38,069 bases of DNA, from positions 1 to 38,069 of IMG/VR virus record IMGVR_UViG_3300035698_023701. The stretch is one strand, 5' to 3'. Every line of letters starts with the position of its first letter. Position 1 is the stretch's first letter. The position numbers and the translations under genes were made by a program. Below, piece by piece: positions 1 to 38,069 of the stretch. The stretch comes from a virus. Below the pieces are notes generated by a model. That model did not search any database and was not told where the DNA came from. It worked only from the letters and a program-made list of their open reading frames with translations.

Positions 1-110
1 ATTCCGGTAACGGCTATTATAAAAACATGACGTCTGATAGTATTACCAATGTCAAATTTAGCTGAGCTAATGAATAGATCACCGGGTTGTATAATTCTTT
101 TATTGTTCAT
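1..110 (-). CDS. PGD-family paralog, cut by left window edge
   Basis: Only the N-terminal 36 codons are visible, because the gene runs off the left edge. The start is ATG 108-110, with GGAG 8 nt upstream lying inside the end of the preceding gene (11-nt overlap, so probably translationally coupled). The visible protein begins MNNKRIIQPGDLFISS and continues into a hydrophobic strand HVFIIAVTG. This matches the N-terminal 'PGDhI ... SIhIIhE' pattern of the six genes upstream on the same strand, so it is a further member of the tandem family. No function is known. The PGD plus hydrophobic strand pattern suggests a small SH3-like beta barrel, which is inference. Confidence 0.7.
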   Translation of the reverse strand, partial: MNNKRIIQPGDLFISSAKFDIGNTIRRHVFIIAVTG

Positions 111-489
111 TATCAGATCTCCATTGTTTTGCAGCATATTCCGGATACATTTCTTTAAGAGATGTAAATTGATTTACTGATATATTGAATTTCTTTATGA
201 TCTGGGAATACTCAAGTGAATCCTGAAGACCCACGTTTTCCTGGGTAATATTTCCAAGGTGCCGGTGTAGATTCTTTTCTATATTATCCAGCCTTTTATG
301 GATCTGGGATATACTTGAGAAATCTCCGGGCCCCATACATAACTGATAGAAACACAGTAATTCAGTCTGCGGGGTATTCTCATATTCGATAATTATACTG
401 ATACTCTTGGCTGATGGTCCGAACATCATCCAACCCAGTGCTGATTGTAGGATTAAATCCCCGGGGATTATATTGAGTTTATTGCTCAT
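100..489 (-). CDS. PGD-family paralog, 129 aa, unknown function
   Basis: The start ATG overlaps the upstream stop as ATGA, and AAGGA lies about 9 nt upstream. The N-terminus has IIPGDLILQ, then the beta strand KSISIIIEYE, as in the other tandem members. The C-terminal half differs: it is helical and charged (residues about 60-100), followed by HRHLGNITQENVGLQDSLEY, a divergent copy of the shared 'GN...hPhS..LKY' module. The protein has a 25-residue tail after the module that the others lack. It is probably a soluble cytoplasmic protein. No catalytic motif is visible. The family is unrecognised, and the call rests on similarity to its neighbours. Confidence 0.75.
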   Translation of the reverse strand: MSNKLNIIPGDLILQSALGWMMFGPSAKSISIIIEYENTPQTELLCFYQLCMGPGDFSSISQIHKRLDNIEKNLHRHLGNITQENVGLQDSLEYSQIIKKFNISVNQFTSLKEMYPEYAAKQWRSDNEQ

Positions 490-881
490 GATTTAATATC
501 CTTGAAAAACTTGACTGACTGAATGAACCCAGCGATAAGTTTTGGGTTATTCAGACATGTCTGCAGAGGTATCGTATTGTCCACAACATTACCAATATAC
601 TCAAGAGTATTGTTATGCGCAACAGCATGGTTAAGCCGTCCATGATCTACACCGATATCTCCAGTAGTTGTGTGTTTTCTTATTTTATCTTGATGATATA
701 ATTCGTATACCATCATTACAGTTGTGCCTTCAATTGCTTTGGTATAATTATAAGTAGGCGCGGGTCTTAATTCTATAATAATAATAAGAGCGGTTTGGTT
801 AGCCTTGCTCATACTAGCTGTTCGGTACCAGATCATATCGCCAGGTTTAAATACTTTTGGTATTTCTATATATCCTCTCAT
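486..881 (-). CDS. PGD-family paralog, 131 aa, unknown function
   Basis: The frame is open back to 962, but I take ATG 879-881 as the start. MRGYIEIPKVFKPGDMIW then aligns with the N-termini of the paralogs (MKYRDKIEDQIPLVFKPGDMIL), and the overlap with the upstream gene disappears. SD support is weak. The N-terminal domain has FKPGDMIW followed by the strand QTALIIIIELRP. The C-terminus has LEYIGNVVDNTIPLQTCL, then NNPKLIAGF, equivalent to the shared module. The stop TGA overlaps the next ATG. Function is unknown; cotranscription with the neighbours is almost certain from the overlaps. Confidence 0.75.
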   Translation of the reverse strand: MRGYIEIPKVFKPGDMIWYRTASMSKANQTALIIIIELRPAPTYNYTKAIEGTTVMMVYELYHQDKIRKHTTTGDIGVDHGRLNHAVAHNNTLEYIGNVVDNTIPLQTCLNNPKLIAGFIQSVKFFKDIKS

Positions 882-912
882 TAATACGGAGTCCAGATAT
901 CCGCTGCTTTCT

Positions 913-1269
913 TTATATTTTGGACAGGTCCCCGTCTTTAATCTGCCAGGTATGATATACATTTAGTATATTTCGATACTGAAGTTGATAAGAGAATCCT
1001 ATATTATTATTATTTACATTCCCGATATACATATCAGTATCTAATAATTTTATGTTTTTGTAATTGCATATTTGAACATCTTTTGGGTTATTAATATCTT
1101 TCCATAGTAATCCGCGTACTGGGTTATCAGAACTAAGAGTCATACTATTAAAGATAATTGGTTCTATAATTATTACTATAGAACTATTTGATTTCTCGGA
1201 GTCTATAAGCATATCTCCAGTATCAAGATATACTGGGACTTGATTAATAAGCATATCGCCATATTTCAA
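913..1269 (-). CDS. PGD-family paralog with TTG start, 118 aa
   Basis: The start codon is TTG (1267-1269), overlapping the upstream TGA as TTGA. GGAG lies about 7 nt upstream, and the start gives MKYGDMLINQVPVYLDTGDMLI, which lines up with the ATG-started paralog MKYRDKIEDQIPLVFKPGDMIL. These three facts together support the non-ATG start. The domain order matches the family: PGD-like segment (TGDMLI), strand SSIVIIIEP, GLLW motif near residue 58, then DMYIGNVNNNNIGFSYQLQY in the C-terminal module. There are no catalytic signatures. It is one of three closely related consecutive genes (913, 1266, 1677), which suggests local tandem duplication. Confidence 0.8.
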   Translation of the reverse strand: MKYGDMLINQVPVYLDTGDMLIDSEKSNSSIVIIIEPIIFNSMTLSSDNPVRGLLWKDINNPKDVQICNYKNIKLLDTDMYIGNVNNNNIGFSYQLQYRNILNVYHTWQIKDGDLSKI

Positions 1270-1643
1270 TATATATCTCCTGCACTTCCAAAGTACTTTT
1301 TATCAGCTTGTTTTTTAAGGTATATATTTATTATGTTTCTATATTTAAGTTGATAACTGAGAGGTATATTTTTATGGTGTATATTTCCAATGTATTGATC
1401 TGAATTAAATAAATCTAGGTGATGATAATATTCATAACGGAGTTGATCTGGAAGATAATTCCAGAGCAACCCTTCTATATCTATATTTGATATATTATTG
1501 TTAGTATTTACAATTTTTATATCTTTGGTTACAACTATTAAAGATATAGGATCATCACCGACATTTAGTATTAGATCTCCATCATAAATAACGAGAGGGT
1601 TTTGATTTTTAATCAGAGTCCTTGGAGTCATCATTGCTTCCAT
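1266..1643 (-). CDS. PGD-family paralog, 125 aa
   Basis: This close paralog of its two neighbours has NPLVIYDGDLIL, strand ISLIVVTKD, EGLLW, then DQYIGNIHHKNIPLSYQLKY followed by RNIINIYLKK. The first ATG (1641-1643) and a second four codons later are both possible, and neither has a strong SD. The stop TGA overlaps the TTG start of the next gene. Function is unknown. Charge and composition suggest a soluble protein. The high conservation of the C-terminal module against a diverged middle suggests the module is the functionally constrained, perhaps binding, part (inference). Confidence 0.75.
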   Translation of the reverse strand: MEAMMTPRTLIKNQNPLVIYDGDLILNVGDDPISLIVVTKDIKIVNTNNNISNIDIEGLLWNYLPDQLRYEYYHHLDLFNSDQYIGNIHHKNIPLSYQLKYRNIINIYLKKQADKKYFGSAGDIY

Positions 1644-1676
1644 TGTATAATAGATTGTGTGATTTGGTTATCTGTT

Positions 1677-2072
1677 TTATTCCTGTAGTTCGTTTTGTTT
1701 GTTGTACCATTTTAAATAGAAATTTATTACTTGTCGATACTTTATTTGGTAACTCATTGGTATGGTATTTTCATGTATATTACCTAAGTATATATCAGTT
1801 TCAATAACCCCTGATTGTGGGTTTTCACTTTCATCAGTACTTTCTTCCCATTTGATGCTTGATATTGGAAGTCTATTATTCATCCATAATATCCCGGGTA
1901 TCATTACTTCTAATGAATTAGGTTCCATTGCTGCCATTAGTCCTTTGGGTAGTATTTTATTATCAGTAGCTACTACAATAGAAGGCATCTTTAATGTTGT
2001 GGTTTCTAAAATCATATCACCTGGTTTAAAAACCAGGGGTATTTGATCTTCAATTTTATCTCTATATTTCAT
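1677..2072 (-). CDS. PGD-family paralog, 131 aa
   Basis: The protein starts MKYRDKIEDQIPLVFKPGDMIL, then has strand PSIVVATDNK, the PGILW motif, and a C-terminal DIYLGNIHENTIPMSYQIKY followed by RQVINFYLKW. It is the clearest representative of the family and the best query for a profile search. The start at ATG 2070-2072 is fixed by alignment with the TTG-started paralog; the SD is weak. It lies 33 nt upstream of the next paralog and only 7 nt after the preceding one. Function is unknown. Confidence 0.8.
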   Translation of the reverse strand: MKYRDKIEDQIPLVFKPGDMILETTTLKMPSIVVATDNKILPKGLMAAMEPNSLEVMIPGILWMNNRLPISSIKWEESTDESENPQSGVIETDIYLGNIHENTIPMSYQIKYRQVINFYLKWYNKQNELQE

Positions 2073-2079
2073 AATTGGT

Positions 2080-2424
2080 TTACTTCTTGGTTACCTTCAG
2101 GATAGAATCTTTTGACAAGTAGTCTATATGATAGGCAGCGGTTTGCAATATTGTTGGATTCTTTAAACTGATTGATAATCCTATGGTTTTATCTAATATG
2201 TTTCCATGGTATACCATATCAAGACCAACAAGATCCATAAGTTGATATTTTATTGAATCGCTTTTATTTGATAAATCGTTTTGGGTTATACTGTTTATCA
2301 GCCGGGTATTCTCTATATCTGACCAATATGATCTTGATATGAATATTATGGTATATTTTAATGAATCTTTATAGAGTCGATATACATCTCTTTTGTTTGG
2401 GTTATAGTATTTCATATTTTGCAT
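2080..2424 (-). CDS. First gene of the PGD-paralog array, 114 aa
   Basis: This is the most upstream gene of the tandem minus-strand array. Two starts are possible, ATG 2422-2424 or ATG three codons later (MKYYNPNKRDVYRLYK). A CTGGGA sequence precedes the first, so neither has a textbook SD. The N-terminal PGD signature is degenerate, but a strand (KYTIIFISRS) sits at the expected place. The C-terminus, GLDMVYHGNILDKTIGLS followed by ISLKNPTIL, is a clear copy of the shared module. It bridges the left family ('YIGN...') and the plus-strand family ('PFShKhK.P'). Function is unknown. Confidence 0.75.
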   Translation of the reverse strand: MQNMKYYNPNKRDVYRLYKDSLKYTIIFISRSYWSDIENTRLINSITQNDLSNKSDSIKYQLMDLVGLDMVYHGNILDKTIGLSISLKNPTILQTAAYHIDYLSKDSILKVTKK

Positions 2425-2472
2425 CCCAGGGAGTGTTATTTAATAAGGACTAAGTCCAGAGAGGGATAGATA

Positions 2473-2683
2473 CGCTTCCGCCTTTGGCTCCAGCTTTTGT
2501 GTTTTACTTGTTTATTTATTATGGTCTTCGCTTTGCTTAGCCATGTTATTCCGTATACACTGGGTAGTTACGCCTTCGCTGCTGCTCGGCGTTGTTTTAC
2601 TTTTAAGTGTTTCGGCCTGCGCTTCGCTTGGCCTTGTTTTATGTTTATTTTAGGTTGTTATGCCTCCGCTCCGCTTCGGCCAT
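2473..2683. repeat. Array of five GC-rich stem-loops in AT-rich spacers
   Basis: Five GC-rich blocks occur about every 42-51 nt, at about 2473-2491, 2521-2544, 2571-2591, 2614-2633 and 2660-2683. Four can fold as hairpins with arms such as ATGG/CCAT, CGCC/GGCG, GGCC/GGCC and GCC/GGC, and loops rich in CTTCGCT or CTCCGCT. Spacers share a TTGTTTTA-like core. This lies in a stretch of about 320 nt (2425-2743) where I see no credible gene. Small plus-strand ORFs here consist only of the repeats. It could be a structured RNA, a protein-binding array or a replication element. Confidence 0.7.
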
Positions 2684-2716
2684 GTCATCATCTATTGCTC
2701 TTTGTCTTTTGTACAT

Positions 2717-2745
2717 TTAAAAAGAGAACCCCAAAGGAAGGGGTT
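2717..2745 (-). terminator. Terminator after the 76-aa gene
   Basis: On the minus strand a perfect 6-bp stem AACCCC/GGGGTT (2727-2745) is followed by TCTCTTTTTAAATG. It overlaps the stop of gene 2744-2974. The GGTTATG extension seen at the other sites of this cluster is absent. Confidence 0.8.
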
Positions 2746-2974
2746 AACTAATGACGAGGCCTACTTTAGTTGTATCGTATCGAGAATCATCGGGGTGAAG
2801 ATCGGCGAAGTCCCCGGTATATGTGTATCTATTACTTGTTGGGGTTACTCGTTCTTCTTTTAGATAACGTAGACTATCACACCCGGAGTTGTCGTTCTGG
2901 ATGTATATTTTAGTTGTGCCGCCGTGCTTCTTTTTCATCTCTTTTAGTATTTTTATAGTATCGTCAATGTCCAT
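2744..2974 (-). CDS. Hypothetical protein, 76 aa
   Basis: A small soluble protein starting MDIDDTIKILKEMKKKHG. GAGAGG is placed 5 nt before the ATG, which overlaps the upstream stop as TAATG. It has an N-terminal amphipathic helix, then beta-rich polar sequence (TKIYIQNDNSGCDSLRY), and a VGLVIS tail. I do not recognise the family. The protein is the last gene of a two-gene unit ending in the hairpin at 2727-2745. Confidence 0.7.
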   Translation of the reverse strand: MDIDDTIKILKEMKKKHGGTTKIYIQNDNSGCDSLRYLKEERVTPTSNRYTYTGDFADLHPDDSRYDTTKVGLVIS

Positions 2975-3156
2975 TATGTCCTCTCTTTGTTTATTTTATG
3001 GGCATCTTCTCTGAATCTATCGAGAAACTTGGTTCTTTGTGTCGTCCCCATACAGTCAATAATGGATCGAGCTACTTTGTGGGAATACCCGTTCTTTTCT
3101 GATAGATATTTGGATGCCAAGAATCGGGCAGTTTTTGTTGTCTTGTTTTTACTCAT
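2974..3156 (-). CDS. Hypothetical basic protein, 60 aa
   Basis: The frame is open to a GTG at 3207, but ATG 3154-3156 (MSKNKTTKTARFLASKYL) is preferred, because upstream sequence falls in a hairpin-rich leader. The protein is strongly basic and helical (SHKVARSIIDCMGTTQRTKFLDRFRED), so nucleic-acid binding is possible but unproven. The stop overlaps the ATG of the next gene, which implies translational coupling. Confidence 0.65.
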   Translation of the reverse strand: MSKNKTTKTARFLASKYLSEKNGYSHKVARSIIDCMGTTQRTKFLDRFREDAHKINKERT

Positions 3157-3323
3157 AGGTATCTCTTTTTCATTACCGAAAAAGAGGAGCTTTCGCGAGT
3201 ACTTCACGAAAGCAGGTCTTCTTAGGAGCCCGAAGCAACTTCAGTATGTCTGAAGTTCAACTTGTTCTCTGCCTGTCCGGAAGGTACGCTGTCCTCTTTG
3301 GCACGATATTAGATATGCGTGTC
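3157..3323 (-). other. Hairpin-rich leader
   Basis: This non-coding interval, transcribed ahead of the 60-aa gene, holds three perfect stem-loops: 3164-3185 (8-bp TCTTTTTC/GAAAAAGA), 3189-3213 (7-bp GCTTTCG/CGAAAGC) and 3237-3257 (7-bp AACTTCA/TGAAGTT). No gene is convincing here. A structured 5' leader is the simplest reading. Confidence 0.55.
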
Positions 3324-3361
3324 CATAACCAAAAAAGAGAGAGCCCCCGTCATAATTGACG
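3324..3361 (-). terminator. Hairpin + TCTCTTTTTTGGTTATG box (site 2)
   Basis: Stem CGTCA/TGACG (3348-3361) is followed on the minus strand by GGGGGCTCTCTCTTTTTT, then GGTTATGGAC. The U-tract supports termination. The conserved GGTTATG is not explained by termination alone. Confidence 0.75.
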
Positions 3362-3392
3362 AGGACCCAGAGGAGAGATAGTAGTAGAGCGT

Positions 3393-3818
3393 TTATACGG
3401 TGGCTGATTCAGGGAAGTCTGCGTTACCGTTTGATGCTGCTGCTGAAGCTGTTTTTGCTTCATTGGCTTCTCGTTGTGCTTTTACCAGAGGATCTTCATA
3501 AGACTTAGGATCTCTGTATTGTACGAGTTGGGCACCACCATTCCGGCCTTTGAATGAGCTGGAACTGAGTTTGGTTAACTTCTTCTGATCAATGATACCT
3601 TCTTCAATACCACGAAGTCCAGCTTTCACTGAGATGGTTGCATCTGCAGGGGCTTCGGGAAGTGATTCCAGGACATCCTTTAGCTTCAATGCCGCGGTTC
3701 TTGGTCGAATCTCGAGGCTTCTGTCTTCGTTTTCAGAGATATCAAAGTTCTTGAGATTCTCTTCTGTTACTGCGCCTGTCTTCATGAAGAAAGCCAGATT
3801 GTCTTTTCGAATTACCAT
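3393..3818 (-). CDS. Hypothetical protein, 141 aa, low-complexity tail
   Basis: AGGAG lies 7 nt before the ATG. It starts MVIRKDNLAFFMKTGAV, followed by an acidic helical segment, a middle rich in Lys/Leu (LKLKDVLESLPEAP), a small Gly/Ser patch (SSSSFKGRNGGAQLVQYRDP) and an Ala-rich tail (EAKTASAAASNGNADF). It is soluble, with no membrane segment and no recognisable catalytic motif. It forms a single-gene unit between two terminator-box elements. A hairpin GGGTAT/ATACCC (3857-3872) lies in its leader. The composition resembles phage virion accessory or scaffold-like proteins, but that is only an impression. Confidence 0.65.
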   Translation of the reverse strand: MVIRKDNLAFFMKTGAVTEENLKNFDISENEDRSLEIRPRTAALKLKDVLESLPEAPADATISVKAGLRGIEEGIIDQKKLTKLSSSSFKGRNGGAQLVQYRDPKSYEDPLVKAQREANEAKTASAAASNGNADFPESATV

Positions 3819-3876
3819 GTGTGCACTCCTGTGAGTTAATATAGATTTAATTTACTGGGTATCTTTATACCCATCC

Positions 3877-3910
3877 CATAGCCAAAAAAGAGGGCCTTAC
3901 TCATCCCTCT
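3877..3910 (-). terminator. Hairpin + CTCTTTTTTGGCTATG box (site 3)
   Basis: Stem AGAGGG/CCCTCT (3889-3910) overlaps the stop of the membrane-protein gene. The minus strand continues CCTCTTTTTTGGCTATGGG. Confidence 0.75.
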
Positions 3911-4142
3911 GATCTTCTATATTCTCATTTGTAGTTTTAGGCTGGCGGAGTATATGTGGAATAACCACAATTATTCCCGCAATAATGAGGAAGAAGAAGT
4001 TTCCGGTGAGCAGGGCCGCAGTCATCACAATGAATGCAATGGCTGGGCCTGCTCCTGATTTATTGTTCGGTTCCACGTTTGAGATCTTTATCAACGATAG
4101 ACTGGATTTGAGCTTTATAAGCTTTCTCAGCATCTCCATCAT
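3897..4142 (-). CDS. Small membrane protein, up to 81 aa, start uncertain
   Basis: The long frame starts at 4142 and overlaps the upstream gene by 83 nt. An AGGAG inside the upstream stop region suggests a later start near codon 30-40, for example ATG before TAALLTGNFFF. The solid part is a hydrophobic stretch LLTGNFFFLIIAGIIVVIPHIL (one or two membrane helices), followed by a short charged tail ending EDQRDE. The N-terminal 25 residues of the long version may be a shadow of the other frame. Neighbouring genes also encode small membrane proteins, so this may be a membrane or lysis cassette, but no lysin is nearby. Confidence 0.6.
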   Translation of the reverse strand: MMEMLRKLIKLKSSLSLIKISNVEPNNKSGAGPAIAFIVMTAALLTGNFFFLIIAGIIVVIPHILRQPKTTNENIEDQRDE

Positions 4143-4308
4143 TGATCTGTTTGGCAGCGTTGAGTTTGATTTTTAGTTCTTCCAAACGTGATTGTTTTGA
4201 TGATACATGTACTTCAGGAATAGTGATAGTCGGCATCTTTGATCCAACCGTATTTATCCCATTGTCGATCATCTCACCGAGTCGTGCAAGAGCTGTTTTA
4301 GCACCCAT
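4060..4308 (-). CDS. Hypothetical helical protein, 82 aa
   Basis: GGAGG is placed about 7 nt before the ATG (MGAKTALARLGEMIDNG). Residues 20-40 are beta-like (MPTITIPEVHVSS), and the rest is a charged helix with heptad-like spacing (SRLEELKIKLNAAKQI...), consistent with a short coiled coil. It has no membrane segment. It sits between genes for small membrane proteins and may be their soluble partner, which is inference. Confidence 0.7.
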   Translation of the reverse strand: MGAKTALARLGEMIDNGINTVGSKMPTITIPEVHVSSKQSRLEELKIKLNAAKQINDGDAEKAYKAQIQSIVDKDLKRGTEQ

Positions 4309-4360
4309 TAGAGTACCTCCAACATAGATTTAGATAGCGGTGAATCGTGGAGAGGCCATC

Positions 4361-4397
4361 CATAACCAAAAAAGAGAAGCCCCCGGGCAAGGGACTT
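4361..4397 (-). terminator. Hairpin + TTCTCTTTTTTGGTTATG box (site 4)
   Basis: Imperfect stem AAGCCCC/GGGACTT (4377-4397) at the stop of gene 4396-4749, followed on the minus strand by TTCTCTTTTTTGGTTATGG. Confidence 0.75.
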
Positions 4398-4749
4398 AGG
4401 CTTTAGCTGTGTTGGCAGTTTTTGCCTTCTTCTCTTTCTTTCTCTTTGGTGGCATAATCATACAATGTGCATATTTATCTTTGGTATACATTGGAAGGAA
4501 TATTCCAACTAGAACAGATGATAATAGATTTGCCATACCTGCTACCATACCTTGACCTGTAAAATACCCTATCATATTTGATATAACAAGGTTGATTACG
4601 AATGCAACAATTGAGTTGTTGAACATTTTGAATAATCCTATTCTCAATGATGCGGGTTTGGTTTTTTCAAAGATCTTTAGTACATTTATCATAATTGATG
4701 TGGTTATAATGATATTTACCACTGTAAGTATTATTCCGGTTGTGAGCAT
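4396..4749 (-). CDS. Three-helix membrane protein, 117 aa, holin-like
   Basis: Hydrophobic segments lie at about residues 4-25, 46-66 and 69-90. They are followed by a Lys/Arg-rich cytoplasmic-type tail (PPKRKKEKKAK). The AGGAGG overlaps the stop of the upstream 40-aa membrane gene, so the two are coupled. Three helices with a basic tail resemble class I holins in topology, but no sequence motif proves it and no endolysin gene is adjacent. An alternative is a host-membrane takeover protein. Confidence 0.65.
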   Translation of the reverse strand: MLTTGIILTVVNIIITTSIMINVLKIFEKTKPASLRIGLFKMFNNSIVAFVINLVISNMIGYFTGQGMVAGMANLLSSVLVGIFLPMYTKDKYAHCMIMPPKRKKEKKAKTANTAKA

Positions 4750-4758
4750 GAGTGCCTC

Positions 4759-4881
4759 CTACTTACCACGTATTTTCTTCTTGATAACTTGACCAATTAT
4801 TGATAGTAAGGCTACGATACAGAATACGGTAAACCATATGCAAAGTAGATATATAATATTGTTTGCAATTTCTTGGTCCAT
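4759..4881 (-). CDS. Single-helix membrane peptide, 40 aa
   Basis: The ATG at 4879-4881 has AGGAGG 5 nt upstream. The protein begins MDQEIANN, followed by about 22 hydrophobic residues (IIYLLCIWFTVFC onward) and a basic end IKKKIRGK. Its TAG stop is embedded in the SD of the next gene. An acidic N-terminus, one helix and a basic C-terminus suggest an N-out inner-membrane peptide. It could be the partner of the three-helix protein encoded immediately downstream. Confidence 0.75.
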   Translation of the reverse strand: MDQEIANNIIYLLCIWFTVFCIVALLSIIGQVIKKKIRGK

Positions 4882-4904
4882 AACTACCTCCTGGTAATAT
4901 TAGT

Positions 4905-4947
4905 CATAGCCAAAAAAGAGAACCCCCGCCGGGTAGCAGGGATTCTC
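4905..4947 (-). terminator. Hairpin + TTCTCTTTTTTGGCTATG box (site 5)
   Basis: Stem GAGAACCC/GGGATTCTC (4918-4947), then TTTTTTGGCTATG on the minus strand, 24 nt before the start of the 40-aa gene. No coding region immediately precedes it on the minus strand. Confidence 0.7.
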
Positions 4948-5349
4948 AGAGACAACAACAAGAAGACTTAACATTATAGGAGATGTTATGAATGCTGCAA
5001 CAGCCGGCAGGATGCCCACCGACTGAGGGATACTCACTATAAACTATCGGGAGTCACTTTCCAGTAAAGGAGTATCTATGTTCACTGGGACTATTTCCAA
5101 TAGTTCATATATAAGATAACAGGAAGTTACTTCTCAATCAAGTAATCCCGTGAACGAAATTCCTGGATGGTATGATGACTTTTATTATGTTTGACTGATG
5201 GTCCATATTGACAATTTTATTGATATTTTCGTAGTGAATACTTTTGAATTTGATATCAACTTTAATGAATTTGGGTATGGTGAAAGCACATGTTCGGTTA
5301 ACTGGTTTGGTACCAAAGTTTATTATTATATGCGTCCACATAGAATTCT
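4948..5349. other. 400 nt without a convincing gene
   Basis: Short inverted repeats occur (for example ACTATTtccAATAGT and TTACTTctcaatcAAGTAA). On the plus strand two good SD-ATG pairs start in one frame (4988 and 5078), but it is broken by TGA, TAA and TGA before a 69-codon open stretch at 5198-5407. On the minus strand a 67-codon ORF (5138-5341) lacks a well-placed SD. This may be a decayed gene or a structured RNA. I annotate neither ORF. Confidence 0.4.
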
Positions 5350-5377
5350 AAAAAGGCTCCACTTCAGGGTGGGAGCC
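5350..5377 (-). terminator. Classic intrinsic terminator
   Basis: Stem GGCTCC/GGAGCC (5355-5377) is followed on the minus strand by TTTTT (5354-5350). It is a second terminator immediately after the box element of the outer-membrane-protein gene. Confidence 0.85.
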
Positions 5378-5382
5378 GGACC

Positions 5383-5416
5383 CATAACCAAAAAAGAGAG
5401 GCTATAATACCCCTCT
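5383..5416 (-). terminator. Hairpin + CTCTCTTTTTTGGTTATG box (site 6)
   Basis: Stem AGAGG/CCTCT (5397-5416) overlaps the stop of gene 5415-5888. It is followed on the minus strand by CTCTTTTTTGGTTATGGG and then by the separate terminator at 5350-5377. Confidence 0.75.
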
Positions 5417-5888
5417 AAAATTCATATCCAATAGTAAATTGAGTATGGTTTGGTTCGGAATACAATGTATATAAATCTTTAAAATCTTGAGTTGTACTTG
5501 AGTAGCCGATAAGATCTCTCTGAGGTGTTATTACGTGATGTGAACAGGTATGTTCAACACGAAAGTATACGTGTTTAACTATTTTGAGTTCACCACCAAT
5601 TGTATACTTATCTTGAAATGGTAATCCTGACACATTATCTGAATTTCCCATTTGAAACATGGTTTGCCATCCAGCATAAGGTCGAAGACTGATATAACTT
5701 TTGAACTTGAATAGGTAACCTACTTCTACATCAGTTTGATGATAGTCACCAACCTGGTCGTAAGTATATTCTAAATGTCCGGTAAGATTACCAGAAAACG
5801 CACCGAGTTTAAATTCGGCAAATGCTGGTATTGATACAGCAATAGACAGTAGTATTGTAAACATTAGTGTAATTTTGAATTTTCTCAT
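5415..5888 (-). CDS. Secreted outer-membrane beta-barrel-like protein, 157 aa
   Basis: A signal peptide is visible: MRKFK, then a hydrophobic core (LMFTILLSIAVSIPAFA) with an AFA-E cleavage site. The mature part has alternating polar/hydrophobic strands (GNLTGHLEYTYDQ, DVEVGYLFKF, ISLRPYAGWQ, YTIGGELKIV, VYFRVEHTC) and ends FTIGYEF. A terminal Phe is the hallmark of Gram-negative outer-membrane proteins recognised by BamA. Its size suits an 8-strand barrel. A phage gene of this kind may modify the host surface or block superinfection (compare lambda Lom by analogy only). AGGAG precedes the ATG. Confidence 0.8.
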   Translation of the reverse strand: MRKFKITLMFTILLSIAVSIPAFAEFKLGAFSGNLTGHLEYTYDQVGDYHQTDVEVGYLFKFKSYISLRPYAGWQTMFQMGNSDNVSGLPFQDKYTIGGELKIVKHVYFRVEHTCSHHVITPQRDLIGYSSTTQDFKDLYTLYSEPNHTQFTIGYEF

Positions 5889-5917
5889 AGTGCATCTCCT
5901 TTGATATTATTATACTT

Positions 5918-5948
5918 CATAACCAAAAAAGAGGACCCGGAGATCCTC
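5918..5948 (-). terminator. Hairpin + CCTCTTTTTTGGTTATG box (site 7)
   Basis: Stem GAGGA/TCCTC (5931-5948), then TTTTTTGGTTATGAAG on the minus strand, about 30 nt before the outer-membrane-protein start codon. Confidence 0.75.
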
Positions 5949-5958
5949 AGTATATCTT

Positions 5959-6210
5959 TTATGAGTAGATAATCGATATTGCAACTTCTTCACCTTTTAA
6001 CTTAGCAGCTTTGATCATTTGATACGCGGTTTGGAAGTTGAAACTCATGATTCTTCCTGGTAATGTTGTTGGAAGTAACAGATACGCTTGGCGCATGTGT
6101 ATTAATTTGGCAGCTTCATAAATTGATAGATTATCAATATCTATTGGTTTTCCATCAACCGTGAGTTCTTTGATAGCTCCATCTCTTCTTTTTATAACTG
6201 GTAATTTCAT
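5959..6210 (-). CDS. Hypothetical protein, 83 aa
   Basis: AGGAGG lies 6 nt before the ATG. The sequence MKLPVIKRRDGAIKELTVDG is followed by a helical part (NLSIYEAAKLIHMRQAYLLL) and another helix (FQTAYQMIKAAKL) ending in a strand VAISIIYS. It is soluble, mixed alpha/beta and of unknown family. It forms a single-gene unit bracketed by two box elements. Confidence 0.7.
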   Translation of the reverse strand: MKLPVIKRRDGAIKELTVDGKPIDIDNLSIYEAAKLIHMRQAYLLLPTTLPGRIMSFNFQTAYQMIKAAKLKGEEVAISIIYS

Positions 6211-6238
6211 GGAACACCTCCTAGTGTAATGTATATTC

Positions 6239-6273
6239 CATGACCCAAAAAGAGAGGCCGTTAGCGCACCTCT
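6239..6273 (-). terminator. Hairpin + CTCTCTTTTTGGGTCATG box (site 8)
   Basis: Stem AGAGG/CCTCT (6253-6273) at the stop of gene 6261-6446. The minus strand continues CTCTTTTTGGGTCATGG, a two-base variant of the box. Confidence 0.7.
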
Positions 6274-6446
6274 TTTACTATTTTCATCTTGAGATCAAAG
6301 AGCATTGATTTGCGTTCTTTGAGAGCTTTGACGATGTCCTTTTCCCAGGGTAGCTGTCGGAGATCTTCTATTTGACGGGTTACTTTACTGACTTCACACA
6401 TGAGAAGATATTCAAGTGTGCTAGTTTCTTTACCAGATAGTTTCAT
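6261..6446 (-). CDS. Hypothetical helical protein, 61 aa
   Basis: ATG 6444-6446 is chosen because GGAG is placed 6 nt upstream. Longer alternatives would start inside the box or SD region. The sequence MKLSGKETSTLEYLLMCEV continues into a charged helix (SKVTRQIEDLRQLPWEKDIVKALKERK) ending KIVKEVR. It is probably an all-helical, dimer-forming protein. Function is unknown. Confidence 0.7.
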   Translation of the reverse strand: MKLSGKETSTLEYLLMCEVSKVTRQIEDLRQLPWEKDIVKALKERKSMLFDLKMKIVKEVR

Positions 6447-6466
6447 GATATTCTCCATGTAGTATT

Positions 6467-6495
6467 CATAACTCAAAAAGAGAGCCCCGCAGGGC
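6467..6495 (-). terminator. Hairpin + CTCTCTTTTTGAGTTATG box (site 9)
   Basis: Stem GCCC/GGGC with tetraloop (6484-6495), directly after the stop of gene 6497-6799. Box variant TTTTTGAGTTATG on the minus strand. Confidence 0.7.
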
Positions 6496-6496
6496 C

Positions 6497-6799
6497 CTAG
6501 AAAAAGTTGGGTACAATGTAATCTGTTGAATTATTCATTGTTTCGATAGAATGTTCTTTGAGTTGTTCAAGCAGTGTATCAATATCTTTGGCAACTTGGT
6601 ATGGATGTAAATCTATTTTAGTAGATTCATCTTCTTTGTTTAACATGGTACATTCTATTGTAATAATAAGTTTTGATTCGTTCTTGAATTCGTAAGCTTT
6701 GAGTCCGAGAACTTTACACTCATGGTGTATTTTGTCGCCGAATATGCAGACAATACTATCTTCTGCAGTGAGCGGGTGCTGGATGTATTTATTACTCAT
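6497..6799 (-). CDS. Hypothetical protein, 100 aa
   Basis: The frame is open to 6943, but ATG 6797-6799 (MSNKYIQHPLTAEDSIVC) has AAGGA upstream and overlaps the end of the preceding gene by only 8 nt. A longer start would overlap it by 152 nt. The protein has beta-strand character (SIVCIFGDKIHHECKVLGL, SKLIITIECTMLN) followed by a helix (VAKDIDTLLEQLKEHSIE). It is unrecognised, and is coupled to the upstream membrane-anchored gene. Confidence 0.7.
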   Translation of the reverse strand: MSNKYIQHPLTAEDSIVCIFGDKIHHECKVLGLKAYEFKNESKLIITIECTMLNKEDESTKIDLHPYQVAKDIDTLLEQLKEHSIETMNNSTDYIVPNFF

Positions 6800-7046
6800 G
6801 AGATCTTCCTTGTAGATATTGATTAGGAACTGGGACATTGTATCGGTGTGCCAGTTTTCTGAGATCTTCCGTCCCGTAGGGAAGGTTTTCTTTATCCCAG
6901 GTTTGAATATGACAGACAAAGCCTTCATAATCTTGTTTCTCATCTGGATTAAAGTTCATTGGGGCTCCTTTGTCCGCTATTTTGCTGCCGATAATCATTC
7001 CTATAATACAGAGGGAACCGGCGAAAGCAGATATTAATATTTCCAT
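6792..7046 (-). CDS. N-terminally membrane-anchored protein, 84 aa
   Basis: AAGGAG lies 7 nt before the ATG. Residues 2-20 form one hydrophobic helix (EILISAFAGSLCIIGMIIG). The rest is a soluble tail with GFVCHIQTWDKENLPYG and DLRKLAHRYNVPVPN. The upstream half could also be a signal anchor. Function is unknown. Its end overlaps the next gene by 8 nt. Confidence 0.7.
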   Translation of the reverse strand: MEILISAFAGSLCIIGMIIGSKIADKGAPMNFNPDEKQDYEGFVCHIQTWDKENLPYGTEDLRKLAHRYNVPVPNQYLQGRSHE

Positions 7047-7095
7047 ATAAATCTCCTTCAGGGTATACCCTTAAATAATTTGATATTTTTCAGGT

Positions 7096-7130
7096 CATAA
7101 CCTTAAAAGAGAGCCCTTAGACTCTCTCTT
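7096..7130 (-). terminator. Hairpin + CTCTCTTTTAAGGTTATG box (site 10)
   Basis: Stem AAGAGAG/CTCTCTT (7107-7130) overlaps the stop of gene 7117-7380. The minus strand continues TTTTAAGGTTATGACC. GGTTATG is conserved although the T-run is shortened. Confidence 0.7.
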
Positions 7131-7380
7131 CAGGGTGTTTGATGTTCCAGAATATTATAATACTCCGGAGTGTTTTCTTATAACGTATGACATTTATCAT
7201 GCGTTTATTTTGTTGTACTGCTTCTTTATTGTTGGCTATTAGCCACGCTCCTTTTATTAGATCAGGATGCTGACTGTTAATAACTTTTAGAGCTTCTTGA
7301 CGGAGTCCCTTCAGGCTTGTAGCTTTGGGCCAGTCTTTAGGGTCTACGAGAGTTTTGTGTTGCAGATCGCCAATGATCAT
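7117..7380 (-). CDS. Hypothetical protein, 87 aa
   Basis: ATG 7378-7380 is chosen because GGAGG is placed about 6 nt upstream; the frame is open nine codons further. The sequence MIIGDLQHKTLVDPKDWPKA is followed by helices (LKGLRQEALKVINSQHP, GAWLIANNKEAVQQNKRMINVIRYKK). A hydrophobic patch near the end (SIIIFWNIKHP) may be a strand. The protein is basic and unrecognised, in a single-gene unit. Confidence 0.7.
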   Translation of the reverse strand: MIIGDLQHKTLVDPKDWPKATSLKGLRQEALKVINSQHPDLIKGAWLIANNKEAVQQNKRMINVIRYKKTLRSIIIFWNIKHPEERV

Positions 7381-7404
7381 AATATACCTCCGTGAGAGTA
7401 TTAT

Positions 7405-7438
7405 CATAACTTTAAAAGAGAAGACCCCGAAGGGCCTT
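7405..7438 (-). terminator. Hairpin + TTCTCTTTTAAAGTTATG box (site 11)
   Basis: GC-rich arms AAGACCC/GGGCCTT (7421-7438) around GAA, just after the stop of gene 7442-7624. Box variant TTTTAAAGTTATG. Confidence 0.7.
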
Positions 7439-7441
7439 TCT

Positions 7442-7624
7442 TTAGTGAATACTTTCTTTTATTTGGATAATCAGGGTCTGCATGGTACTTGCTATATTGC
7501 TAAGGGCAGATCCTTGTATTATTAAGGCAGCAGCAACAGTGGCAACGGTTGGGTCATTTGATTCCATAGATTCTGTTAATACTTCAATAGCTCTGTCAAG
7601 GTCCTGATTTGATATTTCAGCTAT
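7442..7624 (-). CDS. Hypothetical 60-aa protein with apparent ATA start
   Basis: This reading frame lacks ATG, GTG or TTG at its 5' end. GGAG (minus strand) is followed 9 nt later by ATA at 7622-7624, then AEISNQDLDRAIEVLTES. The product is a plausible two-helix protein (PTVATVAAALIIQGSALSN, MQTLIIQIKES), and its TAA stop sits at the usual distance from a terminator box. It fills an otherwise empty slot between two boxes. The alternatives are initiation at the internal ATG (codon 20) or a sequence change that destroyed the start. Confidence 0.55.
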   Translation of the reverse strand: MAEISNQDLDRAIEVLTESMESNDPTVATVAAALIIQGSALSNIASTMQTLIIQIKESIH

Positions 7625-7650
7625 AGTTATACACTCCTGTAATATGTATT

Positions 7651-7676
7651 CATTTCCAGAAAAGAGAAGAACTTCT
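7651..7676 (-). terminator. Hairpin + TTCTCTTTTCTGGAAATG box (site 12)
   Basis: Stem AGAAG/CTTCT (7665-7676), then TCTCTTTTCTGGAAATG on the minus strand, a diverged copy. It lies between gene 7685-7867 and the ATA-start gene. Confidence 0.6.
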
Positions 7677-7684
7677 GGGATCTT

Positions 7685-7867
7685 TCATTTTAATAATATC
7701 AGGGAACTCATTTCTATTTGCTTAATACTCACGATAGGAATAGTTCTTAAATCATGATACTGAGTAACTCCATCTATCCCCGTAAATGAGCGGGTAATGG
7801 TATGTATTTCGGGATCTATTATTTCTTCCTTTAATAGAACTTTAATAGTAGATTCACTTAATAGCAT
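7685..7867 (-). CDS. Hypothetical protein, 60 aa
   Basis: ATG 7865-7867 has GGAGG about 6 nt upstream; the frame is open 32 codons further without SD support. The sequence MLLSESTIKVLLKEEIIDPE is followed by beta-rich sequence (IHTITRSFTGIDGV, LRTIPIVSIKQIEM) ending SSLILLK. It is a single-gene unit. No family is recognised. Confidence 0.65.
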   Translation of the reverse strand: MLLSESTIKVLLKEEIIDPEIHTITRSFTGIDGVTQYHDLRTIPIVSIKQIEMSSLILLK

Positions 7868-7896
7868 AGAATACCTCCAAACTTGTTTAATATATT

Positions 7897-7914
7897 CATA
7901 ACCCATAAAGAGGG
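7897..7914 (-). promoter_or_regulatory. Box without hairpin: CCCTCTTTATGGGTTATG (site 13)
   Basis: A GGTTATG-type box lies about 30 nt upstream of gene 7685-7867. I see no preceding gene and no stem. A box without a gene to terminate argues that the conserved part has a role for the downstream gene. Confidence 0.5.
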
Positions 7915-8370
7915 AACACTCACGAATCATTTTATACTCTATTGCATAGGGGCTAGTAAGCAATACATTTATTAAGCTTCAAACAGGATACAGTAGAGGG
8001 CCAGTAATCGCGACATAGGATATATTTAGATTTATCAGCTCGTACCTTTAGATTCATCAATCTGCAATAGATTTATCAACTCGTATCCCCATAGATTTAT
8101 CAACTCGTACCCGGTTCGTACCACAACTTCGTGTAAACTTCTAAATGTTATGACACCGTTCTGGGTATTTATTGATCTTTTTGGTCTTCCTTGGTGTTTA
8201 TTGGGTCTTCAGAGGTCTTATGTCGGGCTTCTGCCGTAGGCGTGCAGGAATGAGGGGGAAGGGCTATGTGAAGTTTGTGGTAGATGTATCGGGTATATGT
8301 AGGCTTTAAGTAGGATAGGTGTCGGGTATATGGAGAGTTTTATCCAGTGGGTGATAGAAGTAGACTTATT
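7915..8370. other. 455-nt non-coding region with direct repeats
   Basis: I see no credible gene. The minus-strand ORF at 8218-8400 would start with a GTG inside a terminator stem. The left part contains the direct repeats at 8027-8112. The right part is G/T-rich on the plus strand. It is the longest gene-free stretch of the left cluster, and could be a replication origin or control region. Confidence 0.5.
8027..8112. repeat. Direct-repeat cluster (iteron-like)
   Basis: Three near-identical copies of TAGATTTATCAACTCGTACC (one or two differences each) start at 8027, 8068 and 8092. A degenerate copy starts at 8049 (TAGATTCATCAATCTGCA). Spacing is 19-24 nt, about two helical turns. A short CGTACC(CGGTT)CGTACC repeat follows the last copy. 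The arrangement fits a protein-binding iteron or operator array. Confidence 0.7.
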
Positions 8371-8404
8371 TCTTAAAAGTGAGAGCCCGAAGACTTTCAC
8401 TTTT
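8371..8404 (-). terminator. Terminator after the 25-codon ORF
   Basis: Perfect 8-bp stem AAAAGTGA/TCACTTTT (8375-8404) lies 12 nt after the stop of ORF 8416-8493. The minus strand ends in CACTTTTAAGAAATAAG, a strongly diverged relative of the box. Confidence 0.75.
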
Positions 8405-8415
8405 GGTACCTGGGA

Positions 8416-8493
8416 CTACTTGCCGAATCTGGATTTTGAGAACATTACTTCGCCACGCTTGTTTACACGGTAGTATTTTGTTGATTTGTTCAT
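8416..8493 (-). CDS. Tiny ORF, 25 aa, basic
   Basis: The product MNKSTKYYRVNKRGEVMFSK ends SRFGK. A GGGAG lies about 6 nt before the ATG, and a strong terminator follows the stop. The frame stays open upstream without a start codon (…NILFTDDGWEPT before the Met), so the real gene could be longer if a non-standard start or a lost start is involved. It is a small basic peptide of unknown role. Confidence 0.45.
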   Translation of the reverse strand: MNKSTKYYRVNKRGEVMFSKSRFGK

Positions 8494-8543
8494 GGTTGGC
8501 TCCCAGCCATCATCCGTGAATAGTATATTTGGGATTCCGTTCC

Positions 8544-8580
8544 CATGGCCAGGAAAGAGAAAGCCCCCGGCAGGGGACTT
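8544..8580 (-). terminator. Hairpin + TTTCTCTTTCCTGGCCATG box (site 14)
   Basis: Stem AAGCCCCC/GGGGACTT with one mismatch (8561-8580), 4 nt after the stop of gene 8584-9117. The box is diverged (CTCTTTCCTGGCCATGG). Confidence 0.7.
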
Positions 8581-8583
8581 ATG

Positions 8584-9117
8584 TTAGTGCAGATGGGAGC
8601 CATCATCTGGAGTATCCGGTTTATTCGGTTTATCTGAAGAATTAAGAATATCTTTTAGGGTTTCTTCTGCTTCGGCATCTTCCAGCTTTGCTGCCAGTTC
8701 TTCCGGTGTTATCTTGGATACCGTGGCACCTAGTAGTTTAGCCATTACTTTCAGCAACGGGGATGTATCGGTATCAAGACCCGCGATGCCTGCAGCGTGT
8801 TGGGCTTGATGAGTTTCAGTCATGAGAGCGCCCGTGAAGAGCCTCTGAATGATCGGGGATTCTTTACTGATATGTTCTACTATTTCAGCTAATTCCCATA
8901 TTTCATCAGGTCCACTAATTACGTTAATGGAAATATATTTCATCATTTCTTCGAATTCCACTTGAATCGGGAAACTGAGTATATGGTCTTCAGAGAGTCC
9001 AATACATCCATGATTAGTTTTGGTATCATGGTTCCATTTTCCAGTACATCCGGCGTTGTCCATCATCTGTTTGATATTTGCGATATGCTTCTTTATTGTT
9101 TCATCTATAATAAACAT
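8584..9117 (-). CDS. Hypothetical protein, 177 aa
   Basis: ATG 9115-9117 has GGAG 7 nt upstream; the frame is open 21 codons further. The N-terminus MFIIDETIKKHIANIKQMMDNAG is helical, followed by CTGKWNHDTKTNHGCIGLSED and a beta-like middle (HILSFPIQVEFEEMMKYISINVISGP). The C-terminal third is acidic, helical and low-complexity (EELAAKLEDAEAEETLKDIL), with a Pro/Asp tail ending DDGSHLH. No motif is recognised. The acidic tail resembles assembly or chaperone-type phage proteins, but this is weak. Confidence 0.65.
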   Translation of the reverse strand: MFIIDETIKKHIANIKQMMDNAGCTGKWNHDTKTNHGCIGLSEDHILSFPIQVEFEEMMKYISINVISGPDEIWELAEIVEHISKESPIIQRLFTGALMTETHQAQHAAGIAGLDTDTSPLLKVMAKLLGATVSKITPEELAAKLEDAEAEETLKDILNSSDKPNKPDTPDDGSHLH

Positions 9118-9237
9118 AAGTATTCTCCATAAAAATAGAATTATAAGAGCATGGGGGTTTAGGTCGTACCCCCGAACCAATTATTCCCGTCTGTTCCACC
9201 GGGGACTAGAAAGCCACCACTCACCATGAGTAGAGGT

Positions 9238-9303
9238 CATAGCCAAAAAAGAGAGGCCGGGTATCATCACATAGTTGGGTCTAGAGCCCTGCATGTATGA
9301 TAC
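9238..9303 (-). terminator. Long hairpin + CTCTCTTTTTTGGCTATG box (site 15)
   Basis: Arms GTATCAT (9261-9267) and ATGATAC (9297-9303) enclose the end of the 9267-9470 ORF. The GGCCTCTCTTTTTTGGCTATG box follows on the minus strand. Confidence 0.65.
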
Positions 9304-9470
9304 ATCTCTTTGGCCTTTTTCTCTTTACTACACCGGTTTCCTAGATCCTGTAGATTTAACTGGATCCAGTAAGCTGTTTTTCGTGGTACAGCTAACCATA
9401 AGTCATCATACTTCTTATACGCCAGTGATCCCAACCGCTGGTAAACCATTGAGAGGGATGCTTCCCACAC
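9267..9470 (-). CDS. Hypothetical basic protein, up to 67 aa, start unclear
   Basis: The stop at 9267 is placed next to a box element exactly as in neighbouring genes, which supports this frame. The first start in frame is GTG 9468-9470 (MWEASLSMVYQRLGSL) without an SD. The frame stays open upstream for 21 more codons (QAPYELRFNTCVPQV) with no ordinary start. The product is basic and helical (AYKKYDDLWLAVPRKTAYW, SKEKKAKEMYHTC). A programmed shift from the overlapping frame, or a non-standard start, is possible. Confidence 0.5.
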   Translation of the reverse strand: MWEASLSMVYQRLGSLAYKKYDDLWLAVPRKTAYWIQLNLQDLGNRCSKEKKAKEMYHTCRALDPTM

Positions 9471-9637
9471 CTGGGGAACGCACGTATTGAACCGAAGTTC
9501 GTATGGAGCTTGTATGATGCTTGATTATTTCCTGGAGACGAGCCTTGAATCTGGCGATCATATCTCCGGAGCTTCCATGTTTTAATCACTGTTCTGAGAA
9601 CGATGTAAGTAAGAGAACTGTGGTCGTAACCACCCAT
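9392..9637 (-). CDS. Overlapping alternative ORF, 81 aa
   Basis: This frame (MGGYDHSSLTYIVLRTVIK...) overlaps the previous ORF in another frame. The third frame is also open over 48 codons from an ATG preceded by GGAG (9556 downward). Only the N-terminal 40 codons of this ORF lie outside the overlap. It may be the true start of a gene whose 3' part is in the 9267 frame. Low confidence. Confidence 0.3.
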   Translation of the reverse strand: MGGYDHSSLTYIVLRTVIKTWKLRRYDRQIQGSSPGNNQASYKLHTNFGSIRAFPRCGKHPSQWFTSGWDHWRIRSMMTYG

Positions 9638-9922
9638 GCGAAACCGAAGTTATCACATCAGAGCAAAGTACACTCTTTCTCCACTGCCTGAAAAGAGAAG
9701 GGAGAGGACACAATAAACAATACCCAATAAAGAATCAATAAGAAAGCAGGATAGAGGGGAAGGGCTTTGGTCTTTGCCTTTGCCTTTGCTTTGGTCTTTT
9801 CTTAGCCTTTGAGCCTACAGGCTCCCAAAAATACCCCGATGAATCGGGCTGGCAGAGGACTTAGCCGCACATGCAAGACCCCCGAAAGGGTCAAGCACCT
9901 ATGGCGAAGGGGAAACTATCAA
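9638..9922 (-). other. 3' region of the RNAP-like gene with tandem hairpins
   Basis: No gene is seen. Three small hairpins follow the stop of the 814-aa gene in order: 9877-9892 (GACCC/GGGTC), 9835-9848 (CCCGA/TCGGG, followed on the minus strand by GTATTTTT) and 9811-9824 (GAGCC/GGCTC). The middle one is a good intrinsic terminator. An imperfect CTTTGCC repeat (about 9766-9800) and a degenerate box (9673-9697) complete the region. Confidence 0.65.
9835..9848 (-). terminator. Intrinsic terminator downstream of RNAP-like gene
   Basis: Stem CCCGA/TCGGG, then GTATTTTTGGG on the minus strand, the best of three consecutive hairpins after the gene. Confidence 0.7.
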
Positions 9923-12367
9923 CTACTCTTCAAGTGAAGGGCAGAAGATAGAAAGGTAGTACTTAGCTTCCCAAGAACCATTCTTATCTTTCTGGTAACG
10001 CTTTCCAGCATTCTTGTGAAACCCAGCAAGAAAGTCGTTCAGGTCATAGTCACCCAATATTTGCGGCAACTGAACCAGAAACTTTGTGGACCCGATAAGC
10101 TTCTTCGGGTTGGCACAGAGAATGTTAGTAGCTAAATACTTCAAGGCACCAGCTGCAACATCAACGTCTTTCATCTCTGTAAGCTTAAGGAACAAATCCT
10201 TTTGCTCATCAAAGATGGCATCACGCTCATCATTATCAGTAGCTTTACTAAGCTTACTGGTAATTTCTTTGTATGCTTTAACCAGACGTTTAGCCAAAAG
10301 AACAGCAGCCGGACGTCGGAGTTCCATACTTTCGAGCTGGGTACCCCATGTTGAAAGGATATAATTCCCAACAACATGTTTGGACAGATACTCGGGAGCA
10401 AGAACATCCTGAATTTCTGATACGCGCATGAAGCCACCACGATTAAGACCATGTTCTTTTAACCAGCCCTGCTCATGGGGAGCAAGAACTGAGAATACGT
10501 TCTTTAACCGCTGAACTCTTACGAATTCGGCAACTTCTCTCTCCTCATCTGTCAGTGGTCCCTTTGTTTCTCTGTAGTCCAGAGGATCTTCCACACGCTC
10601 ATAACTGGTAACAGCTATGTTGGGAAGAATGACATAAGGAATCACAGCAAGGAGAGCAAGACACAGTTTACCAAGACGACCGGTATACTCAGCACATTTA
10701 ATCCGCGCTTCATCAACCAGTTCGTGGTAACTGTCAAGATCCTCAAACTTACCACCAAGAAGGCGATAAATAGAAGGAGACTTCTCACCTGAGGGTTCAG
10801 GGAGAATAGTAGACTTCTTCGCATGATCAACTGCTGCCTGTACCTTAGAGATACAGTCAATGGTATCGGTGCTAAGAAGTGGAGTGCCTGTATTGGACAT
10901 GATGTACGAAATACTTACATCGTTGTCACAGAACGCAACCATAGTCTTACTGGCTACCTGCTTAATACAAGCGTCAAGGACAGAGAAGTCCCGGGTTTCT
11001 CCAATGATGGCATCTTCAACAGATCCACCAAAGGCCTTGTTCAGCTGGCTAACCCGCTTTTGATAGTGAGTCTTGCTGATAAATGGAAACTCTACCACTG
11101 TGATAGAATCTCCATCAGTGTCACCAACCAATAGATCCATGATCTCCTGGCTGACACGAAGTTCCCCATGCTGCACATATCCGACGACCTCACAAGGAGG
11201 GACGAATTCAGTGGCGATGGTAGGTGAACGGAACATACCTGGTATAAAAGAACCAACCGGGTATTTCTTTCTGTACTTAGAATTGACCATAACTTTCATT
11301 CCTTTAAGCTTACTGTCAGTGACAGCATAGACTTTACGGGAAAGAGTCGTTACTTTCAGATTGTTCTTAAGATACAGAACAGTCATTTTGGCCATATCTT
11401 GCGGGGTAATAGGAAGCCCTGCACGGTACAGACGCTCAACAGTGCTGGCAAATTCGTTGTTCTCCAGCCCATCGATTCCATCGCGGATATTAAAGATCCG
11501 GTCAAGAAGAGCATGTCCAGATGAGAGATCACCAGCAAGATTCATACCCATAGTTCGGATCATGCTAAGAAGTTCATTAAAACCCTTCTCAGTCATAACT
11601 TCTATCATACGGAATACTGCTTGCCATGGAACTTTCATCTGTTTAGATCTTCCCTTAGTTTCAAGAGAGGATCCTTGCTGATAGAGTGCTACCTGGACAA
11701 TAGAGCCCACGGTAATACCCTTCAGTTTAAAGCCATTGGAGTTAATGTAAAAATCTACATTAGCTTCTCTGACTTTCGCGGGAACATCCCACTTCTCAGC
11801 AGGTATGGCCATTCCCTTGAATATAGCAGCGGCATGAGACATTTGGCCTTTGCCATCAAGTTCATAACCAGTCATCTGGAATGGAGAGAACCGCTCCAGG
11901 TGCTGAGCAAGGAGGCTTCCAGCTACATAGTAGCCATGGCCATCCTCAGGACCATCAATGATCTTGACAGTCACAATGCTTAGAAATTGGCTCGTTTCTT
12001 GCAGCCTAAATCCAAGCTTAGCTCTACGGCAAGGATCGCCATAGGTGGAGTCCATACCCTGACCGTTGTCAGCAAATATGAGTTCCAAGTCCAGATAGTT
12101 ACCGTATCTGGTCCTGCGAAGCTCAGAAGAATTCCGTACACAAGGTACAAGTTTCTTATTAAGCTTCTGCTCCATAGCACGGACAGTATGGGTAAGTTCT
12201 GAAACCTTAACCATACCAGTGCTAGCTACGACAAGTCCTCTATACATGGACCCTAACCCACGTAGAGGCTTATCAGTATCCTCAACTGTATCACCAGTAA
12301 GGAAATCAACTACCGGTACTGTGGTACCAGTAATAAGACGGGTAAAACGTTTAGTGTTCTCTTTCAT
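9923..12367 (-). CDS. Putative single-polypeptide RNA polymerase with DxDGD motif, 814 aa
   Basis: ATG 12365-12367 has GGAGG about 7 nt upstream. Residues 380-420 hold RSPTIATEF..., a strand CEVVGYVQ, then LLVGDTDGDSITVVEF. The order 'R-x-P-T ... hydrophobic strand ... DxDGD ... V' is that of the second double-psi beta barrel, which carries the metal-binding aspartates in cellular RNA polymerase beta' (NADFDGD), in YonO and in QDE-1-type enzymes. Candidate Mg-binding Asp residues are D416, D418 and D420. Residues about 208-250 (GFKLKGITVGSIVQV, then KGRSKQMKVPWQAV) could be the first barrel with its conserved lysines. The length fits YonO-like enzymes. The rest is helical and not recognised. 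The assignment is from motif order only. A replication or repair protein with a chance acidic motif is the alternative. Confidence 0.6.
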   Translation of the reverse strand: MKENTKRFTRLITGTTVPVVDFLTGDTVEDTDKPLRGLGSMYRGLVVASTGMVKVSELTHTVRAMEQKLNKKLVPCVRNSSELRRTRYGNYLDLELIFADNGQGMDSTYGDPCRRAKLGFRLQETSQFLSIVTVKIIDGPEDGHGYYVAGSLLAQHLERFSPFQMTGYELDGKGQMSHAAAIFKGMAIPAEKWDVPAKVREANVDFYINSNGFKLKGITVGSIVQVALYQQGSSLETKGRSKQMKVPWQAVFRMIEVMTEKGFNELLSMIRTMGMNLAGDLSSGHALLDRIFNIRDGIDGLENNEFASTVERLYRAGLPITPQDMAKMTVLYLKNNLKVTTLSRKVYAVTDSKLKGMKVMVNSKYRKKYPVGSFIPGMFRSPTIATEFVPPCEVVGYVQHGELRVSQEIMDLLVGDTDGDSITVVEFPFISKTHYQKRVSQLNKAFGGSVEDAIIGETRDFSVLDACIKQVASKTMVAFCDNDVSISYIMSNTGTPLLSTDTIDCISKVQAAVDHAKKSTILPEPSGEKSPSIYRLLGGKFEDLDSYHELVDEARIKCAEYTGRLGKLCLALLAVIPYVILPNIAVTSYERVEDPLDYRETKGPLTDEEREVAEFVRVQRLKNVFSVLAPHEQGWLKEHGLNRGGFMRVSEIQDVLAPEYLSKHVVGNYILSTWGTQLESMELRRPAAVLLAKRLVKAYKEITSKLSKATDNDERDAIFDEQKDLFLKLTEMKDVDVAAGALKYLATNILCANPKKLIGSTKFLVQLPQILGDYDLNDFLAGFHKNAGKRYQKDKNGSWEAKYYLSIFCPSLEE

Positions 12368-12372
12368 GAGAG

Positions 12373-12389
12373 CACCTCCTATTAATGTT
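12373..12389 (-). promoter_or_regulatory. Shared leader/SD element 1
   Basis: AACATTAATAGGAGGTG lies just before the start of the RNAP-like gene. Nearly the same 17 nt precede the next two minus-strand genes, so the conservation reaches beyond the SD itself. Confidence 0.65.
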
Positions 12390-12412
12390 GTATGCGAAGT
12401 ACGCATATAGAG

Positions 12413-12445
12413 AGGCCCTATATAGAGGGTATCCATATAAGGCCT
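12413..12445 (-). promoter_or_regulatory. Hairpin in the RNAP-like gene leader
   Basis: Arms AGGCC-TATAT and ATATA-GGCCT with one mismatch lie about 45 nt upstream of the start codon. There is no U-tract, so this is more likely a regulatory structure than a terminator. Confidence 0.45.
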
Positions 12446-12483
12446 TACTATCTGAGCACTGCTATGTTGAGCTATTACTACCT

Positions 12484-12531
12484 ATAGAGAAGGCCCCTAT
12501 AGAAGGGGGTCTATATGGACCTCTTCTCTAT
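12484..12531 (-). promoter_or_regulatory. Nested hairpin at the stop of the 116-aa gene
   Basis: The outer 9-bp arms ATAGAGAAG/CTTCTCTAT enclose an inner CCCC/GGGG stem. The TAG stop at 12497 lies inside. It may attenuate or terminate transcription entering the RNAP-like gene, or protect the 3' end. Confidence 0.6.
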
Positions 12532-12847
12532 GTACTACATGGCACACTTCTTTAGGGCTGTATATGTTACGCCTATTAGCCTCTGCCTGTGCCTCTTCCC
12601 TGGTGGGTATGCCATGGTCTACGCATGTACCTTCACTGTCACCACCTGGTATGTCATAGAACTGTATGATCTTGTATGTCTGGGCATCTAGTTCTTGCCT
12701 ATAGCATGAGCCATCACCCTTTTTACATGTATCATGGTATTCACAGTTCTTCTTACTACATGGATGACCATATACTTTAGACCATATAGCCACGCCACAT
12801 GTGTTCCATACTACCTGCTTAATACGTTCTGTCATTGATGTAGTCAT
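12497..12847 (-). CDS. Cys-rich zinc-finger-like protein, 116 aa
   Basis: It starts MTTSMTERIKQVVWNTCG, with GGAGG and the shared leader upstream. A cluster C30-x4-C35-x5-C41-x6-C48 (PCSKKNCEYHDTCKKGDGSC) has the spacing of a small zinc site, with further Cys/His in the C-terminal half (TCVDHG, CHVVHREEVH). The middle EAQAEANRRN is helical. It may bind nucleic acid or a protein partner such as the polymerase encoded downstream, which is inference from position only. Confidence 0.65.
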   Translation of the reverse strand: MTTSMTERIKQVVWNTCGVAIWSKVYGHPCSKKNCEYHDTCKKGDGSCYRQELDAQTYKIIQFYDIPGGDSEGTCVDHGIPTREEAQAEANRRNIYSPKEVCHVVHREEVHIDPLL

Positions 12848-12851
12848 ACTA

Positions 12852-12868
12852 CACCTCCTATTAATGCT
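12852..12868 (-). promoter_or_regulatory. Shared leader/SD element 2
   Basis: AGCATTAATAGGAGGTG before the 116-aa gene; same element as at 12373-12389. Confidence 0.65.
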
Positions 12869-12896
12869 ATTACTGTGTGGTTTCCCATCATCAGGC

Positions 12897-12946
12897 CATA
12901 AGTAACCAACTTATGACGATACCCATGCTATGATACACATGGGTAT
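12897..12946 (-). terminator. Two tandem stem-loops between genes
   Basis: A 9-bp stem ATACCCATG/CATGGGTAT (12919-12946) lies directly after the stop of gene 12954-13214. A 7-bp stem CATAAGT/ACTTATG (12897-12915) has loop TGGTT on the minus strand. Neither is followed by a T-run. They may be 3' stabilisers or recognition sites. Confidence 0.55.
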
Positions 12947-12953
12947 TTCGGGA

Positions 12954-13214
12954 CTACATGCTCAGGTCTACATCATCAAGTGATACATCTATCATCTCTA
13001 TGGATGAAGGAGAAGCCCATCCCATGATAGATTTAACCATGTGTACCTGATCTGTAGTAGATATGTTTTCCTTAGTAAGGTACGCATACAGTAGATCAGC
13101 ATAGTTCATATCAATAGCATCAAGAGCTATTCTGATACATGCAGCAAGAGTAAGACCTTCGAAACCAGTAATGTTAGAGATTTGAATCTTAAATTTTAAT
13201 TGTGATGTCATCAT
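12954..13214 (-). CDS. Hypothetical protein, 86 aa
   Basis: First gene of the leftward operon that carries the RNAP-like gene. The sequence is MMTSQLKFKIQISNITGFEG, then LTLAACIRIALDAIDMNYADLLYAYLT and an acidic end. ATG 13212-13214 follows the shared leader; an earlier in-frame start at 13271 lacks an SD. It is a small alpha/beta protein, unrecognised. Confidence 0.65.
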   Translation of the reverse strand: MMTSQLKFKIQISNITGFEGLTLAACIRIALDAIDMNYADLLYAYLTKENISTTDQVHMVKSIMGWASPSSIEMIDVSLDDVDLSM

Positions 13215-13645
13215 GTGACACCTCCTAATAATGTTATTTTTTAGAGGGGTGGGGGCTCGAAACAGCTCCACGTTTTTCTTCCCTCTATACCCGGTTCGGG
13301 CTTCATCCGAATTTTTGATATTCCATTCTATATAGGTATTTTAGGAGATGCTTAAATAGATCGCGGTGTTCTTATATAGCTGAAGGACTATGGTATCTAA
13401 CGACAGATATTCGTTATTTTATTGGGGGTTCATTGGTGATCATTGTGTGAGGAATGCTCGGTACGCCTTCATAGGCGGACCTTACTGGTGTCTAATTAAT
13501 CATTTAGGGCACTTGGGTGCTTATTGTTTCTGGGCTCTTTCCATTGCATTTCTTTAATCTTATTGATGATATTAGTGTTGACTGATAAAGCGTCTATCAA
13601 GACTGTGGGTAAAGAATACGATGGAAGAAGGAAGGGGAATAAAGC
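13215..13645. promoter_or_regulatory. Divergent intergenic control region
   Basis: 430 nt separates the leftward and rightward gene clusters. The region holds the third shared leader (13219-13235), an inverted repeat TAACGA/TCGTTA (13398-13416), hairpin CGCC/GGCG (about 13469-13482), and a TTGACT hexamer (about 13576) oriented rightward without a good -10. No ORF is credible. Both operons must start here, so promoters are expected, but none matches the sigma70 consensus well. Confidence 0.55.
13398..13416. promoter_or_regulatory. Inverted repeat TAACGA-N7-TCGTTA
   Basis: A perfect 6-bp dyad in the divergent control region. Its half-site TAACG matches the dyad TAACG-N7-CGTTA upstream of the HTH gene at 24978, though the half-site spacing differs by two bases. 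Confidence 0.5.
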
Positions 13646-13837
13646 ATGAGTATCTGTGAAGAGTGTAGAAAAAGAGCCGCGAATAATATTTGTATAGAAT
13701 GTGAAGCAGCATATTGTGATGAATGTACCGAGTATATGGATTCAAGATGTAAATGCCAGGGACCTACCATATACCCAACCAAAGAGGCTAAGGCAATTAT
13801 AGAACGTCGGTTGGTCATGCGCAAGGAGAGAATGTAA
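13646..13837 (+). CDS. B-box-like zinc-finger protein, 63 aa
   Basis: First gene of the rightward operon. Cysteines at 4, 7, 16, 19, 24, 27, 35 and 37 (CEEC-x8-CIEC-x4-CDEC-x7-CKC) follow a B-box-type cross-brace spacing with two zinc sites. Small zinc fingers of this type bind proteins or nucleic acid. GAAGGGG precedes the ATG. The stop overlaps the next ATG as TAATG. Confidence 0.7.
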   Translation: MSICEECRKRAANNICIECEAAYCDECTEYMDSRCKCQGPTIYPTKEAKAIIERRLVMRKERM

Positions 13838-14904
13838 TGGATATTCTATTATTTATAAAGTTCATAATCGGTATTGTTATTTTTATTTGTGTGTGTTTAC
13901 CTTTTACTAATAAATTATATAATCAAAAAAAGAATATAACCCCACTACAGAATACAGTAATTAATGATAATATAAGGAAACCGGATATTAGTTTCTATCA
14001 CCCGGGGGCTATGGAATATACTCTTCTTTATATTGAAAATAAGATTTCTTTGGAACAACGATTACTTCTAGAACTGTTACTTTCATATCCTAAATCTAAT
14101 ATTGATATTAAAGATAAAAATAGTATACCTTCTACTCGACCTGTTACTGATTCATATAATCAGACTTATTCTGTACTTGTTAATAATCATCCAAGTTTAG
14201 ATAACCGAGTATATTATCAACATTACTTCTATTCTCATTCTGGGTTCGTATTAAATCTTAAGGATCATTTTTGTGATCAGTTAATGAAATCTAAAATGAA
14301 GGTACCTGATAATATTGATATTAATGGCCCGTTACATATATCAAATTTAATAATTATTAAACCTATATTAAATGCTCTTAATACTCTTTTAGATATAATC
14401 ATTGAAGAAGACCTATCTGAAATACGGTCTATATTCTTAACTAACCTGGATGTTGAGATGCGTATTTTATTTAATGAAATCAACAAAGACATAGAGGATC
14501 TTGAGTCTACAGCCCGGTCTGGTTATAAAATATCTTCCGGATTAAATTCTAGTATATCAGTAATAAATCTGGATAAGTTTATCACCACCAATTTGCTTTT
14601 TCAGGTTTTACCATTTGGTGAAGTCCCCATCCTTGATATGTTAAGAGGTCACCCGAGCGCCTATGAAGATATGCCGTTTTCTATTAAGATGGAAATACCC
14701 ATGGTGTTTAAGCATTTGGAATATGTAAAAAAACTTGTGGGTAATGGTCTTGAATATAGAATAGCCGAGAAGGATAAGATGATGAGCCAATATATCAAAG
14801 AGGTCACCGACTATAATTCTAAGGATAACTGGTATTTTATATCGTCCCTTAGTGGACTTAATATAAATCTTTTTAATAGTCTAAAAGACGATATTCAATC
14901 ATGA
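13837..14904 (+). CDS. Membrane-anchored protein, 355 aa, with PFS module
   Basis: The N-terminus is a single hydrophobic helix (residues 4-22, LLFIKFIIGIVIFICVCLPF), followed by a large helical soluble part rich in Ile/Asn/Asp. Near residues 258-292 it carries LPFGEVPILDMLRG, then EDMPFSIKMEIPMVFKHL, the module shared with three downstream genes and, in weaker form, with the left array. It has no known catalytic motif. The start overlaps the upstream stop, and the stop overlaps the next start (ATGA). It probably sits at the inner membrane, facing the cytoplasm. Confidence 0.7.
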   Translation: MDILLFIKFIIGIVIFICVCLPFTNKLYNQKKNITPLQNTVINDNIRKPDISFYHPGAMEYTLLYIENKISLEQRLLLELLLSYPKSNIDIKDKNSIPSTRPVTDSYNQTYSVLVNNHPSLDNRVYYQHYFYSHSGFVLNLKDHFCDQLMKSKMKVPDNIDINGPLHISNLIIIKPILNALNTLLDIIIEEDLSEIRSIFLTNLDVEMRILFNEINKDIEDLESTARSGYKISSGLNSSISVINLDKFITTNLLFQVLPFGEVPILDMLRGHPSAYEDMPFSIKMEIPMVFKHLEYVKKLVGNGLEYRIAEKDKMMSQYIKEVTDYNSKDNWYFISSLSGLNINLFNSLKDDIQS

Positions 14905-15290
14905 ATGATATTTTATATATAATTATAGGTATGGCGGGATTAGGTATTCTATACTTGATAGGGTACGTTATCCATATTGTAAGATCATCAACCAAGGAAA
15001 CATATAAAGATTTCAATGGGTGCAAAACTACGCGAACCCCCGGCGTTTTGGTCAGTGTTGATTATAACAGTATAGGTAATAGTTATGTGACGACACTACC
15101 TCAACCAATATACGTGGAGACTGATACATCAGGAAATTACTGGTCTACTATCATAGAGAAAGCGAGGACTGGATTAGTAAATATAAATCTTAGGGATATA
15201 GATAGATCTCGTGTAGCTGTTCTCAAACAGATGATGATGAAATATAATAATGACCCCGGGCCTTGTGAAATATATGATGGTCCGTTTTAA
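14901..15290 (+). CDS. Membrane-anchored hypothetical protein, 129 aa
   Basis: It starts inside the previous stop (ATGA). The N-terminal helix is at about residues 5-27 (LYIIIGMAGLGILYLIGYVIHIV), followed by a soluble part with GCKTTRTPGVLVSVDYNSIG and a helical end (VAVLKQMMMKYNNDPGPCE). It lacks the PFS module of its neighbours. It may be the partner of the preceding membrane protein. Confidence 0.65.
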   Translation: MNDILYIIIGMAGLGILYLIGYVIHIVRSSTKETYKDFNGCKTTRTPGVLVSVDYNSIGNSYVTTLPQPIYVETDTSGNYWSTIIEKARTGLVNINLRDIDRSRVAVLKQMMMKYNNDPGPCEIYDGPF

Positions 15291-15316
15291 AAACGTGGAA
15301 TGGGGAAAATTCTGTT

Positions 15317-15949
15317 TTGGTAAAAAACGAAAAAGGGAAAAAGAATTATCACGAAAAGAGAGAAATATGGCCATATGAAACTAACGGGTTTATTCCGGCA
15401 GAAGGGACAAGACTTATCCCGTACCTAAGTGAAGAAGTCGGGTTTTACCTGGAGCAGCGCGTTATTAATTCGGTCATTGATGCTGCAGCAGAACGTACCG
15501 CGATTACTATAATAAAAAACAATATTAAAATATCTGAACAATTATGTAAAAATATGGTTGAAGCGTCTATGAACCAGCACATGATGAATGGGTTTAATTC
15601 AATACTCGAAAGCATGATAAAGGATAACGTAGTACATGATATTACTTCAGATGCCAGTGAATACGCAGCCGGTGCTCAATTAATATATCTTATTATGAAT
15701 GATAACCGGTCTTTATATAATCTTATTCCCGTTGGACAAATACCAATTATGGACATTATTTTCCGGAAGAGTACATACCCATTCTCCGTTAAAATGGAAT
15801 CACCAACTCTATTCAAAATAATACAAAATACTGAAAGTATTATACTTAATTATGAAAAACGGAATCAAGAAATTGAAAATATACTATATCCAACATATCT
15901 ACGTGCTAATTTCTTGAAGCATGCAAAAATTACAAATCAGGTATTATAA
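15317..15949 (+). CDS. PFS-module protein, 210 aa, TTG start
   Basis: The only start at the 5' end of the frame is TTG 15317-15319. GGGGAA is somewhat far upstream, and the next in-frame ATG is deep in the sequence. The protein begins MVKNEKGKKNYHEKREIWPY and is helical. It has the module IPVGQIPIMDIIFRK, then YPFSVKMESPTLFK at residues 137-165, close to that of the 355-aa protein. It is soluble and of unknown function. Belonging to the same family as its neighbours is clear from the module. Confidence 0.65.
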   Translation: MVKNEKGKKNYHEKREIWPYETNGFIPAEGTRLIPYLSEEVGFYLEQRVINSVIDAAAERTAITIIKNNIKISEQLCKNMVEASMNQHMMNGFNSILESMIKDNVVHDITSDASEYAAGAQLIYLIMNDNRSLYNLIPVGQIPIMDIIFRKSTYPFSVKMESPTLFKIIQNTESIILNYEKRNQEIENILYPTYLRANFLKHAKITNQVL

Positions 15950-15961
15950 CCGGAGAAACAA

Positions 15962-16777
15962 ATGACAAAAAGACGAACTAATAGGAGATCTAGGAATGTA
16001 AAAAATTATACAAAATTACAGACCTATCGATATTTTGAATCTTCAAGTAATACCACATTACAAAGGTATCTTAATTATTCTACTAATTATAGTTATGATA
16101 TATATACAGAAGAATGGCAGACTTTATATCTACAGGATATTTATACTAATATACCATTGATTACTTCATATAATAAAAAGCACCGGCTCCTTGTATCTGA
16201 TGGATATGATTACTTTATTTACACTAAACCACTTGATCCATTAAGAAATAAGAAAAGATCTATACATAAGGTAAGCGGATATGTTATAGCTTCTATGATA
16301 AGAAATACAAATGCTGCTATAAAAAACACATCAGATAAAGCAAAGAATATTCAAGAACTGCAGAAGATTATTGCTACAACCTGGAGTAATTTTGCAAATA
16401 AAGCATATGCTACATATCTGAAAGAAGTAAAAGAAGTCACTACTGAGAAAAAGACATATAAAACATGGCTCGATAGAAAGAACAGGAAAACAAGATTCCC
16501 GACAAATACCTCATTAAATTCAATAATGAGTGAAGAATCAGAACTGGCTAATCTTGAAAAATCCGTAGGTTATCAAAGTGAATTCTCTGATGCGCTAAAG
16601 ACGGTTCGATATATTATTAATATTCACCCATTTGATCTTCTTGGTATAGGGTACTGGCCACTTATCGATAGTGCATTCTTTGATACTTTACCTTTCAACT
16701 TAAAATTAAGCCACGCTAATATATGTGATAAACTGTTATTACAGAAATATATTGAAATAAAAAGGAGTGCAGCATAA
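15962..16777 (+). CDS. PFS-module protein, 271 aa, very basic N-terminus
   Basis: The sequence MTKRRTNRRSRNVKNYTKLQ gives an Arg/Lys-rich N-terminus suited to nucleic-acid binding. It has Tyr/Thr-rich and helical regions, and the diverged module LGIGYWPLIDSAFF, then LPFNLKLSHANICDK at about 223-250. GGAG precedes the start by about 9 nt. The stop overlaps the next ATG. Unknown function. Confidence 0.65.
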   Translation: MTKRRTNRRSRNVKNYTKLQTYRYFESSSNTTLQRYLNYSTNYSYDIYTEEWQTLYLQDIYTNIPLITSYNKKHRLLVSDGYDYFIYTKPLDPLRNKKRSIHKVSGYVIASMIRNTNAAIKNTSDKAKNIQELQKIIATTWSNFANKAYATYLKEVKEVTTEKKTYKTWLDRKNRKTRFPTNTSLNSIMSEESELANLEKSVGYQSEFSDALKTVRYIINIHPFDLLGIGYWPLIDSAFFDTLPFNLKLSHANICDKLLLQKYIEIKRSAA

Positions 16778-17418
16778 TGGCGCGAAAGGGAACTAAACAA
16801 ACATCATCAAACAAAGCTCAATCTCGTAATGTAAATATAAATAAGATTGCTATACAGCTAATGAATATAAACGAACCATATCCCTGTGCCAAGGATGCTA
16901 AAGTTTACAATATTTCAGATAAATGGAAACCATTTACTGATTATAATGATAAAGTTGGTAGAATCGTTAGAATTAATAGAGACAAGACTATTACTGATTA
17001 CACCAATCCTTCTATCAAAATAAATAAAGAACGGATAGAAGCCCTCTGTTGTTCTGTTACCCGTGATCTTGTTAAAAATGCACCATTTGGTACAATTAGC
17101 GGGCTACGGGAATATATGATATATACATGGAATGAAAGTATTAATGAGGCACATGATCGAATAAAATGTACGGTAAACCATATTAGGGATACCATACCTA
17201 ATTATGCATCAAATCCAGAATACGCTCATGCTTCTGAGCAACATGCAATGCTTTGGTTATTAACCCGAGAATCCTTGGATAAAATATTTCCCATTGGATA
17301 TTGGCATCTTCATGATATTATCTTTTCTGAAAGAATACCTTTTTCATTACGGTTAAAACAACCAAAACTATTTCAAATAAAAGATTTAAAACCCTTAGTT
17401 ACCGACTTATGCGTTTGA
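16777..17418 (+). CDS. PFS-module protein, 213 aa
   Basis: It starts MARKGTKQTSSNKAQSRN (basic, low-complexity), and the centre is mixed. The C-terminal module IFPIGYWHLHDIIF, then IPFSLRLKQPKLFQIK at about 170-200 resembles both the plus-strand siblings and the left-array copy ISLKNPTIL. SD AAAGGAG is inside the end of the previous gene. It is the last gene of the continuous rightward operon; no terminator follows. Confidence 0.65.
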   Translation: MARKGTKQTSSNKAQSRNVNINKIAIQLMNINEPYPCAKDAKVYNISDKWKPFTDYNDKVGRIVRINRDKTITDYTNPSIKINKERIEALCCSVTRDLVKNAPFGTISGLREYMIYTWNESINEAHDRIKCTVNHIRDTIPNYASNPEYAHASEQHAMLWLLTRESLDKIFPIGYWHLHDIIFSERIPFSLRLKQPKLFQIKDLKPLVTDLCV

Positions 17419-17443
17419 CTTTGATTCTATTATATGGTATACT
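17415..17443 (+). promoter_or_regulatory. sigma70-type promoter, probably leaderless transcript
   Basis: TTGACT (17415-17420), a 17-nt spacer, TATACT (17438-17443). The expected start site is about 7 nt downstream, which falls on the ATG at 17450. The gene after it has no real SD, consistent with a leaderless mRNA. Confidence 0.75.
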
Positions 17444-17449
17444 TTGAGT

Positions 17450-17611
17450 ATGAATAATCAAAAATATGAATTAGGTCAATACTCATCACTTGAGGGTTTT
17501 GATCTAACTGCCTTATTTTCGGTTGATCAATGGCCCGAACTTTATAAAGACCGTTTGGAAAAAGTATCTTTCCAGGATAGATTAAAATACGCAGACCGCC
17601 TTAAGAAGTAA
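17450..17611 (+). CDS. Small PFS-type protein, 53 aa
   Basis: The sequence MNNQKYELGQYSSLEGFDLT is followed by ALFSVDQWPELYKDRLEKVS and FQDRLKYADRLKK. The segment VSFQDRLKY resembles VGLQDSLEY in the 100-489 gene, a divergent form of the shared C-terminal module. Its start is 7 nt after a canonical promoter and lacks a usable SD. Function is unknown. Codon and residue patterns look coding. Confidence 0.65.
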   Translation: MNNQKYELGQYSSLEGFDLTALFSVDQWPELYKDRLEKVSFQDRLKYADRLKK

Positions 17612-17761
17612 AACTCTATACATATGTATACATATTATTCCTCTTATTTATGTTATATCTTTTAAAATGACAACATTTTTGTAATACCGTCAGAAATATC
17701 TTGATTTATTATTGCATTTATCAAATAGGTACTATACCTTTTAACTAACAGGTGTTATAAA

Positions 17762-17767
17762 TATAAT
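17762..17767 (+). promoter_or_regulatory. -10 hexamer TATAAT for the 112-aa gene
   Basis: A perfect TATAAT lies 20 nt before the start codon. The -35 is weak (TTTAAC, 16 nt upstream). It suggests separate host-polymerase transcription of gene 17788-18126. Confidence 0.45.
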
Positions 17768-17787
17768 ACACCAGAAGAGAGGAATAG

Positions 17788-18126
17788 ATGAAACACACAG
17801 ATGCTAAATTTATACTGAGAGATCTCAATGAAATGCTTAATAATGTTAAAGGAAGTCGTATTCTTTTTAACTATTATATCAATTCACATTCAAGAGAAAC
17901 TGCTATCATGGAACTTTGTATGCTATGTGGTACTTTTTATGACCTGTTCCAGGTATTCATGGATGATCTCGCCTATCCCCTTGATGTAGTGAGACAGACT
18001 GGAAATAAAGCGTATGAAAAGCTTATTGATAAACTTGAAGATGATATTAAGAAATTAGAACCACCACATAATGATAGGGATCAAGAAACACCCATGAAAA
18101 ACACAGCTACTCCAGTATCATGTTAA
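17788..18126 (+). CDS. Hypothetical helical protein, 112 aa
   Basis: GAGAGGA precedes the ATG. The sequence MKHTDAKFILRDLNEMLNN is followed by helices (SRETAIMELCMLCGTFYDLFQVFMDDL, AYEKLIDKLEDDIKKLEPP) and a polar tail. It is soluble, probably a dimer. It is followed by a strong intrinsic terminator, so it is the end of its unit. The family is not recognised. Confidence 0.7.
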   Translation: MKHTDAKFILRDLNEMLNNVKGSRILFNYYINSHSRETAIMELCMLCGTFYDLFQVFMDDLAYPLDVVRQTGNKAYEKLIDKLEDDIKKLEPPHNDRDQETPMKNTATPVSC

Positions 18127-18170
18127 CTGTCTTTTAGTAGATACATCTCTTTCTTCATGATTTATAATGT

Positions 18171-18204
18171 ACCCCCGGACATAACCCCCCGGGGGTTTCT
18201 TTTA
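18171..18204 (+). terminator. Strong intrinsic terminator
   Basis: Perfect 8-bp stem ACCCCCGG/CCGGGGGT (18171-18196), then TTTCTTTT on the plus strand. Confidence 0.9.
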
Positions 18205-18257
18205 TATATTTGGTATAATTTCTTGACAGGATATACCAGTTATTAAGGATTATCTAT

Positions 18258-18557
18258 ATGAATACTATTATTCCTGATTATACACACCAGTTAGCTAGTT
18301 GTTTTCTTTATAATAAAGAGGATATTGTTTACTATATGCGTAATAATATTGAACACCCTCATAGTAAATTTGGAGTAATAAAAATAACAAAAACCGAGGC
18401 TGAGTTTCTTAATACTCTATGGGAAAAACTTTCCATGCCAGCAAAGTTACAAAATATAAGGGTTATAAAATGGCACCCGGGATATCAAGAGTATTATTAT
18501 AAAAATAGACAACAGAGAAAGGAAATACAGATAGATTTCTTGGCAGCAAGAACTTAG
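18258..18557 (+). CDS. Hypothetical protein, 99 aa
   Basis: AAGGA lies 8 nt before the ATG. A TTGACA hexamer (18223-18228) and a TATAAT (18214-18219) are upstream, but they do not pair well. The protein MNTIIPDYTHQLASCF contains helices and ends RKEIQIDFLAART. The 3' end overlaps the convergent 89-aa gene by 4 nt. No family is recognised. Confidence 0.65.
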   Translation: MNTIIPDYTHQLASCFLYNKEDIVYYMRNNIEHPHSKFGVIKITKTEAEFLNTLWEKLSMPAKLQNIRVIKWHPGYQEYYYKNRQQRKEIQIDFLAART

Positions 18558-18823
18558 GGTATCATATCTTTAATAAGAGTGGTAAGATCTTTTATATTAA
18601 ATATATTTTCATGAATACCTATTGATCCATCTGCTTGGGCTCGACACGGGCTGGTAACTTCAAAAACATTACCACCATTAATAAAAACAAGTTTTCCTGG
18701 TTCGTTATTAACCCATTCTACAACATAAAACCGGTCACCCCGTTCAAGAGATTCCAGGGTAACCGGTTTGTCATTGTGATAAATAAAGGGCACTATTTTG
18801 CGACTTATGTCACCATTTGTCAT
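18554..18823 (-). CDS. SH3-like small protein, 89 aa
   Basis: It contains LERGDRFYVVEW, then KLVFINGGNVFEV, the 'GD-x-hxVxxh ... hxhxxGxxhxV' pattern of a small SH3-like or KOW-type barrel, then a helix FNIKDLTTLIKDM. The start overlaps the stop of the phosphoesterase (ATGA). It is the distal gene of a two-gene unit with the phosphoesterase and may modulate it or bind RNA (inference). Confidence 0.65.
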   Translation of the reverse strand: MTNGDISRKIVPFIYHNDKPVTLESLERGDRFYVVEWVNNEPGKLVFINGGNVFEVTSPCRAQADGSIGIHENIFNIKDLTTLIKDMIP

Positions 18824-19608
18824 TTTGAATAGATCTTTCCATTTAGCATCGATCGATCGCTGTCCATTATTACTACTGGACTATAATGAAATTCATTTGT
18901 TTCTTTATGTAAATAGAAAAGACCCATTGATTGAGAACCATTAAATAGCTCAGGATGTTTGGAATATGATACTTTGTCCAAGGCCATAATAGTTCCTATT
19001 TGAACAGCCAGGCGGGTTTTCCCTGATTGTCTAATAACCTCAAAACCGGTTGAATGGGAATGAAACTTAACAATGGATACGGCCGCGTCTTTTACCAAAG
19101 CTCTGGATTTGTTTACCGGGCAGCGGGCACTTCCTCCCATTCCTGGTCCGTCTCCATGAAGAAATAGAATTTCTTCTTTCCAATTATAGGAATCTACCAG
19201 TTTCCAATCAACATCATCAAGTTTTAAGAGTGATTTAGGTGAGAGTTCCTGAAGCTCGGCTAGCCAGTAATTCTCAGTTTTTTGTATAAAGTCATCAAGG
19301 CGCCGAATGAAGTGATTGTCTTTTAATATATATTTGCGAGAGTTAGGAGAAACTTGTTGAATCTGTTGTCTCCAGATATAATCAATCTGGAATTCAAAAG
19401 CAGCTCCTAACATCTGTGCATGTGTTTTTTTGAATTTTGAAAGACAGTCGGTACTGATCATATCACCACCATCAATGATAATGTCAGGGTCAACATCTTC
19501 AAGCATTTCAAGAATCATCTTATCTGTTTTTTCACAATGATATGGTACATGCCGATCACCAAAAGTAAATAAAATATCAAACTCATCTCGCGTTCCTTTA
19601 TCAATCAT
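18820..19608 (-). CDS. Calcineurin-like metallophosphoesterase, 262 aa
   Basis: The motifs appear in order: GDRHVPYH (D-x-H site), DIIIDGGDM (GD site), LKDNHFIRRLDD (in place of GNHD/E), LHGDGPG, and FHSHSTG (terminal H-x-H). This is the two-metal phosphoesterase fold that hydrolyses phosphodiesters or phosphomonoesters. The Asn-His pair is present, but the usual GN is replaced by DN. The SD is AAGGGG. Roles in phages include nucleotide or nucleic-acid processing; the substrate cannot be inferred. TTGACA lies about 70 nt upstream on the minus strand without a clear -10. Confidence 0.8.
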   Translation of the reverse strand: MIDKGTRDEFDILFTFGDRHVPYHCEKTDKMILEMLEDVDPDIIIDGGDMISTDCLSKFKKTHAQMLGAAFEFQIDYIWRQQIQQVSPNSRKYILKDNHFIRRLDDFIQKTENYWLAELQELSPKSLLKLDDVDWKLVDSYNWKEEILFLHGDGPGMGGSARCPVNKSRALVKDAAVSIVKFHSHSTGFEVIRQSGKTRLAVQIGTIMALDKVSYSKHPELFNGSQSMGLFYLHKETNEFHYSPVVIMDSDRSMLNGKIYSK

Positions 19609-19752
19609 CTATTACCCCTTTATATTTGGTCGGGTGATCAGCAACCCATATAATAGAGCATGCCGGTATCTGCCCGATATGTGTCAAGTAAATTGTTAAA
19701 TTAACATGACAATATAATATAATTATATACTAAATAATACATATATACATAT

Positions 19753-22700
19753 TTAGAGATGAGGGATGTGATCTTGAAAAGGAAGAAGGGTAGTATACCG
19801 GTTCTTTGTATTTCCTACCCCTTTTGTACCATTTACTAAAATAGGATGTGCTCGTTTATACTGGGGAAGTTGGCCGGCGGGGAGCTGAATCGTCTTTGGA
19901 GCCATACGAAACTCAGGCACATCAATACTTGCAGTTGGTGTTGGTTTTGAAACTGATATAGGAAGTGGAGCAGCCAGAGCTGGGCGACTATGAGATAACG
20001 CAGGAGTTACTGGCATTGGTATTCTTCTGGTGTTATATTGTACATCATCAAGTCTGACTTTTCCAATACTGTCGAACTGAGTAGTTGTTTCTGGTATAAC
20101 TGATCGAGTTTTCCCCCGGGAAACGATACCATCAAGAGCACGAGGGGTACGATGAGAACTGAGCTGGGTTCTGCTGTATTGCCGGCCATACCCCCGGACC
20201 GTACTTCTTTTTACTGTAGCCCGGGCCTGTTGCGCCGCAATCGATTGTTCTACCTGGTAATGTGCAGTTGTAAACTTTGATCGAAGCTTGTTATTTGTAC
20301 CATAATGCATCTTACCAATGCTACGACCGATTGCCCGCTTTACAATATCGCTATCGGAAGCTGATGCCGATTTAATTGATGTTAGCTTGGCAATAGTTTT
20401 TTGAGTTCCGGACCCGGTAAGGCGTCTGGTAAAATTACCCGATGTCTGGTTTCTAATATAGGCATGTTCAGTTCCGGATGCCAGGTCTTTTACATATTTG
20501 GCAACATCTCCTATTTGTCTGAGGCCTCGGCGAAATAAACTACTAAAAACCCGGGATCCGAAGGGAGTATGAATCTTAGAGAACTTTCGTAGCTCTGATT
20601 CTTGCCCAACCATATGGGTTCCTTCGGTACTTTGTTGGGCAAACCGTCTATTCCTGGCGTCTTCCAGGAGTTCCCGGCGGCGCTTAATTTCAGGGGTTAT
20701 TTCACCATCGGTACCGACATTACTCATAATAATTGTACCCATTGCCCCCATACCTGCGGCTTTCACCATGATCTTTTCAATATCCTGGGTCTTACTATTT
20801 ATTAAGAACGGAGAAGTGCTTCCTTCAGCTACTCCTGTTCGTACAACATCCCTGGCAGTTCCAAGGAGTTTGCTACCGTTTGATACGATCCAATCACCAA
20901 TCTTTTCAGATACCATGGCAAATTTACGAGTCTTTGATCCAAAGTCAGAGGAGAGCAGACGTTGCGCCATACCAAAAGAACTATAGTGAGTACCATCATC
21001 TACTTCCCGGGGGCGGCTGGCATGTTCTGTTGCTTTTTTAAACTTGTTTTCCATCTGAGCTTGTGAGTTAAGAGTAGCGGTCATATATGCTAAAACATAG
21101 GTTGCTGCCATGGCTCCAAGTGGAAACTTCTTTGAACGAGAAAGACTAAATCTCTCAAGAAGGCCCTTGGTCGAGGACCCTGCAGAAAGTTCGCGAACCC
21201 ATGCTTTGTTATCTTTTGGATAATCTCGGGCTGCTCGATCAAGTCCCTGTTTAACATTACCTCGAAGTTCTTCTATATTACGTGTATTTTTCCATGTTGA
21301 TACTTGATCAGGAGTTAAGTATTTCTGTAGCGCTTCAGGTTCAACCCTACGCCCAAAGGCAAGAACATTGTGTTCAATATGTTTCTTTATTGTACCAATA
21401 ACTTTATCTGAGGTTACGACACTTTGATGGCGTTCGGCCCGCTGAAAATACTTCTGTATAAGATCATCATTAATATTTTCAGGAGTTACTTTTATTCCTT
21501 CTTCTTTCATTAATCGGATAGCTTCAGATTTAACATCTTGGTATACTTCGGCCTGAAGCGTTTGAGAATGAGCAATTGAATCAATTACCTGGTTATGTAC
21601 CACTTCTGGTTTCTGAAGACCAAGGGCTTTGGAGAATTCTTCGATATGTTCTTGTGTCATTCCTTTAAGAACATTTTGATAATTCCCAGGCATCCACCCA
21701 GGTTTTAATTCTTTATCAAAGAAACCAAAAGGCATAGGTGCATTTTTGTAAGTCTGTTGAAACCGAAGGACTTTGGTCGGGTTTTTGGCCGAATCAACTC
21801 CCCATACAAATTCGCTACTCATCACGTGATTTGCCTGGATCTGCATATTAAATCCATAGCTTTCTTTCAGATTACGAAGAGCAGGGAAATCTTCCGGATT
21901 TTGTATTGCTTGTACCCTTTCCTGGACGGTGCCAGAATTACGGGCTTGTTGGAATGCTTTCTGATAGAGATCACCTCCCCTATCACCAATACCGGATGGA
22001 GCTTTAAACCTATCCTGTAGTTGATCATTCATTCCTTTGATAAGTATTTCTTTTGCTTTCTTATCTGATTTTCGACTTAGAGCAGTATAGTGTTTGAACT
22101 GATTTGTGTCGGCCTCGAGAGCACCAAGGACTGCATTCTCATGCATCTTACTTGTCGGGCATATATATCGGGCAGGACATGTCCGGCAGCTTGCTATTGA
22201 CATCTGGCAGCGGCCTTCTTTAATGAGGGTATTCATATATTTACGAATGGCATTTGGATCTTTAGAGCTGGCAATATCTTCTACTTTATTAGTTAGAGAT
22301 TCAATGCCCTGTATTTCGCCTTTTAATTTTGATCGTCGGCGTTCGATATCTTCGGAACTTACAGTGATGGCAATTTTACCAATATTTTTATCAATTCCAA
22401 TAGAAACAGAAGGGTCATCTTTATAAATAGCTTGGGCTTCATATGCCAGTTTTTCCTTGACATGATAGATAACTTCAACGTTCTTTTTTGATGATTCATC
22501 AAGTTTGAAAAGGTGCTGCTGACTATCACTGGCGGTTACACTATAAACATCGGTCTGGGGTGAGTTCTTGAAATCCATCATTGTTCCCTGGGTTTTCCAG
22601 TCATGAACCCGGGTTATGCCGGCGTCTTTATCATGATAAATCATATCGGCGCGTCCGCCTATTGTACGATCATCTATAACTCCGGTAGTCTTAATTGTCT

Positions 22701-23115
22701 TCTCGGTATAGAAACTGTCACCATTGGCTGACATGTATTTCTTTCCAATGGATCCAACTATTTTAGCTACATAGTCAAAGTTATCAATCTTTCCCATAAA
22801 CTGCAGTTTTTGCTTAGCAACACCAAGAGCTCTGGAAAGCGCCATTTTCTGCTCGGCTGCATTTATGATAGGCCCTCCGCCAAGACCCTCACGAAATACG
22901 CGAATGCTCTCCATAGCTGCTTCGATCGCATCATGTGTACGATTTCCAAGAAGTTGTCGTTCATTAACAGGAATATCCACACTGGATCCCTGGCTAAGAT
23001 ATTTGTTAACCAGGGCACCAAGTGGATTATCACGCCATTTGGTAAGTTGATTTGGGGTGTAGTTCTTACTTTCTGGCTTACGGGTAATACTGAATTTTGT
23101 ATCTTGTTGTTTCAT
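19753..23115 (-). CDS. PD-(D/E)XK nuclease with Cys cluster fused to a large C-terminal region, 1120 aa
   Basis: Residues about 50-330 look like a RecB/Cas4-type nuclease: GNRTH (57-61), GGRADMIY with D157, then VHDWKT with D172 and K174. C303-x6-C310-x2-C313-x5-C319 resembles the Fe-S cluster of Cas4 and AddB (CRTCPARYIC). The remaining about 790 residues match nothing known to me. They are helical and basic, with a hydrophobic stretch near 660-680 (PLGAMAATYVLAYMTATL) and a Pro-rich, low-complexity end (1040-1100). The C-terminal style resembles the 406-aa gene nearby, so it may be a virion or internal protein. Gene order beside terminase suggests packaging, ejection or host-DNA degradation (inference). 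SD is weak. Confidence 0.7.
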   Translation of the reverse strand: MKQQDTKFSITRKPESKNYTPNQLTKWRDNPLGALVNKYLSQGSSVDIPVNERQLLGNRTHDAIEAAMESIRVFREGLGGGPIINAAEQKMALSRALGVAKQKLQFMGKIDNFDYVAKIVGSIGKKYMSANGDSFYTEKTIKTTGVIDDRTIGGRADMIYHDKDAGITRVHDWKTQGTMMDFKNSPQTDVYSVTASDSQQHLFKLDESSKKNVEVIYHVKEKLAYEAQAIYKDDPSVSIGIDKNIGKIAITVSSEDIERRRSKLKGEIQGIESLTNKVEDIASSKDPNAIRKYMNTLIKEGRCQMSIASCRTCPARYICPTSKMHENAVLGALEADTNQFKHYTALSRKSDKKAKEILIKGMNDQLQDRFKAPSGIGDRGGDLYQKAFQQARNSGTVQERVQAIQNPEDFPALRNLKESYGFNMQIQANHVMSSEFVWGVDSAKNPTKVLRFQQTYKNAPMPFGFFDKELKPGWMPGNYQNVLKGMTQEHIEEFSKALGLQKPEVVHNQVIDSIAHSQTLQAEVYQDVKSEAIRLMKEEGIKVTPENINDDLIQKYFQRAERHQSVVTSDKVIGTIKKHIEHNVLAFGRRVEPEALQKYLTPDQVSTWKNTRNIEELRGNVKQGLDRAARDYPKDNKAWVRELSAGSSTKGLLERFSLSRSKKFPLGAMAATYVLAYMTATLNSQAQMENKFKKATEHASRPREVDDGTHYSSFGMAQRLLSSDFGSKTRKFAMVSEKIGDWIVSNGSKLLGTARDVVRTGVAEGSTSPFLINSKTQDIEKIMVKAAGMGAMGTIIMSNVGTDGEITPEIKRRRELLEDARNRRFAQQSTEGTHMVGQESELRKFSKIHTPFGSRVFSSLFRRGLRQIGDVAKYVKDLASGTEHAYIRNQTSGNFTRRLTGSGTQKTIAKLTSIKSASASDSDIVKRAIGRSIGKMHYGTNNKLRSKFTTAHYQVEQSIAAQQARATVKRSTVRGYGRQYSRTQLSSHRTPRALDGIVSRGKTRSVIPETTTQFDSIGKVRLDDVQYNTRRIPMPVTPALSHSRPALAAPLPISVSKPTPTASIDVPEFRMAPKTIQLPAGQLPQYKRAHPILVNGTKGVGNTKNRYTTLLPFQDHIPHL

Positions 23116-23133
23116 TACTGGATGATGCCTTTA

Positions 23134-24027
23134 TTAGACATCTTCGTTTATACTAAAATCAACAGGGATGGCATCTTTCTTTTGTGGTACTATAGGTATT
23201 TTATCATTCTCAGATAGAGATAATTGTAGATGTTTTAGGGTTTCCTCAAATCCCGCTATAACATCAATAGTCTTAGTGTGAAGATCGATTGATTTCTTAT
23301 TACCTCTAATCTTTTCCTGCATTTCTGGAGTAGCCAATAGCTGGCGGAAAAGTTTATCTCGACGATTATCATATCTGTCGATAATACGAATAAGCGGTGA
23401 TTCTTCTGGTTTCTCGTATACTTCGCCATTTGATTCATTTATTGCTGTAACAACATCGATAATAATACCATCTTTTGCTAACATTGCCTGGGCCCTGTTT
23501 TTTACGACATCACACTCAACAATTCCCATAATAAGATTATACAGAATAGGAGAAGAATTTATATCATCTTCTTCAAGGTTGAGACGTCGAGAGAAATCAG
23601 CAAGATACCCCGTATACAGTTCCGCTGAAAATGTTATCTCCCGGGGACATCTTTCACCAAGAGGTATTTTACCAATGATATCATAAGGACATTCTTTTTT
23701 AAATGGACATTTTGATGAACAAATAAGAGCCAGGGTATTAGTCATATTTTCTCTGGGTTTCTTTAGAGCTCGATGAAGCCGTTTTAGTTGACCTCGGGAC
23801 CACTTCTTTTCAAGAAAGAATTCTTCCCCATAATCAGTAACAATAGCTTTTTTGATATCTTTTGGTACTTCTTCATGCGGGATAATATCTTTAGCATTTG
23901 GCATAAAGGGTACAGGGCGGGTATCATGAATATCAAGAGTAATAGCTTCAGAAAGAATATCGGTATCCTGTATTTCTTTTACTCTGGATTCTTGAGGTCT
24001 TCCCTCAAGTGAAGATGCTTTTGCCAT
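23134..24027 (-). CDS. Cys-motif protein next to terminase, 297 aa
   Basis: GAGGG lies 5 nt before the ATG. Residues about 100-130 carry ICSSKCPFKKECPYDI, then GKIPLGERCPREI, a C-x3-C-x5-C...C-P motif. Phage packaging-region proteins annotated as small terminase-like often show 'KCP...CP...G..CP'. After it come a long helical region and a middle with D/E-rich segments (KSIDLHTKTIDVIAGFEETLKHL). It could be a small terminase subunit or a metal-binding cofactor of packaging. I cannot decide. It lies 18 nt upstream of the nuclease gene. Confidence 0.55.
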   Translation of the reverse strand: MAKASSLEGRPQESRVKEIQDTDILSEAITLDIHDTRPVPFMPNAKDIIPHEEVPKDIKKAIVTDYGEEFFLEKKWSRGQLKRLHRALKKPRENMTNTLALICSSKCPFKKECPYDIIGKIPLGERCPREITFSAELYTGYLADFSRRLNLEEDDINSSPILYNLIMGIVECDVVKNRAQAMLAKDGIIIDVVTAINESNGEVYEKPEESPLIRIIDRYDNRRDKLFRQLLATPEMQEKIRGNKKSIDLHTKTIDVIAGFEETLKHLQLSLSENDKIPIVPQKKDAIPVDFSINEDV

Positions 24028-24029
24028 TG

Positions 24030-24323
24030 TTACCCTCGGGCTTTATTGATTTGAATTCGATCGCGATTGGCATCGAACCAGATAAGATGTTCTCCATGTT
24101 TTACTTCTTGAAGGACAACATTTCGAAGTTCTTGTTGGAATTTATGGGGATCACCATATTTATTGGTTTCCCAGGCACTTCCGCCTTTAAGAAGTTTATC
24201 AAAGGTTACTCGTTTAATCCAGAGTTTTCGGTAATCTCCCTCCGGTGCATAAAATGATATTCTGGCTTCTTCTTTAACTTGATCATAATCGACCATTGCA
24301 AGTGTAGTTAATTCTTTTTTCAT
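24030..24323 (-). CDS. Hypothetical protein, 97 aa
   Basis: MKKELTTLAMVDYDQVKEEA starts the leftward operon of the Cys-motif protein and nuclease. The middle is beta-rich (ARISFYAPEGDYRKLWIKRVTF), then a helix. GGAG lies about 10 nt before the ATG, and several TATAAT hexamers lie 40-80 nt upstream. No motif is recognised. Confidence 0.65.
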   Translation of the reverse strand: MKKELTTLAMVDYDQVKEEARISFYAPEGDYRKLWIKRVTFDKLLKGGSAWETNKYGDPHKFQQELRNVVLQEVKHGEHLIWFDANRDRIQINKARG

Positions 24324-24683
24324 CTATGGTACTCTCCTCTATAAGATAGATTTCTTCTATTATTATACCAGATATTATTATAATCTATGTAAATAATAAA
24401 GTCGGCCAACTAGCTTACTCTGGCGTGACAAGGTGGAAAGATGTAAGTTGTTTAACCGGAGGTAAAGCATCCATTGGATAGGAAGTACGAGAACTGTACT
24501 AATTAACATTAGCTCGGTATATGGCTCAGGTTATTCCCTGAGTCACATAAAACAAGTCTTTAATATAGAAGAAAGGTTAAGCTGCATGTAAGATATTGAA
24601 CTTTGTAAAGCTTTATATTCTTAATTAGTGTATCTTAAATTGGTGTAAACACAGGTATCCATTAATTGGATAATATATCGTAG

Positions 24684-24789
24684 GCCAGGGTCGGGTGAGT
24701 AGCACCCTCTCCTTTACTGGGGTAAACATCAGGTCGGCAGTTACTCACATCATAAGAAGCATTATAAAGCTTATTGTCGCCTCCCTGGC
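24684..24789. ncRNA. Candidate structured RNA, multi-stem
   Basis: Closing stem GCCAGGG (24684-24690)/CCCTGGC (24783-24789) contains a second perfect 7-bp stem GTGAGTA (24695-24701)/TACTCAC (24742-24748). This in turn contains TTTAC-TGGG-GTAAA, and next to it ATAAG/CTTAT. Nested perfect stems over 106 nt are unlikely to be accidental in AT-rich DNA. The strand and function are unknown. Confidence 0.5.
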
Positions 24790-24810
24790 TTACTATTAAG
24801 ATAGGAGTAA

Positions 24811-24858
24811 ATGATGTCAAGTACTTTTAAAAAAGTAAGAATAAAAGATAGAGAATGA
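24811..24858 (+). CDS. Possible 15-codon leader peptide
   Basis: ATG 24811 (then ATG) has GGAG about 5 nt upstream, and the frame MMSSTFKKVRIKDRE ends in TGA. It sits between the structured region and the promoter of the HTH gene. It may be a leader peptide or chance. Confidence 0.3.
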   Translation: MMSSTFKKVRIKDRE

Positions 24859-24894
24859 CTATTGTTTTTAACCCGTCTGGCCGGTAAATAATAG

Positions 24895-24924
24895 TTGACA
24901 CAATAACGAGTTAAACGTTATGAC
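24895..24924 (+). promoter_or_regulatory. Promoter for the HTH gene
   Basis: Perfect TTGACA (24895-24900), 18-nt spacer, TATGAC (24919-24924). The spacer contains the inverted repeat TAACG-N7-CGTTA (24904-24920), a likely operator. Confidence 0.55.
24904..24920. promoter_or_regulatory. Operator-like inverted repeat TAACG-N7-CGTTA
   Basis: The dyad lies between the -35 and -10 of the promoter of a small HTH protein, which points to autoregulation. It shares the half-site with the dyad at 13398-13416. Confidence 0.5.
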
Positions 24925-24977
24925 TCTTAATATGGTATGTAAATATTTATATAATAATACTTTAGGAGAATACTAAT

Positions 24978-25163
24978 ATGGCCAGACATCACGAAGATAC
25001 AATAGTATGGAAAATGAGTAAATTATTGGAACAAGCAGAACAAGTAAATAATCTCATGCGTGGTGGCTGGAAAGATAAAGCAATCGCCAATTACCTTGGA
25101 ACTGACGCCTCAAGCGTAAGACGATTTAGAACTGAACATTATACAGAATATATTATTAACTGA
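24978..25163 (+). CDS. Small HTH DNA-binding protein, 61 aa
   Basis: GGAG lies 9 nt before the ATG. The sequence MARHHEDTIVWKMSKLLEQA is followed by NLMRGGWKDKAIANYLGTDA and SSVRRFRTEHY. The segment WKDKAIANYLGTDASSVRRF has the helix-turn-helix pattern (A/I at 5, G at 9, S/V at 15), and the second helix is basic. Its length suits a minimal phage repressor or activator. A promoter with an embedded dyad lies 60-80 nt upstream. It probably binds DNA as a dimer. The target set is unknown. Confidence 0.75.
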   Translation: MARHHEDTIVWKMSKLLEQAEQVNNLMRGGWKDKAIANYLGTDASSVRRFRTEHYTEYIIN

Positions 25164-25194
25164 CCCGTCCTGCCTTCTTTAAACTCCTATTTAT

Positions 25195-25226
25195 GCCCCT
25201 CCGTGAAATACCGGTGGGTTTCTTTT
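25195..25226 (+). terminator. Intrinsic terminator after the HTH gene
   Basis: Stem CCCTCCG/CGGTGGG with one T-T mismatch (25197-25218), then TTTCTTTT on the plus strand. Confidence 0.7.
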
Positions 25227-25228
25227 AT

Positions 25229-25354
25229 CTAAAACTTGGGAATATTTTGTATCTTTTTGTATTCAAGAAGATATAATTTTCGGCATCTACAACAGCAAGC
25301 AATTGTTCTTTTTTCATTAATATGAAATATACCATTCCCACATGTACAGAGCAT
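25229..25354 (-). CDS. Cys-rich mini-protein, 41 aa
   Basis: MLCTCGNGIFHINEKRTIAC is followed by CCRCRKLYLL and a basic tail. Cys at 3, 5, 20, 21, 22 and 24 suggest a small zinc or redox site. The ATG overlaps the stop of the upstream gene as TAATG, and the frame ends at TAG before the plus-strand terminator. Unknown function; probably translated with the 406-aa gene. Confidence 0.6.
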   Translation of the reverse strand: MLCTCGNGIFHINEKRTIACCCRCRKLYLLEYKKIQNIPKF

Positions 25355-26574
25355 TACTTATAGTATTGGGCCTCGTTTCCCATAAGACCCCGGGCATTTA
25401 TACCCGCACTTGATATTGCTTGCATTTGTTTTTGTCGTTCGGATGCAATACGAGAATTGTTCAGTGCTTCTCCACTGCCAAACTCTGTTTCAAACATGGA
25501 GTGAATAGTCTGGGTGGCCCGGCCAAGAAGCTCTGGGGCTTTAGTTGCCAGAGTAGTTACTGCCGGCATAACGAGAGATGCGAGTCCGCCGATCTTTGCT
25601 GCTCCTCGAAGCATGCTGAGACCAATACGTTTCCTGTTCATTGAGAGTGATAATCTTTGAATCTGTTGGGTCTGTTCTGCAGTTGTTGCTCCGTCAGATA
25701 ATCCAAATTCAGTAAGTGTTTTCTTTATTGCTTGTACTTGTACATGATGGCGTTTCGCCATGGTTGCACTCTTTCCATGATATGCGGTTTTAAATACCCT
25801 CTCATCATCCATTGCACTTATTCCAAATAGTGATTTCATTGGAACTTGTCCTCCGAGAACTGAGGAGGTATGTGTTTGTTTTGCGGAAAGAAATGACATT
25901 TTTAAATCATTACGTGAAGCTTTATTGATCCAGTTATTATTAAAAAGATTAAATCGGCTGCGAAATCTGGTATCTTTTGTGCCACTTCTAATATTACCGG
26001 CCAATGCTTCCCCAAATTTCTTATTATTTCCAATGGTACCGAATGCCGATAATTTATCCTGGATACTCCCGGGACCAATTACCATACGTTCCATCATACC
26101 TATTTGGCTAATACCAAGATGTCCTACATGTTTTTCAACATTCATTCGGGTGATAGGTCCTCCTTTTGGGGAAGATCCGGTTAGGTAATTTTGCATTGAT
26201 TTTGGTACTTGATCGACTCCGCGAAATATATTATTTCCCATTCGCGCAACTTCAGATACCGTGGTTCCTGCAAATCCACCAAGCCGAGCCGATTTATATC
26301 GACTCCATATACGGCGATTACTAAAAGGATCCCCAGCACTGAATGGCGTCATTCCAAGAGTACGGGCACCATAGTACATATTCATCCAGCCCTGTGCTTG
26401 CATGCTATAGCTGAATAGTTTTCCAGTAGTCATTGCTCCCGCTTCAATGAAGTTCTTATCGTTCATATCACGAAAACGATTGGCGATATCGGGGTTAAAT
26501 GCGGGATAGACGGTTTGATCTCCACCTGCCGATCTCATTGCATAGCTGGCTTGAGCCATAGAATCGAGAAACAT
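25354..26574 (-). CDS. Putative virion-associated protein, 406 aa
   Basis: MFLDSMAQASYAMRSAGGDQ begins a basic helical protein with Met/Ala-rich segments (MTTGKLFSYSMQAQGWMNMYYGA), RYKSARLGGFAGTTVSE and a hydrophobic stretch GAAKIGGLASLVMPAVTTLA near 330-350. The style resembles the C-terminal part of the 1120-aa gene and of internal head or ejection proteins. The start overlaps the upstream stop (TAATG). No catalytic motif. The call is from composition and context. Confidence 0.55.
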   Translation of the reverse strand: MFLDSMAQASYAMRSAGGDQTVYPAFNPDIANRFRDMNDKNFIEAGAMTTGKLFSYSMQAQGWMNMYYGARTLGMTPFSAGDPFSNRRIWSRYKSARLGGFAGTTVSEVARMGNNIFRGVDQVPKSMQNYLTGSSPKGGPITRMNVEKHVGHLGISQIGMMERMVIGPGSIQDKLSAFGTIGNNKKFGEALAGNIRSGTKDTRFRSRFNLFNNNWINKASRNDLKMSFLSAKQTHTSSVLGGQVPMKSLFGISAMDDERVFKTAYHGKSATMAKRHHVQVQAIKKTLTEFGLSDGATTAEQTQQIQRLSLSMNRKRIGLSMLRGAAKIGGLASLVMPAVTTLATKAPELLGRATQTIHSMFETEFGSGEALNNSRIASERQKQMQAISSAGINARGLMGNEAQYYK

Positions 26575-26801
26575 TAACGCCTCCGGAAGTTAAACTTCAT
26601 TCCGCTTATTCCTGACGGTTGGGCATTAGTATTACGACCAATACGACCACGGCTTCCGACTCCGCTGCTTTGAGGGTAAAGATTCTTTATCATTGATGAT
26701 TCTGCAGTGGTACGGGACATAGCTTTTCCAACCCTGGGACCTGCAAATACAGCAAGACCCGCAGCGATTCCACCACCGATAAGTTTCTTATTTATAGCCA
26801 T
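26574..26801 (-). CDS. Glycine-rich membrane-type protein, 75 aa
   Basis: MAINKKLIGGGIAAGLAVFAGPRVG has a short hydrophobic Gly/Ala segment (residues 8-22), and the rest is Ser/Gly/Arg-rich and disordered (GVGSRGRIGRNTNAQPSG), ending FNFRRR. It is the first gene of the minus-strand pair diverging from the terminase and may be a virion component or membrane peptide. Confidence 0.6.
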   Translation of the reverse strand: MAINKKLIGGGIAAGLAVFAGPRVGKAMSRTTAESSMIKNLYPQSSGVGSRGRIGRNTNAQPSGISGMKFNFRRR

Positions 26802-26864
26802 TTGAGTACCTCATATACAATTCTGTTATAATATATCTATTATACCACAGGGAGTAGATGAAAT
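26802..26864. promoter_or_regulatory. Divergent promoter region terminase / 75-aa gene
   Basis: TATAAT occurs on the plus strand (26827-26832) and on the minus strand (26839-26844). TTGAGT (26802-26807) is a weak -35 with 19-nt spacing for the plus side. The terminase SD is GGGAG, 9 nt before ATG 26865. Confidence 0.45.
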
Positions 26865-29800
26865 ATGGGTAGATTCTTTGAGCCAAAGCTCTTTGAAATA
26901 ATGAAGGAACAGGTTATGAAAAACGCAGCTTCTAAGGAAGCTGGCGAAGAACAGATCCTTTTACTTCGAGAAAAAGATAACCCCGTTACTTGGAGTGAGA
27001 ATCATTTTTTTGATCCTGATACTGGGGAGCATCCATTTGTCTGTAAAGATATGTTTAGACCGGTCATTGTTGATTCCCATAAAAACCGGGCGATCCGTGT
27101 TGGCCGGCAGGTAGGAAAATGCACTACCGGTAAAACTCATATACAACTCGCAGATGGATCCTGGCCTACTGCTAAAGAAATATATGATGAATTTGGGGAA
27201 GATGGTGTATTTGATATTATTACGACATGTCAGAATACATATAAACATGGAAAGTCGAAGGCCATTATTACTAATAATGGAATCAAACCAGTTGTAAGAA
27301 TTAAAAGCGGCTCCCAGTTTGAGACCTCTAATACTGACAACCACCCATATCTTATATGGAAGAAAGGAGAAGAACGACCACAATGGGTAGATGGAAAGGA
27401 TGTAACCCCGGGTGATAGGATTGCTATTACCAGAAACCTGGATACAATTAATATTGCTGAAGAAGAATCTGAGTTATCATTATTGGAAGCTGAGCTTCTT
27501 GGATATTTAATAGGTGACGGGGGAACAACCCAAAGAAATATACGATTTACAACTGCAGATAAAGAAATAGCGGACAGGATAAACACTATTCTTACTGTTT
27601 GTAATGTGGGTATGATTCTCAATAAATGGGAACAGAAATATGAATATGGATTTATTCATAACCAAGAATCGGAATATTATCGGGGATGGGGATCAATTTC
27701 ATGGATCACTGAGTTTGTAATTAAACACAAGTTACAGGGAAAACGATCATTAGAAAAGTCAGTACCAGAATCAGTGTTTAAATCATCAAATTCAGTTATT
27801 GCTTCATTTATTGGTGCATACCTCAGTACTGATGGATGGGTATGTGATCTTAAAGATGGCAATAAGACCCAGATCGGATTTGGATCAGCAAGTGAAAATC
27901 TTATTGATGGAGTACGAACCCTTCTACTTCGTTTAGGAATCCAATCTAGAAAGTATTATAAACCGGTAAAATATAACAATGAGATAAGAGATTCGTGGCA
28001 ACTACTGATAATGGATATACGATATATTAAGAAATTCTCAGCGGTAATTCCGGTATTTCATAATAATAAAGCAGATAATTTACATAACCATATTAGTAAA
28101 AAGAATAATAGTAATACTGATACTATTCCAGCTGGTGTTTGGAAATATGTTAATCGAGTTCTTGATGAACAAAATATGTCAAAACGAGAGCTCCTTGGCG
28201 GGGACCCTTATGATAATAACCGGTTAAGAACAAACTATTCTCCCAATCGTGAGAAGTTTGCTAATCAGGTTAAAAACCTTGATGATTCATATCTTGATGA
28301 TATTGCTCAGTCTGACATATTCTGGGATACTGTAATTGAAGTAGAGGAATTACCACAGGAGCAGACTTATGCTATTGCAGTATTTGAAACCGAAACATTA
28401 GTTACTGATAATTTTATAACCCATAATACGGTCCATCTCTGTGTTGATATTCTTCATACTGCGTTCTTTACCAAGAATGCGGTCGTCCTGGTATTCGTTA
28501 CTGAGAAGAAGCTGATGAATCGTATGGTTGAGATCATGGCTAATTTTTTACGTAGATCGGATCTAAAAACTGCTTTTAGAATGTCGGGGTCTGGTGGGAA
28601 AGGCCGGAAGAAAAACGACGATATTGAGGCCCAATACGATCATGAAATAACTGTAGGGGATGGGTTTGCAAAGATTCGTTTCTTCTTTATGAATATCAAC
28701 CCGGATAAGGTCCGTGGCCAGAGGGCTACTCATATTTATATTGATGAGGCAGATTACTACCCTGATAAAGCATGGCCGGTAATTCTTGGTATTCTAAAAG
28801 GAAATCCAGCGATTAAAATAGCAACTACTTCAACTCCAAAAGGTATTACTAATACCTGGTTTTATAATTTCTGTATGCAATGTGCGGAACCTACTAATAA
28901 ATCAGGAGTCGAATACCACTTAAGTCCCACGATGGACCCTAACTGGCCAGAGATTGAGAAGGAACTCAGGCAGCTTATATTTGATGAAGTAACCTGGGAT
29001 CTTGAGGTCCTTGCTAACTTTACAGAAGCAAAAGGTTCAGTATATAAAAAGAACCTTATTGATGAAGCAGTCGAGCGATCTCGAGCTAATGAATCTGGAT
29101 ATATAACCAGCGAAATGATATACTCCATGCTTTCTTATACAACGGGAGCAAAGATTCTTGGTATTGACTGGAATGTCCCAGCTAATGGTGTCCGGTTGGT
29201 TGAAGTTACAGATATTGATGGTGTACCATGGGTTACCAGGAATGAAAAGATATCATATGAAGAATACACTCAGACTAGATCGGTATCTAGGATTCTTGAG
29301 TTATGGGATATCCATAAATATCTTAAAATAGCAGTAGATGCAGGATATGGTGAAGCTCAAATCGAAGGCCTTATGATAGGTCTATCGAAACGAGGAGTAG
29401 ATGCCAAAGATATTGTACATATCGTAGATGCAAACAAGAAAGAAAAACATATTATTAAATATATAGATCCGACCTACCAATATGAAAAACGCCGCATTAT
29501 TGAAATACCGGTAAAACAAAAAATAGTAGAACTGGTAAGTAAATACCTTGAAGCCGGAATTACATTCCTGAGAGAAGAAGATGAAGAGTCAACAGGACTC
29601 GTAAGGGAAGTCAGGGCATTCCAGCGTAAACCGGGAACCAAACACAATTACTTATATTCAGACAAATCACACTCCCTATCGGCATTGCAGATCGCTATGC
29701 ATGCGTGGGATATCGCTCTTCTCAAAGATACAGACAGTGAAAACATAGGGTACATGATGACTTCTGAACTCAATAAAATGATAGATAGCCGTAAAAAAGT

Positions 29801-29903
29801 ACAGGCGAGCTATACAATTGTTGGGACTGAACTCAATGGAAATCAGATGAGTGGAAAAAGGACAGGTGGCCTTAGTGGCAGAAAAAGAAGATCTACTATT
29901 TAA
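26865..29903 (+). CDS. terL: Terminase large subunit containing an intein, 1012 aa
   Basis: The packaging motor protein cuts concatemeric DNA and pumps it into the prohead. Walker A GRQVGK-T is interrupted after Lys85 by the intein (residues 86-521), leaving about 576 extein residues, the usual TerL length. After splicing: Walker B HIYIDEAD with D627 and E628, motif ATTSTPKG (coupling), and an RNase H-like nuclease with D768 (LGIDWN), D825 (AVDAGYGE) and D933 (YSDKSHS). The start has GGGAG upstream. The protein overlaps the next gene. The intein is an insertion; the host gene is ordinary. Confidence 0.95.
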   Translation: MGRFFEPKLFEIMKEQVMKNAASKEAGEEQILLLREKDNPVTWSENHFFDPDTGEHPFVCKDMFRPVIVDSHKNRAIRVGRQVGKCTTGKTHIQLADGSWPTAKEIYDEFGEDGVFDIITTCQNTYKHGKSKAIITNNGIKPVVRIKSGSQFETSNTDNHPYLIWKKGEERPQWVDGKDVTPGDRIAITRNLDTINIAEEESELSLLEAELLGYLIGDGGTTQRNIRFTTADKEIADRINTILTVCNVGMILNKWEQKYEYGFIHNQESEYYRGWGSISWITEFVIKHKLQGKRSLEKSVPESVFKSSNSVIASFIGAYLSTDGWVCDLKDGNKTQIGFGSASENLIDGVRTLLLRLGIQSRKYYKPVKYNNEIRDSWQLLIMDIRYIKKFSAVIPVFHNNKADNLHNHISKKNNSNTDTIPAGVWKYVNRVLDEQNMSKRELLGGDPYDNNRLRTNYSPNREKFANQVKNLDDSYLDDIAQSDIFWDTVIEVEELPQEQTYAIAVFETETLVTDNFITHNTVHLCVDILHTAFFTKNAVVLVFVTEKKLMNRMVEIMANFLRRSDLKTAFRMSGSGGKGRKKNDDIEAQYDHEITVGDGFAKIRFFFMNINPDKVRGQRATHIYIDEADYYPDKAWPVILGILKGNPAIKIATTSTPKGITNTWFYNFCMQCAEPTNKSGVEYHLSPTMDPNWPEIEKELRQLIFDEVTWDLEVLANFTEAKGSVYKKNLIDEAVERSRANESGYITSEMIYSMLSYTTGAKILGIDWNVPANGVRLVEVTDIDGVPWVTRNEKISYEEYTQTRSVSRILELWDIHKYLKIAVDAGYGEAQIEGLMIGLSKRGVDAKDIVHIVDANKKEKHIIKYIDPTYQYEKRRIIEIPVKQKIVELVSKYLEAGITFLREEDEESTGLVREVRAFQRKPGTKHNYLYSDKSHSLSALQIAMHAWDIALLKDTDSENIGYMMTSELNKMIDSRKKVQASYTIVGTELNGNQMSGKRTGGLSGRKRRSTI
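27120..28427 (+). other. Intein with LAGLIDADG endonuclease, inside terL
   Basis: Splice junctions: Cys86 (TGC 27120-27122) after Lys85, and His-Asn (residues 520-521) before Thr522. Block A is CTTGKTHIQLADG, block B NTDNHPYLIW, endonuclease motifs LLGYLIGDG (D218) and FIGAYLSTDGW (D323), block F/G TLVTDNFITHN. A 436-aa intein with both active-site residues (Cys1, HN+T) and a two-motif homing endonuclease appears complete, so splicing and homing may both work. It sits in the Walker A loop, a known favourite site in TerL. Confidence 0.95.
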
Positions 29904-32394
29904 TCCGGAGATATCAAGACCGGAGAGGACCCATGATACAGGCAGAGATGCTGCAGACGGCCGGGCCGCCTATGACAAAATAGTCGGCGACGAAATGCAA
30001 AGAATCCAGGAAATGGGAAGGGAACCGTATACCCCGGCGTTCTCCCCAAAGTATGAATATTATGCCGAGCGGTCGGCCAGGGCTCGGCGTCTTGCAGAAG
30101 TATTACGTAATGATGCAATCATGATAATAGATACGGCAGCGTCAACCCTGAGTACGTATCTTGGAAAAGCTCCACATCATATTCTTGATTGTTATAAACG
30201 CCTAACCGGTACCCATTTTACGGATCAACGCGGTGATAAACTTCCTACTTCTGATCCAATATACACCCCAGACCCCGAGACCGTGAAATGTATTTTTAGA
30301 GTAGCGGGAGTGTATGATCCTGATAGAGTACAAACAGATTTGGTATCTGCAGTAGAAGACTATAATGCTGAAGAATTTCAGGATAAAGTATCCTCTAAAG
30401 TAGAGAACTATTCTCTTGTCAGTATTGCAATATTTGGTATGAAGCTTCTATGGACTACCATTAAGATGGCATGGGTCGTAATAGTACACGCCACCGTTGG
30501 GTTTATTTGTGCATATTTTAAAGGAAAGATAAGAGTACTTGGTGTTAGTTTCGGAAGCCTTATATCTAAAAGTATATTTAAACCGGTAGAAAAGCTTCTC
30601 CTTAAAATTGTTGGATATAGCTGCAATGATGAAGGAGAACCAATGCCGGACTGTACTTCCCCAGATTGGGAGAATATAGATTTCAAAAAGATTACTTGTT
30701 GTACAAAAGCTCCTATTTTCTTTATAGAAAATTCAAATGGTACTGTTGATTATGCAATGGGTGAATGTTTTGAGAACTGGTATCAGCAGGAAATGGATCC
30801 AAACGGCCAAGGTGCTAGGATTATCTGTTCCCCGGGAAACCGAGACGACGAGTCAGTCGATCCTACTGAAATGGAAATAGCTATGGCTCAACAAGTAGTT
30901 GATTACTGGTTGAACTTGAATGATAACCTTCAAGGTACTATTGATCCATCGGATGTTCGCACAATGAGTAATGTTATCAGCAAAACAAATGGTGTCGATA
31001 ACATGGCTAATAATGTAGATACATCTTTAAATACCGGGAAAAAGTATGTCTATACTGGAAAACGAACAGCCCCTTGGGATTGCTTCGGATACGAGATGCA
31101 AACTGATGAAGAAGCCGGACAAGAATCATCATATCAATCATCAAAGAAAATGTATACTGATGCTCCTACTCTTTTTGGTGGTTCGGATCTTCCTTTTGTT
31201 GAGAAGGGAATGTATCTATTTGAAGTGGTTGAGGCCATGGATAAAGCCATGGAGGAGATGCTTAAATTTGCGGATAAAGCAGTATCAAAAGCCGCAGCCC
31301 TTTCACTATGGGGATCCAGTAGAATGTTTTGTTGTTGGATATATCTTATTGTTATGATTGGAACTCTTTGGGAGTCATTGATTAAAAAGGGATCAATCTG
31401 CCCGAATATGGATGCGGCAGCAGCAATAAGAAATGAATTTATGTTTGCAGTTAGACTACAGAACTCAGGAGAAGTTAAAGCAATAGTAAAACTCCTTACT
31501 GTTCTAAAACAAATTATTGATATGTTTATTCGCCGGCAAAAACGTGCAGTATTTCTGGCAGGTTTAAAGCTTCCTTTACATGATGCGATGGAGCAGATAA
31601 AACTTATTGTAATGAATAACCTGTCACAGTTTCTAGATATCATCTTTGGTCCTCTCGATATGATACTTGGTGGTCTTCGAGGAGTACCCGAAGTTAATCA
31701 CATGATTAAGAATGATTGTTTTGGATTTGGTGGGTTTCTAGATTTTCTGATGTGTATGCTTGGTAATATGAAAGCATCAATACTCCTTGAAGTCTATAAG
31801 ATGATTGATATTACTTTAAATGATCTGGTCATCATTAATGACATATACCTCTCTCGCACAAGAATGAAATCATTAGAAGCTTTGAGTGCTTTGCTCGGTT
31901 CTGTTCTTAAACTAATAGCGGGTTTGAATGACTGTTATAAACCAGAAGATCTGGTAAATCAAATCATACAAAAGCAAATGGAAGACCAGTATTCTAAAAC
32001 AGAAGACCTGGTTGCTGAAGTAGGCCCAACGGTAGCCAAAAAACTGGCAGCAGCTACTGTAAGAAAGGTTGATGTTGATGGTGTTATACCACCAACAAAC
32101 TTTCAACCTGATGAAATAAAGGAAACAGATGATGAAGGAGAAGTAAGTAATACCTTCCTCGGTTTTGCTGATGATGAACTGCTTCAAATATTTAACATGG
32201 AAGCAGGGTATAATGTAGAAGTTGGAGCTGAGATCGTCAGTGAATTCATTAAAGATGATGGATCGCAGATGACCCTGGCTGAATTTGTGTCAAAGCTTGA
32301 ATCTCTCTCCGGCATCACCCGTGACGAAGTTGTTGAAAGCATGGGTGTCAACGTGTTTGACATCCTTCGAGGAGAAGCAAATGAATCCAGTTAA
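29866..32394 (+). CDS. Large protein between terminase and portal, about 842 aa
   Basis: No ATG fits. GTG at 29866 or 29875 is probable, each with an A/G-rich sequence upstream; 29851 is another GTG. The gene overlaps the end of terL and the start of the portal (14 nt). Two strongly hydrophobic regions (about residues 185-225 and 485-510) suggest membrane passage, and Cys are present (CFENWYQQ, CWIYL). The rest is helical. Some phages encode an extra virion protein between terL and portal, but I do not recognise this family. A structural or connector role is inferred from location. Confidence 0.65.
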   Translation: MALVAEKEDLLFNPEISRPERTHDTGRDAADGRAAYDKIVGDEMQRIQEMGREPYTPAFSPKYEYYAERSARARRLAEVLRNDAIMIIDTAASTLSTYLGKAPHHILDCYKRLTGTHFTDQRGDKLPTSDPIYTPDPETVKCIFRVAGVYDPDRVQTDLVSAVEDYNAEEFQDKVSSKVENYSLVSIAIFGMKLLWTTIKMAWVVIVHATVGFICAYFKGKIRVLGVSFGSLISKSIFKPVEKLLLKIVGYSCNDEGEPMPDCTSPDWENIDFKKITCCTKAPIFFIENSNGTVDYAMGECFENWYQQEMDPNGQGARIICSPGNRDDESVDPTEMEIAMAQQVVDYWLNLNDNLQGTIDPSDVRTMSNVISKTNGVDNMANNVDTSLNTGKKYVYTGKRTAPWDCFGYEMQTDEEAGQESSYQSSKKMYTDAPTLFGGSDLPFVEKGMYLFEVVEAMDKAMEEMLKFADKAVSKAAALSLWGSSRMFCCWIYLIVMIGTLWESLIKKGSICPNMDAAAAIRNEFMFAVRLQNSGEVKAIVKLLTVLKQIIDMFIRRQKRAVFLAGLKLPLHDAMEQIKLIVMNNLSQFLDIIFGPLDMILGGLRGVPEVNHMIKNDCFGFGGFLDFLMCMLGNMKASILLEVYKMIDITLNDLVIINDIYLSRTRMKSLEALSALLGSVLKLIAGLNDCYKPEDLVNQIIQKQMEDQYSKTEDLVAEVGPTVAKKLAAATVRKVDVDGVIPPTNFQPDEIKETDDEGEVSNTFLGFADDELLQIFNMEAGYNVEVGAEIVSEFIKDDGSQMTLAEFVSKLESLSGITRDEVVESMGVNVFDILRGEANESS

Positions 32395-34132
32395 GATAAT
32401 AAGCCAACGGTTTCGGGCTTATAAGGAAACCAAAGTACAAAATGAGATGCAGAATCATGTACAACATTATATACAGAAAGAAGTAGAAACCAGACTCCGG
32501 GATCTGAATATAAATAAAGCAGCGTTTATAGAGGGAGGAGAGAAATCACGCAGTGAAATGATGACTGATATTCTTCGTAATATATTTGGTGGTAATCGAG
32601 ATATAGATTATAAGCTATCTAATATACCCGATAGCCCTCTTAAACTAAGAGCGGATAAAAAGAAATATCGTGATGCTATAATAAATAGACTCAAAGAACC
32701 AAGAAAAGGCATACTACCAATTGCCGCTATTCCTACTGGTATTATTCATTCTATTGGAGCAGACGAGTCGGAAATTAAAGATGCAAATGGAAATCTCACC
32801 CCGGGATCAAGCGCAGCAACAAAGATGATACGCTCTCCCTATCAGTACGAAAGAATAGACGCATTCCGAAATAGGGAATCATATTTTGCCCGTTCTCTCC
32901 AGAGACAAACCGAAACAATTTTGAATAGCGGGTATACCTTTCTCAGTGAAGATAAAGATCTTCTTGCAAAGCTTAATAAAGAGTTAACAGAAATAACCAT
33001 GCGGACTGGTATTGGTACTGATCAGTTCATTGCCCGATGTATTCGGAATATTAGCAGTTACGGACTTGTATTTGTACAAAAAGTCAGACGCGGGGTTCAG
33101 CGTGGATTCTTTAAAATGGAAGAATCTGATGCTTCTGATGATAAAAGAATTGTTAGGTTTCGATTTATGAAACCTGATAATATGACAGTATATATAGATG
33201 ATTATGGTAATATTGCGTCGGTTTCTGAACAACCAGCCCAGAATACCCCACTTCATATTCTTAGGAAGAAGACTTCTGCAAAGAAAAAGATAAGTGGTAC
33301 TCCATCTATTGACCTTGTAATGGGTACCATTATTCACCCTGGAGATAATGTATTTCCAGAACCACCCTGTTTTCAGATGCTTGATGATATTCTTTCTCTT
33401 CGATCCGTTGAAGAAACAATGGAAATATTAATATCACAATGTTCTTCTCCATTACTACATGCAAAAGTTGGATCGGATGATGCTCCTGCGGGACCATTAC
33501 AGGTAGCAGATGTTCATCGTAACATTACGGCTATGGCTCCTAATGGATTTATTGTGACGCCTCATACTGTTGTTATTACTTCAATTAATCTCCAGGAAGC
33601 AATGGCTGATTTAATACCTATTATAGAACATTTTAAAAACCGAGTTCTTGTTGGATCGGGATCTTCACCAATATCAGTTGGAGAAGCTGGTAAAGCTAAC
33701 AGAAGTAGCTCAGAATCTCTTGATTCTGCCTTGGCTGATCACTGTATGTATTTGGCAAAGATTATAGAAGATATGTTTAATTATAATCTTATTCCTGATA
33801 TTCTCCGATCAATGGGTGTTAAAGATTCTGATCTCTTTGATGAAAAAACTGGTATGCCAACTATTATTATGGAATTTAATGAAATGCAGTTTGAAAGACA
33901 ACTTGCACGTATTAACAACGCAGTTAACTTATGGAATTCAAATGGTATTACTCATGAAGAATTTAGAAAGGAAGTAAAACGACAACCGATAACTAAAGAA
34001 CAGGAAAATGAATTAAGTAGTAATATGTTCCCTGAACTTTCTTCAGATGGAACACTAAAAGAAATAGCAAGCAAGAATCAGCCATCTAACCAACATGGTA
34101 CAAAATCTTCCCCGGGAAGTAGGAAAAACTAA
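32381..34132 (+). CDS. Portal protein, 583 aa
   Basis: ATG 32381 has GAGGAGAA upstream; the frame is open further inside the preceding gene. It has an N-terminal helix, then a conserved-looking core (NRESYFARSLQRQTETILNS, IRNISSYGLVFVQKVRRGV), a region GSGSSPISVGEAGKANRSSSE near 425, helices including MYLAKIIEDMFNYNLIPDIL, and a Ser/Asn tail. Portal proteins form the dodecameric DNA entry ring. The call rests on size, position between terminase and protease, and the helical stem-like pattern. Confidence is good but not from a signature motif. Confidence 0.85.
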   Translation: MNPVKIISQRFRAYKETKVQNEMQNHVQHYIQKEVETRLRDLNINKAAFIEGGEKSRSEMMTDILRNIFGGNRDIDYKLSNIPDSPLKLRADKKKYRDAIINRLKEPRKGILPIAAIPTGIIHSIGADESEIKDANGNLTPGSSAATKMIRSPYQYERIDAFRNRESYFARSLQRQTETILNSGYTFLSEDKDLLAKLNKELTEITMRTGIGTDQFIARCIRNISSYGLVFVQKVRRGVQRGFFKMEESDASDDKRIVRFRFMKPDNMTVYIDDYGNIASVSEQPAQNTPLHILRKKTSAKKKISGTPSIDLVMGTIIHPGDNVFPEPPCFQMLDDILSLRSVEETMEILISQCSSPLLHAKVGSDDAPAGPLQVADVHRNITAMAPNGFIVTPHTVVITSINLQEAMADLIPIIEHFKNRVLVGSGSSPISVGEAGKANRSSSESLDSALADHCMYLAKIIEDMFNYNLIPDILRSMGVKDSDLFDEKTGMPTIIMEFNEMQFERQLARINNAVNLWNSNGITHEEFRKEVKRQPITKEQENELSSNMFPELSSDGTLKEIASKNQPSNQHGTKSSPGSRKN

Positions 34133-34242
34133 TTCGTGGTATCTAATTTTTATACACGGTATAATAGTTATGGCAATGGGGCAGTAGTTCTATACCCCCA
34201 ATACTATAATGGTATTTATCCAGGGAAAACTAAGGAAAAGTT
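34133..34242 (+). promoter_or_regulatory. Intergenic promoter-like region
   Basis: Two TATAAT hexamers (34160-34165 and 34205-34210) flank a GGGG/CCCC hairpin (34178-34198). No clear -35. It may drive or attenuate the protease and capsid genes. Confidence 0.4.
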
Positions 34243-35772
34243 ATGGAACTTTCAATTATTAATTATGGCGTAAAAGTAACAGAAGACACACTTCCTGATG
34301 ATGTGAAAGCAGAAGATGATGCAATCATCAAGAAAGCTCGAATTATCATTGACCGTCAGAATATGGGAAATGGTGCAATTATTGTATCTGAAGTTCTTCA
34401 TACCGGAGTTCCCACAACAAATCACTGGCAGTATATGGAAAGAAATCTTGGTAAAGCCGTTCGCTCATTCTGGGAACCGGTAATGACTCCTTTCTTAATG
34501 CATCATAACGACGGTACTGCTGCTGAATTTGGTACTCCTCTGGGTGATAACAATATGGTATCAGTTGGGAGCAATGTGGTTGCTTCTTATATTAAAAATG
34601 AAAAAGAAACACCGCAAGGCAAAGTAACTGGATATATAAAGGTTGGTACTTTTATTCCAGAACATGTCCAGATTAATGGCGCTTCCGCGGTTGATACAAT
34701 TCGTGCCCGACAGATAATGCACCTCTCCGCTGGGGCTCGTGCTTCGATAGAAAATCAAATATGCAGTATCTGCAAAACCCCTTATTTTGAAGATGAATGT
34801 AACCATCATCAAGGAAATGTATATGATGGTGAAACATGTATTCGACAAATATTTAATCCAACATTCCGTGAGTATAGCGGGGTATATTCGCCAGCTGATA
34901 TCAATGCCTTAATAAGGCGTATGGATATCATGGACTCTGCTGGTGCCGTTACGGAACATGCAGAATCAGATGTCAACTCGTTTGAAGGAACGATGTCCAT
35001 CTATGACAGTAAAAAGATATACCCGTCCGCTGATATTTCGGATAGTAAGGAGAGCATAATGAAAGATGAGCATGTAACTAGACTTCTCGACAGTCTTGAT
35101 CGTAAAGATGAGCAACTTACTGATGTAATAAACATCATTAAAAAAACCGTGTCAGGAGGTGGTACATTATCTACTGATGAGAGATCTGTTGTTACTGACA
35201 CCACAGATACTGACGATGGCTCTACTACTACTGTTGTTGGTGATCCCGTAACAGTAGACAGTACAAAAGATGTTGGAGATTCAACTGGTGACATTGGTTC
35301 AGAGGATACATCTATTAAAGATGCAATTGCTGAACTAACTACTGCCGTATCAAAACTTACCGATATCGTATCAAAAGATGAACTTCCCGATGTCAAACCT
35401 GCAACAGGGGAAAGTACGGATACTGCAGAAGACAACAGTTCCGCCGCCGGAGCCGAAGATATTACTACTGGTTCTGACGAAAATGCCGACGCTGCCAATG
35501 ATACTTCCGGGGAAACATCACCAGGTGATGCTTCAGACGAAGAGAAAGGTAAAGGAAAAGAGGAAACAGGTGATTCTTTAACAAAAGATGAAACGGCTGA
35601 CTCCTCTAATAATGAGATCGGCGAGATAAAAGAAGAGAGCGGAGAGATAGAAACAACCGCCGACAGCAACAAGAGTAAACCCTCCCTTAGGAGACTCGCT
35701 CTTGGAAATAACAGAAAACCAGCACCGAGTGTATCCAAAAAAGGTAAAACACTCAGTCAACTGGTTAAGTAA
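34243..35772 (+). CDS. Prohead protease with C-terminal scaffold, 509 aa
   Basis: Residues 1-245 resemble a herpesvirus-assemblin/HK97-type serine protease: LMHHND (His87/88), later HLSAGARASI with Ser162 where the family has 'H...lSiG'. A zinc-type insertion follows: C174, C177, C186, H188/H189, C199 (ICSICKTPYFEDECNHHQG). Residues about 270-480 are an acidic Thr/Asp/Glu low-complexity region, then a basic end (SKPSLRRLALGNNRKPAP), typical of an internal scaffold fused to its protease. It would cleave scaffold and capsid protein in the prohead. AAGGAAAA precedes the ATG. Confidence 0.85.
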   Translation: MELSIINYGVKVTEDTLPDDVKAEDDAIIKKARIIIDRQNMGNGAIIVSEVLHTGVPTTNHWQYMERNLGKAVRSFWEPVMTPFLMHHNDGTAAEFGTPLGDNNMVSVGSNVVASYIKNEKETPQGKVTGYIKVGTFIPEHVQINGASAVDTIRARQIMHLSAGARASIENQICSICKTPYFEDECNHHQGNVYDGETCIRQIFNPTFREYSGVYSPADINALIRRMDIMDSAGAVTEHAESDVNSFEGTMSIYDSKKIYPSADISDSKESIMKDEHVTRLLDSLDRKDEQLTDVINIIKKTVSGGGTLSTDERSVVTDTTDTDDGSTTTVVGDPVTVDSTKDVGDSTGDIGSEDTSIKDAIAELTTAVSKLTDIVSKDELPDVKPATGESTDTAEDNSSAAGAEDITTGSDENADAANDTSGETSPGDASDEEKGKGKEETGDSLTKDETADSSNNEIGEIKEESGEIETTADSNKSKPSLRRLALGNNRKPAPSVSKKGKTLSQLVK

Positions 35773-35797
35773 TGCAATTTAAGTGAGGTAATACAAT

Positions 35798-37360
35798 ATG
35801 AGTGAATTCCTATTTAACCCCTCAGGTCAACCTTTCTCAAATGACCTCCGTCCAATGCGGATGGAAAGTCTTGAGTTCCTTGATTCGATAGAAAACTGCT
35901 ATCGTTACAAGGGCCTGAGAACATACGGTACCTACTACCCAGTAAGGATTCTTCCTTCAAAGTGGATTAACTATGATGCCCAATGGCCAGTAGTTATGTG
36001 CGCAGGTACCATCGTTTCTATGATAAGTATCAAACATCCTGCAGAGTATGACACCGATGATGCCGTAACCGGTATCAACAGTGTAAGTGGTGTTGGTTCT
36101 GTCGTTGTTGCAGAAGGAGCTTCCGGAACCTTTAGAAGTCTTCCTCTCAATGCAGTATATCATGAGCATATTTCTGGTCTTATTGTTCCGGCAACAGGTC
36201 CTGGATCTGCGGTTCAGCGAATACAAGGATATGTAGAAGATGCATATACTGATGAAGATGGAACTTATGGTATCATTCTTCCTGCTGGTGCAAAAGCAAC
36301 TGCACTGTCTAATGAATACCAAAGACCAATGAATCGACCTATGGGTATTGTTAATCATGCAATCTATGCTGATAACCGACATGCTTACCTGAACTATCAG
36401 TTTAAGCAGCAGGGTTTTGGCGTTTCCCGAGATGGCGTTCTTACTATTCCTTATGTTATTGTTCATGCTCCCGTAGGTGAAGTAACAGAAACGGCAGCTC
36501 AGCTCGCTGTTATTAAAACAGCAATCGGTTCCCGTCATCAGTACTTGTACGCATCTGATGCATCAGGTATTGCAGCGGCAAGTAAGGCTGCAGTTGAAGC
36601 ATATCTTGAATCCGGTAAATCAACAATGCCTGACCAAAATGGTAAGTTTGTTCCTTGGTCCCCTGTTATTTCTGCGGAAATGACCGGAGTTGGAACTGCA
36701 GCATCTGTAGCAATTGCTTCTGATGGCGTTATCGCGGCAGCTGATTCTATTGCTGATGCGACTTATACTATGGAAGTTACTGTAACTGATGATGAAATGG
36801 TAACACTATCAACCGGCGCAATGAGTAGCAACACCGTTGCCGATGCAATCGCCGCTCTTAACCTGAGTTTTGCTAATGGTATCGTTGCTCTTGTAGATGA
36901 AGAGATCGTTTTTACAACTTCAGCAAAAGGGGACGGAGTAACTATTGCTCTTGCTGGTTCTGGTCTGGCTGCTTTTCTTTCTGCTCTTACTGGAACAGCA
37001 ACTGCTCAAACTGCTATAGCAGGAACATCAACGGTTGATGATTTTGCAGTAGCTTTCAAACAGGATATGGACCAAAAATTTGGTACTGTTCTTGAACTTC
37101 GTAACCGAGTTCCTTACGGAATGGATGAGATTATCGATACATTCCCTGGTTCAGAAGTACCTGGTACTGATACAGCAGGTCTGCCTCGTAGACTTTATGA
37201 GTTTGCCAAGCAGGTTGCAACAGCAACCGGTGTCTTTAGTGGCACCCCAACAAAAGATGAAATTGCAGGAATTGTACGCGGAGATGTTGTTTGTGATACA
37301 GGAACTGCTGTTAAAGTTCGTGTTGGTCAGGTTGACATTGCCTTTGGCGACGCGGCATAA
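35798..37360 (+). CDS. Capsid-associated/decoration protein, 520 aa
   Basis: MSEFLFNPSGQPFSNDLRPM starts a beta-rich protein with many short strands, and an Ala/Thr-rich centre (GTAASVAIASDGVIAAADS, then VADAIAALNLSFANG) like an Ig or adhesin-type domain. Its place between the protease and the major capsid gene suits a capsid stabilisation or decoration protein. SD GAGGTAA precedes the ATG. No conserved signature recognised. Confidence 0.65.
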   Translation: MSEFLFNPSGQPFSNDLRPMRMESLEFLDSIENCYRYKGLRTYGTYYPVRILPSKWINYDAQWPVVMCAGTIVSMISIKHPAEYDTDDAVTGINSVSGVGSVVVAEGASGTFRSLPLNAVYHEHISGLIVPATGPGSAVQRIQGYVEDAYTDEDGTYGIILPAGAKATALSNEYQRPMNRPMGIVNHAIYADNRHAYLNYQFKQQGFGVSRDGVLTIPYVIVHAPVGEVTETAAQLAVIKTAIGSRHQYLYASDASGIAAASKAAVEAYLESGKSTMPDQNGKFVPWSPVISAEMTGVGTAASVAIASDGVIAAADSIADATYTMEVTVTDDEMVTLSTGAMSSNTVADAIAALNLSFANGIVALVDEEIVFTTSAKGDGVTIALAGSGLAAFLSALTGTATAQTAIAGTSTVDDFAVAFKQDMDQKFGTVLELRNRVPYGMDEIIDTFPGSEVPGTDTAGLPRRLYEFAKQVATATGVFSGTPTKDEIAGIVRGDVVCDTGTAVKVRVGQVDIAFGDAA

Positions 37361-37371
37361 GGAGGAACTAA

Positions 37372-38069
37372 ATGACTAAGCTTTTTAATAGACACGCGGG
37401 TCTATCAGACCTAAGCACCTACGATTTCGATCGTTCTCTTGAAGGCCATAAAAAGGCTTTTGAAAAACGTGATGATATTTCTGAAGATCAACTTGTTGAT
37501 ACAGAAGGTAATTACACCGATGATTTCGTAGAACAAATGAGTATTGCAGATGCCGAAAAGGTAGGAGAAGTTCTCCATGCATTCTCAACAGGAAGAATGA
37601 GAGATCGTTCGATAATTAAGGATGTTCTACATACATATGATTACCCTGAGATATTCTATTCAGCAACTGAGATTCTTCTTAAAAGCCGAATATATCCAGA
37701 GGCAATCGTAACAAACAATCTTTTTCAGTCAATCCCGTATTCAGGCGAAGCTACACAGCTTACCATTAGAACTCTTGGTGGTGTACGGGTTGAAGAAGTG
37801 GCGGAAGGTGGAGAATATCCAGAGACCAGCACCGCTGTTAATGACCAGGCGTACAGAATACACCTGGAAATTAAGAAGTATGGTGCCAAGGTTGCGGGAA
37901 CCCGGGATCTGATTCAATCAGATAACTGGGGTATTTTTGCAGCTACCATTGCTCAACTCGGTGATGAAATTGCAATGCTTCGTGAGAAGATGGCAATTAC
38001 TAAGTTGAACACAGAAGCTGGCTTCGTTATTATGGATAACCTTGATGCCTCATCAGCTGAACTTGGAAC
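37372..38069 (+). CDS. Major capsid protein, N-terminal part
   Basis: GGAGGAAC lies before ATG 37372. 232 codons are visible and the gene runs off the right edge. After an acidic helical N-terminal arm (about 70 residues, the delta-domain type) come the HK97-fold features: EATQLTIRTLGGVRVEEVAE, YRIHLEIKKYGAKVAGTRDL (E-loop/P-domain strand), and a spine-like helix IAQLGDEIAMLREKMA. It forms the icosahedral shell; the adjacent protease probably removes the N-terminal arm. Confidence 0.85.
   Translation, partial: MTKLFNRHAGLSDLSTYDFDRSLEGHKKAFEKRDDISEDQLVDTEGNYTDDFVEQMSIADAEKVGEVLHAFSTGRMRDRSIIKDVLHTYDYPEIFYSATEILLKSRIYPEAIVTNNLFQSIPYSGEATQLTIRTLGGVRVEEVAEGGEYPETSTAVNDQAYRIHLEIKKYGAKVAGTRDLIQSDNWGIFAATIAQLGDEIAMLREKMAITKLNTEAGFVIMDNLDASSAELG

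Follow-up and report, generated by a model that had tools for sequence, protein, structure and literature searches.

Organization of the locus

The window analyzed here is a 38,069-nucleotide stretch of viral DNA (IMG/VR record IMGVR_UViG_3300035698_023701, positions 1 to 38,069), a fragment of an uncultured large-phage genome; box counts given below cover these 38 kb. Its portal and terminase place it far from Bacillus phage 0305phi8-36, distantly in the same lineage. Between 2.7 and 9.7 kb, small minus-strand units are bordered by a recurrent 17-bp box, CTCTTT-N3-GG-NN-ATG-R, mostly accompanied by a hairpin, and a gene for a candidate RNA polymerase lies just upstream. The features are listed in the direction of the minus strand, and boxes are also cited by site (7897 for box 4). 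Boxes 2–5, 7 and 9–16 were identified by PWM and strict pattern (with folding for boxes 2, 4 and 5, and fold z-score for boxes 11 and 15), terminators by terminator scan unless marked, and other hairpins by folding.

9923..12436, minus: 837-aa gene, candidate YonO-type single-chain two-barrel RNA polymerase (three ordered motifs)
9835..9848, minus: terminator after polymerase gene, without box
9681..9697, minus: box 1, degenerate CTCTTTTCAGGCAGTGG, without hairpin (PWM 15.7 bits; best hairpin -2.5 kcal/mol)
9237..9253, minus: box 2, without clear hairpin
8561..8580, minus: terminator hairpin preceding box 3
8543..8559, minus: box 3
7896..7912, minus: box 4, without hairpin or gene immediately preceding
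7650..7666, minus: box 5, without stable hairpin
7421..7438, minus: terminator hairpin preceding box 6
7404..7420, minus: box 6, AG for GG (PWM 20.4 bits)
7105..7130, minus: hairpin, 3' arm overlapping box 7 (CTCTTTT)
7095..7111, minus: box 7
6481..6498, minus: terminator hairpin preceding box 8
6466..6482, minus: box 8, AG for GG (PWM 23.8 bits)
6248..6276, minus: hairpin, 3' arm overlapping box 9
6238..6254, minus: box 9
5931..5948, minus: terminator hairpin preceding box 10
5917..5933, minus: box 10
5395..5416, minus: terminator hairpin preceding box 11
5382..5398, minus: box 11, precedes structured non-coding unit
4912..5384, minus: putative structured unit, box 11 to box 12's terminator (fold z-score -4.2)
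4918..4947, minus: terminator hairpin preceding box 12
4904..4920, minus: box 12
4377..4397, minus: terminator hairpin preceding box 13
4360..4376, minus: box 13
3889..3910, minus: hairpin AGAGGG...CCCTCT, loop holding the preceding gene's stop codon
3876..3892, minus: box 14
3341..3368, minus: terminator hairpin preceding box 15
3323..3339, minus: box 15, precedes structured non-coding unit
3178..3325, minus: putative non-coding transcript between boxes 15 and 16 (fold z-score -3.5)
3189..3213, minus: terminator hairpin preceding box 16
3170..3186, minus: box 16
2727..2745, minus: the array's last terminator, then CTCTTTTTAAATG, without box, a terminator-only control (not among PWM matches above 6 bits)

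A box confined to the array

The box is present in 16 copies, one of them degenerate, all on the minus strand and only within 3.17–9.70 kb. Searching for CTCTTTTTTGGTTATG with at most three mismatches returns 14 matches against 0.78 expected, all minus and between 3.17 and 9.25 kb, while the strict pattern CTCTTTNNNGGNNATGR returns 13 against 0.00 expected (100 shuffles). Leave-one-out PWM scores range from 16 to 27 bits; the best match elsewhere in the window scores 8.0. All 15 aligned boxes are invariant at C-15 T-14 C-13 T-12 T-11 T-10, G-5 and A-2 T-1 G0, and a purine occupies +1 in each; beyond -20..+1, conservation drops to background. An earlier note on this DNA, made from the sequence alone, had listed fifteen sites and called for a motif search. 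Pattern and PWM scans of the window recover all fifteen, put its weak site near 9690 at 9681-9697, add an overlooked one at 3170-3186, and confine the box to 3.17–9.70 kb. The GGTTATG that it described as conserved does belong to the conserved unit, but so does CTCTTT, at a fixed spacing, and the wording fails at 6467 and 7405, where AG stands in place of GG, and at 3877, 4905, 8544 and 9238, where T-4 is C (GGCTATG or GGCCATG).

The box is missing from the polymerase gene and from the window's structural genes. The strict pattern has no match in 52 related-phage records, and in viral contigs the exact box occurs at 37 loci, a single exact copy apiece, as chance would give. Because the flanks of the boxes do not align with one another and the genes of the array are not paralogues, recent duplication of gene cassettes can be ruled out.

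Hairpins and boxes are separable

Hairpins of -8 kcal/mol or below accompany 12 of the 16 boxes and are absent at 7651, 7897, 9238 and 9682; in the folding control the mean was -5.1 (sd 3.2), with 20% at or below -8 kcal/mol. The same proportion of sites (12/16), together with 2727-2745, has the anatomy of an intrinsic terminator, a GC-rich hairpin and then a T-run after a gene, and terminator-like sites number 30 in 2.5–13.4 kb against 7.8 expected. The hairpins do differ in sequence, as the earlier description had it, but they are absent at 7651, 9238 and 9682 as well as at 7897, where its observation of neither hairpin nor preceding gene is borne out. Box and hairpin are two separable modules: four boxes lack a hairpin, and two terminators (2727-2745 and 9835-9848) lack a box.

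This separability bears on another reading, that the box is merely the conserved tail of a family of terminators with no function in starting transcripts. The terminator hairpins at 12 of the 16 sites speak for it, but G-NN-ATG-R beyond the T-run is invariant while having no part in intrinsic termination, and neither the hairpin-free boxes nor the box-free terminators fit it; we consider it highly improbable. The CTCT of the box is likewise invariant both inside the stem (5383, 7096) and past it (3324, 8544), which argues that termination is not its only function.

Units downstream of the boxes

At 11 sites the box lies 15–59 nt ahead of a start codon with its own Shine-Dalgarno sequence, close to the 20–60 nt first proposed. 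That spacing does not extend to the whole array: non-coding units follow boxes 3324 and 5383, and long leaders or unclear units follow 9238 and 9682. Rfam and tRNA scans returned nothing above threshold.

Since two boxes precede structured non-coding units, the box is not a translation signal. A role in RNA or translation, whether as a leader ORF from the box ATG or as a processing or protein-binding site, would account for the invariance of that ATG, which at 7405 is in frame with the gene. There is, however, no Shine-Dalgarno sequence upstream of the box ATG, leader frames end at very different lengths (the leader-peptide reading was rejected), and the genes start further on with ribosome-binding signals of their own; such a role has a very slim chance of being correct.

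We favor a different reading, to which we assign a probability of about 0.6, namely that the boxes and hairpins form fused terminator-promoter units of an early module served by the adjacent polymerase. The region from 2.7 to 9.7 kb would then be an array of about 16 short, mostly single-gene transcription units, each begun by the box and ended by a hairpin and T-run. The T-run would usually enter, and partly overlap, the next box, so that one junction of about 45 nt ends one transcript and begins the next. Initiation would be expected at or just after TATG-R, giving leaders of 15–60 nt, and the array is probably an early module of the host-takeover type. The note's proposal of a combined terminator and promoter has good support in the anatomy: the two modules separate, the box keeps a constant spacing, its ATG is followed by a purine, coding and non-coding units alike have boxes ahead of them, and no sigma-70 promoter fits. 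That the box itself is a promoter is likely.

A candidate polymerase beside the array

The 837-aa ORF contains, in order, DGKGQM, RSPTI and DTDGD, the last (residues 439-443) matching the DxDGD catalytic triad of DPBB-A. Across ORFs totaling 1.07 million aa, the motif triple DGxGx[MLI], RxPx[IL] and DxDGD, a pattern built with YonO and the 0305phi8-36 RNAP in view, matches those two proteins and the 837-aa ORF alone; of 40,000 shuffles of the 837-aa protein, 1 matches. SPbeta YonO, a single-chain two-barrel RNAP (PMC5467207), carries all three motifs and is nearly as long, at 839 aa.

The protein has no Pfam or PHROG match, and profile search, BLAST and HHalign gave no significant similarity; for the polymerase core, E was 1.3 with hmmsearch and 0.13 with HHalign, the alignment lying on RSP...DxDGD. 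Families are reported often to have only the DxDxD region in common (PMC10770324). No close relative appeared by tblastn against phages and plasmids, in scans of viral and genome contigs, or in the 52 related records, and an AlphaFold model from the single sequence without homologues (pLDDT 35) was too poor for a fold search. On its motifs, the protein is a candidate YonO-type two-barrel RNA polymerase.

Which enzyme reads the box?

As a fixed-spacing motif upstream of transcription units and absent elsewhere, the box has the form expected of a phage-specific promoter. A sigma-70 promoter (TTGACA-N16-18-TATAAT) was rejected, no such hexamers being aligned to the box, and sigma-70-like sites are not enriched in 2.5–13.4 kb (34 against 27.8 expected). 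Some window genes do seem to use host-type promoters, for example TTGACT-N17-TATACT at 17415-17443.

Host RNAP might nonetheless read the box in place of the 837-aa protein, if the phage supplied a sigma-like factor or an activator to redirect it. The relative KLEB27-3 encodes sigma factors, certain window genes seemingly have host-type promoters (17415-17443), and the polymerase and structural genes have no box nearby. Against this, the box is unlike -35/-10 elements, sigma-70-like sites show no excess in the region, and no sigma factor was recognized among the window ORFs searched, most of which have no family match. We regard this explanation as unlikely.

Recognition by the phage's own putative YonO-type enzyme, encoded immediately upstream, is the most likely reading, and we place it slightly above even odds. 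The earlier suggestion of an adjacent phage polymerase gains support from the three ordered motifs and from a layout shared with 0305phi8-36, while a virion or redirected host RNAP could take that role instead. In 0305phi8-36, the ORF of a YonO/QDE-like RNAP (orf99; Hardies 2007, PMC2147016) at 208.0–211.8 kb lies directly upstream of a single-gene 'host takeover' region at 202–208 kb, and a 21-bp promoter candidate specific to this phage is repeated 14 times on the strand of that region (PMC2147016, PMC7824862). Both phages place a polymerase gene, a candidate one in the window, directly upstream of small, one-strand, single-gene units, with a repeated phage-only element that ends T-N-W-T-G and lies beside a hairpin; the two elements differ in sequence. 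The 0305phi8-36 element is a fixed-spacing hairpin with an invariant GTTCGCAC loop and a covarying stem, spread over 144–207 kb, whereas the window has a fixed linear 17-bp box, spans only 6.5 kb, and has variable, sometimes absent hairpins. A hairpin promoter of the 0305phi8-36 type does not describe the window, where loops differ, lie 21–30 nt from the box, and are missing at four sites; an N4-like hairpin promoter was rejected on the same variation of loops and spacing.

Thermus phage P23-45 offers a second parallel. There, 15 of 16 TTATTCYTTTATG copies (at most two mismatches, 50 kb covered) lie on one strand in the early cluster (PMC10770324), many right after hairpins. As in the window, where the promoters are candidates, a dense one-strand array of small genes has a T-rich promoter per gene, ending (T)ATG-R and often following a hairpin, and an nvRNAP gene (gp64) lies inside the cluster. 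The consensus is a different one, its ATG is mostly the gene's start codon, and transcription from the early-cluster promoters is attributed to gp96, the tail-fused vRNAP (PMC10770324). That assignment raises the prospect that an injected tail-protein virion RNAP reads the box, leaving the 837-aa enzyme to other genes; the shared T-rich stretch followed by TATG-R lends it some weight, as does a 2434-aa structural protein of KLEB27-3 carrying an RYPTI...DYDGD signature. The 38-kb fragment, outside which most tail genes lie, holds no such protein, however, and the 0305phi8-36 enzyme stands alone; this is decidedly unlikely, more so than a redirected host enzyme.

Significance and further parallels

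Several phages are known to encode single-chain relatives of cellular RNA polymerase of the YonO type, and the promoter sequence of YonO and its possible need for helper factors remained to be determined, according to the YonO paper (PMC5467207); in contrast to the proposed array, YonO transcribes a single late operon from one start upstream of yonK (PMC5467207). Sixteen natural box variants beside a polymerase-like gene offer in vitro work a candidate promoter that is short and mutable, a candidate enzyme to go with it and, if the favored reading holds, the first testable promoter for a poorly understood polymerase family. Only tentatively do we suggest that, the 0305phi8-36 candidate aside, the box is the first multi-copy promoter recognizable for a stand-alone polymerase of the YonO type, and that the junctions are truly dual-function, one T-run serving as terminator tail and promoter core. 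Insulated gene arrays would gain a compact part in such a fused junction. Taken with the 0305phi8-36 element, this reading would also imply that polymerases of this lineage evolve hairpin-linked promoters, one phage relying on the hairpin for recognition and another on the linear sequence beside it.

In the phiKZ late promoter, TATG, the G occupies +1 (PMC4666361). In the cited sections on phiKZ nvRNAP late promoters (PMC4666361, PMC7618050), TATG overlaps the start site, as proposed for the box; these sections describe 4-5 conserved bp only and a multisubunit enzyme, and report no terminator fusion. The SPO1 host-takeover module, as cited in PMC2147016, likewise resembles the array in its small genes on short transcripts, which are the first to be used after infection.

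A conserved box confined to the array

Sixteen copies of a 17-bp box, CTCTTT-N3-GG-NN-ATG-R, align without gaps on the minus strand from 9.70 to 3.17 kb, within an array of short, mostly single-gene units. The strict pattern has 13 matches against 0 expected from 100 dinucleotide shuffles, bearing out the earlier note's description of a box recurring at gene borders; the sites it listed are correct, but the copy at 3170-3186 was absent from its list. Leave-one-out matrix scores span 16-27 bits for 15 sites, with 15.7 bits for the degenerate copy at 9681-9697, and a matrix scan of the whole 38-kb window yields no score above 8.0 bits outside the box sites. Ten positions are invariant across 15 sites, a purine always lies directly 3' of the ATG, and conservation drops to background past -20 and +1.

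The coupling of box to hairpin, also described previously, holds in part: 12 of the 16 boxes have ahead of them a hairpin with a folding energy at or below -8 kcal/mol, but those at 7651, 7897, 9238 and 9682 lack one, and terminators without a box stand at 2727-2745 (the array's last) and 9835-9848 (3' of the polymerase gene). Hairpin loop and loop-to-box distance vary among sites, while CTCT is retained both as the 3' arm of the stem and when past it. Box and hairpin are two separable modules. Terminator-like sites number 30 in the region against 7.8 expected, and are strongest at boxes.

A start codon with a Shine-Dalgarno sequence follows 11 boxes at 15-59 nt. Two further boxes lie ahead of units that seem not to code for protein and whose folds are unusually stable, neither matching Rfam above threshold:

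3178-3325, minus strand: structured, apparently non-coding unit, 148 nt, fold z -3.5
4912-5384, minus strand: structured, apparently non-coding unit, 473 nt, fold z -4.2

Because boxes precede coding and apparently non-coding units alike, their placement fits a transcription start better than a translation signal. Comparison of the array genes with each other found no paralogues, which rules out boxes carried along by recent gene duplication. The open frame after box 5 (about 7441-7630, minus strand) has a Shine-Dalgarno sequence and no nearby ATG, GTG or TTG; ATA would be its start. The array gene at 5415-5888 (minus strand), without a family match, resembles, as read from its sequence, an outer-membrane barrel protein with a signal peptide, which would suggest a Gram-negative host.

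A candidate polymerase beside the array

9923-12436, minus strand: 837-aa polymerase candidate, directly upstream of the array

This protein has no match in Pfam or PHROGs, yet carries DGKGQM, RSPTI and DTDGD in that order. Using a pattern designed with YonO and the 0305phi8-36 RNAP already in view, only three ORFs in 1.07 million aa scanned contain the triple: SPbeta YonO, the 0305phi8-36 enzyme and the window's ORF. It is regained in 1 of 40,000 shuffles of the protein. Whole-length profile comparison falls below significance, as likewise reported between accepted RNAP families (PMC10770324), and a single-sequence structure model was too poor for use; we therefore grade the protein a probable, not proven, two-barrel polymerase. 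Neither its gene nor the window's structural genes carry a box, which fits a promoter class restricted to one gene set. Before the polymerase gene (12360-12510, minus strand), hairpins are followed by CTCTATA, box-like in its first half only; these elements could represent another promoter class.

Precedents in other phages

The window is a phage fragment, and the collections searched contain no close relative of that phage. Portal and terminase matches at 22-28% identity occur in Moorella phage MTATph1, Bacillus phage KLEB27-3, Acinetobacter phage ME3 and about 320 viral contigs. One contig, the 218,948-bp record G014, is taken to be Bacillus phage 0305phi8-36, partly because its 14 motif copies equal the published number. 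Hardies and colleagues described in it a gene for an RNA polymerase of the RNAi type, 14 copies of a 21-bp element as a candidate phage-specific promoter, and, at 202-208 kb, a region where small genes are transcribed singly (PMC2147016); Iyer and colleagues count the polymerase among YonO-like enzymes (PMC7824862). Its ORF in G014 occupies 208.0-211.8 kb, immediately upstream of the single-gene region and on the same strand, the layout seen in the window. The 14 strict motif copies, recovered on a single strand (110-219 kb), comprise a hairpin with an invariant GTTCGCAC loop, then T-N-N-T-G-T-A at fixed distance. The stem has three variable pairs, and their covariation is perfect: across 15 aligned copies, 100% of cells are paired with 26 double changes, a result that 0 of 500 shuffles reached. 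In both phages, then, a T-rich stretch with TG at its end comes after a hairpin, whereas the conserved part is the hairpin loop in 0305phi8-36 and the linear box in the window. The stretch upstream of the 0305phi8-36 polymerase gene (212085-212231) holds a GTATCGCACACGTTATGT-like element in about five copies, distinct from the 14-copy motif.

Thermus phage P23-45 offers a second comparison. Of the 16 copies of its TTATTCYTTTATG motif (up to 2 mismatches, 50 kb scanned), 15 share a strand and fall within the early cluster, many of them immediately 3' of a hairpin; we infer from position that it is the published AT-rich motif. ChIP-seq and 5'-end mapping assigned the AT-rich promoters to a two-barrel RNAP that forms a fusion with the tape measure protein (PMC10770324). 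In phiKZ, the late promoter is TATG, transcription beginning at G (PMC4666361). By analogy with these two cases, TATG-R is plausible as a transcription start in the window.

A proposed junction mechanism and its likely reader

At each junction, the preceding transcript would stop at the T-run and the next would start at TATG-R or immediately after it, so that transcripts would be short and carry 15-60-nt leaders; the array is probably an early or host-takeover-type module. The junctions are ordinary parts in an unusual fusion. The combined terminator-promoter of the earlier note gains from the separable modules and from boxes before coding and apparently non-coding units, its promoter half being likely. 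Its suggestion of the adjacent phage polymerase is favored by the ordered motifs and the 0305phi8-36-like layout. The box is most likely read by the neighbouring 837-aa protein. One main rival is a tail-borne polymerase, for which P23-45 is the precedent; the other is a redirected host polymerase, and sigma-70-like sites show no enrichment in the region (34 vs 27.8 expected). YonO's own promoter is reported as undetermined (PMC5467207), and the box provides a concrete, multi-copy candidate promoter for this polymerase family.

Other features

A good host-type promoter, TTGACT-N17-TATACT, lies at 17415-17443 ahead of a small gene on the plus strand; host polymerase therefore seems to serve part of the phage. 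KLEB27-3 gp034 (35003-42307), a 2434-aa structural protein, contains RYPTI...DYDGD and is possibly a tail-borne two-barrel RNA polymerase. An intein bearing a LAGLIDADG domain splits the window's large terminase gene (26865-29903), and the KLEB27-3 terminase also has a long insert in roughly the same place. Two tandem paralogous gene families of unassigned function lie at 486-2072 (minus strand) and 13837-17418 (plus strand), the latter sharing a C-terminal PF-S/N-xK motif.

What the first reader, a model, noticed from the sequence alone, without database searches (positions are those of the whole stretch)
9923..12367. Possible divergent single-polypeptide RNA polymerase with a DxDGD motif
The sequence shows RSPTIATEF, a hydrophobic strand, then LLVGDTDGDSITVVEF in an 814-residue protein. 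The order R-x-P-T...DxDGD is that of the catalytic double-psi barrel of beta' (NADFDGD), YonO and QDE-1-type enzymes. The protein length fits, and a lysine-rich possible first barrel precedes it at the right distance. If true, this phage carries its own RNA polymerase, far diverged from described ones.
Basis: partly seen in the sequence, partly recalled or inferred. Interest (0 to 1): 0.9.

Follow-up and report, generated by a model that had tools for sequence, protein, structure and literature searches.

The report
Divergent phage RNA polymerase with promoter-like array
This bacterial virus very probably carries its own one-chain RNA polymerase, so changed that no family database recognises it, and next to its gene lies a row of 16 near-identical promoter-like signals that it may read; two distant relatives show the same layout.

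Summary
Gene 9923-12367 (minus strand, Shine-Dalgarno AGGAGG) encodes 814 aa with R380-S-P-T and D416-T-D-G-D. Pfam, PHROGs, NCBIfam and PDB searches find nothing, but Pfam also misses proven phage RNAPs.

A profile of 46 RNAP catalytic barrels built without this protein finds it at E=4.5e-4, in one ungapped 50-residue match covering both motifs. It scores 21.8 bits; 38 chance proteins with the same motif and spacing reach at most 7.7. Further motifs of one-chain (YonO-type) RNAPs appear in order: DGxG, KG, TKxxxK, and VDxAK after the triad. Five of these in order occur in 0 of 200,000 shuffles.

Terminase and portal place the phage near the 0305phi8-36 lineage, already known to encode such an enzyme (gp99). 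Two related contigs have diverged counterparts at the same locus (DYDTD; DCDDH). In all three phages, arrays of related, lineage-specific intergenic motifs (window: CTCTTTTTTGGTTATG, 16 copies) lie just downstream of the gene on its own strand. They may be cognate promoters.

The fold is not shown: both AlphaFold runs had low confidence. Two-barrel RNAP: about 0.85. New variant of a known kind.

The parts
9923..12367 (-). Gene of the putative single-chain two-barrel RNA polymerase, 814 aa (alternative upstream start 12436, 837 aa)
11108..11122 (-). D416-T-D-G-D420, metal-binding triad of DPBB-A
11219..11230 (-). R380-S-P-T, conserved RxP(T/H/N) of DPBB-A, 36 residues before the triad
11252..11293 (-). 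V359MVNSKYRKKYPVG, proposed first strand-helix half of DPBB-A (compare P23-45 gp96 IVIGKEMAAKLGLKEG); inferred by eye
   Evidence: inference
11846..11857 (-). D171-G-K-G, DGxG motif at the start of DPBB-B in YonO-type enzymes
11717..11728 (-). K214LK216G217; K216-G217 matches invariant K271-G272 of YonO (proposed catalytic lysine)
   Evidence: register by eye
11642..11659 (-). T237KGRSK242, matches YonO TKSQFK316 (proposed second basic residue)
   Evidence: register by eye
10814..10831 (-). V513DHAKK, matches (I/V)DxAK of YonO-type RNAPs and IDMAKK of the G001 counterpart
12365..12385 (-). Ribosome-binding site (AATAGGAGGTG) and ATG start of the RNAP gene
12406..12530 (.). Three copies of a different repeat, CTATANGGGCCTNCTCTATA (<=3 mismatches), at 12406-12425 (-), 12483-12502 (-) and 12511-12530 (+), upstream of the RNAP gene
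   Evidence: expected by chance 0.06
9680..9699 (-). Promoter-like site 1 (weakest, 19.3 bits), first after the RNAP gene
9236..9255 (-). Promoter-like site 2 CTCTCTTTTTTGGCTATGAC
8542..8561 (-). Promoter-like site 3
7895..7914 (-). Promoter-like site 4
7649..7668 (-). Promoter-like site 5
7403..7422 (-). Promoter-like site 6; ATG with SD 24 nt downstream
7094..7113 (-). Promoter-like site 7
6465..6484 (-). Promoter-like site 8; start codon 20 nt downstream
6237..6256 (-). Promoter-like site 9; start codon 28 nt downstream
5916..5935 (-). Promoter-like site 10; start codon 29 nt downstream
5381..5400 (-). Promoter-like site 11, exact consensus
4903..4922 (-). Promoter-like site 12; start codon 23 nt downstream
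4359..4378 (-). Promoter-like site 13, exact consensus
3875..3894 (-). Promoter-like site 14
3322..3341 (-). Promoter-like site 15, exact consensus, after a strong hairpin
3169..3188 (-). Promoter-like site 16, after a strong hairpin
2974..9637 (-). Block of about 15 small unannotated minus-strand genes separated by the promoter-like sites

Best explanation
The gene encodes a single-chain DNA-dependent RNA polymerase of the two-barrel superfamily (cellular beta/beta', QDE-1, YonO, crAss gp66, P23-45 gp64), probably a non-virion enzyme made early in infection. Mechanism: D416, D418 and D420 of the second double-psi barrel bind the two Mg ions. Lysines of a first barrel (candidates K216 and K242) hold the incoming nucleotide and transition state. 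The segment with VDHAKK after the triad belongs to the bridge-helix/trigger-loop part. The enzyme would start transcription at CTCTTTTTTGGTTATG-R sites, 16 of which lie directly downstream on its own strand, mostly in a gap before a small gene, so that the block is expressed as short, mostly one-gene transcripts, about half of them ended by hairpins. Its own gene lacks that site and would be transcribed by another polymerase (host, or an injected virion RNAP). Shown: motifs, profile match, synteny, arrays. Inferred: barrels, catalysis, promoter function, timing.
For: (1) Barrel profile from 46 RNAPs, this protein excluded: E=4.5e-4 among 3,274 sequences including reversed decoys, next non-RNAP 0.33; ungapped over 50 residues; 21.8 bits versus at most 7.7 for 38 motif-matched chance proteins; a smaller 20-sequence profile gave E=0.055, also ahead of all decoys. 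(2) With the motif residues left out of the score it still beats all 30 matched decoys (-18.3 versus -30.8 at best; 279 of 20,000 shuffles as good). (3) DGxG, KG, RxP, DxDGD and hDxAK in the order of YonO-type enzymes. (4) The segment after the triad aligns with the syntenic G001 protein (QAAVDHAKK/QALIDMAKK), z about 5, 0 of 500 shuffles, and with YonO-like L024, z about 4. (5) Terminase and portal relatives are phages of the 0305phi8-36 group, whose founder has a published one-chain RNAP, gp99. (6) Promoter-like arrays directly downstream, on the same strand, in three phages, with motifs that differ by lineage, as proposed for 0305phi8-36.
Against: No full-length or first-barrel similarity is statistically shown: full-length profile against YonO gives only background scores and pairwise tests of the first barrel against YonO are null. 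Neither AlphaFold run produced a barrel at useful confidence (mean pLDDT 34.8 and 48.6). With motif residues masked as X, the profile score falls to decoy level, so the motif residues carry much of the signal. One syntenic counterpart (G002) has DCDDH in place of the triad, odd for an essential catalytic site. The arrays could be terminators instead.
Confidence: 0.85

Rival explanations
1. The RxPT/DTDGD match is coincidence: the protein is some other phage enzyme and the acidic loop binds calcium or does nothing catalytic.
For: The motif with this spacing occurs by chance: 38 of 74 distinct database proteins carrying it are not RNAPs. No profile library hit. Fold not shown.
Against: Those 38 chance proteins score at most 7.7 bits against the RNAP barrel profile and this one 21.8; several further motifs are in order; lineage and array context. 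Libraries also miss proven RNAPs: YonO and P23-45 gp64 have no Pfam hit either.
Confidence: 0.1
2. It descends from a two-barrel RNAP but no longer polymerises in this group; it serves as a DNA-binding or structural factor.
For: The triad varies among syntenic counterparts: DTDGD here, DYDTD in G001, DCDDH in G002.
Against: The window copy keeps all three Asp plus Gly, RxPT and candidate lysines, and sits beside a promoter-like array; two of three counterparts keep DxDxD.
Confidence: 0.05
3. The repeated CTCTTTTTTGGTTATG element is a terminator or RNA-processing signal and not a promoter, so it says nothing about which polymerase is used. (This rivals only the promoter part of the best explanation.)
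For: About half of the copies directly follow a GC-rich hairpin and contain a T run; P23-45 has a conserved 26-nt terminator motif; most copies lie 2-23 nt after the previous stop.
Against: GG-T-TATG beyond the T run is strongly conserved; copies without a hairpin exist (3875, 7649, 7895); most located starts lie 20-58 nt downstream, as for a short leader.
Confidence: 0.35

Closest known systems
0305phi8-36 gp99 (orf99; Hardies 2007, PMC2147016; YonO-like ABS83659.1 in PMC7824862)
   Same: One-chain RNAP in a phage of related terminase/portal lineage; monocistronic; small single-gene transcripts and 14 phage-specific promoter candidates in the same genome arm
   Different: gp99 is recognisable by extended RdRP (PF05183) profiles; the window protein is not found by Pfam. 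The sequence of gp99 itself could not be compared (record not in the collection)
YonO of Bacillus phage SPbeta and relatives (Perkons, Enterocloster, Thomasclavelia phages)
   Same: Length (839 versus 814 aa), order DGxG-KG-TKxxxK-RSP-DxDGD-(I/V)DxAK, neighbourhood with exonuclease, terminase and portal
   Different: No significant pairwise or full-length profile similarity; shorter spacing between the two candidate lysines; no HU-like gene recognised beside it
Thermus phage P23-45 gp64 nvRNAP and gp96 vRNAP (PMC10770324)
   Same: Single-chain two-barrel enzymes beyond the reach of ordinary searches; phage-specific promoter motifs near early genes; compact DPBB-A like the one proposed here
   Different: Clade defined by structure; no specific kinship shown. 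gp96 is fused to a tape measure protein, the window protein is not
crAss-like gp66 and eukaryotic QDE-1/RdRP
   Same: Same superfamily signature (DxDGD or variant; DGxGxIS-like motif at the first barrel), from established knowledge
   Different: Much longer or eukaryotic proteins; not compared residue by residue here

Membership tests
Two-barrel (DPBB) RNA polymerase superfamily | Catalytic DxDxD(G) triad in a DPBB with an RxP motif about 35-45 residues before it (sequence level) | tested here: met
   Profile without the query: E=4.5e-4, ungapped over RxPT to DxDGD
Two-barrel (DPBB) RNA polymerase superfamily | Second DPBB with basic residues facing the triad | tested here: inconclusive
   DGxG, KG and TKxxxK present in order, but first-barrel alignment to YonO is not significant and no fold was obtained
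Two-barrel (DPBB) RNA polymerase superfamily | Bridge helix and trigger-loop region after the triad | tested here: inconclusive
   VDHAKK region aligns with YonO-like L024 (z about 4) and with G001 (z about 5) but not with YonO itself
Two-barrel (DPBB) RNA polymerase superfamily | Double-psi barrel fold | tested here: inconclusive
   AlphaFold pLDDT 34.8 and 48.6; Foldseek against PDB no match with E below 1
YonO-like single-chain RNAP clade | Both barrels in one polypeptide of about 800-900 aa | tested here: inconclusive
   Length and motif order fit; the second barrel is not proven
YonO-like single-chain RNAP clade | Significant full-length profile similarity to the clade | tested here: not met
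   hhalign score 19.8, at background; single-chain HMM E=2. So it is not filed as a YonO family member, only as a superfamily member that works like one
Any two-barrel RNAP | DNA-dependent RNA synthesis | not testable with these tools
   needs purified protein

The most novel reading that the evidence does not exclude
A previously undescribed branch of single-chain phage RNAPs in relatives of the 0305phi8-36 group, invisible to present profiles. Each enzyme would have its own lineage-specific promoter/terminator punctuation array beside its gene (CTCTTTTTTGGTTATG, CTCTCTTTTCTTTATG, CTCTTTTCCATAWATATG) that changed together with the enzyme, and in one member the triad has become DxDxH.
Probability: 0.4. 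Interest if true: 0.75.

Novelty: new variant of a known kind. Interest (0 to 1): 0.58.

Why it matters
Single-chain two-barrel RNAPs are key to the origin of transcription, and few phage ones are characterised. This one would extend the known sequence range: only the catalytic barrel is still detectable. Because three diverged phages pair a diverged enzyme with a diverged promoter-like motif, they offer a natural series for testing how a minimal RNAP without sigma factor reads its promoter. Short, orthogonal enzyme-promoter pairs of about 90 kDa would also be useful tools.

Tried and rejected
Pfam, PHROGs, NCBIfam, PDB phmmer with the protein: nothing. tblastn against phages: nothing meaningful. 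Close relatives by 8-residue patterns in viral and genome contigs: none. hhalign against YonO: plausible register but score at background, with 70 real and 60 shuffled controls. Full-length single-chain HMM: E=2, not significant. MAFFT of the three counterparts alone misaligned the motifs; adding barrel segments fixed the register. AlphaFold on the single sequence and on the core with 28 extra rows: low confidence; the second run had RNAP rows in its alignment, so even a good barrel would have been partly circular. Foldseek of that model: meaningless matches, as expected. Masking motif residues with X is over-punitive, so a motif-excluded score was used as well. A proposed WQ/YQ match after the first barrel was dropped because the spacing is wrong. 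DxDGD hits in KLEB27-3, MTATph1 and ME3 were checked: KLEB27-3 gp034 looks like an RNAP, the MTATph1 DFDGD does not. One early attempt to fetch the start of a clostridial phage named in PMC7824862 failed and was not repeated.

Full report
WHAT IS THERE. The window is a 38,069-base linear IMG/VR virus record. The finding is a minus-strand gene. RSPT is at residues 380-383 and DTDGD at 416-420. Around it: terminase with a LAGLIDADG intein (26865-29903), portal (32285-34132), capsid start (37372-), a PD-(D/E)XK nuclease (19753-23115) and a metallophosphoesterase (18820-19608).

WHICH PHAGE. Terminase and portal match, at 22-26% identity, Bacillus phage KLEB27-3, Acinetobacter phage ME3 and, for the portal, Moorella phage MTATph1. 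ME3 is annotated as sharing terminase, portal and head proteins with Bacillus phage 0305phi8-36. Closer relatives (portal 45-47% identical) are IMG/VR contigs, among them G001 (36 kb) and G002 (150 kb). The founder 0305phi8-36 has a published putative one-chain RNA polymerase, gp99, and a jumbo-phage review lists a YonO-like enzyme for it. So an enzyme of this kind is expected in the lineage.

IS IT AN RNA POLYMERASE. Family libraries are silent, but they are also silent on YonO (Pfam, NCBIfam) and on P23-45 gp64 (Pfam), both proven. The motif alone is not specific: of 74 distinct IMG/VR proteins with RxPT-x32-DxDGD, 36 are evident RNAPs and 38 are not. This gave a good control set. A profile built from 46 RNAP barrels, window excluded, places the window protein directly after the true RNAPs at E=4.5e-4, ahead of all reversed decoys (best 0.33), in one ungapped 50-residue match. 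On segments the window scores 21.8 bits and the 38 motif-matched chance proteins at most 7.7. Leaving the motif positions out of the score, the window still ranks above all 30 comparable decoys, with a shuffle rate of 279/20,000, though far below true RNAPs. Masking them as X removes the signal. The barrel similarity is therefore real but thin outside the motifs.

OTHER PARTS OF THE ENZYME. YonO-type proteins share invariant DG(xG), KG, a lysine in TKSxFK, RxP, DxDxD and (I/V)DxAK. The window has D171GKG, K216G, T237KGRSK242, R380SPT, D416TDGD, V513DHAKK in that order. The pattern DGxG-KG-RxP-DxDGD-hDxAK occurs in 0 of 200,000 shuffles, and among 750 long sequences only in the window protein (and its locus copy) and three YonO-type RNAPs. 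The pattern was chosen after seeing the known enzymes. First-barrel alignment to YonO is not significant, so the second barrel is inferred.

COUNTERPARTS. At the same locus, beyond the nuclease and the conserved 297-aa gene, G001 encodes an 832-aa protein with RYPNT and DYDTD at the same 36-residue spacing, and IDMAKK. Its post-triad segment aligns with the window (z about 5, 0 of 500 shuffles), and its barrel segment aligns with the G002 protein (z 5 to 7; 1 of 500 shuffles as good in the global test, 0 of 500 in the local). In G002 the triad reads DCDDH. The three proteins are otherwise beyond pairwise recognition, so the group evolves very fast.

THE ARRAY. Just downstream of the gene on its own strand, 3169-9699, lie 16 copies of YTCTCTTTTTTGGTTATGR, all on the minus strand. 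All score at least 19 bits; the best site elsewhere in the window scores 13.9. They sit in gaps between small genes; located start codons are mostly 20-58 nt downstream, and about half of the copies follow a hairpin. G001 has exact and near copies of CTCTCTTTTCTTTATG only on the plus strand, five of six just after its counterpart gene (34118-35962; gene to 33752). G002 has about a dozen CTCTTTTCCATAWATATG-like sites on the minus strand at 39816-47944, next to its gene at 49017-51500; at this looser match level about 5 sites are expected by chance in all 150 kb. The three motifs share a CTTTT...TATG frame but differ inside, as expected if each polymerase reads its own version. This mirrors 0305phi8-36 with its phage-specific 21-bp promoter candidates and single-gene transcripts and P23-45, where each phage RNAP has its own motif. 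No such site precedes the RNAP gene; there a different repeat occurs three times. A terminator role, alone or combined, is not excluded.

STRUCTURE. AlphaFold on the single sequence gave pLDDT 34.8. The core with 28 aligned rows (27 other RNAP barrel segments plus the G001 segment) gave 48.6, with two strands and a helix before the triad at about 70 but no barrel. Foldseek found nothing. The fold test is inconclusive, not negative.

VERDICT. Very probably a single-chain two-barrel RNA polymerase (0.85), a new and strongly diverged variant of a known kind, with a candidate cognate promoter array. Catalysis, second barrel and promoter function remain to be shown.

Noticed in passing
L041:8001-10469 (G002:C1:49017-51485, minus): Syntenic counterpart of the RNAP in a 150-kb relative carries DCDDH in place of DxDxD (third Asp to His); error, inactive enzyme or altered metal site.
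   Followed up: partly
L002:35003-42304 (Bacillus phage KLEB27-3 gp034, UNY39803.1): A 2,434-aa 'structural protein' contains NRYPT...ADYDGD and a weak Pfam RNA_pol_Rpb1_2 match (E=0.006): an unannotated candidate virion RNA polymerase in the same lineage.
   Followed up: partly
L004:33160-37980 (Acinetobacter phage ME3, ME3_36): REP...GGDHDQD in a 1,600-aa hypothetical protein before the baseplate hub; possibly a virion RNAP with DxDxD.
   Followed up: no
window 26865-29903: Large terminase interrupted by an intein with LAGLIDADG domain; the terminases of KLEB27-3 and Perkons match over the intein part too.
   Followed up: no
window 12406-12530: Three copies of CTATANGGGCCTNCTCTATA upstream of the RNAP gene (two minus, one plus; expected 0.06): possible promoter or operator of another class.
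   Followed up: no
L030:14134-14193 and 14395-14454 (G001): Exact 60-base duplication holding the CTCTCTTTTCTTTATG element and a ribosome-binding site, 261 bases apart.
   Followed up: no
window 19753-23115: 1,120-aa protein with an N-terminal PD-(D/E)XK nuclease and a long C-terminal part without a known domain; conserved in synteny with the RNAP.
   Followed up: no
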